This document shows positions 1 to 64,000 of a DNA stretch of 64,000 nt, piece by piece. The notes under the pieces were generated by a model, which did no database searches, had not been told where the DNA came from, and was given only the letters and a program-made list of their open reading frames with translations. The stretch's first letter is position 1. Each line of letters begins with the position of its first letter. The translations under genes and the position numbers were made by a program. Source of the stretch: Paracholeplasma vituli (GTDB taxonomy: Bacteria; Bacillota_I; Bacilli_A; Acholeplasmatales; UBA5453); the NCBI RefSeq assembly GCF_025446935.1, contig NZ_JAOEGN010000010.1, positions 1 to 64,000 of the forward strand. The letters run 5' to 3'.

Positions 1-123
1 ATAGTGTTTCTGTTTGTCTTCTAACATCTTATTCCATAAAAAGCGATTATGGCCTAAGGTCATATGAATCAAAGTCTTTTGAGATTCAGTGGGATAGATC
101 CTAAACTTAAAGGCTTTATTCAT
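1..123 (-). CDS. tnpB: TnpB, IS200/IS605 accessory nuclease (N-terminal fragment, cut by window edge)
   Basis: Reading the minus strand from the ATG at 123 gives 41 codons that run off the window. They begin MNKAFKFRIYPTESQ, the usual opening of TnpB, the RNA-guided nuclease encoded by IS200/IS605 elements. The start codon overlaps the end of tnpA by 8 bases, the normal tight tnpA-tnpB arrangement. The catalytic RuvC-like residues lie outside the window, so whether the nuclease is intact cannot be judged here. Family assignment is from the N-terminal motif and the gene order. Confidence 0.8.
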   Translation of the reverse strand, partial: MNKAFKFRIYPTESQKTLIHMTLGHNRFLWNKMLEDKQKHY

Positions 124-526
124 CTGGGTCACCTTGGCTTTCAATATACTGTTTGATTACTTCAATAGGTGCCTCGCCTGTAGTTAACAAACAAAAACTT
201 TGACTCCAGAAGTAAGACTGCCATAACTGTTTACGTACAGTTTCAAATTCTTGTTTAATTAATCGAGAGGACGCTGACTTATACGCATTGATGAACTTAG
301 ATAGCTCCGTCTTAGGGTGAGCCCTAAATACAATATGTATATGGTCCGAATCGTGATTCCACTCAATGAGTGTAATATGATAATTCATAGCGATATATTC
401 AAAGATTTCTTTAGCGCGATCAGAGATTTCATCCGTAAAAACCTTACGTCTATATTTAGTAACTAATATCAAGTGATACCATAACATGAAGACTGAATGT
501 GCATTGGTGTCTAATTTCATCATCAT
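116..526 (-). CDS. tnpA: TnpA, IS200/IS605 Y1-type transposase
   Basis: This is a small single-strand transposase of the HUH/Y1 class, which cuts and joins the element ends as ssDNA at subterminal hairpins. The protein has the HUH motif (SDHIHIVF, about residues 60-67) and the catalytic tyrosine in VIKQYIESQ (about residue 127). Its length of about 136 residues is typical. Three consecutive ATG codons follow an AGAAGG ribosome binding site, and the first (526) was taken; starting at the second or third would shorten it by one or two residues. It overlaps tnpB by 8 bases. Nothing in the sequence suggests it is broken. Confidence 0.9.
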   Translation of the reverse strand: MMMKLDTNAHSVFMLWYHLILVTKYRRKVFTDEISDRAKEIFEYIAMNYHITLIEWNHDSDHIHIVFRAHPKTELSKFINAYKSASSRLIKQEFETVRKQLWQSYFWSQSFCLLTTGEAPIEVIKQYIESQGDPDE

Positions 527-626
527 AATGCCTTCTTTCAAAAATTATACCGAATGTTTATTATATTTATATTATATCATATTTTAGATATAATAATCAA
601 TATCAAAAACAAAAAAAACAATTCAT

Positions 627-649
627 CCCACTACCTGAAGAGGGTGTGG
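627..649. mobile_element. Subterminal hairpin at the tnpA-proximal end of the IS200/IS605 element
   Basis: The sequence from 627 to 649 folds as an imperfect hairpin: CCCAC-T-ACCT, loop GAAG, AGG-G-TGTGG, with one unpaired base on each side. Bulged hairpins like this are the TnpA recognition sites at IS200/IS605 ends. It lies about 100 bases upstream of tnpA, where the left end is expected. The exact cleavage point was not determined. Confidence 0.6.
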
Positions 650-654
650 ACTTC

Positions 655-682
655 TTGATTGGATTGTTAAATTTGGTATAAT
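655..682 (+). promoter_or_regulatory. Probable sigma-A promoter for pncB
   Basis: TTGATT (655-660) and TATAAT (677-682) are separated by 16 bases and lie just upstream of pncB. The -35 box sits a few bases beyond the IS-end hairpin, so the insertion may have supplied or replaced part of the promoter. Confidence 0.6.
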
Positions 683-704
683 AGATGAGTGCATGGAGGT
701 ATAT

Positions 705-2138
705 ATGAGAAATTTATCGATGCTCATTGATTTTTATGAATTAACGATGGCTAATAGCTATTTTGAACACAATAAGAACGAAGAAGCTGTTTTTGATCTA
801 TTCTTTAGATCGGTCCCAGATGAGGGGGGATACGCTGTGATGGCTGGTTTAGAACAAGCCATTCAATATATCCAAGAACTCAGTTTTACTGACCAAGATA
901 TCGCTTATTTAAGAGGTAGAAACCTATTTTCAGAAGGCTTCTTGACCTATTTACGTAACTTCAAGTTTTCTTGTAGTGTGTACGCAATTAAAGAAGGCAC
1001 ACCGATTTTTCCAAATGAACCCGTACTTACAGTAAAAGGTCCAATCATTGAATGTCAATTAATTGAAACTATGTTGTTACTAACCATCAATCACCAAAGC
1101 TTAATCGCAACCAAAACTGCTCGTATTGTCGCATCCGCTAAAGGAAGAGCTGTTCTAGAGTTCGGTTCAAGACGTGCTCAAGGCTATGATGCTGCAACCT
1201 TTGGGGCACGTGCAGCCTACATTGCTGGAGCTTTAGGTAGTTCTAATACCATCACCGATCGTGACTTTAAGATTCCTGCTATCGGTACGATGGCACATTC
1301 CTACGTTCAAAGTTTCAATTCTGAATATGAAGCGTTCTTAGCGTATGCGAAAACCTATCCAAATGAATCGGTATTTTTAGTAGATACCTATTCTACGCTC
1401 AATTCTGGTGTACCTAACGCAATCAAAGTGTATCAAGACTATTTAAAACCAAACGGATATACCCTGAAAGGGATTCGTATTGATAGCGGTGATTTAACCT
1501 ATCTATCGAAAAAGAGTCGTGAACTTTTAGATGCAGCAGGGTTGAAACACACAAAAATCACAGTTTCAAACTCACTCGATGAATACCTAATTCGTGAACT
1601 GGTTGAACAAGGTGCACAAATTGACGCATTCGGTGTCGGTGAACGTTTGATTACCTCAAAGAGCGACTCTGTGTTTGGTGGAGTTTATAAACTGGCTGCA
1701 CTCAAACAAAATGGCGTTTGGGTACCGAAGATGAAACTATCGGATAACGTCGTTAAAACAACCAATCCGGGCGTTAAGAAACTCTATCGTTTATTTGACT
1801 TAACCACTAAGAACGCGATTGCAGACGTCGTTACGCTCGACCATGAGGTCATTGACGATACGAAACCTTATTTACTATTTGACCCAAACTTCCCATGGAA
1901 ACAAAAGCAGGTTGAAAACTTTAAAGCCGTGAGCTTATTAGAACCGATTTTCATAGAAGGAAAACTGGTTTATCAAAAACCTCAGCTTAAAGAAATCCGC
2001 ACCTTCCATTTAGAACAAATGAAGACCCTATGGGATGAAGTTAAGCGTTTTGAAAACCCACATCCGTATTATGTCGATTTATCAAGAGAACTTTACGACT
2101 TAAAACAGGATTTAATCGAACAATATTCCAAAAAATAA
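705..2138 (+). CDS. pncB: Nicotinate phosphoribosyltransferase
   Basis: This cytoplasmic enzyme makes nicotinate mononucleotide from nicotinate and PRPP with ATP hydrolysis, the entry step of NAD salvage (Preiss-Handler pathway). The 477-residue protein matches the family along its length: the N-terminal LIDFYELTMANSYF, the FGSRRAQGYDAA phosphoribosyl/nicotinate-binding block, GTMAHSYVQ with the histidine expected to be phosphorylated, and RIDSGDLTYLS. The ATG at 693 overlaps the ribosome binding site GGAGGT (695-700), so the in-frame ATG at 705 is preferred. The gene has its own promoter and terminator and is apparently monocistronic. Confidence 0.95.
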   Translation: MRNLSMLIDFYELTMANSYFEHNKNEEAVFDLFFRSVPDEGGYAVMAGLEQAIQYIQELSFTDQDIAYLRGRNLFSEGFLTYLRNFKFSCSVYAIKEGTPIFPNEPVLTVKGPIIECQLIETMLLLTINHQSLIATKTARIVASAKGRAVLEFGSRRAQGYDAATFGARAAYIAGALGSSNTITDRDFKIPAIGTMAHSYVQSFNSEYEAFLAYAKTYPNESVFLVDTYSTLNSGVPNAIKVYQDYLKPNGYTLKGIRIDSGDLTYLSKKSRELLDAAGLKHTKITVSNSLDEYLIRELVEQGAQIDAFGVGERLITSKSDSVFGGVYKLAALKQNGVWVPKMKLSDNVVKTTNPGVKKLYRLFDLTTKNAIADVVTLDHEVIDDTKPYLLFDPNFPWKQKQVENFKAVSLLEPIFIEGKLVYQKPQLKEIRTFHLEQMKTLWDEVKRFENPHPYYVDLSRELYDLKQDLIEQYSKK

Positions 2139-2155
2139 AAAAATATTACTAAAGT

Positions 2156-2180
2156 AATCACCCTAGGGTGGTTATTTTTT
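2156..2180 (+). terminator. Rho-independent terminator after pncB
   Basis: The stem AATCACCC/GGGTGGTT has a 2-base TA loop and is followed by a T-rich tract, 18 bases after the pncB stop. Confidence 0.85.
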
Positions 2181-2192
2181 AATATTAAGGTA

Positions 2193-2222
2193 TTGACAAT
2201 AGTGTATGGCATACAGTATTAT
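2193..2222 (+). promoter_or_regulatory. Promoter with PadR-type operator in the spacer
   Basis: TTGACA (2193-2198) and TATTAT (2217-2222) are 18 bases apart. The spacer holds a perfect palindrome, TGTATG-G-CATACA (2203-2215). PadR-family repressors bind inverted repeats of this kind, so autoregulation of the following padR gene is likely by inference. Confidence 0.75.
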
Positions 2223-2241
2223 ATTGGTGTGAGGTGAGAAT

Positions 2242-2565
2242 ATGGATCAGACCATCCTAAATAATCTCGAAATTGAACTTAGACGAGGGACACAGACCCT
2301 CGCAGTATTATCCTTATTAAAAACGAAGCAGTACGGCTATTCACTCCTACAAGCATTAGAGGAAAGACATGTTTATATTGAGGCTGGGACCCTATATCCG
2401 ATGTTAAGAAGATTAGAAACCCAAGGTTTATTGACATCCAATTGGGATACTCAAGAATCACGGCCACGGAAGTATTATGAACTATCTACGATGGGCGAAG
2501 AAGTCCTCGACAAACTTATTGAAATTTATCGCGATATGACCAAGCAGTTTGCTGGTTTACTATAG
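2242..2565 (+). CDS. PadR family transcriptional regulator
   Basis: This 107-residue protein is a PadR-type winged-helix DNA-binding protein. It shows the family pattern TLAVLSLLKTKQYGYSLLQALEERHV followed by GTLYPMLRRLETQGLL and PRKYYELSTMGEEVL, which are the wing and the start of the dimerisation helix. It is followed 9 bases later by a HAAS-type membrane protein gene, so the two form an operon. PadR regulators are often paired with HAAS proteins, which they control together with themselves. The palindrome between -35 and -10 of its promoter is the likely operator. The signal it senses cannot be read from the sequence. Confidence 0.9.
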   Translation: MDQTILNNLEIELRRGTQTLAVLSLLKTKQYGYSLLQALEERHVYIEAGTLYPMLRRLETQGLLTSNWDTQESRPRKYYELSTMGEEVLDKLIEIYRDMTKQFAGLL

Positions 2566-2574
2566 GAGGCTACC

Positions 2575-3564
2575 ATGAACGATTATATTGCAAGATACAT
2601 ATATGATGTTACAAAACGTTTAGATGAACCTATTCGAGAAGACATCTCTAAAGAACTAGAAGCGAATATTTATGACATGCTCGGGGATGATACCAGTGAT
2701 GAAAACATCAAAAAGGTATTAACTGATCTCGGTTCACCTGCCAAAATGGCGATGAACTACAAGACCCCACGCTATTTGATTTCACCAGAACTCTTTGACG
2801 ATTACCTTCACGTTTTAGTGATTGTCATGCTTGTGTTCGCAGGGATTGCATTCGCCAGTGGCATCATTGAAGCTGTGATGGGCTCTGGAGTTGAAATTCT
2901 CGCAGGCATCATGGAAACCATCTTTGGTTCGATGCTCTATGCGGCATTTAATGGTTTCGCAGTGACCACACTTATTTTCGCGGGGATTGAACTCTATAAT
3001 AAAAAAACGAACCACCCATTCAAAGTGGAAAGTCTACCTAAGATTCCAAAAGTGGAATCCAAAAAATCGCTACGCGTGGAGCTGATTGTTGAAAGTGTAT
3101 TTTCAATCGTGTTCGGAATCCTCTTCGTCTACGCACTCATTTATAACTATGTCGATATCAATATCGTGAGTGATGATCTGAATTTCGTATACAGTGGGGA
3201 TGTTATCAACAGTTGGGTCTCTAGTGTCTTTGTTCCATGGTTCATGATTTACTTAGTTCTGACTGTGGTTATTAAAGTATTCCAATTCAAAGAAGGTGGC
3301 TTTACAAAGGTATTAGCCTCATTCTATACAGCTCTAGAACTTTCGAGTTTAATCATGATGTCAATTATATTTACACGACCAAACGCATTCAACGAAACCT
3401 TAATCAGTACGGTTTCGACAGCCTTTAATATCGATTTCCCTTACCATTTAGGTATCGCAATCCGTGGGATTGTTGGACTTGTATGGGTGATTACCACCAT
3501 CGATTTGATCGTAACTTGGTATAAACTCTATCATCCAAAAACCAATAAGAAACAAAAAAACTAG
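2575..3564 (+). CDS. HAAS-domain multi-pass membrane protein
   Basis: The N-terminal 70 residues (NDYIARYIYDVTKRLDEPIREDI, then a helical DLGSP segment) resemble the HAAS domain found next to PadR regulators. About six hydrophobic segments follow between residue 80 and residue 315, with a basic cytoplasmic tail. The HAAS domain is thought to link a PadR regulator to membrane-associated signalling, and no enzymatic motif is visible. A GGAGG ribosome binding site precedes the ATG. The stop codon lies inside a bidirectional terminator shared with the convergent GH105 gene. A second pair of the same kind is found at 48.6-50.1 kb, in the opposite gene order. Confidence 0.75.
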   Translation: MNDYIARYIYDVTKRLDEPIREDISKELEANIYDMLGDDTSDENIKKVLTDLGSPAKMAMNYKTPRYLISPELFDDYLHVLVIVMLVFAGIAFASGIIEAVMGSGVEILAGIMETIFGSMLYAAFNGFAVTTLIFAGIELYNKKTNHPFKVESLPKIPKVESKKSLRVELIVESVFSIVFGILFVYALIYNYVDINIVSDDLNFVYSGDVINSWVSSVFVPWFMIYLVLTVVIKVFQFKEGGFTKVLASFYTALELSSLIMMSIIFTRPNAFNETLISTVSTAFNIDFPYHLGIAIRGIVGLVWVITTIDLIVTWYKLYHPKTNKKQKN

Positions 3565-3581
3565 CGCTGGCTAGTTTTTTT
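3554..3581. terminator. Bidirectional terminator between convergent genes
   Basis: The structure is an A-tract, CTAG, loop CGCTGG, CTAG, then a T-tract, so it can act in both directions. It overlaps the last bases of both the HAAS gene and the GH105 gene. Confidence 0.75.
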
Positions 3582-4697
3582 AAATTCTGTATAGGCGAGA
3601 ATGAACGGCCCTACGCCTTTTGCATCGTTTTTAACAACTGGTTCAGACAGATAGTAGTCAATCGACCCATCGCGTCTTAAGTTCTGATCCGGACCCAAAC
3701 CGGCAACTAAACAGATGCCTTCCATGTTGAGTTCCCCGTCTTTAAAGGTAATGTATTTTTGAACTATCCCGTTAAAGATATCGAGCCCAATCTGTTTGTA
3801 ACTCAAATCTAAAGCGCCCAAACGAACCCCTTTTAAAATGGCATAAGCGAGAAGAGATGACCCTGAGGACTCTAGGTAATTTCCTTTATAATCTTTTTGA
3901 TCAATCACTTGATAGAATAATTTCGATGCTTTGTCTTGGTACTGTAATAATCCGTCCACGGTTTCTTTTAACAGTGGGAAGAAGAAGTCTTTTCGAGCTT
4001 CACACCGTTCATCGAGATAATCGATGACGTCGACAAGTGAAACAACATACCAACCAGTTGCTCTTAACCAAAAGTTTTTAGATAAGCCAGTTTCTTTATT
4101 AGCCCAAAATGCGGTTTTGCTGGCATCGTAGCCATGATAGTATAGTTTCTTTTCAGGGTTAAACATCCGTGATCTAACAATCTTGAAGTGATTAATGATA
4201 TCGGAATAGTTTTTTTGATTATTAAAGGTCGTTTCATAGCGTGTATAAAACGGTTGAGCCATGAATAATCCATCTAACCATACTTGATGTGGGTAAATCA
4301 GTTTATGCCAAAATGAACCCTCTTTTGTACGGGGTTGTCTTAGGATGTGTGTATAAGTAAAATCGATGGCTTTCTTATACTTTGAGTCACCAGTTCTCTG
4401 ATACAAATCAAACAAAACTCGAGATTCACAAATATCATCTAAGTTGAATGTTTTCATATCGTAACCGAGAATTTCACCATCGGGTTTAATATAATAATCG
4501 ATGTGTTTTTTGACAAAGTCATAATACTTTTCATCTTTGGTTTGTGCGTACAAAGAGAGTAATCCCGTCATCATACACCCATCGACGTAATTCCACGCAG
4601 CAGGTTTACCTTGATGGATGGCTTCAATGTTCCATAAAGGTTTGTCAGGGGTCGACCTTAACATCAGTTTTTCGATATATTGATCAATGAATTCCAT
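3561..4697 (-). CDS. Glycoside hydrolase family 105 (unsaturated rhamnogalacturonyl hydrolase, YteR/YesR-like)
   Basis: Members of GH88/GH105 remove the 4,5-unsaturated uronic acid left at the end of oligosaccharides by polysaccharide lyases. The protein has no signal peptide, so it should act in the cytoplasm. The (alpha/alpha)6-barrel family motifs are visible: WNYVDGCMMTGLL near residue 35, HQVWLDGLFMAQPFY near 137 with Asp142 in the position of the YteR catalytic Asp143, and FWLRATGWY near 215. The start at 4697 was chosen because GGGAGG lies 8 bases upstream; the track start seven codons earlier has no such site. No lyase or pectin transporter lies beside it, so the substrate is open. 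Confidence 0.88.
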   Translation of the reverse strand: MEFIDQYIEKLMLRSTPDKPLWNIEAIHQGKPAAWNYVDGCMMTGLLSLYAQTKDEKYYDFVKKHIDYYIKPDGEILGYDMKTFNLDDICESRVLFDLYQRTGDSKYKKAIDFTYTHILRQPRTKEGSFWHKLIYPHQVWLDGLFMAQPFYTRYETTFNNQKNYSDIINHFKIVRSRMFNPEKKLYYHGYDASKTAFWANKETGLSKNFWLRATGWYVVSLVDVIDYLDERCEARKDFFFPLLKETVDGLLQYQDKASKLFYQVIDQKDYKGNYLESSGSSLLAYAILKGVRLGALDLSYKQIGLDIFNGIVQKYITFKDGELNMEGICLVAGLGPDQNLRRDGSIDYYLSEPVVKNDAKGVGPFILAYTEFKKTSQR

Positions 4698-4771
4698 CTG
4701 CAATACCTCCCGATTCAACCCAATTATACCTTATGGGAAGTAATAATCAAAGGTTTTATCATCATTTCGAG

Positions 4772-4828
4772 TGAATCGTTTTCATTGTTCATTATGATGG
4801 ACGAATAATGGCTAAATTACGCCATTAT
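4772..4828. promoter_or_regulatory. Palindromic sites in the divergent GH105/MATE promoter region
   Basis: Two palindromes lie between the divergent genes. TGAATCGTTTTCA (4772-4784) is a LacI-family-like half-site pair, close to the TTGAAACGTTT motif of the glucan locus. ATAATGGC-N8-GCCATTAT (4805-4828) is a perfect 8-base inverted repeat. Both are positioned to control GH105 or the MATE gene; which one, if either, is not shown. Confidence 0.4.
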
Positions 4829-4866
4829 ATGACCATTATGAGAAAACCCATATATTTTATATATGA

Positions 4867-4895
4867 TTGCATTAAGGGGCATGATTATGTATAAT
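4867..4895 (+). promoter_or_regulatory. Sigma-A promoter for the MATE gene
   Basis: TTGCAT (4867-4872) and TATAAT (4890-4895) are separated by 17 bases, with a TG just before the -10 box. The transcript would start about 20 bases before the MATE ATG. Confidence 0.75.
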
Positions 4896-4921
4896 AGAAC
4901 CGTTATTGGAAGGTTAATATT

Positions 4922-6343
4922 ATGCAAAAACTAACACCTGCTGAAAGAAAGCATTTAATTTTAAAAGATAAAAACATCATTAAGGGTATCGTCATCATGG
5001 CGCTACCGATTTTTATATCTAATTTATTGAAATCCTTACACGACGTTGTCGACTCCTTTTTCCTAGCGAGAATGGATGGTTCTGAAGAAATGATCGCCTC
5101 CACACTCGCAGCAATCAATATCCACTGGCCGATTTACAATATCTTTAACGCTTTAGGTGTGGGATTAGGGATCGCTGGTGTCGGGATTATTTCACAATAT
5201 CTGGGCTCTGGGAAAGATCGAACCGCACGAGACTACGCCGCTAAATTGTTATCGTTCTCTGTTATTTTAGGCGCGCTAGTGAATGTGCTACTGTTCTTTG
5301 GGGCTCCACCTATCGCGAGATGGATGGGTGCGTCTGGAGATACCCTCAAGTTCGCAATCACTTATTTTAGATACCGATCAATGGAATTTATCTTTGTGTA
5401 TATTTTCTTAGCTTATCAAGCAATCCGACAAGCGAGTGGAGACACGAGATCTCCTGTAAGACTCGCTATTTATAGCATATTCATAAATATGTTTTTAACT
5501 TGGTTATTTGTATCTGAGTTCAACATGGGCATTGCCGGAGCAGGGCTATCAACTTTAATTGGTCAAGTCGTCATTATCCCGTTCGCAATCTATGACTTAT
5601 TCTTCAGTAAAGAACATCCACGTTTAGAAAAGAAGGATTTGGGTTTAGATCCACATATCGTCAATGAAATTGCGAAATTCGCGATGCCGTCTGCAGCAGC
5701 ACAAGCCTTTTCATCCTTAGGATTCGCTGTGATTCAAGCCATGATTCTAAGTTATGGGGATGTCGTATCCTCTGGCTTCTCAACCGGAAATCGTATTTCA
5801 TCCTTACTATTAAACCCAGTCATGGCGATTGGGTCTGTCGTGACTGCCTATATTGGTCAAAACATTGGAGCGAATAATCCAGCACGAGCGAAACGGTCCT
5901 ATGAGATCGCGAGAAACTTATCGTTTATCATCATGGTGATTGGTGTATTAATGATTCTCCCATTCGCAAAACCGATTGCGGAATTTATTGTCGGAACTCG
6001 AAATGCCTCCATCGTCGCGGTAACCGTCGAATACTCGGTTTGGATCTTGGGTACACAACCGCTCATGGCGGTGTTCCAAACGCATTTGTCTGCTTTTAAT
6101 GGTTCTGGTAATAACAAATACGCTTTTATTATGACGTTTACTCGTTTATGGATATTACGTGTACCGCTCGTCTTATTCTTTAAATACGCAACCGATGTTG
6201 GCTACGCTGGTATTTGGTACGCCATGGTCATCTCAAACTTAGTCATCCTATTTGTAGGTTCTTATTTATATCGTAAGGTCAAATTTGAACGGAAGGTGTT
6301 TATCGATGAAAGTGAAAGCACTGCAGGCGATTTTTCAATCTAA
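4922..6343 (+). CDS. MATE family efflux transporter
   Basis: This 473-residue protein has about 12 membrane segments and the two-fold repeat typical of MATE exporters, which extrude drugs or metabolites using a sodium or proton gradient. Recognisable segments include IMALPIFISNLLKSLHDVVDSFF in the first helix pair, QASGDTRSPVRLAIYS after helix 5, and FNGSGNNKYAFIMTFTRLW in the second half. It belongs to the DinF/NorM-like bacterial branch. The substrate cannot be predicted. A GGAAGG ribosome binding site precedes the ATG. Its 3' end overlaps the queG start, so the two are co-transcribed. Confidence 0.9.
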   Translation: MQKLTPAERKHLILKDKNIIKGIVIMALPIFISNLLKSLHDVVDSFFLARMDGSEEMIASTLAAINIHWPIYNIFNALGVGLGIAGVGIISQYLGSGKDRTARDYAAKLLSFSVILGALVNVLLFFGAPPIARWMGASGDTLKFAITYFRYRSMEFIFVYIFLAYQAIRQASGDTRSPVRLAIYSIFINMFLTWLFVSEFNMGIAGAGLSTLIGQVVIIPFAIYDLFFSKEHPRLEKKDLGLDPHIVNEIAKFAMPSAAAQAFSSLGFAVIQAMILSYGDVVSSGFSTGNRISSLLLNPVMAIGSVVTAYIGQNIGANNPARAKRSYEIARNLSFIIMVIGVLMILPFAKPIAEFIVGTRNASIVAVTVEYSVWILGTQPLMAVFQTHLSAFNGSGNNKYAFIMTFTRLWILRVPLVLFFKYATDVGYAGIWYAMVISNLVILFVGSYLYRKVKFERKVFIDESESTAGDFSI

Positions 6344-7232
6344 ATTCGATTTGGTTGGAATTATTTCGACTAAACGGTATTTAGAAGCGGCCAAAACGAT
6401 GCGTAAAGATGTCATCGAAGAGACCTATCCAACCATGGTCGTTTTGGGATTAAGCTATCCGAAACGGATACTAAAACACACCGATACCCATTTGGTACCT
6501 TCCTTCTATACCTTTGGAAAAGACTATCACTTGGTACTAAAAGCACGGATGGAATCGGTGCTAAAGGACTTAAACATCGAATACCGCTTAGGTGTCGATA
6601 ACCATAACCACGATGAACGCCTAGCTGCGACATTGGCGGGTTTAGGTTACTTTGCAAAAAACCAATTGATTATCAATGAAACCCTTGGCTCATATTTCTT
6701 TTTAGGGTTAATATTTTTAAATATTGAAATCGAAAATGAAATCACACTCGAAGTAAATTCAGACTGTGGGACTTGTCGAAAATGTATTGATGCGTGTCCA
6801 ACAGGTGCTTTATCAGATATGGGCTATCAAATGGATTTGTGTATGAGCCATTATAACCAATCCAAACGGATTTTAACCGATATCGAAATGAATGCGAATT
6901 ACAGTTTATTTGGCTGTGATATTTGCCAAATGGTCTGTCCAAAAAATAGTGTTATAAGAACAGTAACACAACCTGAATTTGAATTATCAGGTAAAGAAAT
7001 GGTCTCGATTGTGGATTTATTTACCCTTTCGGATAAACAGTTTAAAGAAAAGTACTCAGATATGCCGTATCTTTGGAAAGGCAAAACGGTTTTGATGCGT
7101 AATGCCTTATTAATCTTAAAGCGATTAAAGAATACACGCTATAATGATTTAATTGAACAGTCTCGCAATAAGTATCTGATGCCTTGGTATCAAGATACAG
7201 TTGACCGCGTTTTAAGCGCGCTTAAGGAGTAA
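6306..7232 (+). CDS. queG: Epoxyqueuosine reductase
   Basis: QueG converts epoxyqueuosine to queuosine in the wobble position of tRNAs with GUN anticodons, using cobalamin and two [4Fe-4S] clusters. The protein (308 residues) has the family block HDERLAATLAGLGYFAKNQL (about residues 102-121) and two ferredoxin-like cysteine motifs, CGTCRKCIDACPTGAL and CDICQMVCP. The start at 6306 follows CGGAAGG; the upstream in-frame ATG at 6285 lacks one. It overlaps the end of the MATE gene by 38 bases and is followed 3 bases later by trmL, so two tRNA wobble-base modification genes are adjacent. Confidence 0.93.
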   Translation: MKVKALQAIFQSKFDLVGIISTKRYLEAAKTMRKDVIEETYPTMVVLGLSYPKRILKHTDTHLVPSFYTFGKDYHLVLKARMESVLKDLNIEYRLGVDNHNHDERLAATLAGLGYFAKNQLIINETLGSYFFLGLIFLNIEIENEITLEVNSDCGTCRKCIDACPTGALSDMGYQMDLCMSHYNQSKRILTDIEMNANYSLFGCDICQMVCPKNSVIRTVTQPEFELSGKEMVSIVDLFTLSDKQFKEKYSDMPYLWKGKTVLMRNALLILKRLKNTRYNDLIEQSRNKYLMPWYQDTVDRVLSALKE

Positions 7233-7235
7233 ACT

Positions 7236-7757
7236 ATGGAATTGAATATCGTTTTATTTGAACCGGAAATTCCTCAAAATACCGGAAACATCATGAGAAC
7301 CTGTGTGGGCATTAATGCGAAACTTCATTTAATTAAACCTTTAGGATTTTCATTGGAAGAGAAGTATTTAAGAAGAAGTGCTTTGGATTACATCAAGGAT
7401 TTGACCTATACCATTTATGAAAACTACTCTGATTTTGAATCTAAAAATAAAGGCGCGTATTTCTTTTTAACCCGATACGGTAAAAAAACCTATACCGATA
7501 TCGATTATACGAAAATAGAGGGTCCTATTTATTTGATTTTTGGAAAAGAATCTACTGGGGTGGACCGTACCATTTTGGCTTCACATATGGATACTTGTTA
7601 CCGTATTCCAACCACAGATAAAATCCGTTCATTAAATTTATCTAACGCAGTAGCACTCGTATCCTTTGAAGTGATGAGACAATTCGACTTTGAAGGTCTA
7701 CAAAAATACGAACCGGAAACCCTCAAAGGGAAAGATTTCTTGGATCAGTTCAAATGA
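7236..7757 (+). CDS. trmL: tRNA (cytidine/uridine(34)-2'-O)-methyltransferase
   Basis: This SPOUT-class methyltransferase (173 residues) adds a 2'-O-methyl group to the wobble nucleotide of certain tRNA-Leu species. All family motifs are present: IVLFEPEIPQNTGNIMRTC at the N-terminus, YLIFGKESTGVD in the knot, and RIPTTDKIRSLNLSNAVA for the cofactor loop. The gene ends in TGA, supporting the standard genetic code. The stop overlaps the start of the next gene (ATGA). Confidence 0.95.
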   Translation: MELNIVLFEPEIPQNTGNIMRTCVGINAKLHLIKPLGFSLEEKYLRRSALDYIKDLTYTIYENYSDFESKNKGAYFFLTRYGKKTYTDIDYTKIEGPIYLIFGKESTGVDRTILASHMDTCYRIPTTDKIRSLNLSNAVALVSFEVMRQFDFEGLQKYEPETLKGKDFLDQFK

Positions 7758-8269
7758 TTCTTGTTACAGCTTTTGAACCCTTTGGTGGGAAAACATGGAA
7801 TGCGTCCTTAGAAATCATGAATGGTTTATCGGGTGTTGATAAAATTGTATTACCAGTTTCGATTCAAGGGTGTCATGAAGCAATCAATGCTTTAGATATA
7901 TTAAAATATGATACGATAGTGATGTTGGGTGAGGCTGACAGACCTCATCTATCATTAGAACAGTTTGCATATAATGAAATCGACATGCGTATTCCCGATA
8001 ATACAGGTATTCAATTGAAGAACCAAACAATCGATTGTGGACAGACACAAAAAACACCATTTGATTTAAACAAGTGGGTTAAACCAGGTATTCAAATCTC
8101 AACAAATCCAGGTCGATATTTATGTAACTATGCATATTATTTAGCACTAAAAAAACACTCAAGTGTTTTATTCATTCACGTGTCAAGTCACGAACAATAC
8201 ATTGCCCAACAAGGGAAACAAGTAGAGGAGATTATCCATGAAATTAAGACCATTTCAATCACTCGGTGA
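7754..8269 (+). CDS. pcp: Pyroglutamyl-peptidase I-like cysteine peptidase (family C15), short form
   Basis: Family C15 removes an N-terminal pyroglutamate from peptides. This copy keeps the opening TAFEPFGG and a probable Glu-Cys-His triad: the Glu in HLSLEQFAYNEI, the Cys in NPGRYLCNYAYY and the His in LFIHVSSHEQ. It is 171 residues, about 40 shorter than most family members, and the glycine-rich segment before the catalytic Glu is altered (GEADRPH). The fold core appears kept, so it may be active, but specificity could differ. It overlaps trmL by 4 bases and the next gene by 32. Confidence 0.82.
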   Translation: MILVTAFEPFGGKTWNASLEIMNGLSGVDKIVLPVSIQGCHEAINALDILKYDTIVMLGEADRPHLSLEQFAYNEIDMRIPDNTGIQLKNQTIDCGQTQKTPFDLNKWVKPGIQISTNPGRYLCNYAYYLALKKHSSVLFIHVSSHEQYIAQQGKQVEEIIHEIKTISITR

Positions 8270-8870
8270 AGAGATTGCGAACGCAGTAAGTCACGGTTTA
8301 GGCGCACTATTTGGAATCATCGCACTCATCATGATGCTCATTAAAGCAGATCATGGTAATGAAGTATTTGGTGCTTTAGTGTTCGGTTTGAGTATCATAA
8401 TACTCTATACAATGAGTACGCTTTACCATGCTTTTAAGCGAGACACTAAAGTAAAACGTTTGTTCAAACGGTTTGACCACATTTCGATTTATATCTTAAT
8501 TGGTGGGACATTCGCACCGATTTTCATTATGGTCGTCGAAAAGCCACTAGGATGGTATTTACTCATTGGACAATGGGTCTTAATCGCCATTGGTGCGACG
8601 ATGAAAGCCATCCACATTCATAAGTTTCAAATTCCGCATTTACTCTTATACATCATCTTGGGTTGGAGCGGTTTAACCCTCATTGGACCCCTATTTGATT
8701 TATCGGTTTATGCATTTTATTTCATCTTAGCTGGAGGGATTGCATATACCGTAGGTGTTATTTTCTATGCCTTATCCAAAGTATTTAAGTATAGTCATTT
8801 TATATGGCATATCTTTGTGTTTTTAGGTACATTATTCCATTTTATTGCGATTTACGGATATTTATTATAA
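8238..8870 (+). CDS. Hemolysin III / TrhA family membrane protein (PAQR superfamily)
   Basis: This 210-residue protein has seven predicted membrane helices and the conserved PAQR-family residues: EIANAVSHGLGA in the first segment, STLYHAFKRD after helix 2, and SHFIWHIFVFLGTLFHFIAIY at the C-terminus, whose histidines likely bind zinc. Despite the family name, a hemolytic role is doubtful. TrhA in E. coli is linked to membrane fatty-acid homeostasis. The start lies 32 bases inside the pcp gene and is preceded by GAGGAG, so translational coupling is likely. It is the last gene of the MATE-queG-trmL-pcp run. Confidence 0.88.
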   Translation: MKLRPFQSLGEEIANAVSHGLGALFGIIALIMMLIKADHGNEVFGALVFGLSIIILYTMSTLYHAFKRDTKVKRLFKRFDHISIYILIGGTFAPIFIMVVEKPLGWYLLIGQWVLIAIGATMKAIHIHKFQIPHLLLYIILGWSGLTLIGPLFDLSVYAFYFILAGGIAYTVGVIFYALSKVFKYSHFIWHIFVFLGTLFHFIAIYGYLL

Positions 8871-8924
8871 AAAAAGACTTAAACCAAAATTGTGAACAAA
8901 TATTCATAATTTAGGGGAAAAACC

Positions 8925-8953
8925 TTGCAAAAGGGTACAAATTATATTATGAT
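8925..8953 (+). promoter_or_regulatory. Probable promoter for ackA
   Basis: TTGCAA (8925-8930) and TATGAT (8948-8953) are separated by 17 bases. The ackA ATG follows 29 bases later, behind AAGGAG. Confidence 0.65.
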
Positions 8954-8982
8954 TAAGGTGAACAATAAGGAGATTATATATT

Positions 8983-10158
8983 ATGAAAATTATGGCAGTA
9001 AATGCAGGTAGTTCTTCAATCAAATTCCAATTGCTTGATATGCCAGCTGAAACTCAAATTACATCTGGGATTGTGGAAAGAATTGGTTCTGAAGAAGCCC
9101 TATTTACAATCAAATATAATGGCGAAAAATTTGTTGAAACTTTACCGATTAAAGATCACGCAGTCGGTGTTCAACTTATTCTAAAAGGTTTAATTAAACA
9201 TCAAGTTATTTCTAAAATTGAAGACATCGAAGGTGTCGGACACCGTGTCGTTCAAGGGGGAGAATTTTTCAAGGATTCCACTTTAATTAACGATGCAGTG
9301 CTAGAAAAAATCATCGATTTAGGTGAAATGGCACCCCTACATAACCCAGCAAACGCAACCGGTATTAAAGCGTTTAGAGCGGTATTACCAAACGTTCCAC
9401 AAGTTGCAGTATTTGATACTGTTTTCCACCAAACAATGGAAAAAGATGCTTACCTATATGGTACGCCATACGAATGGTATACACAATATGGGATTCGTAA
9501 ATATGGATTCCATGGAACCAGCCATCAATACGTTTCTGAAAAAGCAAATCAATTGATGGGCACAACTGATACAAAAGTAGTTGTATGCCACATTGGTAAT
9601 GGTGCTTCCTTATCAGCAGTTAAGCAAGGTAAGTGTGTCGAAACATCGATGGGCTTTACACCATTAGAAGGTTTCCCAATGGGAACCCGTTCAGGTTCGA
9701 TTGACCCTGCTATTACCGCATACATGGCTAATAAATTAGGTAAGTCTGCACAAGACATTACTGATATTTTAAACAAAAAGTCTGGTTACCTTGGTATTTC
9801 TGGATTATCTAATGATGCACGTGACATCGAAGCTGCGATTGAAAAAGGCAATGAAAGAGCGCGTCTAGCATTTGATATTCAAGCAAAACAAATTGCTGAC
9901 TACATCGGTTCATACTATATTTATATGGGTGGATTAGATGCAATCTGCTTCACTGCAGGTATTGGTGAAAACTCCCCAGTACTCAGACAAATGATCATCG
10001 ATCGTTTAGCTGTACTTGGTGTTGAACTCGACCCACAACTCAACAAATTACGTGGCGAAAGATTAATTTCTTCACCTAACTCGAAGGTCAAAGTCTTCAT
10101 CATCCCAACCGATGAAGAAGTTATGATTGCTAGAGACACCATGCGTTTATCGCGCTAA
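8983..10158 (+). CDS. ackA: Acetate kinase
   Basis: Acetate kinase interconverts acetyl phosphate plus ADP with acetate plus ATP and is the substrate-level ATP-forming step of acetate fermentation. The 391-residue protein is full length and carries the ASKHA-fold signatures: MAVNAGSSSIKFQL at the N-terminus, GHRVVQGGEFF, CHIGNGASLSAV for the phosphate loop, and GFTPLEGFPMGTRSG. No phosphotransacetylase gene lies nearby. It has its own promoter and a strong terminator, so it is probably monocistronic. Confidence 0.96.
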   Translation: MKIMAVNAGSSSIKFQLLDMPAETQITSGIVERIGSEEALFTIKYNGEKFVETLPIKDHAVGVQLILKGLIKHQVISKIEDIEGVGHRVVQGGEFFKDSTLINDAVLEKIIDLGEMAPLHNPANATGIKAFRAVLPNVPQVAVFDTVFHQTMEKDAYLYGTPYEWYTQYGIRKYGFHGTSHQYVSEKANQLMGTTDTKVVVCHIGNGASLSAVKQGKCVETSMGFTPLEGFPMGTRSGSIDPAITAYMANKLGKSAQDITDILNKKSGYLGISGLSNDARDIEAAIEKGNERARLAFDIQAKQIADYIGSYYIYMGGLDAICFTAGIGENSPVLRQMIIDRLAVLGVELDPQLNKLRGERLISSPNSKVKVFIIPTDEEVMIARDTMRLSR

Positions 10159-10178
10159 GTAAATCAAAAAAAGTTGAA

Positions 10179-10209
10179 AATGCTACCCAATTGGGTGGCA
10201 TTTTTTTTA
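10179..10209 (+). terminator. Rho-independent terminator after ackA
   Basis: The stem AATGCTACCC/GGGTGGCATT with loop AATT is followed by eight T residues, 20 bases after the stop. Confidence 0.9.
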
Positions 10210-10224
10210 CGATTAATTCCAAAT

Positions 10225-10325
10225 TTGAAACATTTAAAAAAAAGATAATAAAAGTTAGAACATTGCTCTTGAAATTATGTAAGCGCTTGTGATAAGATGG
10301 GAATACAAATTGAAATGTTTCAATT
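10225..10325 (+). promoter_or_regulatory. Promoter and operator region of the glucan locus (LacI-family sites)
   Basis: TTGAAA (10269-10274) and TAAGAT (10293-10298) are 18 bases apart. Between them lies TGTAAGCGCTTGTG (10278-10291), which matches the LacI/CcpA-type cre pattern. Just downstream of the expected transcript start is a near-perfect palindrome, AATTGAAA-TG-TTTCAATT (10308-10325). A related sequence, TTGAAACATTTAAA, lies upstream at 10225-10238. The same palindrome type recurs at 25099-25120. Binding by the adjacent LacI-family protein, and carbon catabolite control at the cre-like site, are inferences. Confidence 0.7.
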
Positions 10326-10392
10326 ATTTGTTTTATGGATAAAGGTTGAACCCATTCAATAGAATAAAACGATGAGCAAATAGGAGGTCTTC

Positions 10393-11361
10393 ATGGCTAC
10401 CATCAAAGATGTTGCAAAACAAGCTGGCGTATCGATTGCTACCGTATCCTACGTCATGAACAACGACCCACGGATTAAAAAAGAGACCGCAGATAAGGTT
10501 TTAAAAGTAGCTGAAGAAATCAATTACTTACCCAATGGGATTGCGCGTAACTTTAAAAAGAACAAAACCAATAACGTATTAGTATTGATTCATAACTTCG
10601 GTGGACCCATTTATCAAGAAATCTTAGAAGAAATTCATACAACCTTAAAGGCACTACAATACAAGATGATTGTGTGTAGTGGTGAACTTGCAAACAATCT
10701 ATTACAAGAAAAACAAGCAGATGGGGCGATCGTTTTAGATACGACTGTGGAACCTAACTTATTAGAGCGGGTTGCAAAAAAGGGTTTTCCAATTATCGAT
10801 CAACGAAAGATTTATGGACCAGCATCCGAAATCATTGTGAAAAGTATGGATGGATTCACCCCTGTTTATGAAGTGGTTAAACTTGCGATTCTTTCAGGGT
10901 TTACTAAATTTGGCTTCATGCACGGTAATGAGGATTCACCTGATAATATCAAACGCTATCGTGGATTTACTAAAGCTTTACAAGAAAATCAAATCCAACC
11001 CTTTTGTGAACTAAAGGGTCAATTTAGGGAACAAATCGGCTATCAAGCCATCAAAGAATATTATGAGAACGGCAATCTATTGCCAGAAGTACTATTTTGT
11101 GCCAATGATGAAATGGCCATTGGGGTTATCAACTACTTAAATGAAATGAAGGTTGATATTCCAAAGGTCATGAAAATCATCGGCTTTGATAACATTGAGC
11201 TGGGTAAATACATTAAACCAGAATTGACTACTATTGATGTCAATCGCGCAGAATGGGCTAGAAACTTAGCACAGTCGATTGTTTCAGCGATTGAAGGTAG
11301 AACCACTGAAATTCAAAAATACGACGCGCGATTCGCGATTATTCGTAGGCAAACTTTTTAG
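10393..11361 (+). CDS. LacI family transcriptional regulator
   Basis: This 322-residue repressor-type protein has the LacI helix-turn-helix and hinge at residues 1-60 (TIKDVAKQAGVSIATVSYVMN, then NYLPNGIARNFK) and a periplasmic-binding-like sugar-sensing domain behind it (motifs GFTKFGFMHGNED, PEVLFCANDEMAIGV, IIGFDNIELGKYIKP). It is the first gene of a 23-kb co-directional carbohydrate locus and the solute-binding lipoprotein follows 10 bases after its stop. It most likely controls the locus through the palindromes at 10308 and 25099. The inducer is unknown but should be a breakdown product of the imported glycan. Confidence 0.92.
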   Translation: MATIKDVAKQAGVSIATVSYVMNNDPRIKKETADKVLKVAEEINYLPNGIARNFKKNKTNNVLVLIHNFGGPIYQEILEEIHTTLKALQYKMIVCSGELANNLLQEKQADGAIVLDTTVEPNLLERVAKKGFPIIDQRKIYGPASEIIVKSMDGFTPVYEVVKLAILSGFTKFGFMHGNEDSPDNIKRYRGFTKALQENQIQPFCELKGQFREQIGYQAIKEYYENGNLLPEVLFCANDEMAIGVINYLNEMKVDIPKVMKIIGFDNIELGKYIKPELTTIDVNRAEWARNLAQSIVSAIEGRTTEIQKYDARFAIIRRQTF

Positions 11362-11371
11362 GAGGAAACAT

Positions 11372-12814
11372 ATGAAAAAAACATTATTAATTATGGTTTT
11401 ACTATTTTCTGTTTCACTGTTAGCAGCTTGTGACAACAAAAAAGAATCAGACGGAAAAGTTAAAATTACTTATGCAAACTGGAATTTAGGAGCTGAAGAC
11501 TCAGAAACGCCAAACATGGAACGCTTAATGATTGAAGCGTTTGAAGAAGCTAATCCAGATATCGATGTGGTAATTTTGGAAAGACCAAAAGTGCCTGGGA
11601 CAACTAATGACGTGTCTTGGAGCGAATTCTTAGTGGCAAGAGCATCTACTCAAAGTTTACCTGATGTCTTTATGGCGGATGATATCCCTTATTACGTTGT
11701 CAATAACTGGGCCTATAACATTACTGAGATTGCAAACGCAGACCCTGAATTTCTAAATGTCTCTGCAGACATTCGTGGCTCTGCTACCTATAATGGTAAG
11801 GTTATGGCATTACCGAATGCGGTATTCTATGCGGGTTATGTAGTCAATGAAACACTTTATGATCAACGTGGTCAAGATTGGCCTACAACTGCTACCACAT
11901 TTGAAGATTTCTTGGCGATGACTAAAGCTGCTGCTAACCACGCATCCACTAACAATAGTGGCTATGTTGGATTAGAAGGCATTGAGCATATCCTCCATTG
12001 GTACCCAGCACAACTCAACGATACTTATGGTTGGTTCACGATGAACCAAAATGGATTTAACCTGGATTCCCAAGAATTCAGTACAACGATGCAAGTCTAC
12101 AGAAACCTTCAAACAGATACCTCATTCGTATTAGAAGCGTTACAATATGAGGCTGCAAAAGAAGGTTCTGAAATTGATATCGAAGCCATCTTCCAAGGTG
12201 GTAGTGCTGGTGCAGCTTTCAATAATGGCGCTATTTTGGCTAAATGGTTCTATTCTTGGGACTTTGGTTGGATGCAAGCCAATATCAATAATGGCACCTA
12301 TACTTGGGACTTAGATTTCATTGGAACACCAGTTGTGAATGGTAAAAAACGCGTACCAAGCGTCGCCGATTTTTTCACCATCGCATCCAACACAAAACAC
12401 CCAGAAGAAGCTTACAAACTAGCGAAATGGATGGGCTTTGGAAAAGAAGGATATTCGAAACGTCTCGAACTTTCTAAAACCGTTGAAGGCATTTCTCAAG
12501 TCAACTTCCCGCCACTACAAAATGATGCTGAACTCTTGGATTCATATTTTGAACTCTACCCAGCATTCACTGGACTTCGTACAATTGTAGAAGCCGGTAG
12601 TGTCATTATTGAACCCCCTAAATTCTTACCTGGTTATATCCAAGCACGTTATCAAGGTACATACGATGCCGAAAATAAGATGGGTGACATTATCAATAAG
12701 CTACGCTTTGGCGAAGTGCTTTATGCAGACGTCAGAACCAGTTTAAATAACCGTGCGAACGCGATTTACAACGAAGCGAAAGCCGCATTTGAACAAGCGA
12801 TTCAACAACGCTAA
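11372..12814 (+). CDS. ABC transporter extracellular sugar-binding lipoprotein
   Basis: This 480-residue family 1 solute-binding protein begins with a lipoprotein signal peptide (MKKTLLIMVLLFSVS, lipobox LAAC with Cys20), so it is anchored to the outer face of the membrane. The mature part shows the family pattern: ITYANWNLG, then a long domain with VMALPNAVFYAGYVVNE and VPSVADFFTIASNTKHPEEAYKLAKW, the usual oligosaccharide-binding C-lobe region. The start at 11372 has GGAGGAAA directly upstream; an in-frame extension back to 11279 would overlap lacI and lack a signal peptide. It probably delivers oligosaccharide to one of the two permease pairs downstream. Confidence 0.92.
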   Translation: MKKTLLIMVLLFSVSLLAACDNKKESDGKVKITYANWNLGAEDSETPNMERLMIEAFEEANPDIDVVILERPKVPGTTNDVSWSEFLVARASTQSLPDVFMADDIPYYVVNNWAYNITEIANADPEFLNVSADIRGSATYNGKVMALPNAVFYAGYVVNETLYDQRGQDWPTTATTFEDFLAMTKAAANHASTNNSGYVGLEGIEHILHWYPAQLNDTYGWFTMNQNGFNLDSQEFSTTMQVYRNLQTDTSFVLEALQYEAAKEGSEIDIEAIFQGGSAGAAFNNGAILAKWFYSWDFGWMQANINNGTYTWDLDFIGTPVVNGKKRVPSVADFFTIASNTKHPEEAYKLAKWMGFGKEGYSKRLELSKTVEGISQVNFPPLQNDAELLDSYFELYPAFTGLRTIVEAGSVIIEPPKFLPGYIQARYQGTYDAENKMGDIINKLRFGEVLYADVRTSLNNRANAIYNEAKAAFEQAIQQR

Positions 12815-12824
12815 CAAATACATA

Positions 12825-12850
12825 GGGGAAATCTAAGACTGGATTTCCCC
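12825..12850 (+). terminator. Intercistronic hairpin after the solute-binding protein gene
   Basis: GGGGAAATC/GATTTCCCC forms a 9-base stem with an 8-base loop, followed by TTCTTT. It could partially terminate or stabilise the upstream message, raising binding-protein levels over downstream genes, as is common in sugar ABC operons. Confidence 0.65.
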
Positions 12851-12881
12851 TTCTTTAAATTAAAGTACTGCGGAGGAACCT

Positions 12882-15806
12882 ATGAAATTAAACATAAAGA
12901 TGCGTAAAGCGATGACCCTCACACTAGCAGGTCTAGTTTTAATATTTGGGGTAAATCTTTTAATCCATGTATTTAATCGAGAGACTCCAAACCCGACATT
13001 CATCGAATATGAAACATCCGCACAATCTGGATCCTATGCGGCTTTTTTGAAGTCGCATGCACAAACCTATGCCAATGATGAAAACCACACAATTCCTGCA
13101 CCCTCTTTCGTATTAGAAGCTGGTGAAACAATTTCTGTAGGTGGTTTTTATGATTGGGTAAATCCAACTCAAGTTCAAATTGAGTTGAATGGGCTAAACA
13201 CAGGTTTATATCAAGTTTTCTTAACCTATCAAGCAAAAAGTGATAATTACTTACCAATTGTCCTAGCTTTAACAGTAGATGGAACCTCACCTTACACAGA
13301 AGCGAGTCAAGCTTCCCTCGATACCTATTGGATTGAGGCAGACGATACGGTTCGTCAAGACCGCTACGGTAATGATGTCGCTGTGATGAAAGCGACTTAT
13401 GATCAAACCGTTAGAAAACCTTTAAAAGACCCGAACCGTCAATACGCAGAAGGCCTTTTGGTTTATTTAACGCCAACATCGAACACACTAGAATTGAATA
13501 AGGTTTCAGGTGATTTGAAGCTCTATAGCATTGAACTCGTAAGTTTAGATACACCAGAGTCCTACGAGACTTACAAACAAGGTGCGACGCTTTCTTCAAT
13601 CGAAACCAAACGTATTGAAGCTGAAGAAGTTTTTTTGATGAATCATTCCAGTATTACTAGAGGCATCTCTAAAGATATTGGTGTATTACCCTTTTCTATT
13701 TCAAAATTAAAACTCAATGTACTTGGAACTGAAAACTATCAAGAACCAGGCGACGCGGTTACTTGGATTGTGGATGTAGAAAGTCCTGGATATTATCAAT
13801 TAAGCTTTAAAGTGAAACAAAACCGTCAAAAAACGACTTCATACAGAACTTTATATATTAATGGTGAACTACCATTTGAAGAAGCGAAACATTTACCATT
13901 TACCTTTTCAAGATCTTGGGAAAATGTGACCTTAAAAGACTCAGAAGGTAATCCGTATTTATTTTACTTGAGCCCTGGGGATGAAATCACTTTGATGGTG
14001 GATAGTACACTTTTCATTGAAGTCGCGAGAAAAATGCGTCAAATTTCGGATGAAATGACGCAATTTGGACTCGAAGTCACGAAATTAACACGCAATAATG
14101 TCGATAAGAATATTGACTGGGATATGGAAGCCTATTTTCCAGATGTAAAAGTTAAACTGGAAAACTGGCGTGATGGGTTAACAGAGGTCATCACGGTATT
14201 AGATACTCTTTATGGATTTAAGGGAGATTCAAAAACAGTTAGTGACCTAAAAGCAGGCCGAAGTAAAATTAATACACTACTAAATGATGTGGATGAAATT
14301 CCAAGAAGATCGACATTGCTTTCAACAGGGTCATCTTCCGCAGTTACCTTAATTTCAGGACAAATTGACGTTGTCTTACAACAGCCTCTTGTATTAGATG
14401 CGTTTTTTGTTCATGGAAAAACCAGTTTACCTAGACCAAATGCTGGTTTCTTTGAATCCCTGTCGATTGGCATTCAGCGCTTTTTCGCTTCATTCATTAA
14501 TCCATCCTACTCTGAAGGGGTAGAAGACGATGAAATCGAAGTTTGGGTGAACCGTTCAAGACAATATGTGGATTTAATCCAACGTATCACAGATGGTGTA
14601 TTTACGGAACAAACGGGTATTAAAGTTAAAGTATCGATCATGAATGATGATGGAAAACTCTTGCTCGCGAACTCCGCGAACAAGCAACCCGATGTCGCAT
14701 TAGGGGTTTCTGCGTGGATTCCAAACGATTATGGTATGCGCGGAATGCTCGTCGATTTATCCACGATGCCAGGCTTTGAGGATACCCTTAAAGTATATAA
14801 CCCGGAACAAGTCGTTCCGATGATTTATGATAATCAATTATTTGGCTTACCTGAAACTGAAAACTTTTATGTTTTGGTATATCGTAAGGATATTTTAGAC
14901 CAACTTGAATTAAACGTACCCAATACTTGGGAAGATGTCTTAGACATGTTACCAGTATTAGAACGTTATGGTATGAGTTTTTATGTGCCTTTATCAAATA
15001 ATAGTGCATTAAAATCGTTTGATACCACCGCACCATTCATATTCCAATACGGCGGGAAACTATACGCCGATGATGGCTTAACAGCGGCGATTGATAATGA
15101 GAATACCATTCAAGCTATGACCTTTATGGCTGACCTTTACCGCGAATATAGCCTTTCTTATCAAGTCCCAAGTTTCTTTAATAGCTTCCGTTATGGCAAG
15201 ATTCCTGTCGGGATTGCGGACTTTGGTATGTATTTACAATTACTCAACGCAGCCTCAGAGATCAAAGGCCTTTGGGATATTGCTTTAGTACCTGGTGTGG
15301 ACCGTGATGGTCGTATCCATCGGGACATGCCAGGTGCTCAACAAGCGAGCATTCTATTTAAAAAGAGTGAAAAACAAGACGATGCTTGGACATTCATGCA
15401 GTGGTGGCACTCCACTGAAACCCAAGTATTATTCTCAGATACCTTAATCAATACATTAGGTACCCGCTATTTGTGGAATACGGCGAATATAGAAGCTTTC
15501 GAACAACTTAACTGGAATAAAGCACATCAATCGATCATATTAGAACAATGGACCCATTTAAGAGAAGTACCCAAGATTCCAGGGTCTTATATGGTTGAAC
15601 GTGAGTTATCGAATACACTTAACAGTGTCGTGTTCTACGATGCGAACTTAAGAAGTACGTTAACAGACAGTATTTTAAAAATGAATAAAGAAATTAATCG
15701 TAAAATGCTCGAATTTGGTTATGTCGACACTAAAGGTGTACCAATCAAACCATTTGTCATTCCAACTCGTGACATCGTTTTAAGGTGGGTGAATGACCAT
15801 GAATAA
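12882..15806 (+). CDS. Large membrane-anchored fusion: carbohydrate-binding-like modules plus ABC solute-binding domain
   Basis: The 974-residue protein starts with one membrane segment (about residues 11-28) and should lie outside the cell. Residues 40-220 and 243-385 look like two beta-sandwich modules of the CBM6/CBM35 type (for example [20 protein letters not shown]). A helical linker follows (about 390-480). The C-terminal 420 residues resemble a family 1 solute-binding protein: [32 protein letters not shown] and [20 protein letters not shown]. No lipobox is present, so a transmembrane helix replaces the lipid anchor. It overlaps the next permease gene. It may combine polymer capture with delivery to the transporter. 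The module names are inference from pattern. Confidence 0.72.
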
Positions 15807-16725
15807 AATCAAACGTTTTTTTGTGATTGAAAAACGAAAATTTAAACAAGACGATAAAGCAGCGTACTTGTTTGCATTACCGTATACGTTGTTATTCTTA
15901 GTATTTATTGTCGTTCCAATTATTCTCGCGATTCTATTATCCTTTACGACTTATGATATGGTGAGTTCGCCAAGGCCGATTGGACTCAATAACTACATTT
16001 ACCTTCTAACCTCTGATGCCGAGTTTATGAAGTACATTTTATCCAATACCATTCGTTTCTCCATACTGGTTGGGCCAGGTGGGTACGTATTATCGTTCGT
16101 ACTCGCGTGGTGTTTGGCACAACTCCCACACCGACTCAGAACGGTATTAGCGGTCATTCTGTATACCCCTTCATTAACTGCTGGGGTGACCATGAGTGTC
16201 ATTTGGAAAGTATTTTTCGCAGGGGATTCGAGTGGGTATTTGAATTATATTCTTTTAGAACTTGGACTCATCGTAGAACCGATTGCGTTTTTACAATCCC
16301 CACAGTATCTTTTCATCATCATGGTCGGGGTTACTCTTTGGGGGTCGATGGGGGTTGGGTTCTTAGCGATGCTTGCTGGGATTCTAAATGTCGATAAAGA
16401 ACTCTATGAAGCGGCCTATTTGGATGGTGTTAGAAACCGATTCCAAGAAGTCATTCACATTACGATTCCATCGATGAAACCACAAATGTTATTCGGTGCC
16501 GTGATGGCGATTGTTACGGCTTTCTCAACGGGTGCGATTGGGGTACAACTTTCTGGTAGTAACCCAACACCAAACTATGCGGGGTCCTTGATCGTAAATC
16601 ACATCGAAGACTTTGGGTTTACCCGTTACGATATGGGCTACGCAGCTGCATTATCCGTAGCACTGTTGGGATTAATCTATTTCTTTAGCAAGATTGCCTA
16701 TAAATTATTTGGAGAAAGGGACTAG
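15793..16725 (+). CDS. Sugar ABC transporter permease (MalF/UgpA type), first pair
   Basis: This 310-residue membrane protein has six predicted helices and the conserved cytoplasmic EAA loop that contacts the ATPase ([20 protein letters not shown], about residues 206-225). It is the first of two adjacent permeases that would form a heterodimeric channel with the gene at 16735. The start overlaps the preceding gene by 14 bases; an ATG two codons later is also possible. No ATPase gene lies in the locus. Confidence 0.9.
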
Positions 16726-16734
16726 GTATGTCAT

Positions 16735-17607
16735 ATGTCAAAATTTCAAGCCGTTAGAACCAATCCAGATAAATTTCATCTATCTCAACTCCCATATTTA
16801 CTCTTTGTTTTGCCATTTGCAGCGATTATGATGCTGCCTTTAGCATACATTTTTAACCACGCATTTAAGCCATTTGATGAACTCATCGAATATCCACCCA
16901 GATTTTTAGTTCAAAGACCGACTTGGGATAACTTTATTGAGCTATTTGCAGCCTCAACCACAACTGGGATTCCGGTCTCGCGTTATCTCTTTAACAGTAT
17001 CGTAATAACCTTATTAGTTGTGTTTTTTTCGATTTTCTTAAGTAGTATTACTGGATATGCCCTTTCGAAAATGAAATTTCATGTCAGTAAACTCTTATCA
17101 GAAATCAACACAATCGCGATGATGTTTGTCGGTACTGCTGTCATCATCCCGCGTTATATCATCACAGAGAGTTTTGGCTTAGTCGATACATTTTGGGTCC
17201 ATATTATCCCATCACTAGCTGTGCCGATTGGACTATTTCTAATCAAACAGTTTATCGATCAAATTCCAAATGAACTCATTGAAGCTGCGAAGATTGATGG
17301 TGCAAATCACTTCACAATTTACTTAAAAATCATTTTACCACTCATTAAACCCGCACTCGCAACCATCGCGATTTTATCCTTCCAAGCAGTTTGGAATAAC
17401 GCTGACGTGTCCGCGACTTACATCAATTCCGACAGTTTAAGAACCTTTGCGTATTACATGTCGACACTCTCATCATCCTCTAACCAAGTAGTTGGGATTG
17501 GCATGAGTGCAGCAGCGAGCTTAATCATGTTCTTACCAAACTTAATCATCTTCATTTTCCTACAAAGTAAAGTCATGAATACGATGGCTCACTCTGGGAT
17601 TAAGTAG
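16735..17607 (+). CDS. Sugar ABC transporter permease (MalG/UgpE type), first pair
   Basis: This 290-residue permease has six predicted helices and the EAA motif (LIEAAKIDGANHFTIYLKII). It begins 10 bases after the stop of its MalF-type partner and is followed 9 bases later by the NHL/TPR gene. The pair presumably moves sugars captured by the lipoprotein at 11372 or by the fusion protein at 12882. It lacks any fused ATPase or regulatory domain. Confidence 0.9.
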   Translation: MSKFQAVRTNPDKFHLSQLPYLLFVLPFAAIMMLPLAYIFNHAFKPFDELIEYPPRFLVQRPTWDNFIELFAASTTTGIPVSRYLFNSIVITLLVVFFSIFLSSITGYALSKMKFHVSKLLSEINTIAMMFVGTAVIIPRYIITESFGLVDTFWVHIIPSLAVPIGLFLIKQFIDQIPNELIEAAKIDGANHFTIYLKIILPLIKPALATIAILSFQAVWNNADVSATYINSDSLRTFAYYMSTLSSSSNQVVGIGMSAAASLIMFLPNLIIFIFLQSKVMNTMAHSGIK

Positions 17608-17616
17608 GAGGGTATC

Positions 17617-19632
17617 ATGAAAAAACTATTCATGTTGTCCATCCTTGTATTAAGTCTTGGATTAATCGTTAAAAGTCCAATTCAAAGTAGTCAATCGTCT
17701 TCAGGGATTCCTTACAATACGTATACATTAGGGGAATACAATCGTTTGGTTCAAACTCAGACAGCCTATATTCCAGTGGGTGCTTTTAGCAACCTCAGTT
17801 TGAACAATCCTCAAGATATATATCAAAAAGATGATATTTTATATATCGCAGACACCGGAAACAAACGCGTCTTAAAAGTTGCTTTAAATGGTTCAGTTTT
17901 GGATACGTATTCCTCAACAGAATGGATCACACCGACAGGGATCTTTATTGAAGAACAGAAGATGTATATAGCTGATAAAGATGCGAGAACAATCTTTGTC
18001 TTTGATTTAACAACCAAACAAATTATAAGCCGAATCACAAAACCAACCTCTCCGATTTTTGGTCAAAATAACGCCTTTTTACCAATCAAAGTCGTTGTTG
18101 GTTCGAATGACGCTATTTATGTGGTTGGTGAAGGTTCCACCTCAGGAATCATTCAACTGAACTACGCCGGTGAATTTGTAGGGTACTTAGGGATTAACAG
18201 TGTCTCGATTTCATTTAGAAAGTTTTTATACAATCTATTTGTGAAACAGTCCGATTTAGCCTCATCACTACCACCGTCACCCACAAATGTGGCTTTAGGT
18301 CAAAAAGGGTCGATTTTAACCACCAATATTAACTTTGGACAATCCTTCAAACGTTTAAATATTTCAGGTGTAAATACCCTTTTAGGCGATACTAGATACC
18401 CAACTGAACCATTAAGTGATATATGGATGGATCAAGACAACTACATATATCTCGTATCAAGTACAGGCGAAATCTATGAATACGACGCGAATGGGCGTTT
18501 ATTGTTCCAATTTAATACCAAAGACCGTTCGATGAAACAAGGGTTAGGTTTGACCAATACCCCTGCAGGTATCACTACTGACTCAAACGGAAATCTTTAT
18601 ATTTTGGACCGTATTTACAATAATATTCAAATTTATCAAAGAACCGTATTCGTAGATTTGGTACACGAAGCAGTAACTTTATATAATGACGGTAGATACT
18701 TAGAATCGAAACCATTATGGGAAGAAATCTTAAGACAAAATACCGGATTCGCTCTCGCACACTCCGCTCTTGGTGAAGCGTTAGCCAAAGAAGGTAACTT
18801 TGATGACGCTTTGGATTCATTTTATGAAGCTAAAGACCTCAGTGGGTATTCAAATGCGTACTGGGAAATCCGAAATGTTGCGATTCAAAATAATCTTGTC
18901 ACTTGGATCATTATTCTTATCAGCATCATTGTAGTATTTAAGGTTGGTAAGAAAACGGTTGTATACTTGCCATTTTATGAATCAGCCAAATCGCGTGTTC
19001 ATAAAATTAGTGAAGTTGAACTGGTAAGTCAAATTAGACTTTCTAAGCAAATCTTCAAAAAACCAGCAGATTTGGTTTACTATGTGAAACGAGATAACCG
19101 AGGTAGCTATTTATCTGGTTTACTGGTATTCGTAGCGTTCTTAGTGGTTTACTTACTCGATACGTATCTATCTGGGTTCTTATTCAGAAACCACTCTGTT
19201 GGTAATGTTTTACAACAAGTAGGAATCGTTTCTATTGTATTTTTCTTATTTGTGACTGTGAACTATTTAGTATCCACATTCTCAGATGGTGAAGGTCGAT
19301 TCAAGGATGTCTTTGTGATGTCAGCTTATGCATTAGTCCCATTCATCCTATTCATCCCGATTATGACTGTTGTGTCGCATTTCCTGACTTATAATGAAGC
19401 CTTTATTTATACGTTCTATCATCAAATCGTCCTTTATTACACTGTATTCCTCTTTGTGTATACTTTAAAAGAAGTCCATAACTATACCCTATTTGAGACC
19501 ATCAAATCCATTTTACTGATTCTATTTGGTATGCTCATTATGGTTCTAATGGGGCTTCTCATTTACGCTTTCATTGGTCAAGTATGGGACTTCATTGTAT
19601 CTATTATTAAGGAGGTGATCTACCGTGCGTAA
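17617..19632 (+). CDS. NHL-repeat / TPR / YIP1-like membrane protein of unknown function
   Basis: The 671-residue protein has three clear parts. A signal sequence (about residues 1-22) leads to an extracellular NHL-type beta-propeller (about 45-345; repeats such as DILYIADTGNKRVLKV and GITTDSNGNLYILDRIY). Next is a short TPR-like helical stretch (about 350-425, EAVTLYNDGRYLESKPLWEEI). One membrane helix follows, then a cytoplasmic segment and a C-terminal cluster of about five helices resembling YIP1-family proteins. It sits between permeases and a DUF5696-like protein in the same operon, suggesting a structural or sensing part of the uptake machinery. No catalytic residues are recognisable. 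Confidence 0.7.
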   Translation: MKKLFMLSILVLSLGLIVKSPIQSSQSSSGIPYNTYTLGEYNRLVQTQTAYIPVGAFSNLSLNNPQDIYQKDDILYIADTGNKRVLKVALNGSVLDTYSSTEWITPTGIFIEEQKMYIADKDARTIFVFDLTTKQIISRITKPTSPIFGQNNAFLPIKVVVGSNDAIYVVGEGSTSGIIQLNYAGEFVGYLGINSVSISFRKFLYNLFVKQSDLASSLPPSPTNVALGQKGSILTTNINFGQSFKRLNISGVNTLLGDTRYPTEPLSDIWMDQDNYIYLVSSTGEIYEYDANGRLLFQFNTKDRSMKQGLGLTNTPAGITTDSNGNLYILDRIYNNIQIYQRTVFVDLVHEAVTLYNDGRYLESKPLWEEILRQNTGFALAHSALGEALAKEGNFDDALDSFYEAKDLSGYSNAYWEIRNVAIQNNLVTWIIILISIIVVFKVGKKTVVYLPFYESAKSRVHKISEVELVSQIRLSKQIFKKPADLVYYVKRDNRGSYLSGLLVFVAFLVVYLLDTYLSGFLFRNHSVGNVLQQVGIVSIVFFLFVTVNYLVSTFSDGEGRFKDVFVMSAYALVPFILFIPIMTVVSHFLTYNEAFIYTFYHQIVLYYTVFLFVYTLKEVHNYTLFETIKSILLILFGMLIMVLMGLLIYAFIGQVWDFIVSIIKEVIYRA

Positions 19633-21895
19633 AACTTTATGGCTTAAAGTAACTTCGGTTATCTTATCGATACTCGTGATATTTTCAATCAATCACGTGA
19701 TTCAAAGCGCATTCGTAGAAACCTCTGATCAAGCTTTACCAAGTTTCTCTGAACTTACCGATTATGTGTCATCGAATCGTTTTACTCAAACCGATGACTT
19801 AACTTTAGCAACCAGTCCATACACTTTAAATCCTGAACAAACCATCATCGATACGGAGCTCGGGATGGTTTACCTCGATCAAAGTTCACTGGCTTTTATG
19901 GTACAAAATGAAAATGGCTATGTGTTTTCATCGACAATCGACTACGAAACCTCCGGGTTGTCACCGAATTGGCAACGTCGTGTCAGAAGTGGTATTCATA
20001 TTTACTCTTACAATACGAACAACCCAAATAACGCGAGAACCGAAGAGTTTATATTATCTGAAAATACCTCTAAATCGGTTCAAATAATTGATAATGGCTT
20101 TGAGTCGACGATTACATTTGGTATTTCACGTATTCGACTTACCGTTAGAGTTCAATTTTTAACAGAAGGCATCTTTATTGAAATACCAAATGATTCGATT
20201 GTAGAATCCGGAAACCACAAGATCGGGTCCATTTATGTCTATCCTTATTTGGGGGCTGTCAAAGGTGACACGACACCTGGATACATGTTCATTCCTGATG
20301 GTGTAGGTGCACTCATTCGCTATCAGGTCGCTTCAACCACCAGACAATATACGAAGGAGTTTTACAACCCAAACTTTTCATTCAATATGGAAACCGATTT
20401 AAATCGAATGACAGCAGAGGGGACAGCACTTTACGCACCTGTATTTGGAATGGTCCACGGGATTGATCAAAATGCCATATTCGCAACCATTGAATCTGGC
20501 GCAGAAAATGGTATCTTAACCATTAATTTTGCAGGTACATTAACCCCTTATAACGCGATATTTACGGAATTCATATACCGCCGTATTTACAATCAACCAG
20601 TTGATAAAGCGAATCGTTTTATCCAAATTATGCAAGAAAAACGGAATCCTGTTGACATTAAAATTCGTTATCAACTGTTAACCAATGAGAACGCCAATTA
20701 TGTTGGTATGGCAAAAGCGTATCGCAATCAACTGATTGAACAAAATCAATTGATTAAGCAAACAGCTACTCGCGATAATAGTCCACTCAAATTAGAATCG
20801 ATTGGGTTAGTTAAAAATGAAGGGTTATTATTTGCAGAGACTAACGTCATGACGACATTAAAGTCACTCACGTCAATTGTAAAATCCTTAAATAGTGAAA
20901 TCGATGAAATCATAGTTGCTTATCAAGGCTTCACAAAATCAGGTGCGACCTGGGATGGCCCTGTTTATGAAGGTTTATCCAATCGTATTGGTGGAGCTAA
21001 AGATATCGAACGATTAAAAGCAGAAGTCGGCGAACTCTATTTTGTTACAGAATCATTAAAAGCGAGCTCACGTTCTGGTGATTATCAAAGTTTTAGAGAT
21101 TTAGCTAAAAAAATCAACGAACAAACGTATCGATTCCAAGAATATGACCACAGTCGTTACCTTTTAAAACACAGTAAAGTCACTTCAAGCTTCAATCAAA
21201 CGTTAAAGAGTGTCAGCAGATACGCTGTTGATGGCTTAGCCATGAGTTCGATTGGTAACACATTATATGCTGATTATGGTACAGGTGTATCGCTATCTGA
21301 ATCGATGCGTATTTTCCAAGACCTCTTAAAGGGCGTTGAAAAGAAGATAGCCTTATACGACGCATATGCCTATATGTGGGGCACCATGAATGCCTACTTT
21401 GATGTTCCGATGTATTCGAGTCAGTACTTGTCATTCTCGGATACTGTTCCATTTATACCAATCGTTTTAAACGGGTATATGGATTTATATGGGGCAAACG
21501 CGAACTTTTATGACTACGCGAGAGACCAGCTCTTAAGAAGCATTGATTACGGCATTAATATCTCATTCATGGTTACAGAAGCGTCTTCAAAGAAACTTCA
21601 AGACACCGGATTAAGTGGCATTTATACCTCGCGTTTCACCGATTTAAAACCAGCCATTTTGACCTATTATATGTTTGTTAATGACGCTTTAAAACATGTT
21701 CAAAATCAAGCGATTGTGGATCGAACGGTCCTACAAACAGGTGTCGTTAAAGTGGTCTATGAAAATCAAACCGAAATTTATATAAACTACCTTAATCAAT
21801 CGGTTGTAGTAGAAGGTCGAACCATAGAACAGAAGCATTTCGTCGTAATCCAAAATGGTATCGAAGTTTCAACTGTAAAAGGCGGTGGTATCTAA
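19625..21895 (+). CDS. DUF5696-like membrane-anchored extracellular protein, possible glycoside hydrolase
   Basis: The 756-residue protein starts with a single N-terminal membrane helix (about residues 7-26) and should be extracellular. Residues 40-330 look like beta-sandwich. The middle 390-650 has alternating strand and helix with many acidic and aromatic residues (EIDEIIVAYQGFTKSGATWDGPVY, VDGLAMSSIGNTLYADYG), compatible with a TIM barrel. The end is beta-rich again. That order recalls GH101/GH129-type enzymes, but no catalytic pair can be named. The GTG start follows AAGGAGGTGA and overlaps the previous gene by 8 bases; the stop overlaps the next start by one base. I recognise it as DUF5696-like from overall pattern only. 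Confidence 0.65.
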   Translation: MRKTLWLKVTSVILSILVIFSINHVIQSAFVETSDQALPSFSELTDYVSSNRFTQTDDLTLATSPYTLNPEQTIIDTELGMVYLDQSSLAFMVQNENGYVFSSTIDYETSGLSPNWQRRVRSGIHIYSYNTNNPNNARTEEFILSENTSKSVQIIDNGFESTITFGISRIRLTVRVQFLTEGIFIEIPNDSIVESGNHKIGSIYVYPYLGAVKGDTTPGYMFIPDGVGALIRYQVASTTRQYTKEFYNPNFSFNMETDLNRMTAEGTALYAPVFGMVHGIDQNAIFATIESGAENGILTINFAGTLTPYNAIFTEFIYRRIYNQPVDKANRFIQIMQEKRNPVDIKIRYQLLTNENANYVGMAKAYRNQLIEQNQLIKQTATRDNSPLKLESIGLVKNEGLLFAETNVMTTLKSLTSIVKSLNSEIDEIIVAYQGFTKSGATWDGPVYEGLSNRIGGAKDIERLKAEVGELYFVTESLKASSRSGDYQSFRDLAKKINEQTYRFQEYDHSRYLLKHSKVTSSFNQTLKSVSRYAVDGLAMSSIGNTLYADYGTGVSLSESMRIFQDLLKGVEKKIALYDAYAYMWGTMNAYFDVPMYSSQYLSFSDTVPFIPIVLNGYMDLYGANANFYDYARDQLLRSIDYGINISFMVTEASSKKLQDTGLSGIYTSRFTDLKPAILTYYMFVNDALKHVQNQAIVDRTVLQTGVVKVVYENQTEIYINYLNQSVVVEGRTIEQKHFVVIQNGIEVSTVKGGGI

Positions 21896-22770
21896 TGGGA
21901 AAACCACTATCTAGAGCAACCCGTGAAAACCTATTTGGATACACGTTCATCGGTATATGGATTCTTGGATTCTTCATTTTTATGCTATATCCACTTTTAA
22001 CCTCCATCATTTACAGTTTAAGTGATGTTAAATTAACCGCAGACGGAATTGTGTCTAAGTTTGTAGGATTCAAGAATTACATCGATCTATTCAAAATTGA
22101 AAAAGGGTTTGAATTTATCGAAGCACTCACCGCGTACTTACGACAAATGGTGTTACAAATTCCAGTTATCATCGTATTCTCGATCTTAATCGCACTATTG
22201 TTAAATCAAAAGATTAAAAGCCGTGGCATTTTCAGATCAATCTTCTTCCTACCCGTCATCATTTCCTCTGGGCCAGTCATTAACGAACTCATAGAACACG
22301 GTGCTGGTGGGACCAATATCTTTGAATCGTACGGGTTTATCACGATTATTCAAAACAGTTTGTCTACCGATTTGGCAAAACCGATTGTCGATTTGTTTTC
22401 ACAAATCATCATTATATTTTGGTTTAGTGGGGTACAAATCTTGATTTTCTTAGCAGGGTTACAAAAGATTGATCAACAAATCTATGAAGCTGCACAAATT
22501 GATGGTGCAGGTCCATGGCAAGCCTTTTGGAAGATTACGATGCCTTCATTGAGTAGTTTAATCTTAGTTAACAGTATTTATACCATCGTGTTATTATCCA
22601 CATTCTCAGAAAATAAAGTCATTCTCTCGATTAAATCCAATTTATTCAACTCTGTTACAGGGTTTGGGATGGCTTCAGCGATGGCGTGGATGTACGCACT
22701 CATTGTATTCTTAGCCATTGGCTTAGTTGGGCTACTCTTTAGAAGTAGACAACCAAGAAGGAGGTATTGA
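21895..22770 (+). CDS. Sugar ABC transporter permease (MalF/UgpA type), second pair
   Basis: This 291-residue membrane protein has six predicted helices and the EAA loop YEAAQIDGAGPWQAFWKITM (about residues 195-214). It is the first of a second permease pair in the locus; its partner begins 3 bases after its stop. Being separated from the first pair by the NHL and DUF5696 genes, it is likely a distinct channel or an alternative permease with different size preference. No dedicated solute-binding gene lies directly in front of it, so it may use the 974-residue fusion protein or share the lipoprotein. Confidence 0.9.
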   Translation: MGKPLSRATRENLFGYTFIGIWILGFFIFMLYPLLTSIIYSLSDVKLTADGIVSKFVGFKNYIDLFKIEKGFEFIEALTAYLRQMVLQIPVIIVFSILIALLLNQKIKSRGIFRSIFFLPVIISSGPVINELIEHGAGGTNIFESYGFITIIQNSLSTDLAKPIVDLFSQIIIIFWFSGVQILIFLAGLQKIDQQIYEAAQIDGAGPWQAFWKITMPSLSSLILVNSIYTIVLLSTFSENKVILSIKSNLFNSVTGFGMASAMAWMYALIVFLAIGLVGLLFRSRQPRRRY

Positions 22771-22772
22771 GT

Positions 22773-23690
22773 ATGCAAAATCGAAAAGCAACCATTCAAA
22801 AGTTCTTTTTAGGCAGACACTTTACCGATGGCATTATTTTTAAAGTAATTATATATGTCTTATTAATCTCAATTGGATTTGTCTATGTCTACCCAATGCT
22901 ATACATGGTATCAAACAGTTTGAAGAGTCAAAGTGACATCATTAACCCAATAATTAACTGGGTACCTTCGGCATTTTACATGGGAAACTATCAAAGTGCA
23001 TTTAAGGTGCTAAATTACTTTGAAACACTTTATAAGAGTATTTGGATTACATTATTACCAGCCATTATTCAGACCTTGGTTACATCAGTGATTGGGTATG
23101 GGTTCGCTACCTTTAACTTTAAGTTTAAAAAAGTGTGGTTCATCTTGGTACTTTTAACCTTTGTCATTCCCCCACAAGTCTACATGATTCCACGTTTCGT
23201 TATGTTTTTTAGACTTTATTTATACCGTACTCCATTCGCAATCATCCTACCAGCAGTATTTGGACAAGGGTTAAATTCAGCCATCTTCATTTTGATTTTC
23301 TATCAATTCTTCAAAATGATTCCAAAAGCCTTAAACGAAGCGGCAGAAATCGACGGTGCGACCCCATTTTATATATTCTTTAGAATGGCTGTACCACTCT
23401 CTGTGCCAGCTTACATCACCAGTTTCTTATTTGGATTGGTCTGGTATTGGAATGAAACCTACATATCGAGTTTATTCTTAGACTCGAACGACGCCAACAT
23501 GCAGCTCAAACTCGCGAACTTCGTATCCGAGTATTCCCAAATGGGTGGGTCTGAGCAATTGGTTATGTTAAACGAAGGGGTTCGCTTAGCTGCGACTCTA
23601 CTCATCATCTTGCCGATGATTATCGTCTACTTCACGATGCAACGCTGGTTCGTTGAAGGGGTCGAAAAGACCGGCATCACAGGAGAATAA
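22773..23690 (+). CDS. Sugar ABC transporter permease (MalG/UgpE type), second pair
   Basis: This is a MalG-type permease of about 305 residues with six predicted helices and the EAA motif LNEAAEIDGATPFYIFFRMA. The start is set at ATG 22773, which lies 7 bases after AAGGAGGT; the in-frame TTG at 22767 is too close to that site. The next gene, the glucanase lipoprotein, begins 3 bases after the stop, so they are coupled. As with the first pair, the energising ATPase must come from elsewhere in the genome. Confidence 0.9.
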   Translation: MQNRKATIQKFFLGRHFTDGIIFKVIIYVLLISIGFVYVYPMLYMVSNSLKSQSDIINPIINWVPSAFYMGNYQSAFKVLNYFETLYKSIWITLLPAIIQTLVTSVIGYGFATFNFKFKKVWFILVLLTFVIPPQVYMIPRFVMFFRLYLYRTPFAIILPAVFGQGLNSAIFILIFYQFFKMIPKALNEAAEIDGATPFYIFFRMAVPLSVPAYITSFLFGLVWYWNETYISSLFLDSNDANMQLKLANFVSEYSQMGGSEQLVMLNEGVRLAATLLIILPMIIVYFTMQRWFVEGVEKTGITGE

Positions 23691-23692
23691 TT

Positions 23693-25030
23693 ATGAAAAA
23701 ACTTACGACTTTCCTCGTTTTAGCCCTGAGTATCTTCGTCTTAGTGGCGTGTGGTTCTAAAGACCCTTACCCAGTGAACAATAAGTCTTACCGTGTAAAC
23801 GTAAGACAAAATGTCGATGAGGTCGTCTTAGAAGAATTAGAACTCGCTTTTGATTTCTTTTGGGAAACCCAAAATACCAATGAATCTCAAGCAGGGTATG
23901 GTTTAATTCCAGACCGTTACCATACCAATACAAATACGGTTGGTACAGTCGCTTCCATCGCCTCTGTTGGATTTGGCTTAACAGCGATTCCAGTTGGGGT
24001 TGAAAATGGGTTTATTACACGTGAAGAAGGTGAAGAACGTGCCTTTAAGACGTTAGAGTCGATGTTGAAACTCGACCGTCGTCATGGATTCTTTTTCCAC
24101 TTTATGAGTATGACAACCGGTGAACGTGTTTGGGAAAGTGAAGTCTCTATCATCGATACTGCACTCTTCATCAATGGTGCGCTTACTGCTGGACAATTTT
24201 TTGGTGGAAGAACTCAAAAGTTAGCCGAACAGCTCTATGAAGAAATTGAATGGAACTGGTATTATGACGCCGCTCAAAGCCGTTTCTATATGGGTTACTG
24301 GCCAGAACGTGGGTTTGCAGGACATTGGGATTCCTATGCGGAACAGCTTATGTTATATGTCCTAGCCGCGGGTAGTCCAACTTATCCAGTCGGTAAGAGT
24401 GCTTATAACCGAATGAAACTTTCTTCAACACTCCACAGTTCAACTGAAAACTATGGTGCGTTCTATTCAACCCATACAGGTAGTATCTTCACATACCAAT
24501 TTTCACACGCATGGATTGATTTTGAATCTTATAATGACGCAGCTGGATTCAATTGGTTCACGAATTCGGTACATGCCACAGAAGCAGCCATAGCATATGC
24601 GAAAACACTCACTTCAATATACCCAGGTATCAATGAAAACTCTTGGGGGATGTCTGCCGCAGATGGTCCTAATGGCTACAAAGGTAATTATGGATCGGGT
24701 CCATCGGCAGGGAATGCCCATTTCAACGACGGGACTGTCCCAGCTTATGGAGCGATTGGATCTATTGTCTTTAAACCAGAAGCAGCCATTAACGCCATGA
24801 AAAACTATCGAACGTTCCCACAATTCCATTCGAAATATGGATTTAAAGACGCTTATAACCTTTCCGTTGGTGTAAATGGATGGTTTGGTAACGACATTAT
24901 TGGTATCGATAAGGGGATTTCACTCGTGATGTTAGAAAACTATATGTCTGGCATGATTTGGGAGATTTTCATGGAAATTGACTATGTTCAAGAAGGTCTT
25001 AAGAATCTCGAATTTCAAAAAGTAGAATAA
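23693..25030 (+). CDS. Glucoamylase-like (GH144-type) lipoprotein, probable extracellular endo-beta-1,2-glucanase
   Basis: This 445-residue protein has a lipoprotein signal (lipobox LVAC, Cys20) and a glycoamylase-like (alpha/alpha)6-barrel domain. That domain includes GH144 endo-beta-1,2-glucanases and the related domain of cyclic beta-1,2-glucan synthases. Recognisable blocks are ELAFDFFWETQN, GVENGFITREEGEERAFKTL, VSIIDTALFINGAL with Asp155, and HWDSYAEQLMLYVLA with Glu217, an acidic pair in the substrate cleft region. As a surface lipoprotein it would cut polymer before import. The assignment to beta-1,2-glucan rests on family membership and on the GH94 and GH3 neighbours. It ends the first transcription unit; a hairpin and a new promoter follow. 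Confidence 0.8.
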   Translation: MKKLTTFLVLALSIFVLVACGSKDPYPVNNKSYRVNVRQNVDEVVLEELELAFDFFWETQNTNESQAGYGLIPDRYHTNTNTVGTVASIASVGFGLTAIPVGVENGFITREEGEERAFKTLESMLKLDRRHGFFFHFMSMTTGERVWESEVSIIDTALFINGALTAGQFFGGRTQKLAEQLYEEIEWNWYYDAAQSRFYMGYWPERGFAGHWDSYAEQLMLYVLAAGSPTYPVGKSAYNRMKLSSTLHSSTENYGAFYSTHTGSIFTYQFSHAWIDFESYNDAAGFNWFTNSVHATEAAIAYAKTLTSIYPGINENSWGMSAADGPNGYKGNYGSGPSAGNAHFNDGTVPAYGAIGSIVFKPEAAINAMKNYRTFPQFHSKYGFKDAYNLSVGVNGWFGNDIIGIDKGISLVMLENYMSGMIWEIFMEIDYVQEGLKNLEFQKVE

Positions 25031-25050
25031 TGCATAAAAGCCCATTATGC

Positions 25051-25077
25051 CCTAGGGTTTGAGTTGAAAACCCTAGG
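25051..25077 (+). terminator. Hairpin between the two glucanase genes
   Basis: CCTAGGGTTT/AAACCCTAGG forms a perfect 10-base stem with a 7-base loop, 20 bases after the stop codon. It lacks a strong T tract (AATTT follows), so it may attenuate rather than fully stop transcription. Its right arm overlaps the following promoter spacer. Confidence 0.55.
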
Positions 25078-25120
25078 AATTTGGGTTAAAATAGAGTAGG
25101 TTAAACGTTTCAATTTAACC
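25064..25120 (+). promoter_or_regulatory. Internal promoter with LacI-family operator before the cytosolic hydrolase genes
   Basis: TTGAAA (25064-25069) and TAAAAT (25087-25092) are 17 bases apart. Immediately downstream lies a palindrome GGTTAAA-N8-TTTAACC (25099-25120), whose core reads TTGAAACGTTTAA on the minus strand. It resembles the palindrome in front of lacI at 10308-10325 and has the same position relative to the promoter. The regulator at 10393 is the obvious candidate. Confidence 0.75.
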
Positions 25121-25131
25121 AGGAGCCCAGT

Positions 25132-26358
25132 ATGAATACAAAAAAAACCATCGAACATATTCAAAAAACAGCCTTTGATTTTTTTATGAATGAAACCAAT
25201 TTTAACGAAACAGAAACCGGATTTGGGATGACACTTGACCATACTGAAAAAAAGGGTGTCGCAACCATCGCAGCGGTTGGTTTTACCCTATCCGCCTATG
25301 TGGTAGGAGATGTTTATGGCTATATCTCTAAAGAAGAGGCCTTAGATAAAGTGAAGAAAACCTTACTGACCCTGCGTGACCATGTGAGTCATTATGAAGG
25401 TCTTTTCGCGCATTTTATTGATTTTCACACTGGTAAACGCTTAGGACATTGTGAATATTCCACCATCGATACCGCACTCGCTTTAAATGGGGTCATTACA
25501 GTGGATAGTTATTTTAATGACGACACGATTCACGCTTTAGCGAATGACATCATCAAGCGCGTGAACTTTGATATGTTGATTCATACCCATGAAGGTAAAA
25601 AACGCCTCTACATGGCTTATAACCCGGATAAGAAAGGCGATTACGTCACAGATAAACCGGGATTCATCCACCACTGGGGGATGTTTGCTGAACAACTCAT
25701 GATGTATGTCATGATTGCAGGCCTTAAAGAAGACAAAAACGAATCGAAGGCTCTATACAATGGCTTCGATCGTATCTATAAATCGTATCAAAAACACCAT
25801 TATATCATTACACCAGGGAATACCTTATTTGTGTATCAGTTTCCACTGGCTTGGCTCAATTTAGAAGACATTGAGGATGCGGATGGCATAAACTGGTTCA
25901 TCAATGCGAAAAAAGCGACTTACGGTCACCGTGCTTTTTGTCTAAGACACCAAAAGACATTTAAAACATTCAACCATTACAGCTTTGGCTTAACCGCGGG
26001 GTATACACCGACTGGCTATTATGTTGCGAATGCATTACCAAATACCTTAGGTAAATACTATACCAACGGCACGATTTCACCGTCTGCGATGGTGGGCAGT
26101 TTACCTTTCGCTCCTGAAATCGTCTTACCAGCCATTAGGAAAATGGTAGAAGATCCTAAACTATGGGGCAAATACGGTTTAGTTGGTGCTTATAATTATG
26201 AAAATGGTACTTGGATTTCTAATCGTGACTATGCTTTAGATAAAGGCCTTGAACTATTAATGTGTAATGCCTATTTATCCAAAGATGTCATGCGTGCTTA
26301 TATGAAACACCCAATCATTCAAAAGGGTATGGAGGTCTTACAGTGGCGAAAGATTTAA
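25132..26358 (+). CDS. Cytosolic GH144-like glucanase paralogue
   Basis: This 408-residue protein is related to the lipoprotein at 23693 but has no signal peptide, so it should act inside the cell. The equivalent motifs are YSTIDTALALNGVI with Asp113 and HHWGMFAEQLMMYVMIAGL with Glu187; the C-terminal part (AYNYENGTWISNRDYALDKG) also matches. It is the first gene after the internal promoter and is followed by GH13, GH3 and GH94 genes with overlapping or short junctions. It would trim imported oligosaccharides. A strictly exo- or endo- mode cannot be told from sequence. Confidence 0.8.
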   Translation: MNTKKTIEHIQKTAFDFFMNETNFNETETGFGMTLDHTEKKGVATIAAVGFTLSAYVVGDVYGYISKEEALDKVKKTLLTLRDHVSHYEGLFAHFIDFHTGKRLGHCEYSTIDTALALNGVITVDSYFNDDTIHALANDIIKRVNFDMLIHTHEGKKRLYMAYNPDKKGDYVTDKPGFIHHWGMFAEQLMMYVMIAGLKEDKNESKALYNGFDRIYKSYQKHHYIITPGNTLFVYQFPLAWLNLEDIEDADGINWFINAKKATYGHRAFCLRHQKTFKTFNHYSFGLTAGYTPTGYYVANALPNTLGKYYTNGTISPSAMVGSLPFAPEIVLPAIRKMVEDPKLWGKYGLVGAYNYENGTWISNRDYALDKGLELLMCNAYLSKDVMRAYMKHPIIQKGMEVLQWRKI

Positions 26359-27938
26359 ATCAAGTGGTCTATCAAATCTACCCCTTAAGCTTTAAAGATT
26401 CGAATGGGGATGGGATTGGTGATTTAAACGGCATTATTACAGAACTCGATTATTTAAAGGATTTAGGTGTCGATGTCATTTGGTTATCCCCAGTGTATCA
26501 ATCTCCAATGGATGATAACGGGTACGATATCTCCGATTACTATGAAGTAAACCCAATGTTTGGTTCGAAAACCGATTTAATGAATCTATTGAATAAAGCC
26601 CATGAAAAAGGCTTAAAAGTCATTATGGATTTGGTTTTGAATCATACTTCTGATGAACATGTTTGGTTTAAAGAAGCACTCAAAGGGCCTAACAATCCAT
26701 ATTATGATTACTATATATGGTCGGATACACCAAGTGACATCACCTCAGTATTCAGTGGGTCTGCTTGGCAATATGTCGAACACTTAAAACAGTATTACTT
26801 CCACTTATTCTCGGTTAAACAACCCGATTTGAATTGGCAAAACAAAACCTTAAGAACTGAAATCTATAGGATGATCAACTATTGGTTAGATTTAGGTTTT
26901 GACGGCTTTAGACTCGATGTCATCGATTTAATCGGAAAAGATGTCTATTCAAAAAGACTCGCAGATGGCCCTTATCTCGATGCTTACTTAGAAGAACTTT
27001 ACGAAACCTGTTTTAAAGGTAGAGAGGTCTTCACGGTGGGTGAAATGCCAGGTATCTCATTAAAACGCGCCAATGAGATCACTTCGACCCACCCCGCATT
27101 AGATATGGTTTTCCAATTTGACCACATCGCCTTAGATGAACAACCCGGTCAAGGCAAATGGATGTTAAAAACCTTAGACTTACACGCTTTAAAACAAACC
27201 TTAAATAACACACAACAAATCTTTAAAGATAAGGGTTGGCCAAGTCTGTTCTTATCGAACCATGATCAACCCAGAGCGGTATCGCGTTACGGGAATCCAT
27301 CAGAAAAGTATCGAAACGATTCGGCCAAAATGTTATTCACGCTGTTATTCGGCATGAAAGGGACACCTTACATTTACCAAGGTGAAGAGTTCGGAATGAC
27401 TGGTATCAAAATGGCAATTGAAGACTATAAAGATATCGAAACGAAAAACATCTATCAAGAACTTAAACAAAAAGGATTTAAAGAAGCAGATATTATGAAT
27501 TCCATTTACGCGAAGAGTCGCGATAATTCAAGAACCCCAATGCAATGGAATGAAACCGTGAACGCAGGATTTTCCACTGGGTCCCCATGGCTAAAAGTGA
27601 ATCCTAACTATGTACTCATCAACAGGGATACCGATCAAAAAGACCCGAATGGGATTATCACTTATGTCAAAGACTTATTGAAATTGAGAAAATCTAATCC
27701 ACTCTTTAACACAGGAGCGTTTAATCTCTTGTTCGAGGATCATCCGAACCTATTCATCTACGAACGTGCAAGTGAAACCGAACGCATCGTTGTGGTATGT
27801 AACTGGACCGATGTTACAATCGAAAATCCACTTTCGATAGAGAAGATGAGCGTTTTACTCTCAAATAGCACAGATCACATAACCTTAAAACCGTATTATA
27901 CGGGTATTTATTATGAAAAGAGGACCATTCATGCTTAA
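26343..27938 (+). CDS. GH13 alpha-glucosidase (oligo-1,6-glucosidase type)
   Basis: This 531-residue cytosolic GH13 enzyme contains the four conserved regions: MDLVLNHTSDEH, GFRLDVID with nucleophile Asp192, VGEMPG with acid/base Glu234, and LSNHDQPR with His307-Asp308. The opening QVVYQIYPLSFKDSNGDGIGDLNGI and the length fit GH13 subfamily 31, which hydrolyses alpha-1,6-, alpha-1,4- or alpha-1,2-linked gluco-oligosaccharides. The GTG start lies 6 bases after GGAGGT and inside the previous gene. An alpha-glucosidase among beta-glucan enzymes is unexpected; the imported material may carry alpha-linked side groups, or the locus may handle more than one sugar. Confidence 0.9.
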   Translation: MAKDLNQVVYQIYPLSFKDSNGDGIGDLNGIITELDYLKDLGVDVIWLSPVYQSPMDDNGYDISDYYEVNPMFGSKTDLMNLLNKAHEKGLKVIMDLVLNHTSDEHVWFKEALKGPNNPYYDYYIWSDTPSDITSVFSGSAWQYVEHLKQYYFHLFSVKQPDLNWQNKTLRTEIYRMINYWLDLGFDGFRLDVIDLIGKDVYSKRLADGPYLDAYLEELYETCFKGREVFTVGEMPGISLKRANEITSTHPALDMVFQFDHIALDEQPGQGKWMLKTLDLHALKQTLNNTQQIFKDKGWPSLFLSNHDQPRAVSRYGNPSEKYRNDSAKMLFTLLFGMKGTPYIYQGEEFGMTGIKMAIEDYKDIETKNIYQELKQKGFKEADIMNSIYAKSRDNSRTPMQWNETVNAGFSTGSPWLKVNPNYVLINRDTDQKDPNGIITYVKDLLKLRKSNPLFNTGAFNLLFEDHPNLFIYERASETERIVVVCNWTDVTIENPLSIEKMSVLLSNSTDHITLKPYYTGIYYEKRTIHA

Positions 27939-30057
27939 TATCAAAACCCTATTAAATAGTCTTTCCATTGAAGAAAAAATTGGACAGTTGATGCAACTGG
28001 CACCCTTTTTCTTCATTGGAGATTTAAAAAAAGAAGTATATGGACCAATTCAAGCCTTAGGCTTAAAAGAGGAAGAGGTGTTTTTGTCGGGTTCTGTATT
28101 GGGTATTGGTAATGCCTCTGAAATGAGACGGGTTCAAGAAGCGTATTTAGCGAAAAGTAGACATAAAATCCCACTCATTTTTATGGCAGACATCATTCAT
28201 GGGTATAAGACCATATTCCCTGTACCCCTCGCGATGTCAACCAGTTTTAACCCAGATTTGATAAAAAAGGCCGCGCGTATTTCGGCGTTAGAAGCTCAAA
28301 CAGCAGGCATTCATGTTACATTCTCACCGATGGCTGACTTATCGAGAGACCCTCGTTGGGGTAGAGTAGTTGAAGGTTTTGGTGAAGACCCATATTTGAA
28401 CCAAGTGTATGCGAAAGCAATGGTTGAAGGCTATCAGCACGATGGTATTGAAAAGGTTGGGAATCTCGCAAGCTGTGTGAAGCATTTCGCGGCTTACGGT
28501 GCGAGTGAAGCGGGTCGCGACTACAATACCGTGGATATCTCAAGACTAAACTTACACCAATATTATTTATCCGGATATAAAGCCGCGATCGATGCCGGTG
28601 CACGCTTAGTCATGACGTCATTCAACATTATAGAAGGCATTCCAGCGACTCAAAATAAATATCTCTTACGAGAACTATTAAAAGTACAGTGGCAATTCGA
28701 TGGGGTCGTCATCTCCGATTACGACTCACTTCGTCAAACGATTGAACACGGGACTTCTGAAGATGATTATGACGCAGCGAAAAAAGCTATTTTAGCCGGT
28801 CTGGATATTGAAATGGCGACATCCTCTTATGTTCTAAACTTGAAGAAACTGATCGAAAATAATGAAGTACCGATGTCACTCTTAGATGACGCTGTGTATC
28901 GAGTGCTTAAACTTAAAAATGATCTCGGACTCTTCGATAACCCATTTAAAGGTGCAGATGAACAAAAAGAACGTGAATTTGTGCTTTCTAAAGAGAATAA
29001 AAAGGTTGCTTTAGAAGTTGCGAAAGAATCGATGGTATTACTTAAAAACGATTCGGTATTACCACTGAAATATACACAGAAAATCGCTTTATTAGGCGAA
29101 TACTCGAAGAATCCACACACGATTGGACCTTGGAGTTGGCATGGTCGAAGTGAGGATTGTACACCCCTTTATCAAGCCATATCAAAATACACTAAACCAC
29201 TTTTAGTCAGCGATTCGAACGATTTATCTACATTAAGTCCTTCTGATTATCAAGCCTTAGTAGAATCGGACGTAGTTGTCGTCGCTATTGGTGAACACGC
29301 GATTGAATCGGGTGAAGCACATTCGAAAACGAATCTCACACTAAAACCAAACGATTTAAGATTGATTGAGGACTTATCTAAACTCGGTAAGAAAATCGTC
29401 TTAGTCTTATATCACGGTAGACCAGTCGTTCTAACGGATGTCGAACCGAAAGTACACGCGATACTTGATACATTTTTCTTAGGTACGATGGCACAAGAAG
29501 CGATCACAGAAACCTTATTTGGATTTAATAATCCGTCCGGGAAACTCACGATGAGTTATCCACGTTCTGTTGGTCAAATTCCAATCTATTATAACTATTT
29601 GAATACCGGTAGACCTTTTAAAAACGATGGGAACCCATTTACATCCTTTTATTTAGATGAAAAAAATACACCCCTCTATCCATTTGGTTATGGTCTGAGT
29701 TATTCTTCATTTAAGTTATCGAATTATCGTCTATCCAAACAAATCATTCGTGAATCCGAACCTATTCTTGTTTCAATTGATGTTGAAAATGCCTCTCCAA
29801 TAGATGGGTATGAAACAGTTCAACTCTATATAAGAGATTATGCGGCTGAAGTAGCGAGACCGGTTCAAGAGCTGAAACAGTTTAAAAAAGTATTCGTAAA
29901 AGCGAAATCCAAACAAACCGTTACATTCGAATTAACTGTCTCTGATTTGGTTTATGTTCATAGTGATTTATCAACCTATGCAGATCATGGACGTTTCAGT
30001 ATTCAAGTCGGTAACACGTCCAATCAGGTGCACACAACCGATATCACATTCCTATAG
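27931..30057 (+). CDS. GH3 beta-glucosidase
   Basis: This 708-residue GH3 enzyme has a (beta/alpha)8 domain, an alpha/beta sandwich and a C-terminal fibronectin III-like domain. Motifs seen are FSPMADLSRDPRWGRVVEGFGEDP, VKHFAAYGASEAGRDYN, VVISDYDSL with nucleophile Asp263, and PFGYGLSYSSF before the FnIII part. It lacks a signal peptide and should release glucose from oligosaccharides in the cytoplasm. The ATG at 27931 has GAGGA upstream and overlaps the end of the GH13 gene by 8 bases; an ATG at 27913 is less well placed. GH3 beta-glucosidases accompany sophoro-oligosaccharide phosphorylases in other Firmicutes. Confidence 0.93.
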   Translation: MLNIKTLLNSLSIEEKIGQLMQLAPFFFIGDLKKEVYGPIQALGLKEEEVFLSGSVLGIGNASEMRRVQEAYLAKSRHKIPLIFMADIIHGYKTIFPVPLAMSTSFNPDLIKKAARISALEAQTAGIHVTFSPMADLSRDPRWGRVVEGFGEDPYLNQVYAKAMVEGYQHDGIEKVGNLASCVKHFAAYGASEAGRDYNTVDISRLNLHQYYLSGYKAAIDAGARLVMTSFNIIEGIPATQNKYLLRELLKVQWQFDGVVISDYDSLRQTIEHGTSEDDYDAAKKAILAGLDIEMATSSYVLNLKKLIENNEVPMSLLDDAVYRVLKLKNDLGLFDNPFKGADEQKEREFVLSKENKKVALEVAKESMVLLKNDSVLPLKYTQKIALLGEYSKNPHTIGPWSWHGRSEDCTPLYQAISKYTKPLLVSDSNDLSTLSPSDYQALVESDVVVVAIGEHAIESGEAHSKTNLTLKPNDLRLIEDLSKLGKKIVLVLYHGRPVVLTDVEPKVHAILDTFFLGTMAQEAITETLFGFNNPSGKLTMSYPRSVGQIPIYYNYLNTGRPFKNDGNPFTSFYLDEKNTPLYPFGYGLSYSSFKLSNYRLSKQIIRESEPILVSIDVENASPIDGYETVQLYIRDYAAEVARPVQELKQFKKVFVKAKSKQTVTFELTVSDLVYVHSDLSTYADHGRFSIQVGNTSNQVHTTDITFL

Positions 30058-30066
30058 GAGGCCCTT

Positions 30067-33000
30067 ATGCAACTAAAAATCGATATTAAAAAGCATTTAC
30101 TTTCCAGCAATGATCTCGTCTTTGAATTGCTTGAAAGCGGTGATTTGTTTCGCATTCGTTACCACCACAATCAAATCAACCTCCTTCGAGGGAATCTATT
30201 AGATGGGGCTGTATCCAATCTCTATTTAAGACGTTTTTTTGCAGGAAAATATGAATATAGAAAACTTTTAGGTGTCCAATCCAACGTCCAATTTGAAATT
30301 GTTGGCAATCAAGCAGTTTATCAAGGACAAGCGTTTGGCATTGATTATCAAGTTGTTTTATCCTTACACGGTCATGCATGGGTGTATGATGTATTACTTG
30401 GTAAGAAAACCTTAGATGGGGTTTACGATCTATTCTATGGTCAGGATGTCGGAATCGCTTCAACTGGCTCTATTCTCGCCTCTGAAGCGTATACCGCTCA
30501 ATATATTGATCATCAAGCTTTCAAGAGCCCATTTGGGTATACCATTTGTTCAAGACAAAACCAAGGTGACACACAAGTATTACAGCTTGGGTCATTAACT
30601 AAAAATATTGGTTATAGTACAGATGGAACTCAATTCTTTGGTCTAGAGTATAAGAAAACCAATGAACCTAAAGCGCTATTTGAACCTTTATTAACGAATC
30701 AAAACTATCAATACGAATTCCCATACATCGTTTTACAATCCGAAGCACTCAAATTAGATAGAACAACTTCAGTTGCGTTTTATGGTTTCTATAAACCGTT
30801 TCATGAAGGGATTGTTACGGAAAAATTCTCAGTACTAGAGAACTATGATCTCATTAAAGAGTTTTACCGACTAACCCAACCTAAGCGTGTCAAACCTTGG
30901 ATCCAAGCACAGGATGTTATTGTTGGTAAATCAGTAGATGAGAAATCACTTAAAGCTTTATACCCAGTTCAAAACCATCTAGAAAAACAAAACGAAGTCT
31001 TGTCGTTCTTTACAGATACCCATACCCATGTGGTCACCCAAGCGAAAGAACTCTTAGTTGAACGTCCTCACGGACACATGCTTATTCATGGGGATTTACT
31101 CCATGTTTCAGAGCGTGTAATGGCTCAAACGAACTTTATGTACGGCGTATTCGCTTCCCACGTGGTATTGGGTAATACAAACTTCCATAAACTTTTGGGT
31201 GTGGTCAGAAACTTCTTAAATTTAGATAAGTTATCTGGTCTTCGTATCTATATTGAAAAAGATCATAAATACCAACTGCTTACCCTCCCTTCTTATTATG
31301 AAATTGGGATTAACTTCGCGAAATGGGTTTATGTATTAAATGACGATACTTTAGTCATTGAAGTCTCAGTAGATAAAGGTGAACTTTCCCAAAAACTCAG
31401 CTTTAAGTCCCTACAAAAGAAAGACTATAAAGTATTGATTACACAAGCCTTAGTGATGCACCCACAAGAATACGAAGTCAATATTCCGATTCAAATCGAT
31501 GGGGATACTCTGACTATCGATACCAGTTTAAATGGGTTCATTCATGACCATTATCCTACCTTAAAATACCGTTATAGAACAAATGGCTTACCGCTTAGTG
31601 AAGCGATGTTGACCAAACATGAAGCCTTATCAAATTTTGGTGTCATCACATTCGAATACCCTAAAACACATGCGTTTGATCTTTATATTGATGGGACATT
31701 TGATACCTTTAAATCGGTTGAAATCGATACAAAAGCCTCACAAAAGACCTATAACGCATTTATTGAACGTTTAACAGGGATTGAATTAAAACACCCTAAA
31801 CAACAAGCGAAGCTCGATGTTTTAAATGAATCGGCGTTCTGGTTTACCCATAATGGTTTGGTTCACTATAGCTCACCACACGGATTAGAACAATCGAATG
31901 GCGCCGCGTGGGGTACTAGGGATATTTGTCAGGGTCCTGCTGAACTCTTTATGGCGGCTTCTCGCTACGACATTGTAAGAGAAATCCTACTCAAAGTATT
32001 CAAACGTCAATTTGTTGAAGATGGGGACTTCCCACAATGGTTCATGTTTGATAAATACTACCGTATTCAAGCCCATGAATCTCATGGGGATATCGTCATA
32101 TGGCCTTTAAGAACTTTAGCTTTATACTTAAAAGCGACCCAAGACTTATCGATTTTAGATGAAAAAGTCCCATTCATATCGAAAAAAGAAAATGCGTTTG
32201 TTCAATATGATAAAACGCTTCTAGATCATATCAAAGAAACCTTAGATTGTATCGAACGAAGCTACATTCCAAATACCCATTTACCACGTTATGGTGGGGG
32301 CGACTGGGACGATACTTTACAACCTGCGAACCATGACTTGACGGAAAAAATGGCTTCCGGTTGGACGATTGCGTTATTATTTGACGCTTTGAATACCTTA
32401 TCTATTGAGTTAGCACATCATCCGATTGCGAAACGCTTAGTTAGCATGAAGACCGATATACAAAAAGACTATAATAAGTTTATGGTTAAAGATGGGGTAC
32501 CAGCTGGGTTCATCGTATTCAATGACAATCAAACCATTGATTACTTATTACACCCAAGCGATCACAATACGGGCTTAAAATACCGTTTACTCGCGCTCAA
32601 ACGTCCAATCATCTCAGAAATGATTGAAACTGATCAAGCAAACCTTTATAAAGAACTCATTAAAACCCATTTAAAACATCCAGATGGCGTACGCTTAATG
32701 GATACTGCAGTCACGTATCGCGGGGGTTTAAAGACCTATTTCAGCCGTGCTGAAACTGCGTCCAACTTTGGTCGCGAAATAGGGATTCAGTACTGTCATG
32801 CCCACATTCGTTTCATCGAAGCGATGGCGAAGCTCGGCGAACCAAACCTCGCTTATGAAGCCTTATTTACAATTAACCCAATCGATATCCAAAAATCCGT
32901 ACCTAATGCGATGTTACGTCAATCAAACGTGTACTTTTCAAGCAGTGACGCAGCATTTAAAGACCGCTATGAAGCGAAACGTGATTTTGAAAAAGTGAGA

Positions 33001-33354
33001 AGTGGCGAAATTCCGGTGAAGGCTGGTTGGCGTATGTATTCATCGGGTCCTGGTATTTATTTAAACCAAATGGTTTCAAATGTATTGGGTTTTAAACAAT
33101 ACCATAAAGGCCTTTGGATTGACCCATCCTTACCACTGGACTTAGATGGTTTAGTTTTAAATTACCATATGAGGGAATACCCGCTGTCGGTATCTTATCG
33201 CTTTGGTAATGAGGTCTTAGTCAAAGTCAATCATAAACCTGTTTCGGTGAAGCCGATGCGAAATACGTATCGAGACGCAGGGGTCTGGATTGAACAAGGC
33301 GACTTAGTGCCAAATCAAACAAACCATATTGAAGTTACACTTAAAAAACACTAA
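30067..33354 (+). CDS. GH94 phosphorylase, probable 1,2-beta-oligoglucan phosphorylase
   Basis: This 1,095-residue protein is a GH94 inverting phosphorylase. The catalytic (alpha/alpha)6 part carries AAWGTRDICQGPAELFMA near residue 620 and RYGGGDWDDTLQPA at about 742-755, where the Asp-Trp-Asp-Asp group (Asp746-Asp749) includes the expected general acid. The long N-terminal half is beta-sandwich. Length and the DWDD variant fit the 1,2-beta-oligoglucan phosphorylase branch (about 1,110 residues in Listeria and Lachnoclostridium) rather than cellobiose phosphorylases (about 800). It would release glucose 1-phosphate from imported oligosaccharides, saving ATP. Specificity is inferred from size and neighbours. 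A terminator follows. Confidence 0.83.
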   Translation: MQLKIDIKKHLLSSNDLVFELLESGDLFRIRYHHNQINLLRGNLLDGAVSNLYLRRFFAGKYEYRKLLGVQSNVQFEIVGNQAVYQGQAFGIDYQVVLSLHGHAWVYDVLLGKKTLDGVYDLFYGQDVGIASTGSILASEAYTAQYIDHQAFKSPFGYTICSRQNQGDTQVLQLGSLTKNIGYSTDGTQFFGLEYKKTNEPKALFEPLLTNQNYQYEFPYIVLQSEALKLDRTTSVAFYGFYKPFHEGIVTEKFSVLENYDLIKEFYRLTQPKRVKPWIQAQDVIVGKSVDEKSLKALYPVQNHLEKQNEVLSFFTDTHTHVVTQAKELLVERPHGHMLIHGDLLHVSERVMAQTNFMYGVFASHVVLGNTNFHKLLGVVRNFLNLDKLSGLRIYIEKDHKYQLLTLPSYYEIGINFAKWVYVLNDDTLVIEVSVDKGELSQKLSFKSLQKKDYKVLITQALVMHPQEYEVNIPIQIDGDTLTIDTSLNGFIHDHYPTLKYRYRTNGLPLSEAMLTKHEALSNFGVITFEYPKTHAFDLYIDGTFDTFKSVEIDTKASQKTYNAFIERLTGIELKHPKQQAKLDVLNESAFWFTHNGLVHYSSPHGLEQSNGAAWGTRDICQGPAELFMAASRYDIVREILLKVFKRQFVEDGDFPQWFMFDKYYRIQAHESHGDIVIWPLRTLALYLKATQDLSILDEKVPFISKKENAFVQYDKTLLDHIKETLDCIERSYIPNTHLPRYGGGDWDDTLQPANHDLTEKMASGWTIALLFDALNTLSIELAHHPIAKRLVSMKTDIQKDYNKFMVKDGVPAGFIVFNDNQTIDYLLHPSDHNTGLKYRLLALKRPIISEMIETDQANLYKELIKTHLKHPDGVRLMDTAVTYRGGLKTYFSRAETASNFGREIGIQYCHAHIRFIEAMAKLGEPNLAYEALFTINPIDIQKSVPNAMLRQSNVYFSSSDAAFKDRYEAKRDFEKVRSGEIPVKAGWRMYSSGPGIYLNQMVSNVLGFKQYHKGLWIDPSLPLDLDGLVLNYHMREYPLSVSYRFGNEVLVKVNHKPVSVKPMRNTYRDAGVWIEQGDLVPNQTNHIEVTLKKH

Positions 33355-33360
33355 TCCTTA

Positions 33361-33390
33361 AAGCATGTGCGTAAAACCACATGCTTTTTT
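33361..33390 (+). terminator. Terminator at the end of the glucan locus
   Basis: AAGCATGTG/CACATGCTT forms a 9-base stem with an 8-base loop and ends in a run of T, directly after the GH94 stop. Confidence 0.92.
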
Positions 33391-33421
33391 GATATACTAA
33401 AATTAGACAGGATGTGAAACT

Positions 33422-34351
33422 ATGTGGATTGTTACCGGCGCGAGCGGTCATATTGGCCATCAAGTATGTGAAACCTTACTCAAACAAGGCAATGAAGTTA
33501 AAGTGCTTGCGAGAAACCCACTCAAGCATTTTCCGCCTAATTCAATAACCGTTTCATTAGGGAATTTATCTGACCCATTATTCCTAAGGCAAGAAATATA
33601 TAGCGGTGATGTTGTGGTTCACTGTGTTGGCTTAATCGATTTATTCAATCAAGACTATGAAGCTTCCTACGAATCCAATGTCAAAACCACTCAAGCAATC
33701 GCAGACATCTGTTTGGAAAATAGAGCTAGACTCATTTACATATCGACTGCCGATATCATTGAGAAAGAACCTACTGGGTGGATTGAAGAACCCGTGACGT
33801 TTAAAACTTTTACAAAAGAGGAACATTACGGTTATACCAAAAAAGAAGCGACACTCCATGTCCGAAAAGCCATTAAAAATGGTTTATCTGGGATCATTCT
33901 TTACCCGACAGCCGTTATCGGTCCGAATGACTATAAACTGGGTCCAATTACTTCACAAGTTAAACAAGCGGTCCGAAAACGATTTGTATTCTCACTCCAT
34001 GGGGGTTATAACTTCATAGACGTTGAAGATTTATCGAAAGCCATCATTCAAAGTGCCTATTTACCCTATAACGATGAATTCATTCTATCGGGATCCAATT
34101 TATCGATTACCGATTTATATAAACGCATTCGAAAGTACACCCAAAAGGCGAAGTTTATAGTACATGTGCCACTTTGGCTAGCTCGATGGGTAATTCGCTA
34201 TTCAAAACAATATTCACTTAAAATGATCGAAGTCATTCAAGAAAACCACAAGTTCTCGAATGTTAAAATGAAGAAGTACTTATTATCAGAATTAAAACCC
34301 TTTGATTTAACCTTAGCTGAGACCATTCGATTTATTCAAACAAAGCCCTAA
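33422..34351 (+). CDS. NAD-dependent epimerase/dehydratase (extended SDR family)
   Basis: This 309-residue protein shows the extended SDR pattern: nucleotide-binding GASGHIG at the N-terminus, VVHCVGLIDLF, YISTADI at the active-site serine/threonine position, and YGYTKKEA with the catalytic Tyr-X3-Lys. The substrate, often a nucleotide sugar or a hydroxylated lipid, cannot be read from the sequence. It is monocistronic, between the terminator of the glucan locus and its own terminator, so a link to glucan use is not indicated. The start ATG follows AGGATG. Confidence 0.85.
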   Translation: MWIVTGASGHIGHQVCETLLKQGNEVKVLARNPLKHFPPNSITVSLGNLSDPLFLRQEIYSGDVVVHCVGLIDLFNQDYEASYESNVKTTQAIADICLENRARLIYISTADIIEKEPTGWIEEPVTFKTFTKEEHYGYTKKEATLHVRKAIKNGLSGIILYPTAVIGPNDYKLGPITSQVKQAVRKRFVFSLHGGYNFIDVEDLSKAIIQSAYLPYNDEFILSGSNLSITDLYKRIRKYTQKAKFIVHVPLWLARWVIRYSKQYSLKMIEVIQENHKFSNVKMKKYLLSELKPFDLTLAETIRFIQTKP

Positions 34352-34378
34352 AAAATGCCAGTTTAAGGCATTTTTTTT
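34352..34378 (+). terminator. Terminator after the epimerase gene
   Basis: AAATGCC/GGCATTT with a 7-base loop is followed by a long T tract. Confidence 0.9.
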
Positions 34379-34416
34379 GTTTCTTTAATGGTATAATCTT
34401 TTTGTAGGTGATTATT

Positions 34417-35778
34417 ATGGAAAACAAACTCCCAATTGGTCAAAGATTGACCACAGAAATTCAAAAAATCGGTATCAATGGCGAAGGCATCGGTTATTAC
34501 AACCGTAAGGCTATTTTTGTTGATTTCGCATTACCCAAAGAAGAAGTTGAAGTTGAAATTACTGCAGATTTTGACACATACTATAAAGCGAACTTAGTTC
34601 AAATTATCAAAAAGAGCCCATCTCGTGTAGAACCGTTTTGTCCGGTATACCACGAGTGTGGGGGTTGCCAGCTTCAACACCTCGCTTACGATGAAACGCT
34701 CGCGCTTAAACGTGAACTCATCATCCAAGCGATTCGTCGTTATGTAAAGACCAAAGTCTCTTTAGATTTAATTAAACCCACGATCGCTTCTAACCCAAAT
34801 ACGCATTATAGAAACAAAGCGAGCTTGCCGCTACAATACAAGTTTGGTAAAAACATCATTGGGATGTATAAACCCAATTCGAACCATCTAGTAGAAATCA
34901 AGGATTGCCCGATTCAAGAACAAGACATCAATAAGTTCTATACGCTCATTTTAAATCAAATGGATAAGCGTAAAATCCTTGCTTATAACAACACCTCGAA
35001 GACTGGTACAGTACGTTTTATCATCATTCGTCGTGCCGAAGCGACTGCACAAATTCAAGTTACCTTTATTTTATATAAGGAAGATCCTGAAATTGTGGAA
35101 TTAGGTAAATACTTGGTTGAAAAGTTCAAAGAAATTGTCTCTGTTTACCGTGTCATTAACGACGACTTGAAGTCTCGCGAATTCTTTACCAAGAATACGA
35201 ACCTCATTGCTGGAACCGAAGCCATCAATGAAGTCCTAAACGACGTTGTCTTCTCTTTAAAACCGGATGCATTCTTCCAACTCAACACGAAACAAGCGGA
35301 TGTTTTATATAATAAAGTCATTGAACTAGGACAATTTAAACCAACCGACATCGTGATTGATGCTTATAGTGGCATCGCACCGATTGCACAATATGTCGCC
35401 CCACACGTCAAACGCGTCTACGCGATTGAATCGGTCGAAGCTTCGATTCAAAGTGCGAAAGACACGATCATTCAAAATACCCACAAAAACATCGACCTCT
35501 TAAAAGGCGATGTGGTTGAAGTCTTAAATAAGAAAAAAGATATTCCAGTGGATGTCATCGTATTTGACCCACCAAGAACAGGCTTAGGTGAAAAAGTCAC
35601 CGCATTCTTATTAAAGAAGAAACCAAAGAAGATTATTTACATCTCATGTAATCCATCTACGCTCGCAAAAGACTTAGATGTGCTTACACAGGCTTACACG
35701 ATCAAATCGATAGAACCAATTGATATGTTTCCTTTCACCAGCCATGTGGAGACGGTGGTATTGATGTCAATGGTATAA
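34417..35778 (+). CDS. rlmD: 23S rRNA (uracil-5-)-methyltransferase, RlmD/RlmCD type
   Basis: This S-adenosylmethionine-dependent enzyme makes 5-methyluridine in 23S rRNA. The 453-residue protein has an N-terminal TRAM RNA-binding domain (about 1-60), an iron-sulfur cluster motif with CPVYHECGGCQLQHL (about 73-87), and the methyltransferase core ending in VFDPPRTGL and the nucleophile region ISCNPSTLAKDL. Only one such gene is seen, so it may modify both U747 and U1939 as RlmCD does in Bacillus. The start at ATG 34417 follows AGGTG; the GTG at 34408 lies within that site and is unlikely. Confidence 0.93.
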   Translation: MENKLPIGQRLTTEIQKIGINGEGIGYYNRKAIFVDFALPKEEVEVEITADFDTYYKANLVQIIKKSPSRVEPFCPVYHECGGCQLQHLAYDETLALKRELIIQAIRRYVKTKVSLDLIKPTIASNPNTHYRNKASLPLQYKFGKNIIGMYKPNSNHLVEIKDCPIQEQDINKFYTLILNQMDKRKILAYNNTSKTGTVRFIIIRRAEATAQIQVTFILYKEDPEIVELGKYLVEKFKEIVSVYRVINDDLKSREFFTKNTNLIAGTEAINEVLNDVVFSLKPDAFFQLNTKQADVLYNKVIELGQFKPTDIVIDAYSGIAPIAQYVAPHVKRVYAIESVEASIQSAKDTIIQNTHKNIDLLKGDVVEVLNKKKDIPVDVIVFDPPRTGLGEKVTAFLLKKKPKKIIYISCNPSTLAKDLDVLTQAYTIKSIEPIDMFPFTSHVETVVLMSMV

Positions 35779-36098
35779 AAATAAGGTGTATTTAAAACAT
35801 TGATAAATCAAGGGTTTCCAAGTGTAGTTAGTTTTTCTATATTATTTTCTAGAGCTGATAATGCTGGGAAACTCTTATTTTTAGTGGTTGAGGAAACATA
35901 ACAAAGACTAAAATTGCCATAGGGTTGAGTTGACAGATTAGATGGATTGGTAGGGTTGTGGAGATAGGATAGATGTGATAAGATATTTTAAATAGCCTAC
36001 ATATCATAAATAATGTTTTGCTATATGTTGAATAGTCAGTGTGTACGTTTATAAAATTTTAAGGCTTTATTTTATATGAATTGGAAGTGGGGATCAGC
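35779..36098. other. Intergenic stretch at the start of the accessory island
   Basis: About 320 bases, clearly more AT-rich than the preceding genes, with no supported gene. A loose inverted pair (GGGTTTCC near 35812 and GGGAAACTC near 35868) is the only structure I see. It marks the change from core-like to accessory sequence. Confidence 0.4.
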
Positions 36099-36359
36099 AT
36101 GTTTAAAAAAATAAATAATTTCTTGAATTGTTTAATTGGTTCATTTATCGGTGTGTTTATTGCTCATAGTATATATACATATTTTGATTTTAGAAATAAT
36201 CCAGGTTTATATGATATTCAATCGACACCTTGGCACATGAGTATTCAAGTATATGGGTGGGGTACTGCTGTAATAATATTTATTACTATTATTCTTAAGT
36301 TATTAATAAAAAAGAAGATGAAAGAAATTAATAATACTTTTTATGTTGATTGTTTATAA
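36099..36359 (+). CDS. Small membrane protein of unknown function
   Basis: This protein of 86 residues has two predicted membrane helices (about 9-30 and 49-71) with a charged C-terminal tail (LIKKKMKEI). The middle loop contains the tryptophan-rich stretch TPWHMSIQVYGWG. The start was set at the ATG at 36099 behind GTGGGGA; the earlier TTG has no ribosome binding site. It lies 24 bases before the recombinase gene and may be part of the same mobile unit. I do not recognise a function. Confidence 0.6.
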   Translation: MFKKINNFLNCLIGSFIGVFIAHSIYTYFDFRNNPGLYDIQSTPWHMSIQVYGWGTAVIIFITIILKLLIKKKMKEINNTFYVDCL

Positions 36360-36383
36360 AAAATATTAATTTGGAGGTAGAAC

Positions 36384-37310
36384 ATGTCTAAAAACCCAAA
36401 AGTTCATTTTATACCACCTAAACCTCCAAAACGAGAGAAAAGAGTAGGTATTTACTGCCGGGTCAGTAGTAATAGTTTTGAACAATTGAAAAGCCTTACT
36501 GCTCAAGTATCTGCCCTTACAAGGGTAACTGCGGCCACGCCTCAATGGTTACTTGTTGATGTTTATATGGATATTGCCTCCGGGAAAACCGGTTCTTCTC
36601 GCAAAGAGTTCTCTCGTATGCTTGAAGATTGCAACTCCCATAATCTAGATATAATACTCACTAAGAGTATTAGCCGATTTGGTAGAGATACAGTGGATAC
36701 ACTTGAAGCATTAAATCAACTAAAAACGTTAGGAGTTCGTGTAATATTTGAGCAAGAAGATCTAGATACTGCAAATACAGATAGTGACCTTATGATATCT
36801 ATCATCGAAGCTATTGCACAGGCGGAAAATGAATCTAGAAGTGATAATATAAAATGGGGTATTAAACAAAGAGCGGCACAAGGCACTTCAAAGCTGTATA
36901 ACCGTAAATGTTATGGCTATAAAAATGATGTTGATGGCAGTCTTATTATAGATGATGAAGAGGCTAAAAATGTACAGCTAATATTTGATTTTTACCTTCA
37001 AGGCAAAAGTATTATAGGAATAATTGAAGAGTTAGAAAGGCTTGGTATTAAATCCCCAACTGGAAAAGATAAGTGGAGTAAAAGGACAATTGATGTAATG
37101 TTAAGTAATGAAAAATATATAGGAATAGTTCGACTATTAAATTCAGGGAAGTACGAAGCTCATTATATTTCTGAAGATAATAATCCTTCTATTATAAGTG
37201 ATGAACAGTTTAAGGCAGTACAGATTGAGAAGGCAAATAGAAGTAATGTTATAAAGGGTGAAGATGGCAACCAGAGAAAAAATAAAAAGTACAGTTCTAA
37301 GAGAAAATAG
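36384..37310 (+). CDS. Serine site-specific recombinase, short form
   Basis: The N-terminal 150 residues form a resolvase domain with catalytic Ser28 in YCRVSS, and conserved arginines including SRFGRD. A recombinase domain follows (about 170-285, RKCYGYKNDVDG and KYIGIVRLLNSGKYE). The protein is 308 residues. Most large serine integrases have 450-550, with a zinc ribbon and coiled coil that are missing here. It ends in a basic tail (RKNKKYSSKRK), so it may be a naturally short member or a truncated integrase. It stands at the boundary of the metal-resistance island and could have mediated its insertion. The ATG follows GGAGG. Confidence 0.85.
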   Translation: MSKNPKVHFIPPKPPKREKRVGIYCRVSSNSFEQLKSLTAQVSALTRVTAATPQWLLVDVYMDIASGKTGSSRKEFSRMLEDCNSHNLDIILTKSISRFGRDTVDTLEALNQLKTLGVRVIFEQEDLDTANTDSDLMISIIEAIAQAENESRSDNIKWGIKQRAAQGTSKLYNRKCYGYKNDVDGSLIIDDEEAKNVQLIFDFYLQGKSIIGIIEELERLGIKSPTGKDKWSKRTIDVMLSNEKYIGIVRLLNSGKYEAHYISEDNNPSIISDEQFKAVQIEKANRSNVIKGEDGNQRKNKKYSSKRK

Positions 37311-37339
37311 CAAATTTGTATTTATGGAGGTTACTTGGA

Positions 37340-38206
37340 TTGAAAAAAATGAAAAATAATAATAAGTCAAAAAGAATCATCATAATTACAATTCTAATCT
37401 TATTGGCTGTTTTTGGAGGTATAACCGTCTGGGGTAATCTTACAGTAGGCACCACTCGTTATAAGATAACTTTGGAGCGTTTGCCAGTTGCATTTGAAGG
37501 ATATAAGATTGCACAGATTGCAGATTTGCATAATTCAGAATTTGGAGAGGATAATTCGAAAACAATTAAAATCTTGAAAGAGGAGAATCCTGATATCATT
37601 GTTATTACTGGTGATCTGGTAGATTCAAATCACATGGACATAGACATTGCAATAAAGTTTATTCAACAGGCGGTAAAAATTTCTCCGTGCTATTATGTGA
37701 CAGGCAACCATGAGGCATGGATTGGAGATATCTACTATGAACTGGAAGAACAATTGCTCGACGCAGGTGTCACTGTATTACGTGATGAGGTGATTACAAT
37801 ATCGAATGATAAAGACAGCATTCAACTGATTGGTTTGGACGATCCTGATTTTTCAGATCAGGCTCCTTACCTTCAAGAGAGCATGCTAGAGGCTAAACTT
37901 TACAATATGAATTTAAAAGATGGGTTCAAGATTTTATTGTCGCACAGACCAGAATTCTTTGGAGTATATGTAAAAAATGACATTGATTTAGTTCTCAGTG
38001 GTCATGCACATGGCGGGCAGTTCAGAATTCCTTTTATAGGGGGCGTTATTGCTCCAAATCAGGGGTTTTTCCCAAAATATGATGCAGGAGAATATCATGA
38101 AGCCAATACTACGATGATTGTCAGTCGTGGTATTGGAAACAGCATAATTCCCGTAAGAATTAATAACAGGCCAGAAGTGGTTATTGTCCAATTATATTCT
38201 CAATGA
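37340..38206 (+). CDS. Membrane-anchored metallophosphoesterase (YkuE/YaeI-like)
   Basis: This protein of about 288 residues has an N-terminal membrane helix and the calcineurin-type metal-binding motifs in order: IADLHNSEFG, ITGDLVDSN, VTGNHEAW and LSGHAHGGQFRIP. Relatives act on phosphate esters of lipids or cell-surface compounds, outside the membrane. The start is TTG at 37340, eight bases after GGAGGT; the ATG three codons later is an alternative. It ends in TGA. The neighbouring recombinase suggests it was carried in with the island. Confidence 0.85.
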   Translation: MKKMKNNNKSKRIIIITILILLAVFGGITVWGNLTVGTTRYKITLERLPVAFEGYKIAQIADLHNSEFGEDNSKTIKILKEENPDIIVITGDLVDSNHMDIDIAIKFIQQAVKISPCYYVTGNHEAWIGDIYYELEEQLLDAGVTVLRDEVITISNDKDSIQLIGLDDPDFSDQAPYLQESMLEAKLYNMNLKDGFKILLSHRPEFFGVYVKNDIDLVLSGHAHGGQFRIPFIGGVIAPNQGFFPKYDAGEYHEANTTMIVSRGIGNSIIPVRINNRPEVVIVQLYSQ

Positions 38207-38367
38207 TAAAACCTAGCTTACAGGGTATTTTGAAGCATAAAAACAAAATAGCCTACTTTCTTAAAGCTAAGCACAGATGACATAGAAAAGAAAAACGACG
38301 AGTAAACATTGATAAATAAAGATATCTTACGATTTATTGACTTATTCCATAAATAGTCTAAGTATTT

Positions 38368-38524
38368 CACGTTGAGTCTATCGTATTGCTTTCTTTAAAA
38401 ACGGCTTAACAAAACCATTCATATAATAATAGAAGAAGTATCTAACCTCTTAAATCAGGGTTAAATACTTCTTTTTTACTTTTTGCCCAATGTGGAAACA
38501 TATCGAAATCAATGTGGAAACATC
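38368..38524. repeat. Dispersed structured repeat, copy 1 (right part), with terminator
   Basis: This segment matches 54651-54807 along its whole length at roughly three bases in four by eye. It contains a strong terminator-like hairpin (about 38434-38477, AGAAGTAT.../...ATACTTCT followed by Ts) and ends with two direct copies of AATGTGGAAACAT. The left half found in copies 2-4 is not recognisable here. Confidence 0.75.
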
Positions 38525-38541
38525 TAAAGAAGTTGTTTTTA

Positions 38542-38600
38542 TTGACTCCGTAGTTTATTGTGATACAATATATCTATATGAATGAGCGCTCATATAGATA
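38542..38600 (+). promoter_or_regulatory. Promoter and ArsR/CadC-type operator of the first cad operon
   Basis: TTGACT (38542-38547) and TACAAT (38564-38569) are 16 bases apart. Directly downstream is a perfect inverted repeat, TATCTATATGA-N8-TCATATAGATA (38571-38600), at the transcript start. This is where ArsR/SmtB-family repressors bind. Confidence 0.8.
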
Positions 38601-38610
38601 GGAGATTAGT

Positions 38611-38976
38611 ATGGATCAAAAAGATATAATAGAGTTTTGTGAATGTAATGTTCTTCACCCTGAAAAAATAGAAATAGCCCATAAAAACTTACTAGATAAT
38701 GAATCTATTTCACTGCTAACTTTGTTCTTCAAAACATTTAGCGATCCCACAAGAATGAAAATCATATTGGCATTAAAAGAAACCGAGTTGTGTGTATGCG
38801 ATCTGTCTGCTGTGATTAGTGTCAGTCAATCCGCTGTCTCACATCAATTGAAAACCTTAAGAGAGAATCGTTTGGTTAAATACCGAAAAGAGGGAAATGT
38901 TGTTTATTACTCGCTTGACGATGACCACGTCCACGTGTTAATAACTCAAGCAATGAATCATCTAAAACATAAGTAG
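38611..38976 (+). CDS. cadC: ArsR/SmtB family metal-sensing repressor, CadC-like
   Basis: This 121-residue winged-helix repressor has the CadC ligand set: N-terminal FCECN (Cys10, Cys12) and the ELCVCDL motif in the recognition region (Cys61, Cys63), which together bind Cd(II), Pb(II) or Zn(II). The DNA-binding helix is SQSAVSHQLKTLRENRLV. The C-terminal DDDHVHV...HLKHK resembles the second zinc site of the family at the dimer interface. Metal binding should release the operator at 38571-38600. The cadA gene follows 14 bases downstream. Confidence 0.9.
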   Translation: MDQKDIIEFCECNVLHPEKIEIAHKNLLDNESISLLTLFFKTFSDPTRMKIILALKETELCVCDLSAVISVSQSAVSHQLKTLRENRLVKYRKEGNVVYYSLDDDHVHVLITQAMNHLKHK

Positions 38977-38990
38977 AATGGAGAAAAAAC

Positions 38991-41330
38991 ATGAAAGAGA
39001 TTAAATATAGTTTATCAGAAATTAGCTGTGCGAGTTGTGCAGATAAGATTGAACAAAAGATAAAGAAGTTAAACGGAGTTGAGGAAGGTTATTTAAACTT
39101 TGTTACAAAAGAAATCAAGGTACAAGTTGCGGATTCAACTGATACTGCAAGACTATTTGACACGATTAAAAAAATTGTGAAAGATGAAGAGGGTGATGTC
39201 GAGGTATGTGAACTAACCCCAAATGTCATTTATGCAATAGATGGTTTAGACTGTGCAAATTGTGCGGCTAAGATTGAAGAAAAATTAAACAAAACCGAAG
39301 GAATTTTAGGTGCCAACATTGATTTTCTAGCAAAAAAACTGACACTTCAATTCAAAAATTCGCTAGATCAAAAACGTATAGAAGAAAAGGTTCAAAAAAT
39401 TATTGATAAAATTGAGCCTGGCGTAACGATAGCACAATCAAATGTGAAGAATGAAGATCACGTGGATGAAGAATCATCAATGACGAAAGATTTAATCATC
39501 TTCGGTATAGGTATCTTACTATTTATTGGAGGATTATTGATTGCTGAAGGAACGGTTTTTCGTTATGTATTACTTATACTAAGTTATTTCATCATCGGTG
39601 GAGAAGTTGTACTGAAGGCAGTCAATAACATATATCGAGGTAAGGTGTTCGATGAAAACTTCTTAATGACGATAGCAACTATGGGTGCATTTGCTATTGG
39701 AGAGCATCCTGAAGCAGTTGCAGTTATGATTTTTTATAAGGTCGGTGAATTTTTCCAAGACGTAGCAGTCAATCGATCCAGAAGATCCATAAAAAAATTG
39801 ATGTCAATCAGACCTGATGTTGCAACGATTAAAAAAGGCAACACTTCTGTGGAAATGCGTGTTGAAGACGTTCAAACTGGAGAGATAATGATCATTAAAC
39901 CAGGCGAAAGAATTCCGCTTGATGGTGAAGTGTTGTCAGGAGCTTCCACAATTGACACAAAAATTCTAACAGGAGAATCTGTGCCTGTAAATGTTACAAA
40001 AGGTGAGATGGTACTCTCTGGTTGTATTAATATCAATGGTTTATTGACCGTTAAAGTTACCAAACTCGCAAGCGAATCAACTGTTTCTAAGGTACTTGAA
40101 TTGGTCGAAAATGCAACCAGCAAAAAAGCACCAACCGAGAATTTTATCACTAAATTTGCACGAGTATATACTCCAATTGTCACTTCGTTGGCTGTTTTGA
40201 TTGCGGTAATACCACCACTCGTTATACAAGGTGCAACTTTTGAGGAATGGATCTACAGAGCACTTATATTCTTAGTTATTTCGTGTCCATGTGCACTCGT
40301 TGTATCGATTCCGCTTGGTTTCTTTGGTGGTATTGGAGCTGCATCAAGAAATGGTATCTTAGTTAAAGGTGGAAACTACCTAGAAGCATTAAATAACATT
40401 GAGATTGCAGTTTTTGATAAGACTGGCACATTGACTGAAGGAACGTTTACGGTGACTGAAATTAATACAGCAAATGGTGCAACACAAGAAGAGTTACTTG
40501 AAAAAGCAGCTTATGTGGAAAGTTTTTCTAATCATCCTATCGCTGTCTCAGTCGTCAATAAATACAATAAACAAATTGATCAAAGTTTAATAACTGATGT
40601 TGAAGAAATATCTGGACACGGTGTGAAAGCAACCTATCAAAATGACATCATTGCAATAGGGAATGCTAGGTTGATGAAAAGAGAAGGTATTGAATTCAAG
40701 GAATCTGTTGCCTTGGGTTCAATTATATACATCGCTATCAATGGGAAATATGTTGGAAATATTGTTGTCTCAGATCAGATAAAGAAAGACTCAAAAGCAG
40801 CTATCAAAATGTTGAAATCATTAGGCATTAAAAAAACTGTCATGCTAACTGGTGATAAGAAATTAGTTGCTGATACAGTTGGAAAAGAGCTAGATATCGA
40901 TGAAATTCATAGCGAATTGTTGCCTGAAGATAAACTCAACATTGTAGAGGAGTTATTACTCCAAAAATCGAGCAAGGGAAAACTATTCTTTGTAGGTGAT
41001 GGTATCAACGATACACCAGTATTAGCGAGAGCTGATATCGGTATAGCTATGGGTGGACTCGGTGCCGATGCAGCCATCGATGTAGCTGATGTCGTGATAA
41101 TGAATGATGAACCTTCAAAGATAGGTACTGCGGTCTTTGTGGCAAAGAGAACCAGAAAGATTGTTTGGCAAAATATATACTTCGCACTAGGAGTCAAATT
41201 CCTGTTTCTAGCCTTAGGAGCTATCGGAATCGCAACTATGTGGGAAGCCGTGATTGCTGATGTCGGGGTGTCTTTATTAGCAGTTCTGAACGCAATGAGA
41301 GTACTCAAATATGATTACAAAAATAAATAG
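38991..41330 (+). CDS. cadA: Cd/Zn/Pb-exporting P1B-2 ATPase
   Basis: This 779-residue metal pump exports soft divalent cations with ATP. It has two N-terminal HMA domains (CASC at 13-16, CANC at 88-91), a membrane CPC motif at 432-434 (ISCPCALV), phosphorylated Asp476 in DKTGTLTEG, SNHPIA in the nucleotide-binding domain, and GDGINDTPVLARADIGIAMG. The C-terminal VGVSLLAVLNAMRVLK is typical of the Zn/Cd group. It is the intact partner of the repressor just upstream and a paralogue of the broken gene at 43057/47236. Confidence 0.94.
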   Translation: MKEIKYSLSEISCASCADKIEQKIKKLNGVEEGYLNFVTKEIKVQVADSTDTARLFDTIKKIVKDEEGDVEVCELTPNVIYAIDGLDCANCAAKIEEKLNKTEGILGANIDFLAKKLTLQFKNSLDQKRIEEKVQKIIDKIEPGVTIAQSNVKNEDHVDEESSMTKDLIIFGIGILLFIGGLLIAEGTVFRYVLLILSYFIIGGEVVLKAVNNIYRGKVFDENFLMTIATMGAFAIGEHPEAVAVMIFYKVGEFFQDVAVNRSRRSIKKLMSIRPDVATIKKGNTSVEMRVEDVQTGEIMIIKPGERIPLDGEVLSGASTIDTKILTGESVPVNVTKGEMVLSGCININGLLTVKVTKLASESTVSKVLELVENATSKKAPTENFITKFARVYTPIVTSLAVLIAVIPPLVIQGATFEEWIYRALIFLVISCPCALVVSIPLGFFGGIGAASRNGILVKGGNYLEALNNIEIAVFDKTGTLTEGTFTVTEINTANGATQEELLEKAAYVESFSNHPIAVSVVNKYNKQIDQSLITDVEEISGHGVKATYQNDIIAIGNARLMKREGIEFKESVALGSIIYIAINGKYVGNIVVSDQIKKDSKAAIKMLKSLGIKKTVMLTGDKKLVADTVGKELDIDEIHSELLPEDKLNIVEELLLQKSSKGKLFFVGDGINDTPVLARADIGIAMGGLGADAAIDVADVVIMNDEPSKIGTAVFVAKRTRKIVWQNIYFALGVKFLFLALGAIGIATMWEAVIADVGVSLLAVLNAMRVLKYDYKNK

Positions 41331-41933
41331 TTGATTTGATTCGAATGTGTTAAGGGATTGTGTTCATATTGGTTATGATAATCTTAGTCTCTTCAAATAA
41401 AAACAATTTCAACTAGTTGTAATCTAAGGTAGCATAATTGTATTTAAGTAGATAGATCAAACCAGAAGTTAAAATTAAGGGGGAAGAAAATGTTATATAT
41501 ATTGAAATGGTAACATAAAAATCATGAATCGGTAAGTAAAAACTACCAAATATCACATAAAAATGCCCTATTAAGGGCATTTTTTAATAATATGAGTCTA
41601 TCAAGAGAGCTTAGCAGTTTTTGAGATAGACTTTTTCTTTGCGCAAAATTGAAATTAAAATTTAAGGTAACACGGAGTTGAACTTCAAGTGAAAATTATG
41701 TAATGTATTATCATGCAGGATAGATTTAATTTATATTAGGATGGAAATATAACTTAATGGATGTATTGTAGACTGAATGGAGACATTTATTCATGGTATA
41801 ATGATTTAAATTAAGAGATTAAATGTTTGGATGAATAATATTTAAATTGAGTCAATAGAAGTGTTATTGTCCACTAAAATCTCTACCAACAATATAACAG
41901 CTATTTCATAACATATATATAAGAAAGTTTAAG
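41331..41933. other. Long intergenic region after cadA
   Basis: About 600 AT-rich bases without a supported gene. The one clear element is a terminator hairpin at 41560-41587 (AAAATGCCCT/AGGGCATTTT plus Ts). A TATAAT at 41797-41802 has no well-placed -35 box. Confidence 0.5.
41560..41587 (+). terminator. Terminator-like hairpin
   Basis: AAATGCCCT/AGGGCATTT with a 3-base loop and a T run. It lies 230 bases past the cadA stop, and no gene lies directly before it, so it may belong to a lost gene. Confidence 0.75.
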
Positions 41934-42428
41934 ATGATGTATATGAGTGTAACCAAAAAAATTGTCATTATTCTTGGTAGTTTTTTAGTCATAGGTGGTT
42001 TAATAATTGCAGGATTACTATATTTTAATTCCGCTTCATATAAAGTATCACAATTAGAAAATAAGTGGAATATTAATTTACCTAATGGTATTAAACTGGA
42101 ATATGATTCAAAAAAAGTTCATATTGATGGCAGCATTCACTATTATGTTTTTACAACAACTAGTGAACTTACAGAAACAATGTTTAGAATAGGGGATGAT
42201 ATTAGCAAAGATGATTTTGAAACTTCATTTATTAGTGCAATGGAAGGTCTTGGCATTTCATCTGGGAAAATTAATATTCCTTCTGAATTTTATCCGGATC
42301 TTAATGAAAATTATAAATTTATACTATTAAATAGCGTCGGTGGAGGTGGTAATAGACATAAATACTTCTATTTAGTATATCTTCCCGAAACTAAAAGAAT
42401 TTTTATATGTAACCAAGTTTCTCAGTAA
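41934..42428 (+). CDS. Hypothetical protein with one N-terminal membrane helix
   Basis: This 164-residue protein has a basic start, one hydrophobic segment (about residues 9-30) and an outer domain of about 130 residues with mixed strand and helix. No motif is recognised. It ends in a compact beta-rich part (GNRHKYFYLVYLPETKRIFIC). The ribosome binding site is weak; the ATG at 41943 is an alternative start. It stands alone between a long gap and its own terminator and lies between two cad modules. Confidence 0.55.
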   Translation: MMYMSVTKKIVIILGSFLVIGGLIIAGLLYFNSASYKVSQLENKWNINLPNGIKLEYDSKKVHIDGSIHYYVFTTTSELTETMFRIGDDISKDDFETSFISAMEGLGISSGKINIPSEFYPDLNENYKFILLNSVGGGGNRHKYFYLVYLPETKRIFICNQVSQ

Positions 42429-42453
42429 CAAAAAAATCTATTAAATAAAAGGT

Positions 42454-42492
42454 AACATCTATTCAAGAGATAAACTGAATAGATGTTTTTTT
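42454..42492 (+). terminator. Terminator after the hypothetical gene
   Basis: AACATCTATTCA/TGAATAGATGTT is a perfect 12-base stem with a 10-base loop, followed by Ts. Confidence 0.92.
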
Positions 42493-42606
42493 ATTGTAGA
42501 AAGGAACACTTTCTTTACTTTACAAAAATAGTGTCACCCTACTGAGACCATTCATGAATTTTTGTGGTACATAGCTATTTTTACTAACTTAAAATGAAAA
42601 AAACAG

Positions 42607-42658
42607 TTGACAGTAATTTTAAAGAGAAGTATAATGAATGTATGAACATATGTTTATA
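42607..42658 (+). promoter_or_regulatory. Promoter and ArsR-type operator of the second cad operon
   Basis: TTGACA (42607-42612) and TATAAT (42630-42635) are exactly 17 bases apart. The near-perfect palindrome TATGAACATATGTTTATA (42641-42658) follows at the transcript start. Confidence 0.85.
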
Positions 42659-42678
42659 TGAGAGTGTGAGGTAATAAT

Positions 42679-43041
42679 ATGAAAAATTTAGAAATGGATG
42701 TATGTGCTTCAAATATTATACATCCTGAAGCGGTAAACAAAGCAAAAGAGAGTTTACCAAGTGATGATCTCATATTTAATTTAGCAGATTTTTTCAAGAC
42801 CTTCGGTGATTCAACACGTATTAAAATTATATGTGCATTAATGGAAACCGAGTTATGCGTTTATGATTTAGCAAATGTAATTAATACATCTCAATCTGCA
42901 GTATCACATCAATTAAGAGTATTAAGACAATCTAGGTTAGTAAAGTACAGAAAAGATGGTAAAACAGTTTATTATTCATTGGATGATGATCATATTAAGT
43001 TAGTTATAAGCCAAGGACTAGATCACCTTTTACATAAATAG
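42679..43041 (+). CDS. ArsR/SmtB family metal-sensing repressor, CadC-like paralogue
   Basis: This 120-residue protein is clearly related to the repressor at 38611. It keeps the HTH (SQSAVSHQLRVLRQSRLV) and the C-terminal DDDHIKLVISQGLDHLLHK. The metal motif is changed: ELCVYDL has Cys60 but Tyr62 in place of the second Cys, and the N-terminus has a single Cys9. Its thiolate site is therefore weaker or altered, and it may sense mainly through the C-terminal zinc site or a different metal. Its former target cadA2, starting 15 bases downstream, is broken. Confidence 0.88.
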   Translation: MKNLEMDVCASNIIHPEAVNKAKESLPSDDLIFNLADFFKTFGDSTRIKIICALMETELCVYDLANVINTSQSAVSHQLRVLRQSRLVKYRKDGKTVYYSLDDDHIKLVISQGLDHLLHK

Positions 43042-43056
43042 AAAAGAGTGCGAGAT

Positions 43057-43146
43057 ATGAAAGAATATAGAAATCATTTAAAAAACATAAGTTGCGCAAA
43101 TTGTGCAGATAAAATCGAAAGTAAGAGAAATACAGGAGTGAACTGA
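43057..43146 (+). pseudogene. N-terminal fragment of a second cadA (cadA2), cut by an IS3 end
   Basis: The ATG at 43057 opens a frame that begins like cadA: MKEYRNHLKNISCANCADKIESK, the start of an HMA domain with its CxxC. About 24 codons on, the IS3-type left end (TGAACTGACACC, from 43139) interrupts it and supplies a TGA stop. The matching C-terminal part lies at 47236-47971. About 510 central codons, by comparison with the intact cadA, are missing from both pieces. Confidence 0.85.
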
Positions 43147-43701
43147 CACCAAAAACCTGTACTTAATGTAAACTAAGATATCTGCAGGAGGCATCATATG
43201 AAAGATAAAAAGAAAAATAATAGACTATGGAGCGGAGAATTCAAATTAAAGGTCGTTTTAGACATCATTGAAAATGAACTCTCATACAGTCAAGCAGCGC
43301 GTAAATATGATATGTATTTAACATCAGGAAGTTTAAATGATACATTACCTGCTAGATGGGTATATCAGTATAGGCTTTATGGGAAAGAGCGTTTCTTTCA
43401 AACACCAAAAGATTATCGTAAGAATCCAATTAGAAAGTTCCATACACCATCAAAAGAGGTAGAACAAAATTTAGAACTCAAAGTCAAACATCTTGAAATG
43501 GAACTTGGATATACAAAAAAACTTATCGCCTTAGTCAAAAACAGGAACGAACAAACAAAGATACCGAGTAGTCAAGGAACTAAGGCGAAAATATGCATTA
43601 AAAGATCTACTTCTAATATCAGGACTTCCAAAGTGAAGTGTACCCTATCCAAGGGGTATTTACCTATACAATATAGGTTAATGAAACAACGAATGATATA
43701 A
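43139..43701 (+). mobile_element. IS3-family (IS150-like) element remnant: left end, orfA and start of orfB
   Basis: A left end beginning TGAACTGACACCAAAAACCTG is followed by orfA. The start of orfB is visible in the next frame at about 43565-43637 (RVVKELRRKYALKDLLLISGLPK) and then stops at a TGA. The catalytic DDE part of orfB is absent, so this copy cannot transpose alone. Related left ends occur at 46958, 47163 and 55604. Confidence 0.85.
43198..43701 (+). CDS. IS3-family transposase OrfA (helix-turn-helix subunit), altered C-terminus
   Basis: OrfA provides sequence-specific DNA binding for the IS3 transposase and is normally joined to OrfB by frameshifting. Residues 1-60 carry the HTH (WSGEFKLKVVLDIIENELSYSQAARKYDM) and residues 85-115 a leucine-zipper-like helix (EVEQNLELKVKHLEMELGYTKKL). 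From about residue 123 on, the frame reads the orfB start out of frame, so the C-terminal 45 residues are not meaningful protein. GGAGG precedes the ATG. It likely makes a binding-only protein at most. Confidence 0.8.
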   Translation: MKDKKKNNRLWSGEFKLKVVLDIIENELSYSQAARKYDMYLTSGSLNDTLPARWVYQYRLYGKERFFQTPKDYRKNPIRKFHTPSKEVEQNLELKVKHLEMELGYTKKLIALVKNRNEQTKIPSSQGTKAKICIKRSTSNIRTSKVKCTLSKGYLPIQYRLMKQRMI

Positions 43702-43760
43702 TAACTACAAAGAACATAAAGTACAAGAAAATGGTATCAGTTCAGAATCTAGTATTATAC

Positions 43761-43812
43761 TTGACAGAAATAATTCATTAGAATAAAATATGAATAGATG
43801 AACATATATTCA
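43761..43812 (+). promoter_or_regulatory. Promoter and ArsR-type operator of the P1B-4 module
   Basis: TTGACA (43761-43766) and TAAAAT (43784-43789) are 17 bases apart, followed by an imperfect palindrome ATGAACATATATTCA (43798-43812), part of TGAATA-N9-TATATTCA. It resembles the operator at 42641. Confidence 0.75.
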
Positions 43813-43845
43813 ACTGAAATGTAATGTTCTTAGGAGGTGAACAAG

Positions 43846-44178
43846 ATGTGCTCTGACGGCAGCATCAATTCTTTCGATTTTGATTCTGTAAACCAAGCCA
43901 GTCGATTGTTTAAAATTATGTCAAATTTAAACCGGATTCGAATTATTGCCTTACTGAATGAAAATGATATGACAGTAACTGATGTGAGCAAACAGCTGTC
44001 ACTTGAACAGAGTGCGGTATCACATCAACTAAGATTACTTAAAGACGCTAATATTGTTGCTTAAACAACACGAGGAAAAGAGCGAATTTATCGTCTTGCA
44101 GATTCACACATTTACACAATTTTTGAACAAGCATTACAGCATGTAAGGGAGGTAAAACTACATGAAAAACGAGCATAA
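43846..44178 (+). pseudogene. ArsR family repressor interrupted by an in-frame stop
   Basis: From the ATG at 43846 (behind GGAGG) the frame encodes a normal ArsR HTH (LSLEQSAVSHQLRLLKDANIV) and stops at TAA 44062-44064. The same frame continues afterwards with typical ArsR sequence, GKERIYRLADSHIYTIFEQALQHVRE, to a second stop at 44176-44178. A single-base change from a sense codon to TAA would explain this. The truncated product of 72 residues keeps the recognition helix but loses the wing and the dimer helix. The ATPase that follows may therefore be poorly repressed. It lacks the CadC ELCxCDL motif, having MTVTDVS there. Confidence 0.82.
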
Positions 44179-46138
44179 CCATTCTCATGATCATAAACAT
44201 GAAGAAGGAAAAGAGCATAATCATAAGGTAAATGAACATACCGATCACGACCATGAAGGACACGAACACAGCCACGGAGGTGGAAATTCACTTATTTTAT
44301 TCTTTATAGGACTAGCAGTTTATTTACTAGCAATGTTTGTAAACAATGATTTGTTTAAAAACATCATGTATCTATTGGCCCTCTTCCTTTCAGGTTATCA
44401 TATTATCATAGAAGGAATTAAGGATACAGTTACTTTAACGATTAAAAGGAAACGGTTCACCCCAAATATCCACTTATTAATGACGATTGCTGCTGCAGGT
44501 GCATTGATTATTGGTGAATACCGAGAAGCAGCACTTCTGATATTGATTTTCGCTGGAGCACATTTCCTTGAAGAATATGCAGAAGGAAAGAGCAAGAAGG
44601 ATATCACAAATCTTCTCAAAATGAATCCAACCACTGCTCGATTAATTAATGAAAACGGTGAAATCGAGATTGTTGATGTTAGTGTATTAAAAGTTGGTGA
44701 TCGTTTGAGCATTTTAACTGGGGATCAGATTCCGACTGATGGTATGGTAATTTCAGGGAATTCTGCAGTTGACCAAGCTTCTATTACAGGTGAAAGTATT
44801 CCTGTTGATAAAGTAGCAGGTGATCCATTATTTGGAAGTACAATCAATGTAACAGGAACTTTAGTTATGGAAGTAACAAAAGAAAGTTCAGATACTGTGT
44901 TTGCAAAAATTGTTCAATTAGTTAGCCAGACTCAGAAGAGCATTTCTAAAACAGCAGCGATGATTAAGCGAATCGAGCCTGTATATGTGACAATTGTTAT
45001 TTTGTTGGCTCCAGTATTCTATCTCTTAGGACTCTTCTTGTTCAAATGGACAGCGGAAACGAGTTTTTACAGAACAATGGTCTTTCTGATTGGCGCATCA
45101 CCATGTGCATTAGCGGCAACAGATATTCCAGCTACACTTTCTGCAATTAGTAATCTTGCGAAGCGTGGAGTATTATTCAAAGGTGGTTCATATTTGTCGA
45201 ATCTATCTGATCTCGGCGCTGTTGCCTTTGATAAAACAGGAACACTCACACAAGGGAAGCCAGTGGTTACTGATACTTACTTTGTATCAAAAGTGAAAGA
45301 ATACAAGAAACGCGAATATAACTCAATCATAGTATCGATGGAGAAAAAGTCAAATCACCCACTAGCGGATGCAATTATCAATTATTATCATGATGTCGAT
45401 ACACTTGAATTTGATGTTGAAAATCTTGTTGGAGTTGGACTAAAAGCAACTTATGGTGATGCAAACTTTAGTATAGGGAAACCTTCATCATACAAAACCA
45501 TATCAGACGAAATCACAAAGCATACTGAAAAATATGAATTTGAAGGTAAAACAGTAGTTTACTTTGGTTCCAATGATGAAGTACTTGGGCTTATAGCCAT
45601 TCAGGATGTTCCTAAAAAGAGTTCAAAGGAAGCAATACAATACTTCAAAGATAATAATATCCACACATTGATGATCACTGGAGATGCTCAACGAACTGGT
45701 GAAGCGATAGGCCGCCAACTTCAAATTGACGAAGTTCGTGCCAATGTTCTTCCAGAAGATAAATCTAAGATTATTACAGATCTTAAGAAAAATTACTCTA
45801 TTGTAGCGATGTTAGGAGATGGTGTAAATGATGCTCCTGCACTTGTTGCTGCCGATATCGGGGTTGCTATGGGCGAAGGAACTGACATTGCCATTGATGC
45901 AGCTGATGCTGTCTTGATGAAAAATGATCTGAACAAATTCGCATATACACATAAAGTTGCAAAGAAATTGAGAAGCATCGTTATTCAAAATATTATCTTT
46001 TCGATGATTGTTGTACTCTTCCTAGTTACTGTTAATATTCTTGGGTTAATGAACATGTCATATGCAGTGTTGATTCATGAAGGAAGTACATTAGTAGTTA
46101 TACTTAATGGACTTCGGTTACTCAAACAAGTCAATTGA
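44162..46138 (+). CDS. P1B-4 type metal-exporting ATPase (Co/Zn/Fe group, CzcP/CoaT/PfeT-like)
   Basis: This 658-residue pump has no HMA domain. Instead its first 38 residues are rich in histidine and acid (HNHSHDHKHEEG...HEHSHGGG). The membrane ion site has SPC (Ser313-Pro314-Cys315) rather than CPC, and the last helix pair has HEGST (His639-Thr643); this pair of motifs defines the P1B-4 group, which exports Co(II), Zn(II) or Fe(II). Asp357 in DKTGTLTQG is the phosphorylation site and SNHPLA and GDGVNDAPALVAADIGVAMGE complete the core. The start overlaps the remains of the arsR frame. Which metal it moves is open. Confidence 0.92.
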   Translation: MKNEHNHSHDHKHEEGKEHNHKVNEHTDHDHEGHEHSHGGGNSLILFFIGLAVYLLAMFVNNDLFKNIMYLLALFLSGYHIIIEGIKDTVTLTIKRKRFTPNIHLLMTIAAAGALIIGEYREAALLILIFAGAHFLEEYAEGKSKKDITNLLKMNPTTARLINENGEIEIVDVSVLKVGDRLSILTGDQIPTDGMVISGNSAVDQASITGESIPVDKVAGDPLFGSTINVTGTLVMEVTKESSDTVFAKIVQLVSQTQKSISKTAAMIKRIEPVYVTIVILLAPVFYLLGLFLFKWTAETSFYRTMVFLIGASPCALAATDIPATLSAISNLAKRGVLFKGGSYLSNLSDLGAVAFDKTGTLTQGKPVVTDTYFVSKVKEYKKREYNSIIVSMEKKSNHPLADAIINYYHDVDTLEFDVENLVGVGLKATYGDANFSIGKPSSYKTISDEITKHTEKYEFEGKTVVYFGSNDEVLGLIAIQDVPKKSSKEAIQYFKDNNIHTLMITGDAQRTGEAIGRQLQIDEVRANVLPEDKSKIITDLKKNYSIVAMLGDGVNDAPALVAADIGVAMGEGTDIAIDAADAVLMKNDLNKFAYTHKVAKKLRSIVIQNIIFSMIVVLFLVTVNILGLMNMSYAVLIHEGSTLVVILNGLRLLKQVN

Positions 46139-46197
46139 CGAGAAAATGTAAAATGATATATTGTGAAAAAACATTATGATAAAGGAGAGTTGGATTT

Positions 46198-46719
46198 ATC
46201 AAAACAACACAAAAAGCAATCATTACGAAAAGAACGAAAGCGATATTTGCAACGATTGTATTTGTTGCGATTCTCTTTGCAGTAGATCAGATACTAAAGA
46301 TATATTTCTCGACAAACTACGGACTTAATGAAACTGAGACAGTTTTTGCTGGATTTCTAAATATTGGTTATATCAGAAACTACGGTGTAGCATTTGGAAT
46401 GTTTAGTGGAATGAAATGGACGATTGTTTTGATTGGATTAGTTATGAGCATCTTGATTAGTACTGTTCTTGTAAAATCAAAGCAGGTTTATATAAGGGTT
46501 GCGCTGGGATTAGTACTTGCCGGTGCAACTGGAAATCTGTTTGATCGGTTAAGTGTTGGCTATGTTATTGATTATTTGCAGATGCCAATATTGCCGGTTG
46601 TTGGATCCACAATTTTCAACATATCCGATGTATATATTATTGTTGGGTGTGCAATTATTCTCTTTTTTGAAGTAAGAAACAAGCCTAATTCCAAAAATGA
46701 CATGCCAGTTCAATTCTAG
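46198..46719 (+). CDS. lspA: Signal peptidase II (LspA), no standard start codon
   Basis: LspA cleaves the signal peptide of lipoproteins after lipid attachment. The frame carries all family features: VDQILKIYFS near the N-terminus, NYGVAFGMF, and the two catalytic Asp in NLFDRLSVGYVIDY and FNISDVYII, with four membrane helices. LspA-like sequence clearly extends upstream of the ATG at 46399, so that ATG would give a truncated protein lacking the first helix. The open frame begins after TAA 46180 and holds no ATG, GTG or TTG before 46399. ATC at 46198, nine bases after AGGAGA, is a possible rare start; loss of the start by mutation is the other reading. It follows the P1B-4 gene closely. Confidence 0.75.
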   Translation: MKTTQKAIITKRTKAIFATIVFVAILFAVDQILKIYFSTNYGLNETETVFAGFLNIGYIRNYGVAFGMFSGMKWTIVLIGLVMSILISTVLVKSKQVYIRVALGLVLAGATGNLFDRLSVGYVIDYLQMPILPVVGSTIFNISDVYIIVGCAIILFFEVRNKPNSKNDMPVQF

Positions 46720-46737
46720 TATTAAATGTAAGCCAAC

Positions 46738-46780
46738 AATGGAAATTATACGCAAAGTGAGGTATGGTTTCCATTTTTCT
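46738..46780 (+). terminator. Terminator after lspA
   Basis: AATGGAAA/TTTCCATT has a 22-base loop and is followed by TTTTCTTTT. Confidence 0.6.
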
Positions 46781-46957
46781 TTTGCTTGTTGAGGAACATC
46801 AGGATTTGGAGAGACTCAATCAAAATCAGAAAAGCCCGATGTAATCGTCAGTATGGTTTTAATAGTGCTAATACACAGTAAGAAATAGAAGGAGAAAAAA
46901 GAATTCAGTGAAAAAGAAAATTGCATTGTATTTGTCCCAAGCAAAGATTGATGAAAT

Positions 46958-47162
46958 TGAACTGATACCAAAAACCTGTACTTAGTGTAAACTAATATAT
47001 ATGCAGGAGGCATCATATGAAGGATAAAAAGAAAAAGAATAGACTATGGAGCGGAGATTTTAAACTTAAAGTGGTCCTAGATATCATTGAAAATGAACTC
47101 TCATACAGTCAAGCAGCACGTAAATATGATATGTATCTATCATCAGGAAGTCTAAATGATAC
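46958..47162 (+). mobile_element. IS3 left end with truncated orfA (second copy)
   Basis: The left end TGAACTGATACCAAAAACCTG starts at 46958 and orfA at 47017 (MKDKKKKNRLWSGDFKLKV...). The orfA frame matches the copy at 43198 for 49 codons and is then cut exactly where another left end begins. Just before 46958 a short frame (GTG at 46909, MKKKIALYLSQAKIDEIE) may be the start of a further interrupted gene. Confidence 0.85.
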
Positions 47163-47235
47163 TGAACTGATACCAAAAACCTGTACTTAGTGTAAACTAG
47201 AATATATGCAGGAGGCATCATATGAAGGATAAAAA
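47163..47235 (+). mobile_element. IS3 left-end fragment (third copy), joined to the cadA2 remnant
   Basis: The same left end as at 46958, including the ribosome binding site and the first five codons of orfA (from ATG 47222), is repeated here. It joins directly to the C-terminal part of cadA2 in another frame. Confidence 0.85.
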
Positions 47236-47971
47236 GAAATTGTATCAGATATAAAAGAAGTTTCGGGTCATGGTATAAAAGCTAAGGTTAATAGCGATGA
47301 AGTATTGGTAGGAAATGCTCGTTTAATGGAAAGAGAAAATATTTCATTTGAAGAATCATCTGCATTAGGGTCTATCTTGTATATCGCTATTAATAAAAAA
47401 TATGTTGGTAATATTGTTGTATCTGACCAAATTAAAAAAGATTCAAAAGAAGCAATAAAGCTATTGAAAGCATTAGGAGTTAAGAAAACCATAATGCTAA
47501 CAGGAGATAAAAAATCTGTTGCAACTAGTGTTGGCAAAGCATTAGGGTTAGATGAGATTCACGCTGAATTACTTCCTGAAGATAAATTAAATAAAGTCGA
47601 AGAACTTTTAAACAGTAAGTCAAAACGAGGTAAGCTCTTCTTTGTTGGAGATGGTATAAATGATACACCAGTACTTGCAAGAGCTGATATCGGGATTGCA
47701 ATGGGTGGACTTGGTGCAGATGCCGCAATTGATGTAGCAGACATTGTTATTATGACAGATGAGCCATCAAAAATTGTAACTGCGGTAAAAATTGCTAGAC
47801 GAACAAGAAAAAATTGTATGGCAAAACATCATATTAGCATTAGGTGTTAAAGCCTTCTTCTTAGTTCTTGGTGCATTTGGAATAGCAACAATGTGGGAAG
47901 CCGTTATTGCTGATGTAGGCGTCTCGTTGATAGCAATCCTAAATGCAATGAGGGTGCTAAAAAATAAGTAG
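47236..47971 (+). pseudogene. C-terminal fragment of cadA2 with an additional frameshift
   Basis: The fragment starts at a position equal to about residue 535 of the intact cadA (DIKEVSGHGIKA) and contains GDGINDTPVLARADIGIAMG. It runs in one frame to about 47808, where a run of six A replaces an expected five (AGACGAACAAGAAAAAATTG). After that the frame shifts to the true C-terminus (VWQNIILALGVKAFF ... VGVSLIAILNAMRVLKNK), ending at TAG 47969-47971. The ATPase core with CPC and DKTGT is missing, so no function is expected. Confidence 0.9.
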
Positions 47972-48091
47972 AGTGTCAATTTGTAAAAGGATAGAAAGCA
48001 TCACACAGTAGAGTAAATGGGGCCTAAACCCTATAAAGCACTGTTGCAATAAAGAGATTAACAACATAATTAGAAGTAAAAACCAATAAAT

Positions 48092-48297
48092 ATGTTATTA
48101 AGGTATTTTAGACAGATTTTAACCATGTAAAGGTAAACATATTTCATGCAATTTTGATGTTTCTTTAATACACACAAGGTCGATTTTGCAAGCAATACGG
48201 TTTTTTCAACGCACGTGGAAAGTATCACATTGCTTTCATTAAAATAAACTAGATAAGACCACGAATTATTCTTTTTGGATAGATTTGTGGTTTTTTT
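48092..48297. repeat. Dispersed structured repeat, copy 3
   Basis: This segment shares ACCATGTAAAGGTAAACAT, then GATGTTTC, ACAAGGTCGATTTTG, and AGCAATA.GGTTTTTTCAAC with copy 4 (57083-57370). It also has the TATCACATTGCTTTC motif of copies 1 and 2, and ends in its own terminator (48258-48297, ACCACGAAT/ATTTGTGGT plus Ts). No gene is present. Confidence 0.75.
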
Positions 48298-48515
48298 AAA
48301 ACGTATATAGATTTTAGTTAAAATATGATAATATTAATTGTAATAAACACTATCTATCTATTGAGGATTAATGATTCTTCAAAGAAAGCATGCAAACACC
48401 TTGGATAGAATTTTATCGATTAATTATAAATATAATGCATTTATCATCAATTAGTCTATCAAACAGATCTGATAAAGATGGGAATTTGGTTAAATAAAAA
48501 AAGTAATGGTAATTA

Positions 48516-48544
48516 TTGACATCAATCATAATTCGATATATAAT
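48516..48544 (+). promoter_or_regulatory. Promoter of the second HAAS/PadR operon
   Basis: TTGACA (48516-48521) and TATAAT (48539-48544) are 17 bases apart, a consensus sigma-A promoter. The imperfect repeat around GGCAGACTAGGTAACTGTC just downstream may be the PadR operator. Confidence 0.8.
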
Positions 48545-48592
48545 CTACATAGGCAGACTAGGTAACTGTCGAGTAAATTGTGGAGGTATCAT

Positions 48593-49774
48593 ATGCAAAA
48601 CAGGATTAGATCATTTGTAGACAACGAGATTAAACAAAACAGCTTAAGTAATAGAAAAGAAGTTGTTGATGAGATAACATCAAACCTTACTGAACGTTAC
48701 CTTGAACTTATTACTTCTGGATTGAGTGAAGAGGAAGCCTATAAAGAAACCATTTCTCTGACTGGTAGTTTTGCTATTTCAGTACTAAATGATATCACGA
48801 ACAACCCATTACGTTGGTATAAAAAAAATCTTTTAATTATGTCTGTTGTGGTGTTGACTGGTACTATATTTATGTTTTTCTTTAGTCCAATTGGATATGT
48901 TCTTCTTACATTTGCTTTCTTACAATTCACATTTGAACTTTCAAAGTTGGAAGAAAACGATAGACAGAAAGATAATGTTGAGTCTGAAGAATCAAAACAT
49001 GTAAGATCAAAATTAATTATCAAACTATTACGTTATTGCATGTTTATTCTGATTTTTTCCTTTACAATAGTTGTTTGGGATTTGCTTTTCAGATTATTAT
49101 TAGATATTAAGAGTATTAGTATTATTGATTGGTTAACTAAGGTATCACAGTTATGGTTCGTAATTATAATATTTATGTTAATTCAACTAATAGGATTTTT
49201 TATTATAGGTTATCCAATATCACTTATTATTACAAAAAGAATATTGCTGACAAAAAATCAAATTTCAGAGATTAACATTAATAAACATAAATCGAAAATT
49301 TTGTCAGAACAAATTAAGAAAACCACATTTTCATATGGCAGAACCATGTCGATATTTTTAACTTTGATTTTTGTTTTTGCTTTGATTTTGATTAGCAACG
49401 TTCAAGTATATGAGTTGATTCCAAGTATTGATTTTCAAGGAGACCTAGTCTTGATTGATTCTACGCACTTTTGGGTTTATCTTCTAGAAGGCAGATTTTA
49501 TCAAGCTATGATACCAATTTACATTGCATTTACGGGAAGTTTTGCGGTTGGTATTTATTTATTATGCACTAAAAACTTCTCACTCAAGTTATGGTTTTCA
49601 TTATATGGTTTTATAATATTAAGTTTGGTATTATCTCAAATATTGTTGTTATTTTTATCTGAGAACAGGATAAGCCTTCTTATACCACTAATTGTTACCA
49701 TTATTGGATTTATGTACTCATTAATTCATACTAAGTTCTTAGGTGTTATTGAGAGAATAGTTTATGAGCAATAA
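48593..49774 (+). CDS. HAAS-like multi-pass membrane protein (second copy)
   Basis: The first 75 residues (RIRSFVDNEIKQNSLSNRKEVVDEI, then SGLSEEEAYKETISLTGSF) form a helical domain like the HAAS domain at 2575. About eight membrane helices follow, with a charged central loop near residue 125. Start ATG 48593 lies five bases after GGAGGT. It overlaps the PadR gene by 11 bases, so the two proteins are translationally coupled. The order here is membrane protein first, regulator second, the reverse of the pair at 2242-3564. Confidence 0.65.
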   Translation: MQNRIRSFVDNEIKQNSLSNRKEVVDEITSNLTERYLELITSGLSEEEAYKETISLTGSFAISVLNDITNNPLRWYKKNLLIMSVVVLTGTIFMFFFSPIGYVLLTFAFLQFTFELSKLEENDRQKDNVESEESKHVRSKLIIKLLRYCMFILIFSFTIVVWDLLFRLLLDIKSISIIDWLTKVSQLWFVIIIFMLIQLIGFFIIGYPISLIITKRILLTKNQISEININKHKSKILSEQIKKTTFSYGRTMSIFLTLIFVFALILISNVQVYELIPSIDFQGDLVLIDSTHFWVYLLEGRFYQAMIPIYIAFTGSFAVGIYLLCTKNFSLKLWFSLYGFIILSLVLSQILLLFLSENRISLLIPLIVTIIGFMYSLIHTKFLGVIERIVYEQ

Positions 49775-50099
49775 CAAGAATGTGATTTTCGGTGATACAT
49801 TAAGAGGTTATACAGAGAAGATAATTCTTTCTATACTTTCTAATGAGGATTTATACGGGTATAGAATAAACAAGATAATTGAAACTAAGACTAATCATAG
49901 TCTTGTATTTAATGAAGCTACACTATATACAACATTTCAACGATTAGAGAAATTTGGTTATATCACATCATATTGGGTGAAAAATGATAATCTGCCAAAA
50001 AAAAAGTACTACGCTATTACAAAGGAAGGGGTGAGTTTTTTAGCAAACTGCAAACTTGAATGGAAAAGAACTAAAGAATTAATCGACTTATTTTTATAA
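49764..50099 (+). CDS. PadR family transcriptional regulator (second copy)
   Basis: This 111-residue winged-helix regulator has the PadR pattern: EKIILSILSNEDLYGYRINKII, FNEATLYTTFQRLEKFGYI and KKKYYAITKEGVSFL. It follows, with overlap, the HAAS-like membrane protein gene. It may also control the small secreted protein and ABC exporters that come next in the same direction, though these have their own promoter. The effector is unknown. Confidence 0.9.
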   Translation: MSNNKNVIFGDTLRGYTEKIILSILSNEDLYGYRINKIIETKTNHSLVFNEATLYTTFQRLEKFGYITSYWVKNDNLPKKKYYAITKEGVSFLANCKLEWKRTKELIDLFL

Positions 50100-50197
50100 A
50101 GGATAATATGATTTAAACTGGCTTCCCATTGTAGTTGTGATATTTCGTGATATAAATTTGAAGTTTATGTCTAAGCACAAAGGAGAAGAAGTAAATA

Positions 50198-50455
50198 ATG
50201 AATAAGAAAATCATTTTAGTTTTATTGGCATTATTGCTTTTCACTTTTAATGCTTCAGTGATTAATGCAAGTGATTCAAAAGATTCATACAATGAAAATG
50301 AGTTATCTGAAATTAAGAATTATGAGAATACCGACATAGCATTAAAGATCCATAATCATTTAGCAACTTGGCAGGGTAGCGATAATGATTATTTGATTAA
50401 TAGCTATGCTGGCATTTACTTAAATGAATCAAACGATATGCTTTTAATACCTTAA
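50198..50455 (+). CDS. Small secreted protein, probably truncated
   Basis: The 85-residue product has a clear signal peptide (MNKKIILVLLALLLFTFNASVINA) and a charged mature part that ends NSYAGIYLNESNDMLLIP. This ending resembles the N-terminal region of larger exported proteins. The stop codon lies inside the left arm of a perfect 21-base inverted repeat (50439-50516), so the reading frame seems to have been cut by that element. Because two fused ABC exporters follow, a peptide cargo is possible, but no bacteriocin motif is seen. AGGAG precedes the ATG. Confidence 0.55.
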   Translation: MNKKIILVLLALLLFTFNASVINASDSKDSYNENELSEIKNYENTDIALKIHNHLATWQGSDNDYLINSYAGIYLNESNDMLLIP

Positions 50456-50516
50456 AGTGTATTACTCAAAGTAAGAAATTCTCACTTATCGTGTCCACTT
50501 TAAGGTATTAAAAGCA
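50439..50516. repeat. Perfect 21-base inverted repeat with 36-base loop
   Basis: TGCTTTTAATACCTTAAAGTG (50439-50459) and its exact reverse complement (50496-50516) enclose 36 bases. The loop holds a smaller hairpin, AAGTAAGAA/TTCTCACTT with one mismatch. It covers the stop codon of the secreted protein and its right arm supplies part of the next promoter region. It may be a MITE-like insertion or a strong RNA structure; there is no T tract. Confidence 0.8.
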
Positions 50517-50522
50517 ACATGG

Positions 50523-50556
50523 TATAATTTAGTTAAATGATTACTATTTAATCATT
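50523..50556 (+). promoter_or_regulatory. -10 box and operator-like palindrome before the ABC exporters
   Basis: TATAAT (50523-50528) is followed by the perfect palindrome AATGATTA-N5-TAATCATT (50536-50556) at the expected transcript start. The -35 position (TTAAGG, 50500-50505) falls in the right arm of the 21-base inverted repeat. GTGGAGG precedes the ABC gene start. Confidence 0.6.
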
Positions 50557-50576
50557 GTAAGAAGTGGAGGATTACC

Positions 50577-52553
50577 ATGATTCATCTGAATAATTTAAAC
50601 TACTATTATACAAATAAAACCTATTACCAAAAAGTATTAAACAATATTTCAATACAAATTAATGCATTTGATTTTGTGCTCATTAAAGGAAAATCTGGCA
50701 GTGGTAAATCAACCTTAGCTAAAATTATGGCTGGTATCATAACAGATTATCAGGGCGAATATGTAATAGATGGCATTATTCAACAAAATCATGCATCTAG
50801 ACATGTTGAGTATATCCATAGTAAACATCAATTGATACCACAATTCACAGTACTTGAAAACTTGTTGAATAGGACAAGTGATATAAATCGAATCAATGAG
50901 TTATTAAGTATGGTTAATTTACAAAATAAGGTGGACTCCAAGTTAAAGAATTTATCAGGTGGCGAGATTCAAAGAATATCTGTAGTTGCTTCACTTCTAA
51001 CATCAAAACCAATTATTATTGCGGACGAGCCTACCCAAGGCTTAGATGAAGTTAATGCGAAGTATATCATTAAACTGTTTTCTAATATCAAAGATAAAAC
51101 AGTCATTTTCATTTCTCATAATCCGAATTTGGTTAAAGATTATGCTACACAAATTATTGAGATAGAAGATGGCACTATAACAATAGAAAAGGCTATTACT
51201 AATCAAAAAGAAAATCAAGTTCCAAAGTACTTACCTAACAATAGAATACCATGTCCGTTAACTCAGATAAAACGTTCTCCCTTTGGCTTTATTCTAAATT
51301 GCTTTTCGTTTATACTAGCACTCATGTTGATATTTGGTGTGGCCTCAGGGTTAAATGTCTATTTTAATGAGAATACGAGTTCCAACCCATCTTTTTCTGC
51401 TTTTTATCAAAACCGCCTGATTATTCAAAAAAAGGATAAATCCGGTTTTACAAATGCTGACAAAGGATTCTTGAGCACCTTAAATGGGAAAGTGGTTTAT
51501 AATGACATTTTTTTAGATGGCTACATGAAATCTAGTTATCAAGATATGAGCATAGATGGTCAAATATACATTAATAACCAGTTTGTTCCAGTTGTCCTGG
51601 AAGGTCAACCAATTTTAAGTAAAAATGAAATATTGTTAGCCATTCAAAAAGAAGACATCGACACTTATCGCCCACTTATAAATCAAACCTTATTGTATGG
51701 TTTTGATCATGTAGGTATTCAAACTGAAGGTATAAACTTAACAATTGTTGGGTTGATTGATAAAGAAATCGTATCACTACAATCTCCTAATTTTTATGTT
51801 ATCTCTGACGAGCTAATCGATGAACTTGAGTCAAAATCGAGGTTCAATAATGTTTTGTTAGAAGTTTTTGCGAAAAACGAATTATTGCTTTCATATAGTC
51901 AAGCAAATATTCAAGTTACAATCAATAATTCGATACCTAATAATACAGTTGAAATACCATACTTTACAGGTTCTAGTATTGATATCAAATTAACTAAAGG
52001 CAATCAAGTCATCACAAACACACTTAACGCGATCGTAGGGTCAAGTTTTAGCATGAATCAAGCAACTTGGGATGAACTAACTTCAAATTTATTGGATTCA
52101 CAAGCGAGTCTACTGCATGTGAGCAATATGAATCAAACCATCCGTACGCTTAGAGAAAATGGATTCTCAGTTTATGTCGTTAATCAAAACAATCAAGGTA
52201 TCCTCTTTTTAACGACTATAATAGGAACTTCGGTTTTGGTGTTTTCTCTATTTATAGCACTGGATTTAAAAGTGTCCAAGCGACTAGAACAAAGTTTAGT
52301 TTGGCATGGTATTAGCTATCGTAATCGTTTAATCAGAAAAGTAGCATACTATCTATTATCAGTAACTCCAGCGGTTATACTGACCATTTTTGTTTCGTTT
52401 ATTTTGAAAAGAGAAAAAGATATTGTCTTTAGATTCTTGTTTGGATGGATCAACCCAGCAGCCATTTTCAATTTATTGGTTATAGCCATCTTTACCATGG
52501 TTACATTGACGACACTTTTTGTATCTAGACAAAGAAAGGTGGCAGTACAATGA
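50577..52553 (+). CDS. Fused ABC transporter ATPase-permease, first of a pair
   Basis: The 658-residue protein has an N-terminal ABC ATPase (Walker A GKSGSGKST at 38-46, signature LSGGEIQR, Walker B IIIADEPTQGLDE, switch His in FISHNP). A membrane part with one helix near residue 240, a large external domain (about 270-530) and three C-terminal helices follows. This layout is that of MacB/FtsX-type exporters but with the ATPase at the front as in MacB. Such pumps move peptides or lipoproteins or do mechanical work at the surface. It overlaps the next gene (ATGA). The two probably act as a heterodimer. Confidence 0.85.
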   Translation: MIHLNNLNYYYTNKTYYQKVLNNISIQINAFDFVLIKGKSGSGKSTLAKIMAGIITDYQGEYVIDGIIQQNHASRHVEYIHSKHQLIPQFTVLENLLNRTSDINRINELLSMVNLQNKVDSKLKNLSGGEIQRISVVASLLTSKPIIIADEPTQGLDEVNAKYIIKLFSNIKDKTVIFISHNPNLVKDYATQIIEIEDGTITIEKAITNQKENQVPKYLPNNRIPCPLTQIKRSPFGFILNCFSFILALMLIFGVASGLNVYFNENTSSNPSFSAFYQNRLIIQKKDKSGFTNADKGFLSTLNGKVVYNDIFLDGYMKSSYQDMSIDGQIYINNQFVPVVLEGQPILSKNEILLAIQKEDIDTYRPLINQTLLYGFDHVGIQTEGINLTIVGLIDKEIVSLQSPNFYVISDELIDELESKSRFNNVLLEVFAKNELLLSYSQANIQVTINNSIPNNTVEIPYFTGSSIDIKLTKGNQVITNTLNAIVGSSFSMNQATWDELTSNLLDSQASLLHVSNMNQTIRTLRENGFSVYVVNQNNQGILFLTTIIGTSVLVFSLFIALDLKVSKRLEQSLVWHGISYRNRLIRKVAYYLLSVTPAVILTIFVSFILKREKDIVFRFLFGWINPAAIFNLLVIAIFTMVTLTTLFVSRQRKVAVQ

Positions 52554-54502
52554 TATCCATTAAGCATGTAACAAAACAATTTCAACAAAAAAATGAAATT
52601 ACATATGGGTTAAATGATGTTTCTTTGGATATTAATGGTCCTGGCCTGATTGGTATTCGAGGTCACTCTGGAAGTGGAAAGACAACATTACTTAATCTTA
52701 TTTATGGATTCGATCACACGTATGAAGGCGAAATAAACCTTGACCTATCATTAAATGAAATGTATTACATTACACAAAAGAATGTCTTACTTAGAAATCA
52801 AAGGGTTATCGATCAGTTTAAAGTCGCTATGACAGAATACGCTGAAGACAAAGTAAAAGTAGCATTACGAAATGTTAGCCTGGATGAATCTTATTTGTAT
52901 AAAGAGACAAAGTATCTGTCTACAGGTGAAGAAAAGCGACTCATGATTGCTCTCGCATTGATTAAGGATGTGAAATTACTGCTTGCGGATGAACCTACAG
53001 AAAATCTAGATGAGTACAATCAATCCATCATCATGTCACTACTTAAAAATATGTCTAAAACAATCACAGTGATGGTAGTTTCTCATAATGAAAAACTATT
53101 GAGTGAATATGCTGATCGTATCATCGTGTTTGACCATGGCACCATCCAAAGTGATCGAGACAATCATTCGATTATCGATTCATTGATTCATCCTAAACAA
53201 GTTATCGAAAAAATCATTCCAAGAACAAGCACAAGATTTACCTCTTTTAGTCATAACCTAAGTTATGTCTTAATCGCTTTATTTTTAGTTGCACTTAGTT
53301 TGTTGCTGAGTGTTACCACACGATTGATTATTAAAGATGAGGCTTCGTTCTTACAATTCAATGAAAAAGCCTATGTAATAGATACGGTAGATTCATCAAT
53401 CGAAAATGCAATTATTGAAGGTAGCGTTTTTCCAATCTATCAGCAGTTATTCAGCGTTAGAGGGATGTTTTTATCAGAAATAGAACAGTATGCATACTTG
53501 ATTCCGGTTCAAAATCAACAGATTAGTTTTGTGGATTCACAAGCGATAAAGCGTCGTTATCTCTTTGGTAATGCACCTACTCAATTCAATGAAGTTGCCC
53601 TTTCCATTAAAAGTGCGAGAATGATGCTAGAAGCAAACACATTACCAATTAACGTAGATATGAAAGACTTGATTGGTAAACGACTAGAACTCAGTTATCA
53701 AAATCTTGCTTACACTTTTTATGTGACAGGTATATATGATAGTCAAGCGTTAGAAATTGCGAATCATCAAGATATTTATGTGTTCACGACACCGCATTAC
53801 AATATATCCTACGCATCAATGATTAATTTAATACCTAATACAAGTGTTTTGGCTCATGATGAAGTATTCGTTAGTGACCAAACTAGCTACAGCATAAATG
53901 ACACGATAGAAGTATTGGGCAAGACATATAAAGTAAAAGGTGTATACACAGATTCTAACACATTGAATAGAATCATATTTTCAAATGAGATTTTAAATCA
54001 AATCAATTATGAAATTCATAAAGAAATGAATAATCGATTTGTGGTATTAAATCAGGATTTGATTAGGAGTAAGGACCAAAAATCTTATGATTTAAGTTAC
54101 AGTGAATATATTAGTAGTAGAGTGGTAACTTTCACCATTTTTATCATTTTATCTATGATTTTGACAGTAGGACTGTATTTTACAATAATCTTAACAACTA
54201 CTTATGAGCTAGCGTATTATGAATCTGATATATTGTTTTACAAATTGAATCATTACTCTAATCAACAAATTGTACGAATTTTTATAATGAAGTACCTGAA
54301 AGGTGTCATCGGTTCAACTTTATTCACAACAATCATTATTGGTTTATTCTTAAGTAATACGAGCAGTTCATACTTATATAGATCAACTGTGCTTTTAGTT
54401 ATATTAGGGATCATTGGCTTAAGTTTGATATTAATACTATATTATTTAATAATCATTTCAAAAGCCAATAAGGGTATTTTAAAAATGTACAAAGAAGAAT
54501 AG
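52550..54502 (+). CDS. Fused ABC transporter ATPase-permease, second of a pair
   Basis: This 650-residue paralogue of the preceding protein has the same order: ATPase (Walker A GHSGSGKTT, Walker B LLLADEPTENLDE, switch His in VVSHNE), a membrane helix near 235, an external domain and three C-terminal helices. Its signature motif is altered (LSTGEEKR for LSGGQxxR), so one of the two composite ATP sites in a heterodimer may be weak, as in many asymmetric exporters. The 4-base overlap with its partner implies coupled translation. The cargo is unknown; the nearest candidate is the secreted fragment at 50198. Confidence 0.85.
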   Translation: MISIKHVTKQFQQKNEITYGLNDVSLDINGPGLIGIRGHSGSGKTTLLNLIYGFDHTYEGEINLDLSLNEMYYITQKNVLLRNQRVIDQFKVAMTEYAEDKVKVALRNVSLDESYLYKETKYLSTGEEKRLMIALALIKDVKLLLADEPTENLDEYNQSIIMSLLKNMSKTITVMVVSHNEKLLSEYADRIIVFDHGTIQSDRDNHSIIDSLIHPKQVIEKIIPRTSTRFTSFSHNLSYVLIALFLVALSLLLSVTTRLIIKDEASFLQFNEKAYVIDTVDSSIENAIIEGSVFPIYQQLFSVRGMFLSEIEQYAYLIPVQNQQISFVDSQAIKRRYLFGNAPTQFNEVALSIKSARMMLEANTLPINVDMKDLIGKRLELSYQNLAYTFYVTGIYDSQALEIANHQDIYVFTTPHYNISYASMINLIPNTSVLAHDEVFVSDQTSYSINDTIEVLGKTYKVKGVYTDSNTLNRIIFSNEILNQINYEIHKEMNNRFVVLNQDLIRSKDQKSYDLSYSEYISSRVVTFTIFIILSMILTVGLYFTIILTTTYELAYYESDILFYKLNHYSNQQIVRIFIMKYLKGVIGSTLFTTIIIGLFLSNTSSSYLYRSTVLLVILGIIGLSLILILYYLIIISKANKGILKMYKEE

Positions 54503-54541
54503 TGTTTGTTCACCTTCTGCAGACAAAAACTAGCCAAATAC

Positions 54542-54806
54542 ATGTTTCCACTCTGAAAAAAGTCTTGTTAAGGGAAACATAAATTAGCTTAAAATATGTT
54601 TCCTACGTACATTAAACTGCAAAAATGAAAGCAATCACATATACTCCACGCACGTTGAAAGTATCACATTGCTTTCTCTAAAAACCGCTTAACAAAGCCA
54701 TTCATACAATAGAACAAGAAGCATTTACCCCTTTAAAACTGGGTTAAATGCTTCTTTTTTTCTTTTTACTCATTGTGGAAACATATCTAAATCAATGTGG
54801 AAACAT
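54542..54806. repeat. Dispersed structured repeat, copy 2: MITE-like element with terminal inverted repeats
   Basis: The segment is bounded by ATGTTTCCAC (54542-54551) and its inverted copy GTGGAAACAT (54797-54806). Inside are further GGAAACAT/ATGTTTCC copies, the pair GAAAGCAAT (54627-54635)/ATTGCTTTC, and a strong terminator (54716-54752, AAGAAGCATTTA.../...TAAATGCTTCTTTTTTT). No coding frame is present. It matches copy 1 over its right 155 bases and copies 3 and 4 over its left half. The repeated GTGGAAACAT recalls the multiple transposase-binding repeats at IS21-type ends, which is inference. Confidence 0.75.
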
Positions 54807-54975
54807 CAAACTATAAGAATATTGAATTTATTAATAATACGAATTATTGTATAATAAAGATTGGAGTGATGTACTTTAAGGGGTTTAAATCTGAAGAAGT
54901 AGTTAATTTAAAACTAATCAAAAGTTTATGCTTTTGATGTTATATTAAAAAAAATTACACGAGAAGGTGAAAAAA

Positions 54976-55569
54976 ATGAAAAGAACCATTGTTGTTGGTA
55001 TTGTATTGTTACTTCTGGTATTGTTAAGTGCTTGTTCAGACAATGCTGTTTATCAAAAGGGATTTGGTTATGAGAATCATGTAACCGAACCAATTGCAAT
55101 TGCAGTTAAAAGTGATAAAAAAGTTCATGCTATAGATGATTTTAGTCTTGATTTTTATTTTGGTGCGTATTATGAAATTGGTGCATACTCAAATGAAGAC
55201 TATCGAATCATTTCGTTTGCTCTTTATTTTTCAAACAACGAGTTCTTTACGGAAAATCAAATCGGTAGTAATAATGGAGTGCTTGATTACACAAACATAG
55301 CAGATGCTCACTTCATTAAAGAGATTAGTATCGCATCATTTAATACAGATGATTATCGTGTCAATATGAATGTTTCTGGTAAGTCTTTTAATCATCATGA
55401 GACCATACTAATTCCTGATAATACCATACTAAATTATGAAGGTTTCATTTTCACCGTCATTGATATTGTTTATGATCAAACAACTGAACAGTATTATTTT
55501 GGACAAAATGGTTATCAAATCACCATTTACTATACACATTTAGACAACGATTCAATTGAATTGGAATAA
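54976..55569 (+). CDS. Lipoprotein of unknown function
   Basis: The 197-residue protein has a lipoprotein signal (lipobox LSAC, Cys20) and a mature domain of about 175 residues with alternating beta strands and many aromatic and acidic residues. I do not recognise a family. The start at ATG 54976 follows GAGAAGGTG; the GTG inside that site is less likely. It stands alone, between the MITE-like repeat and an IS3-end remnant, and would depend on the Lgt and LspA enzymes for maturation. A TATAAT at 54850-54855 may be its -10 box. Confidence 0.75.
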   Translation: MKRTIVVGIVLLLLVLLSACSDNAVYQKGFGYENHVTEPIAIAVKSDKKVHAIDDFSLDFYFGAYYEIGAYSNEDYRIISFALYFSNNEFFTENQIGSNNGVLDYTNIADAHFIKEISIASFNTDDYRVNMNVSGKSFNHHETILIPDNTILNYEGFIFTVIDIVYDQTTEQYYFGQNGYQITIYYTHLDNDSIELE

Positions 55570-55603
55570 CATATTTTTTATATGATGTTGTTCATTGGAT
55601 GTA

Positions 55604-55628
55604 GTGAACTGATACCAAAAAGTTGTAC
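55604..55628. mobile_element. IS3 left-end remnant (fourth copy)
   Basis: TGAACTGATACCAAAAAGTTGTACTT matches the first 25 bases of the IS3-type left ends at 43139, 46958 and 47163 with a few changes. Nothing of orfA remains. Confidence 0.6.
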
Positions 55629-55680
55629 TTTGATTTATGAAATGATATTTAAGTAAGTTGATGATTGATTATAAACGCAA

Positions 55681-55769
55681 GTTCTTGCAAAAAAATTCAA
55701 TAGTTTGAGTTGCATATTGATATAATCTGATTATTATGCTAAAATTGTATTGAATAAAATTGCAAGAAC
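55681..55769. repeat. Inverted repeat flanking the promoter of the AAA ATPase gene
   Basis: GTTCTTGCAAAAAAATTCAAT (55681-55701) and ATTGAATAAAATTGCAAGAAC (55749-55769) match as inverted arms at 17 of 21 positions, the exception being a central AAAA that meets AAAA instead of TTTT. A TATAAT at 55721-55726 lies between the arms. It could be an operator pair or the scar of an insertion. Confidence 0.6.
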
Positions 55770-55799
55770 ATGCAAAAATATGCAATAGGTGATAATAAA

Positions 55800-57053
55800 A
55801 TGAGAATTAATAGAGACAAGTACCTTAATGAGCTAATCAGTAAAATGCATAACAAAATGATCAAAATAATCACAGGTATTAGAAGATGTGGAAAATCATA
55901 TTTGCTTAATGAAATATTTTACGATTATCTTATCTCCTTGGGTGTCAATGAAGATCATATTATAAGAATTTCCTTAGAAGATTTGGAAAATGAATATTTA
56001 ACAGACGCCTATGTGTTAAATAATCACGTAAAATCATTGATTAAGGATGACCAAATGTATTATTTAATTGTCGATGAGATCCAACAAGTTAATCGTTTTG
56101 TACCGCTTTTAAATGGGTGGTTAAAAATTAAGAATTTAGATGTTTATGTCAGTGGATCTAATTCTAGATTTTTATCTAAAGATGTGATCACTGAGTTTAG
56201 AGGAAGAGGCGATGAAATTTATGTGTCTCCTTTAACGTTCAAAGAGTACTATGATGCTCGAGGAAAAGACTTTGATGATGCATGGAATGAATATATTATT
56301 TATGGCGGAATGCCTTTTGTATTAGAAAGAAGCACGAATGAGCAAAAGTCTAAGTACTTAAAAGATTTATTTAATGAAATATACATTAAGGATATCAAAG
56401 AAAGATATGGGATTAGAAATGATTCCCAATTAGAAACGCTACTTAACATCATTTCTTCATCGATTGGTTCCTTGACAAATCCATCAAAGATAGAACATAC
56501 CTTCAAAAGTGTGAAACAAGAAACGCTTTCGAGAAACACCATAGAGAGTTATTTGGATATTTTAGAAGATACATTTTTAATTAAGAAAACTAATCGCTAC
56601 GATATTAAGGGTAGAAAGTATATTAATACACCTTCAAAATACTATTTTGTAGACATGGGACTCAGAAATGCCCGTTTAAACTTCAGGCAATTAGAAGACA
56701 CACACATGATGGAAAACATCATTTTTAGTGAACTTATTCATAGAGGTTATAATGTAGATATTGGTGTTGTTGAAGTCAGTGAAAAAAACGAAAATGGCAA
56801 CTATGTAAGAAAATCTCTAGAAATTGATTTTGTTGCAAATATTTCAAATGATAAAATTTATGTTCAATCAGCATATCATTTACCAAGTCCCGAAAAGGTG
56901 AAACAAGAGATTAGACCATTTCTAAATGTTGATGATTCATTTAGGAAATTTATTATTGTAAGAGATAACATTGATGTTAGAAAAGATGATTACGGCATTA
57001 CAACAATTGGTTTGAAACACTTCCTTTTAAATGATGATCCATTCAGGCTATAA
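55800..57053 (+). CDS. AAA-type ATPase with DUF4143 C-terminal domain
   Basis: This 417-residue protein belongs to a family of ATPases common in accessory DNA. It has Walker A GIRRCGKSYLL (about residue 25), Walker B YLIVDEIQQV, sensor-like VSGSNSRFL, and a C-terminal DUF4143 region with EIDFVANISNDKIYVQ, which resembles a PD-(D/E)XK nuclease core (Glu...Asp-Phe-Val-Ala...Lys). Function is unproven for most members; a defence or mobile-element role is often supposed. The start at 55800 lies eight bases after AGGTGA. Confidence 0.88.
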   Translation: MRINRDKYLNELISKMHNKMIKIITGIRRCGKSYLLNEIFYDYLISLGVNEDHIIRISLEDLENEYLTDAYVLNNHVKSLIKDDQMYYLIVDEIQQVNRFVPLLNGWLKIKNLDVYVSGSNSRFLSKDVITEFRGRGDEIYVSPLTFKEYYDARGKDFDDAWNEYIIYGGMPFVLERSTNEQKSKYLKDLFNEIYIKDIKERYGIRNDSQLETLLNIISSSIGSLTNPSKIEHTFKSVKQETLSRNTIESYLDILEDTFLIKKTNRYDIKGRKYINTPSKYYFVDMGLRNARLNFRQLEDTHMMENIIFSELIHRGYNVDIGVVEVSEKNENGNYVRKSLEIDFVANISNDKIYVQSAYHLPSPEKVKQEIRPFLNVDDSFRKFIIVRDNIDVRKDDYGITTIGLKHFLLNDDPFRL

Positions 57054-57082
57054 GGTTTAAAGGGTCCATTTGATCTATAAAA

Positions 57083-57370
57083 TATGTTACTTTGGTATTA
57101 TAGAAGGTTTTCAACCATGTAAAGGTAAACATAATTTAGCCGATTTTGATGTTTCTTCAATACATACAAGGTCGATTTTGAAAGCAATATGGTTTTTTCA
57201 ACACATGTAGAGTCTATCACGTTGCTTTCATTAAAATAGCACTTGTTATATACGTGACAGCACTCTTATATTTAACCCAACTTAATAAAAATCAGCCATC
57301 AGATGACCTTCATAGGTGTCCGATGTCGTTTTTTGTCTATGGTTGTATTTTTCATCCAATGTGGAAACAT
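57083..57370. repeat. Dispersed structured repeat, copy 4
   Basis: This segment shares the left half with copy 3 (CCATGTAAAGGTAAACAT, GATGTTTCTTCAATAC, ACAAGGTCGATTTTG). It carries the pair GAAAGCAAT/GTTGCTTTC around a 35-base loop and ends, like copies 1 and 2, in CAATGTGGAAACAT (to 57370). A hairpin with a T run at about 57296-57336 takes the place of the terminator. It is non-coding. Confidence 0.75.
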
Positions 57371-57534
57371 GCGATACCATAATATTTGATGATCATGATT
57401 ATTTAAATCAATCGATCGAGATTGACGCGATTGGATTCACACATCATAAAATATATGAGTTCTTTGGAGTCAAGACTATTATTCCAAATTCTATCAAAGA
57501 TATAGCGTTGAATTATCAAAAAAACAATTTATAG
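57371..57534 (+). pseudogene. C-terminal gene fragment behind the repeat
   Basis: An open frame of about 54 codons begins at the end of the repeat and ends at TAG 57532-57534, encoding TIIFDDHDYLNQSIEIDAI then FTHHKIYEFFGVKTIIPNSI. It has no start codon or ribosome binding site of its own and is followed by a good terminator. It looks like the 3' end of a gene whose front part was replaced by the repeat. I do not recognise the family. Confidence 0.4.
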
Positions 57535-57561
57535 AAATTTAAACTCGATCATCCCGTAGAT

Positions 57562-57591
57562 GACGGTTCTGCTATTGAACTGTCTTTTTTT
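57562..57591 (+). terminator. Terminator behind the gene fragment
   Basis: GACGGTTC/GAACTGTC forms an 8-base stem with one G-T pair and a 7-base loop, followed by seven Ts. Confidence 0.85.
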
Positions 57592-57743
57592 GTTATCCTA
57601 ATAATTCATTTCAAATCTGAAATATTAATTTGATAGCTTTGTTAAAACAACTTCTGGTTAACAGCTTTGTCACATTCGAAGTACTATTATTTATTCATAA
57701 TTCGTTCACATTATTATTGTATATTGATTATGAGGTATTCAAC

Positions 57744-58670
57744 ATGAAAGTAAAAAAAATACGTAAAAGGTTTTTTCTAATTGTACTTATTTTATCCGTT
57801 TCAATATTCTTGCAAGGACTTAATCAAAATATAAAAGTCAATCAGTTAATAAGAGATTTTAAAGAGCGAGGTATAGAGGGAGAGACAGTAACCATCTATT
57901 TTGATAATGGGATGGAAGAAATAAGAATGTATCACCCAGTCGAAAGAATCAATGAATATGAGAAAGCGGATACACGTAGTCTTTTTTATACAACCAAAGA
58001 TGAACCATTTATTGGGAAAAAAGGGGATATATTTGTGACTCAGGAATCACCTTTTCCAAACATATTCGGTTTTCATCAATTGATGAGTTTTTTTGTTGGA
58101 GGACACGCTGCACTGAATAATGGTAACAATCAATTCATTGAAGCTGTAGGCTTCCCAAAAGATGATGAAAGTATCTTTGATATAATCAAAGACCCTTCAG
58201 ATGGTACACATGATTATTCAGTTGGTGTAAGACAATCTTCTACTAATTATTGGATGTTGCCATATTTTAGAGGAGAAAACGACTTGTCATATCCTTATTA
58301 TGGTTCTTATTACAGAGAAAAATTCGTAGTATTAAGAGTAAAAAATATAGATGAAGAAAAACTGGATCAAACTATGTCATATGCCAATGAACATTTAGAA
58401 AATCGTTCATTATATAATTTCCTTTTCATTATGGACACAAAAAACAAATTCTACTGTACTGATTTTATAAGTCGTTCATACAGATATGGGTTAAGTAAGA
58501 ATAGTTCAGATAAAAACTATCCAAAAACCCTAAATGATAATGGTTTTGTAACAACTGTTAATGATCTTATCTTATCAAAGGATACATATATTACTGCTTA
58601 TGTAGAAAACACAGATGGAATTAGACACATCTACTATTTAGAAGATGAAGGATTGACATCTAATGAATAG
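57744..58670 (+). CDS. Membrane-anchored YiiX-like permuted NlpC/P60 papain-fold protein
   Basis: The 308-residue protein has one N-terminal membrane helix (about 8-25) and an outer domain of the permuted NlpC/P60 type, in which the catalytic His comes before the Cys. Seen are GDIFVTQESPF, FVGGHAALNNG with His121, and FYCTDFISRSYRYG with Cys238. Relatives (YiiX/YebB) are amidases or lipid-linked hydrolases; a cell-wall or lipid substrate is possible. The ATG at 57744 has GAGGT seven bases upstream; earlier in-frame starts do not. The promoter of the copper operon overlaps its last codons. Confidence 0.75.
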   Translation: MKVKKIRKRFFLIVLILSVSIFLQGLNQNIKVNQLIRDFKERGIEGETVTIYFDNGMEEIRMYHPVERINEYEKADTRSLFYTTKDEPFIGKKGDIFVTQESPFPNIFGFHQLMSFFVGGHAALNNGNNQFIEAVGFPKDDESIFDIIKDPSDGTHDYSVGVRQSSTNYWMLPYFRGENDLSYPYYGSYYREKFVVLRVKNIDEEKLDQTMSYANEHLENRSLYNFLFIMDTKNKFYCTDFISRSYRYGLSKNSSDKNYPKTLNDNGFVTTVNDLILSKDTYITAYVENTDGIRHIYYLEDEGLTSNE

Positions 58671-58711
58671 TTTGATATAGTATAGATGACCACCCCCACT
58701 ACGGGAGGGGT
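58653..58711 (+). promoter_or_regulatory. Copper-operon promoter with CsoR-like operator
   Basis: TTGACA (58653-58658) and TATAGT (58676-58681) are 17 bases apart, overlapping the end of the previous gene. At the transcript start lies a GC-rich dyad, ACCACCCC-N6-GGGAGGGGT (about 58689-58711). C and G tracts around a short spacer are characteristic of operators bound by CsoR-family copper repressors. No csoR gene lies in the window, so the regulator must be elsewhere. Confidence 0.75.
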
Positions 58712-58730
58712 AAAAAAGGAGGAATTACTT

Positions 58731-58958
58731 ATGGCAACGCTAATTTATAGAATCGGAGATATCCATTGCATCGGATGCATCAATCGCATTACTTCAGCTT
58801 TAAAATCAGCGGGAGCAATCAATGTTGATATTAATTTTTCAACACATATTGCAAAAGTATTGACTGAAGAGGAAAAACCCAATTCAAATATGTATCTTGA
58901 GGCAATTGTTCAAACAGGATATCAAGTCGAATACTTAACGACCATCGAAGAGGAATAA
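58731..58958 (+). CDS. HMA-domain metal-binding protein (CopZ-like)
   Basis: The 75-residue protein is a single ferredoxin-like HMA domain with the copper-binding motif CIGC (in IHCIGCINRI) and the end EAIVQTGYQVEYL. Such proteins carry Cu(I) to the P-type ATPase. The motif is preceded by His rather than the common Met-Thr. The ATG at 58731 follows AAGGAGG. The copA gene starts 4 bases after its stop, so the two are co-expressed under the CsoR-like operator. Confidence 0.85.
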   Translation: MATLIYRIGDIHCIGCINRITSALKSAGAINVDINFSTHIAKVLTEEEKPNSNMYLEAIVQTGYQVEYLTTIEEE

Positions 58959-58962
58959 TAAA

Positions 58963-61437
58963 ATGTCGAGTAATATTAAATATCGAGTGAATGGTATGAC
59001 TTGTGCTTCGTGTGTCAACCATGTTGAAAAAGCATTAAGAAAAGTTGAAGGTATCATTGATGTTTCTGTGAATTTAGCAACTGAAACTGCAACAATTCAA
59101 TTTGATGATAACAGTTTTAGTTCAAATCTTGCAATGAATGCTGTTAAGGGGATAGGATATGAACTCATTACTATCGAAAACAATCATAAGACTGTGACTG
59201 CCAAAGTTGATGGAATGAGTTGTGCAACATGCGCAAACAGTATTGATAATACACTGTTGAAGATGGATGGTATTATTGATGCTCATGTTAATCTCGCTAC
59301 GGAGAAAGTTACCATACAATATGACGATCGCGTCATTCGTTTTAGTGATATCAAACACCGCATCCAAAGCATTGGATATAAGATTAGTCTCGAAGTAACA
59401 AATGATGAATCGGTTGATCCTGATACACTCAAGATGAATTCCGCTAAAAAAAGAGTTCAATTGAGTTCAACAATAACTATTTTGATGATGTCACTCATGC
59501 TGATTCACATGTTTGTTGTTGAAATTCCATTATACACTTGGATCAATGCCATACTGGGTTTCCCAGTCATATTTATCATTGGCCGTCACGTGCACAGAGG
59601 AAGTTATTACTCTCTTAAATCATTGAAACCGAATATGGATGTCCTTGTGTCACTCGGATCTATTCCACCCTATCTCATCGGTCTCACAGGATTGTTTTTG
59701 CCAATCACAACATTTATCGAAATGGCAACAACAATTATGACATTTCACTTGATTGGAAAATTCCTGGAAAGTAAGGCTAAAGGAAAAGCATCCCAAGCCA
59801 TCAAAAAATTAATGGAACTAGGTGCGAAAACTGCACGCATTTTAGTCGATGGCAATGAGATCGAAGTTTTAACGAATGAACTCAGTGTTAAAGATATCAT
59901 GATTATTAGACCAGGCGAAAAAATACCAACAGACGGAATGATTATTGAAGGTAAAAGTTTAATTGATGAATCGATTGCAACAGGTGAATCGATGCCGGTC
60001 AAAAAGCATGTGGGTGACAATGTAATCGGAGCAACCATTAATAAAGATGGCTTGCTCAAAGTAGAAGTTACTAAAGTTGGTAAAGAAACATTCTTATCTC
60101 AAGTTATTGAGATGGTTGAAGCTTGTCAGGGGTCCAAAGTGCCTATACAAGAATTTGCAGACAGAATTACATCCTACTTTGTGCCAGCAATTATGGTTTT
60201 AACAGTACTCACGTTCAGTTCTTTTTTAATTTTTCAAAATTTCCATCTGAGTATCTTAAAGTATATGGAACCTATCTTACCTTGGATTAACACAGATCAA
60301 ACTCCATTAACGTTAGCATTTATTACTGCGACTGCTGTGTTAGTTATAGCATGCCCGTGTGCACTTGGATTGGGAACACCTACAGCGTTAATGGTTGGTA
60401 GTGGTGTTGGCGCAGAAAAAGGTATTCTGATTCGCAACGGTGAAGCAGTTCAAACACTTAAAGATATCAAAGCGATTGCCTTTGATAAAACTGGCACACT
60501 CACATATGGTAAACCCGTAGTGACTGACAAGCATGCGGTGAGTATCGATGAACACCAGTTGATGCTTATCGCTGGATCTCTTGAAACAGGATCAGAGCAT
60601 CCATTAGCAATGGCAATTATCGAAGATGCCAAAAAAGTCAATCAAAAGCTTTTAAATCCTACAGATTTTGAAGCCATATCTGGCATGGGTATAAAAGGTA
60701 TTCTAGATAATAAGACGTATTATTTTGGTAACAGAAAACTAATCAAATCGATTGGTCATTCTTATGATGGATTAGAATCAATGATGCAACAACTTGAAAA
60801 TGAAGCTAAAACGGTGATGATTCTAGCAGATGATATAGAGATACTTGGTATCATTGCTGTTGCAGATGCATTAAAACCTGATGCAGTACATGTTATTCGG
60901 GCAATCGAAAACCTTGGTATAACGACAGCTATGATTACTGGAGACAATTCAAGAACTGCTCAAGCAATCGCAAAAAAAGCTGGTATAACCAGAATCATCT
61001 CTGATGTTTTACCTGAAGGAAAAGTAAACGAAATTTCGAAACTCCAGAGCGAATTTGGATTAGTCGCAATGGTTGGTGACGGTATTAATGATGCACCAGC
61101 GCTTAAGCAAGCTAATGTAGGTATTGCAATTGGAACCGGTACAGATATTGCAAAAGAAGCAGCTGATGTCACTTTAGTATCTGGTGAGTTGCATACATTA
61201 CTCACATCAATTAAATTATCAAAGGCCATCTTTATTAAAATCAAACAAAACTACTTCTGGGCGTGGTTTTATAATGCGATTGCAATCCCATTTGCGATGT
61301 TAGGTTTATTACATCCTATGATTGGTGCTGCTGCAATGTCAATTAGTTCTCTTAATGTAATCTATAATTCATTGAGATTAAAAAAACAGTCATTCTTAAA
61401 GGTTGATAAGGAGTTAGTCCATGCACACTCATCATAA
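58963..61437 (+). CDS. copA: Cu(I)-exporting P1B-1 ATPase
   Basis: This 824-residue pump has two HMA domains (CASC near 15-18 and CATC near 87-90). The membrane CPC motif is at 464-466 (IACPCALGLGTP), phosphorylated Asp508 lies in DKTGTLTYGKP, SEHPLA is the nucleotide-binding histidine motif, and GDGINDAPALKQANVGIAIG is in the P domain. The last two helices carry YNAIAIPFAMLG and MSISSLNVIYNSLRLKK, the residues that mark the Cu(I) group. The 3' end overlaps lgt by 17 bases, so copper export and the lipoprotein lipidation enzyme are translationally linked. Confidence 0.95.
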   Translation: MSSNIKYRVNGMTCASCVNHVEKALRKVEGIIDVSVNLATETATIQFDDNSFSSNLAMNAVKGIGYELITIENNHKTVTAKVDGMSCATCANSIDNTLLKMDGIIDAHVNLATEKVTIQYDDRVIRFSDIKHRIQSIGYKISLEVTNDESVDPDTLKMNSAKKRVQLSSTITILMMSLMLIHMFVVEIPLYTWINAILGFPVIFIIGRHVHRGSYYSLKSLKPNMDVLVSLGSIPPYLIGLTGLFLPITTFIEMATTIMTFHLIGKFLESKAKGKASQAIKKLMELGAKTARILVDGNEIEVLTNELSVKDIMIIRPGEKIPTDGMIIEGKSLIDESIATGESMPVKKHVGDNVIGATINKDGLLKVEVTKVGKETFLSQVIEMVEACQGSKVPIQEFADRITSYFVPAIMVLTVLTFSSFLIFQNFHLSILKYMEPILPWINTDQTPLTLAFITATAVLVIACPCALGLGTPTALMVGSGVGAEKGILIRNGEAVQTLKDIKAIAFDKTGTLTYGKPVVTDKHAVSIDEHQLMLIAGSLETGSEHPLAMAIIEDAKKVNQKLLNPTDFEAISGMGIKGILDNKTYYFGNRKLIKSIGHSYDGLESMMQQLENEAKTVMILADDIEILGIIAVADALKPDAVHVIRAIENLGITTAMITGDNSRTAQAIAKKAGITRIISDVLPEGKVNEISKLQSEFGLVAMVGDGINDAPALKQANVGIAIGTGTDIAKEAADVTLVSGELHTLLTSIKLSKAIFIKIKQNYFWAWFYNAIAIPFAMLGLLHPMIGAAAMSISSLNVIYNSLRLKKQSFLKVDKELVHAHSS

Positions 61438-62350
61438 TACAAAACATCAACATCATCAGTATATGATCATGATTCACGTCTTTTTGATGGTCTTGTTTCT
61501 TGCGATAGGAAGCCAGAGTAGCGCCCCCTATTCAAGAGTAGCAATTGATTTTGGTAGCATTCAAATCTATTGGTATGCAATTTTCATTTTGACAGGAGTA
61601 TTTATAGCGGCATATTATAGTCAGAATGAACTCAATCGTTTAAATTATCCTAAGGATATTATCTATGACGGTCTCTTAATTGGGTTACCTTTAGCACTTT
61701 TAGGAGCTAGACTTTATTATGTGCTCTTTGATCCAATTCCACATTATAAGACTTTTCTGGACATAATGAATATCTCAAAAGGTGGATTAGCAATTCATGG
61801 AGCAATCATTACCACTCTAGTTTTTGTCCCTATTTTTTGTAAGATCAAAAAAATTAAATTATTGCCACTTATAGATACGTTGATGATAGGATTTCTCATT
61901 GGACAAATCGTTGGTAGATTTGGAAATTTCATGAACCATGAAGCCTACGGACCAGCAATTCAATCAGCCTGGGTTATTGACATATTGCCTAAATTCATTG
62001 TTGAACAAATGACTCTAGGTAGTGTTGTTCATCATCCTACCTTTTTATATGAAGGTTTATGGAACCTATCTATGCTTGTCACACTGATCATTTTAAAGAA
62101 GAAACGTTTGCTCAAAGTAGGTGAAAATCTTGGACTTTATTTGATATGGTACGGTTTAGGTAGAGGAATAATCATTGAGCCGATGAGAGTCAATGGTGCA
62201 TATGGAGATGCACTGATGATTATGGATATTCCGGTAAACATAATAATGTCACTCGTTTTTGTTGCTCTAGGTGTAGTGTATTTGTTTTTTAGCAGACTAA
62301 AGATGAAAAATCTTCCCTATCAAGTAGATTTAGTCAATGTAACATCATAA
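61421..62350 (+). CDS. lgt: Prolipoprotein diacylglyceryl transferase
   Basis: Lgt transfers diacylglycerol from phosphatidylglycerol to the lipobox cysteine of prelipoproteins, before LspA acts. The 309-residue protein has about seven helices and the family signature GRFGNFMNHEAYG (near residues 166-178), with GARLYYVLFD and the HPTFLYEGLWN block. Its first 17 residues are unusually rich in histidine (HTHHNTKHQHHQY), not a normal Lgt feature and suggestive of metal binding. It overlaps copA and so belongs to the copper operon. Whether it is the cell's only Lgt cannot be told here. Confidence 0.93.
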   Translation: MHTHHNTKHQHHQYMIMIHVFLMVLFLAIGSQSSAPYSRVAIDFGSIQIYWYAIFILTGVFIAAYYSQNELNRLNYPKDIIYDGLLIGLPLALLGARLYYVLFDPIPHYKTFLDIMNISKGGLAIHGAIITTLVFVPIFCKIKKIKLLPLIDTLMIGFLIGQIVGRFGNFMNHEAYGPAIQSAWVIDILPKFIVEQMTLGSVVHHPTFLYEGLWNLSMLVTLIILKKKRLLKVGENLGLYLIWYGLGRGIIIEPMRVNGAYGDALMIMDIPVNIIMSLVFVALGVVYLFFSRLKMKNLPYQVDLVNVTS

Positions 62351-62363
62351 CAATCAATAACGA

Positions 62364-62397
62364 AATGCCAGAGATCAAAATTATTCTCTGGCATTTT
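62364..62397 (+). terminator. Terminator of the copper operon
   Basis: AATGCCAGAGA/TCTCTGGCATT is a perfect 11-base stem with a T tract, 14 bases after lgt. Confidence 0.92.
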
Positions 62398-62406
62398 TAT
62401 ATAGAG

Positions 62407-62433
62407 AAAAGCGAGTTTAGTCAACTCGCTTTT
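62407..62433. terminator. Terminator for the convergent CopB gene (bidirectional)
   Basis: AAAAGCGAGTT/AACTCGCTTTT with a 5-base loop has T runs on both strands, so it can stop transcripts from either side. It lies 11 bases beyond the minus-strand ATPase stop. Confidence 0.9.
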
Positions 62434-62444
62434 GTGTAATAAAT

Positions 62445-64000
62445 TTAGATTTTTAGCAATCGAGCGTTAATAGCTACAATGACTGTACTTAGTGACATTA
62501 ATACTGCTCCAACTGCAGGACTCAATAGAATACCAATAGAACTTAATACACCAGCAGCTAAAGGAATAGCTATAACATTATATCCTGTTGCCCATATGAG
62601 GTTTTGAATCATTTTTTTATAGGTTGACTTAGAAAGCTTTATGATATTTACGACGTCCATTGGGTTACTCTTAACGAGTATGACATCTGCAGTTTCAATC
62701 GCTACATCTGTACCTGCACCAATTGCAATACCAAGGTGTGCTTTAGCTAGTGCTGGTGCATCATTGATGCCATCACCAGTCATGGCTACAAGACGCCCTT
62801 CTTTTGTAAGTGATTCAATCTTATCTGATTTTTGATCAGGTAAAACCTCTGCAAATACATGCGATATTCCAATTTGCTTAGCGACTTCATTTGCAACTTT
62901 TTGATTATCGCCTGTAAGCATGTATGAGTCAATACCCATTTCTCTAAGCGATACAATCGCTTCCTTCGAGGATTCTCTAATTATGTCATTTAAAGCGATA
63001 TAGCCCATTAGTTTTTTGTTCTTAAGGATAAAAACAACAGTGTTACCTTGGTTCGCTAAGGTTTCATATGCGCTGATATCAAATGGTATTTTCAATTCTT
63101 TTATATAGCCTGGGCTTACGATTTCAATGGTTGATTGTTGTACTATACCAACAAGTCCTTTACCAGGAATTGCTGTGATATCTTTAGCCTTTTGAAGTTG
63201 TACTTTTTTATCTTTAGCTGCTCTAACGATTGCTTTTGCTATAGGATGCTCGGATTCATTCTCAATCGCATAAGCTAATGATAGAAGCTCGTTTTCACTC
63301 AAACTAAGGCTATCAATTTTTGAGATGCCAAATTCACCTTTAGTTAGTGTGCCTGTTTTATCAAATACAACTGTGTTGATCTTGCGTGCATTCTCGAAAT
63401 TGGCTCGATTTCGAATAAGTAACCCATGCTTTGCACCAATGCTTGATGAAACAGCAGTAACGAGTGGTGTAGCTAATCCAAGTGCATGAGGGCATGAAAT
63501 GATGACAACAGTAACTGCTCTTTCCATAGCAAATCCAACATCTTTACCCAGTAACATCCATATAACAAATGTAGATATTCCACCAAGTAATGCAACATAG
63601 AATAAGTATTTTGCCGCAATATCTGCTATTCTTTGAGTTTTTGAACGTGTCTTTTGAGCATCCCTGACGAGTTTAATGACTTGTGAGAGGAATGTTTCAT
63701 CACCTATACGAGTCACCTCATACTTTAGTGAACCTTCAGCGTTAATTGAACCACCTATTAATTCGTCGCCAGGTGATTTATCTACAGGAACTGACTCACC
63801 AGTTAACATGGATTCATTGACTGATGACTTTCCCTCGATCACTTTACCATCAATCGGAACTTTTTCTCCAGGTCTCACTAATAGAAACATACCAACTTTA
63901 ACGTTATTGACTGGAATATCTTTAATATGCCCTTCTTGGTCTATTAGGTGTGCCTCTTCTGGCATCAGTTTTAACAGCTCTTCCAACGCTCTTGATGCAC
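62445..64000 (-). CDS. copB: P1B-3 type (CopB-like) copper/silver ATPase, cut by window edge
   Basis: About 518 residues of the C-terminal part are present; the frame continues past position 64000. The membrane motif is CPH (ISCPHALGLATPLV), which defines the P1B-3 group thought to move Cu(II)/Cu(I) or Ag(I). Other core motifs are TGESVPVDKSPGD, DKTGTLTKGEFG, SEHPIAKAIV and GDGINDAPALAKAHLGIAIG. It ends with a hydrophobic pair of helices and NARLLKI. It is convergent to the copper operon, with its own terminator. The N-terminal metal-binding region, often His-rich in CopB, lies outside the window. Confidence 0.92.
   Translation of the reverse strand, partial: ASRALEELLKLMPEEAHLIDQEGHIKDIPVNNVKVGMFLLVRPGEKVPIDGKVIEGKSSVNESMLTGESVPVDKSPGDELIGGSINAEGSLKYEVTRIGDETFLSQVIKLVRDAQKTRSKTQRIADIAAKYLFYVALLGGISTFVIWMLLGKDVGFAMERAVTVVIISCPHALGLATPLVTAVSSSIGAKHGLLIRNRANFENARKINTVVFDKTGTLTKGEFGISKIDSLSLSENELLSLAYAIENESEHPIAKAIVRAAKDKKVQLQKAKDITAIPGKGLVGIVQQSTIEIVSPGYIKELKIPFDISAYETLANQGNTVVFILKNKKLMGYIALNDIIRESSKEAIVSLREMGIDSYMLTGDNQKVANEVAKQIGISHVFAEVLPDQKSDKIESLTKEGRLVAMTGDGINDAPALAKAHLGIAIGAGTDVAIETADVILVKSNPMDVVNIIKLSKSTYKKMIQNLIWATGYNVIAIPLAAGVLSSIGILLSPAVGAVLMSLSTVIVAINARLLKI

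Follow-up and report, generated by a model that had tools for sequence, protein, structure and literature searches.

The described systems closest to the locus analyzed here are the GH129 alpha-N-acetylgalactosaminidase NagBb of Bifidobacterium bifidum (5WZN) and the beta-1,2-glucooligosaccharide importer of Listeria innocua, which is an ordinary importer. DagB, a GH129-like protein from Zobellia, is reported in PMC5698469 to retain a single catalytic residue of the NagBb pair, the equivalent of Asp435. For the Listeria importer, PMC6484121 reports that the ATPase gene lies apart from the cluster. The same paper describes adjacent GH161 and GH94 clusters in Acholeplasma laidlawii that are accompanied by ABC permeases, GH16 and GH3, with no solute-binding protein (SBP) in the GH161 cluster, and reports that most such loci are without an ATPase; the main text of that paper contains no match for Yip1.

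Here we analyzed a protein of the DUF5696 family that is encoded within a seven-gene transporter cassette. A literature search, which reaches few subscription papers, found no paper on DUF5696 and, among the matches listed, no title about the cassette, which is apparently undescribed so far. We propose that the DUF5696 protein is related to GH129 and probably works outside the cytoplasm as a non-catalytic subunit of an ABC-type importer of glycans.

Results

The window, the whole 64,000-nucleotide stretch of Paracholeplasma vituli DNA that was analyzed, carries the genes collected in Table 1. A preliminary description of this DNA had recognized a DUF5696-like open reading frame, and the gene is real, with a full-length match to the Pfam profile PF18952 (positions 2-612 of 612, E 6.1e-145, 484.6 bits against a curated cut-off of 25.6). 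By Pfam assignment the cassette is ordered SBP2-permA-permB-NHL/Yip1-DUF5696-permC-permD; the last 8 nt of the NHL/Yip1 gene are shared with the start of DUF5696, and the permC ATG shares one base with the DUF5696 stop codon. The place among glucan enzymes that had been noted earlier is borne out by the downstream genes, which include two of the PF10091 (GH144-type) family, followed by GH13, GH3 and SOGP/GH94-type genes. Two MalK-type ATPases are encoded in the genome, both on contigs other than that of the cassette. The AlphaFold2 model of SBP2 (pLDDT 88.6) shows an N-terminal helix, beta-rich stretches at ~69-221 and ~243-373, a helical region and an SBP domain at ~549-957.

Table 1. Genes of the cassette and its surroundings in the window.
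Feature	Coordinates	Strand	Evidence
LacI-type regulator	10393..11361	+	Pfam LacI / Peripla_BP_3
SBP1, second solute-binding protein	11279..12814	+	SBP_bac_1 E 2e-09
SBP2, large solute-binding protein, 974 aa	12882..15806	+	Pfam SBP_bac_1
ABC permease A (permA)	15793..16725	+	BPD_transp_1 E 3.6e-13
ABC permease B (permB)	16735..17607	+	BPD_transp_1 E 6.9e-15
NHL-repeat / TPR / Yip1 protein, 671 aa	17617..19632	+	Pfam NHL, TPR, Yip1
DUF5696 protein, 756 aa, GTG start	19625..21895	+	PF18952 match
ABC permease C (permC)	21895..22770	+	BPD_transp_1 E 3.4e-07
ABC permease D (permD)	22767..23690	+	BPD_transp_1 E 4.2e-17
PF10091 protein, lipoprotein-like N-terminus (LVAC, by eye)	23693..25030	+	PF10091 E 1.4e-59
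PF10091 protein, no signal seen by eye	25132..26358	+	PF10091 E 3.9e-48
GH13 enzyme	26343..27938	+	PF00128 E 1.2e-141
GH3 family protein	27913..30057	+	PF00933/PF01915
1,2-beta-oligoglucan phosphorylase-type protein (SOGP/GH94)	30067..33354	+	SOGP_N E 7.8e-73, SOGP_2nd E 4.7e-69

The AlphaFold2 model of the DUF5696 protein (mean pLDDT 91.1, pTM 0.90) begins with a hydrophobic helix at residues 2-29, which may either anchor the protein or act as a cleavable signal peptide, and continues with a beta-rich part (72-353), a barrel of alternating strands and helices (388-690) and a C-terminal beta region (697-749). This is the GH129 order of super-sandwich, (beta/alpha)8 barrel and C-terminal sandwich, in agreement with the beta-sandwich, possible TIM-barrel and beta-rich order, as in GH101/GH129 enzymes, read earlier from the letters. 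A fold comparison with GH101, GH129 and GH36 had also been proposed, and it returned a barrel fold with GH129 as the best match. Foldseek placed the GH129-type 5opq first (E 7.3e-31), and VIA-align gave Z 28.7 for 5opq_D (rmsd 3.7, 582 aligned) and Z 28.5 for 5wzn_A (rmsd 4.1, 565 aligned), both within residues 72 to 756, compared to Z 19.2 for GH101 (rmsd 6.5 over 542 residues), 18.1 for GH36 (over 452 residues) and 19.6 for the GH13 barrel 1lwh_A (over 311 residues). With GH13 barrels reaching the Z scores of GH101, the ranking beneath GH129 is uninformative.

Relatives were examined in 100 loci, a non-random sample made up of 80 named loci (the best 80 of 512 relatives) and 20 distant loci hand-picked from a 295-genome match list. 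Two alignments that include the window protein were used for conservation, both pruned by eye. Alignment A3 holds 60 close sequences, with 21/80 named loci omitted (19 judged near copies and 2 with a broken DUF5696 gene), and alignment A1 holds 26 diverse sequences, with 7/32 loci omitted (the window itself and six judged near copies or fragmentary). A set of neighboring ORFs, A4, omits 3/87. DUF5696 relatives occur in Acholeplasmataceae, in relatives of Bacillus and Paenibacillus, and in genomes labeled Chloroflexi, Thermoanaerobacter and Fervidobacterium.

Searching PDB sequences with the single DUF5696 protein gave chance-level matches only, so that a family profile was required; likewise, a search for related loci with the single protein found none in viral or genome contigs, and one with alignment A2 as the query succeeded. 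The five best PDB matches of the A3 family profile are all GH129-type (E 0.0012-0.015), and hhalign matched DUF5696 to true GH129 relatives at 97.4% (E 1.4e-11). A FastTree branch with full local support divides the DUF5696 sequences from these GH129 relatives. DUF5696 is kin to GH129, and more distantly to GH101 and GH36. The idea of a strikingly conserved upper barrel face proved weak, as this face holds 25/40 of the most conserved barrel positions in A3, against 141/302 of positions overall, and 21/40 in A1.

Gene order around DUF5696 is fixed among the loci examined. An NHL/Yip1 gene lies upstream and permC downstream in 100/100, with the nearest permC start at most 30 nt from DUF5696 in every case, and all seven cassette genes are present in 95/100, the remaining 5 being broken off by contig ends. 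The NHL/Yip1 stop overlaps the nearest DUF5696 start by 8 nt in 60/99 measurable loci, and 75/80 named loci have a relative of SBP1. Full-length DUF5696 (E < 1e-50) and NHL/Yip1 (E up to 1e-10) were found in the same 39 of 295 genomes, and these 39 are related to each other. At E 0.001 DUF5696 matches occur in 82/295 genomes, 38 of them weak and 44 passing the cut-off; these 44 are the 39 with full-length matches, one with a partial match (G042) in a genome with no NHL/Yip1 match, and four with GH129-type proteins (G107, G127, G146, G232). GH129-type proteins that keep their catalytic residues thus pass the Pfam DUF5696 cut-off. Pfam GH129 (PF11308) at E 0.001 matched 0/295 genomes, a null result that means little because four of those genomes hold GH129-type proteins. 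The constant gene order shows association rather than a physical complex.

The catabolic neighbors of the cassette change from locus to locus, being of beta-1,2-glucan type (as in the window), GH16 or peptidoglycan-salvage type. Relatives of the window PF10091 or SOGP proteins lie close by in 69/80 named loci and 1/20 distant loci, counted by phmmer against the window proteins at E up to 1e-5, so that some of these SOGP or GH144-type neighbors may be other family members. Near the cassettes of the distant loci, NamZ/MurQ/BadF genes occur in 4/20 and GH16 in 6/20. The DUF5696 family is not tied to one glycan, and the link to the single glycan of this locus that had been drawn in the preliminary description is not supported. 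In the DUF5696 tree, sequences group by their neighboring catabolic genes (the labels change 16 times, compared to a mean of 32 after shuffling), a grouping also expected from shared descent alone.

The protein had been put forward as a possible surface glycoside hydrolase, a reading that the residues at the GH129 site do not support. The GH129 nucleophile Asp (NagBb D435, DagB D486) corresponds to Ser541 of the window protein in hhalign and in two joint MAFFT alignments, and to Ser542 in a HMMER alignment. Column 541 is acidic in 38/60 close and 7/26 diverse DUF5696 sequences, and part of the site may therefore survive in some members. The four His/Asp positions of the NagBb quadruple mutant (H254, H301, D303 and H347 in L133 numbering), present 4/4 in the GH129 set, are E, A, Q and V in the window protein and are kept in 1/60, 0/60, 1/60 and 2/60 DUF5696 sequences. 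Mapping of the acid/base Glu (E478 in NagBb) differs between methods, with Glu459 falling beside Glu572 in hhalign and in a gap in the two joint MAFFT alignments; columns 572-583 are each acidic in at most 21/60 close sequences. Judging from these alignments, the GH129 catalytic residues appear to have been lost in the DUF5696 protein.

An invariant carboxylate pair in the barrel had also been anticipated. None is found at the GH129 site, while acids outside it are well conserved, namely D225 (60/60 close sequences) and D606 (Asp/Glu in 60/60), so that the search for a pair gives no clean refutation of a hydrolase. Position 396 is Asp/Glu in 58/60 and position 476 in 56/60 close sequences, and the alignments would allow a possible unusual active site built on these other acids. 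D606 with Asp/Glu641 was rejected as a pair, as the secondary structure of the model places 641 at the end of a helix preceding a barrel strand, and thus probably at the barrel bottom.

We consider it unlikely that DUF5696 is an active hydrolase that trims glycan at the transporter mouth by means of two other catalytic residues, drawn perhaps from D225, D606 and the acids at 396 and 476. The GH129 barrel fold and the several carboxylates shared by at least 56/60 and up to 60/60 close sequences fit such an enzyme, and the single NagBb catalytic residue described for DagB in PMC5698469 suggests that the GH129-like fold tolerates active-site change. However, the residue common to DagB and NagBb is Ser in the window protein and unconserved across DUF5696, both the window protein and L033 carry Val at position 396, position 476 is acidic in only 7/26 diverse sequences, and DUF5696 loci for chemically different glycans bring their own hydrolases.

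It is quite unlikely that DUF5696 serves solely as a structural or assembly factor of the four-permease complex with no glycan contact. Such a role would fit the constant pairing of its gene with NHL/Yip1, the tight overlap of the two genes and the finding that conserved positions are only weakly enriched on the upper face of the barrel, but the position of GH129 W305 is aromatic in 57/60 DUF5696 sequences, and the tree groups by catabolic neighbors, though shared descent would do likewise. That DUF5696 is an ordinary GH129 alpha-glycosidase, as its kinship in fold and sequence might suggest, is highly improbable, being contradicted by the residue mapping, with nucleophile and His/Asp site residues absent, and by the supported branch that separates it from GH129 relatives.

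Discussion

If DUF5696 is a GH129-related subunit of an importer, it would descend from GH129 glycosidases, or share a common ancestor with them, and the GH129 catalytic residues would then have been lost. The importer would consist of SBP2-permA-permB-NHL/Yip1-DUF5696-permC-permD and would draw on a MalK-type ATPase that is shared and whose gene lies elsewhere. DUF5696 would then be located outside the cytoplasm, where it would probably hold either the glycan or the machinery together between SBP2 and NHL/Yip1 on one side and the two permease pairs on the other, and glycan cutting would be left to separate enzymes (GH144-type, GH3 and SOGP in the window).

We tentatively suggest that the seven-gene cassette may be a distinct type of machinery, as yet without a name, by which bacteria with a single membrane import glycans. 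It would combine two pairs of permeases with a binding protein that has additional beta domains, a membrane protein of NHL-propeller/Yip1 type and a disarmed GH129 enzyme whose task would be to capture large or cyclic glycans and pass them on. If true, bacteria without an outer membrane would have a dedicated machine for large glycans, a counterpart by analogy of SusCD in Bacteroidota that is reused for beta-1,2-glucan, GH16-type glucans and peptidoglycan fragments, and a glycosidase that had become a component of a transporter would clearly exemplify the reuse of an enzyme in a non-enzymatic role. For DUF5696, a family of unknown function, the analysis supplies a fold, identifies a relative and offers a concrete hypothesis.

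Compared to known systems, the three domains of NagBb superpose on DUF5696 residues 72-745 and the profile of its relatives aligns with that of DUF5696. In contrast, identity is 13%, NagBb Asp435 is replaced by Ser, the four His/Asp site residues are lost, and DUF5696, unlike NagBb, has an N-terminal hydrophobic helix and sits in a transporter cassette. DagB ties with NagBb as the best fold match and gives the best PDB sequence-profile matches; it is an exo-enzyme of a carrageenan locus and reportedly retains the nucleophile equivalent (Asp486) that DUF5696 lacks. GH101 endo-alpha-N-acetylgalactosaminidases and GH36 alpha-galactosidases match across the DUF5696 sandwich and barrel, but are more distant than GH129, with Z scores no better than those of GH13 barrels.

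On the transport side, the beta-1,2-glucooligosaccharide binding protein of Listeria innocua (5YSB) aligns to the SBP domain of SBP2 with Z 36.2 at 21% identity, tied for best with MalE 3UOR. The ATPase gene of the Listeria importer is likewise reported to lie away from its cluster, but the window cassette, unlike the Listeria importer, has two permease pairs together with NHL/Yip1 and DUF5696. The cassette might explain sugar clusters that resemble half a transporter, and the GH161 and GH94 clusters of Acholeplasma laidlawii are possibly the two halves of a DUF5696 cassette.

A DUF5696 protein with a predicted GH129-type fold

The open reading frame proposed in the preliminary description is real: its 756-residue product, initiated at GTG, matches the whole Pfam DUF5696 profile (E 6.1e-145) and is 68% identical to the nearest named homologue among the matches listed, from Acholeplasmataceae bacterium UBA6150. 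On the strength of that match, the host probably belongs to the Acholeplasmataceae. The window genome carries three DUF5696 genes. In two metagenome loci (L042, L043) DUF5696 is broken into two ORFs, reflecting sequencing errors or decayed genes.

A barrel within a domain order of the GH101/GH129 type had been suspected, and an AlphaFold2 model built on 60 sequences (mean pLDDT 91.1, pTM 0.90) contains one, flanked by beta regions. Foldseek against the PDB ranked GH129-type enzymes best, GH101 next and GH36 after, and VIA-align gave Z 28.7 for 5opq_D (rmsd 3.7, 582 residues), Z 28.5 for 5wzn_A, the Bifidobacterium bifidum GH129 enzyme NagBb (rmsd 4.1, 565 residues), Z 19.2 for GH101 and up to Z 19.6 for GH13 barrels. 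The top five PDB sequences matched by the family profile were all GH129-type (E 0.0012-0.015); sequence and fold comparison thus agree on GH129-type kinship.

Features of the window, the DUF5696 protein and locus L114
Feature	Position	Remark
AGGAGG	19610-19615	ribosome-binding-like; end of NHL/Yip1 gene, just 5' of DUF5696 GTG (region 19610-19632)
DUF5696 ORF	19625-21895 (+)	
Beta-rich region	residues 72-353	
Alternating barrel	residues 388-690	
C-terminal beta region	residues 697-749	
GH13 enzyme	26343-27938	alpha-linkage family
P-type metal ATPase genes	38991-41330, 44162-46138, 58963-61437	38991-61437 possibly a heavy-metal island
Third cassette of window genome	12298-19896 (L114)	adjoins DUF4127 and FAD oxidoreductase

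GH129 site residues appear lost from DUF5696

Four genomes of the phylum sample encode proteins of 603-657 amino acids that score above the DUF5696 cut-off while covering part of the profile. Of these, L133 was compared with the PDB and is closely related to NagBb (E 4.4e-147); the remaining three share 42-62% identity with L133. hhalign matched these proteins to DUF5696 at 97.4% (E 1.4e-11), and a FastTree tree gave full local support to the branch parting the two sets. The four clear the Pfam DUF5696 cut-off with catalytic residues intact and score under the cut-off of Pfam's own GH129 model (PF11308), a model boundary problem.

The GH129 nucleophile is Asp435 of NagBb in the portion of PMC5698469 consulted. 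All four GH129-type proteins keep this Asp and the following Glu. In the window protein, hhalign and two joint MAFFT alignments place the nucleophile position at Ser541, and HMMER at the adjacent Ser542. With the window protein counted in both sets, 27 of 60 close sequences have Asp at column 541 and 11 have Glu; of 26 diverse sequences, 7 have an acid there. Comparison of wild-type NagBb with a quadruple mutant gave four altered positions, H254, H301, D303 and H347 of L133, which are invariant across the four GH129 proteins and kept in 1, 0, 1 and 2 of 60 DUF5696 sequences, respectively. The acid/base Glu, which we take to be E478 of NagBb, falls beside Glu572 by hhalign and in a gap in the joint alignments; across columns 572-583, acidic residues occur in at most 21 of 60 sequences at any one position. 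As judged from these alignments, the nucleophile and the four His/Asp residues of the GH129 site have been replaced in the window protein. Running counter to this reading, close relatives conserve D225 and D606 (60/60 each) and an acid at 396 (58/60) and 476 (56/60); the window protein and one relative (L033) have Val at 396, and only 7 of the 26 diverse sequences have an acid at 476.

DUF5696 is fixed within a seven-gene cassette

Profiles of the window core proteins were run on 80 named loci (the best 80 of 512) and 20 hand-picked regions from other subfamilies. In all 100, DUF5696 follows an NHL/Yip1 gene and precedes a permease gene, whose nearest start is no more than 30 nt away. The complete order SBP2, permA, permB, NHL/Yip1, DUF5696, permC, permD occurs in 95; in the other five (L062, L078, L082, L102, L112) genes are missing solely at contig ends. 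Ten of the 20 hand-picked regions encode NHL and Yip1 in two different genes. Measured from the in-frame DUF5696 start nearest the NHL/Yip1 stop, 60 of 99 measurable loci show an overlap of exactly 8 nt; the start codon used for this measurement is GTG in 75 of the 99. The AGGAGG position is consistent with translational coupling.

Full-length DUF5696 and NHL/Yip1 occur in an identical set of 39 among 295 genomes, although these are not 39 independent events, since the genomes are related; one further genome (G042) has a partial DUF5696 match and no NHL/Yip1 match.

Neighbouring enzymes vary

Of the 80 named loci, 69 encode relatives of the window PF10091 or SOGP proteins close to DUF5696, versus 1 of 20 other regions; GH16 is present in 3 and 6, respectively. 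Four hand-picked regions carry NamZ, MurQ-like and BadF-type genes, a putative peptidoglycan salvage set by their Pfam names. In the window genome, one DUF5696 copy adjoins GH16 and GH3 and another DUF4127; the four scanned neighbours of the L114 cassette include no glycoside hydrolase. On the FastTree tree, 16 changes suffice to explain the neighbour labels, compared with a mean of 32 after shuffling.

The window cassette probably handles beta-1,2-glucan, because PF10091, GH3 and SOGP proteins come after it. The SBP2 solute-binding domain has a Listeria beta-1,2-glucooligosaccharide binding protein tied as its best match (Z 36.2, 21% identity). The GH13 gene lies within this locus and recurs at corresponding loci of relatives (L033, L034, L036-L041).

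A probable non-catalytic importer part

The simplest account is that a glycosidase fold was co-opted into an importer, where it serves as a non-catalytic component. DUF5696 would hold the glycan chain or the assembly, and separate enzymes would do the cutting. The data show the predicted fold, the homology, the loss of site residues and the linkage of the genes; we infer binding, complex formation, import and a complete lack of activity. We call the cassette an ABC importer that has gained additional parts of enzyme origin, import again being our reading. The cassette proteins scanned include no ATPase, and two MalK-type ATPases of the genome lie on other contigs.

A full-text search of the open-access literature returned no paper on DUF5696, and among the matches listed from that literature, which mostly leaves out subscription papers, no title concerned the cassette. 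In the part of PMC6484121 consulted, Acholeplasma laidlawii clusters include a permease pair without a solute-binding protein beside a second cluster, and these may be the same cassette read as two halves.
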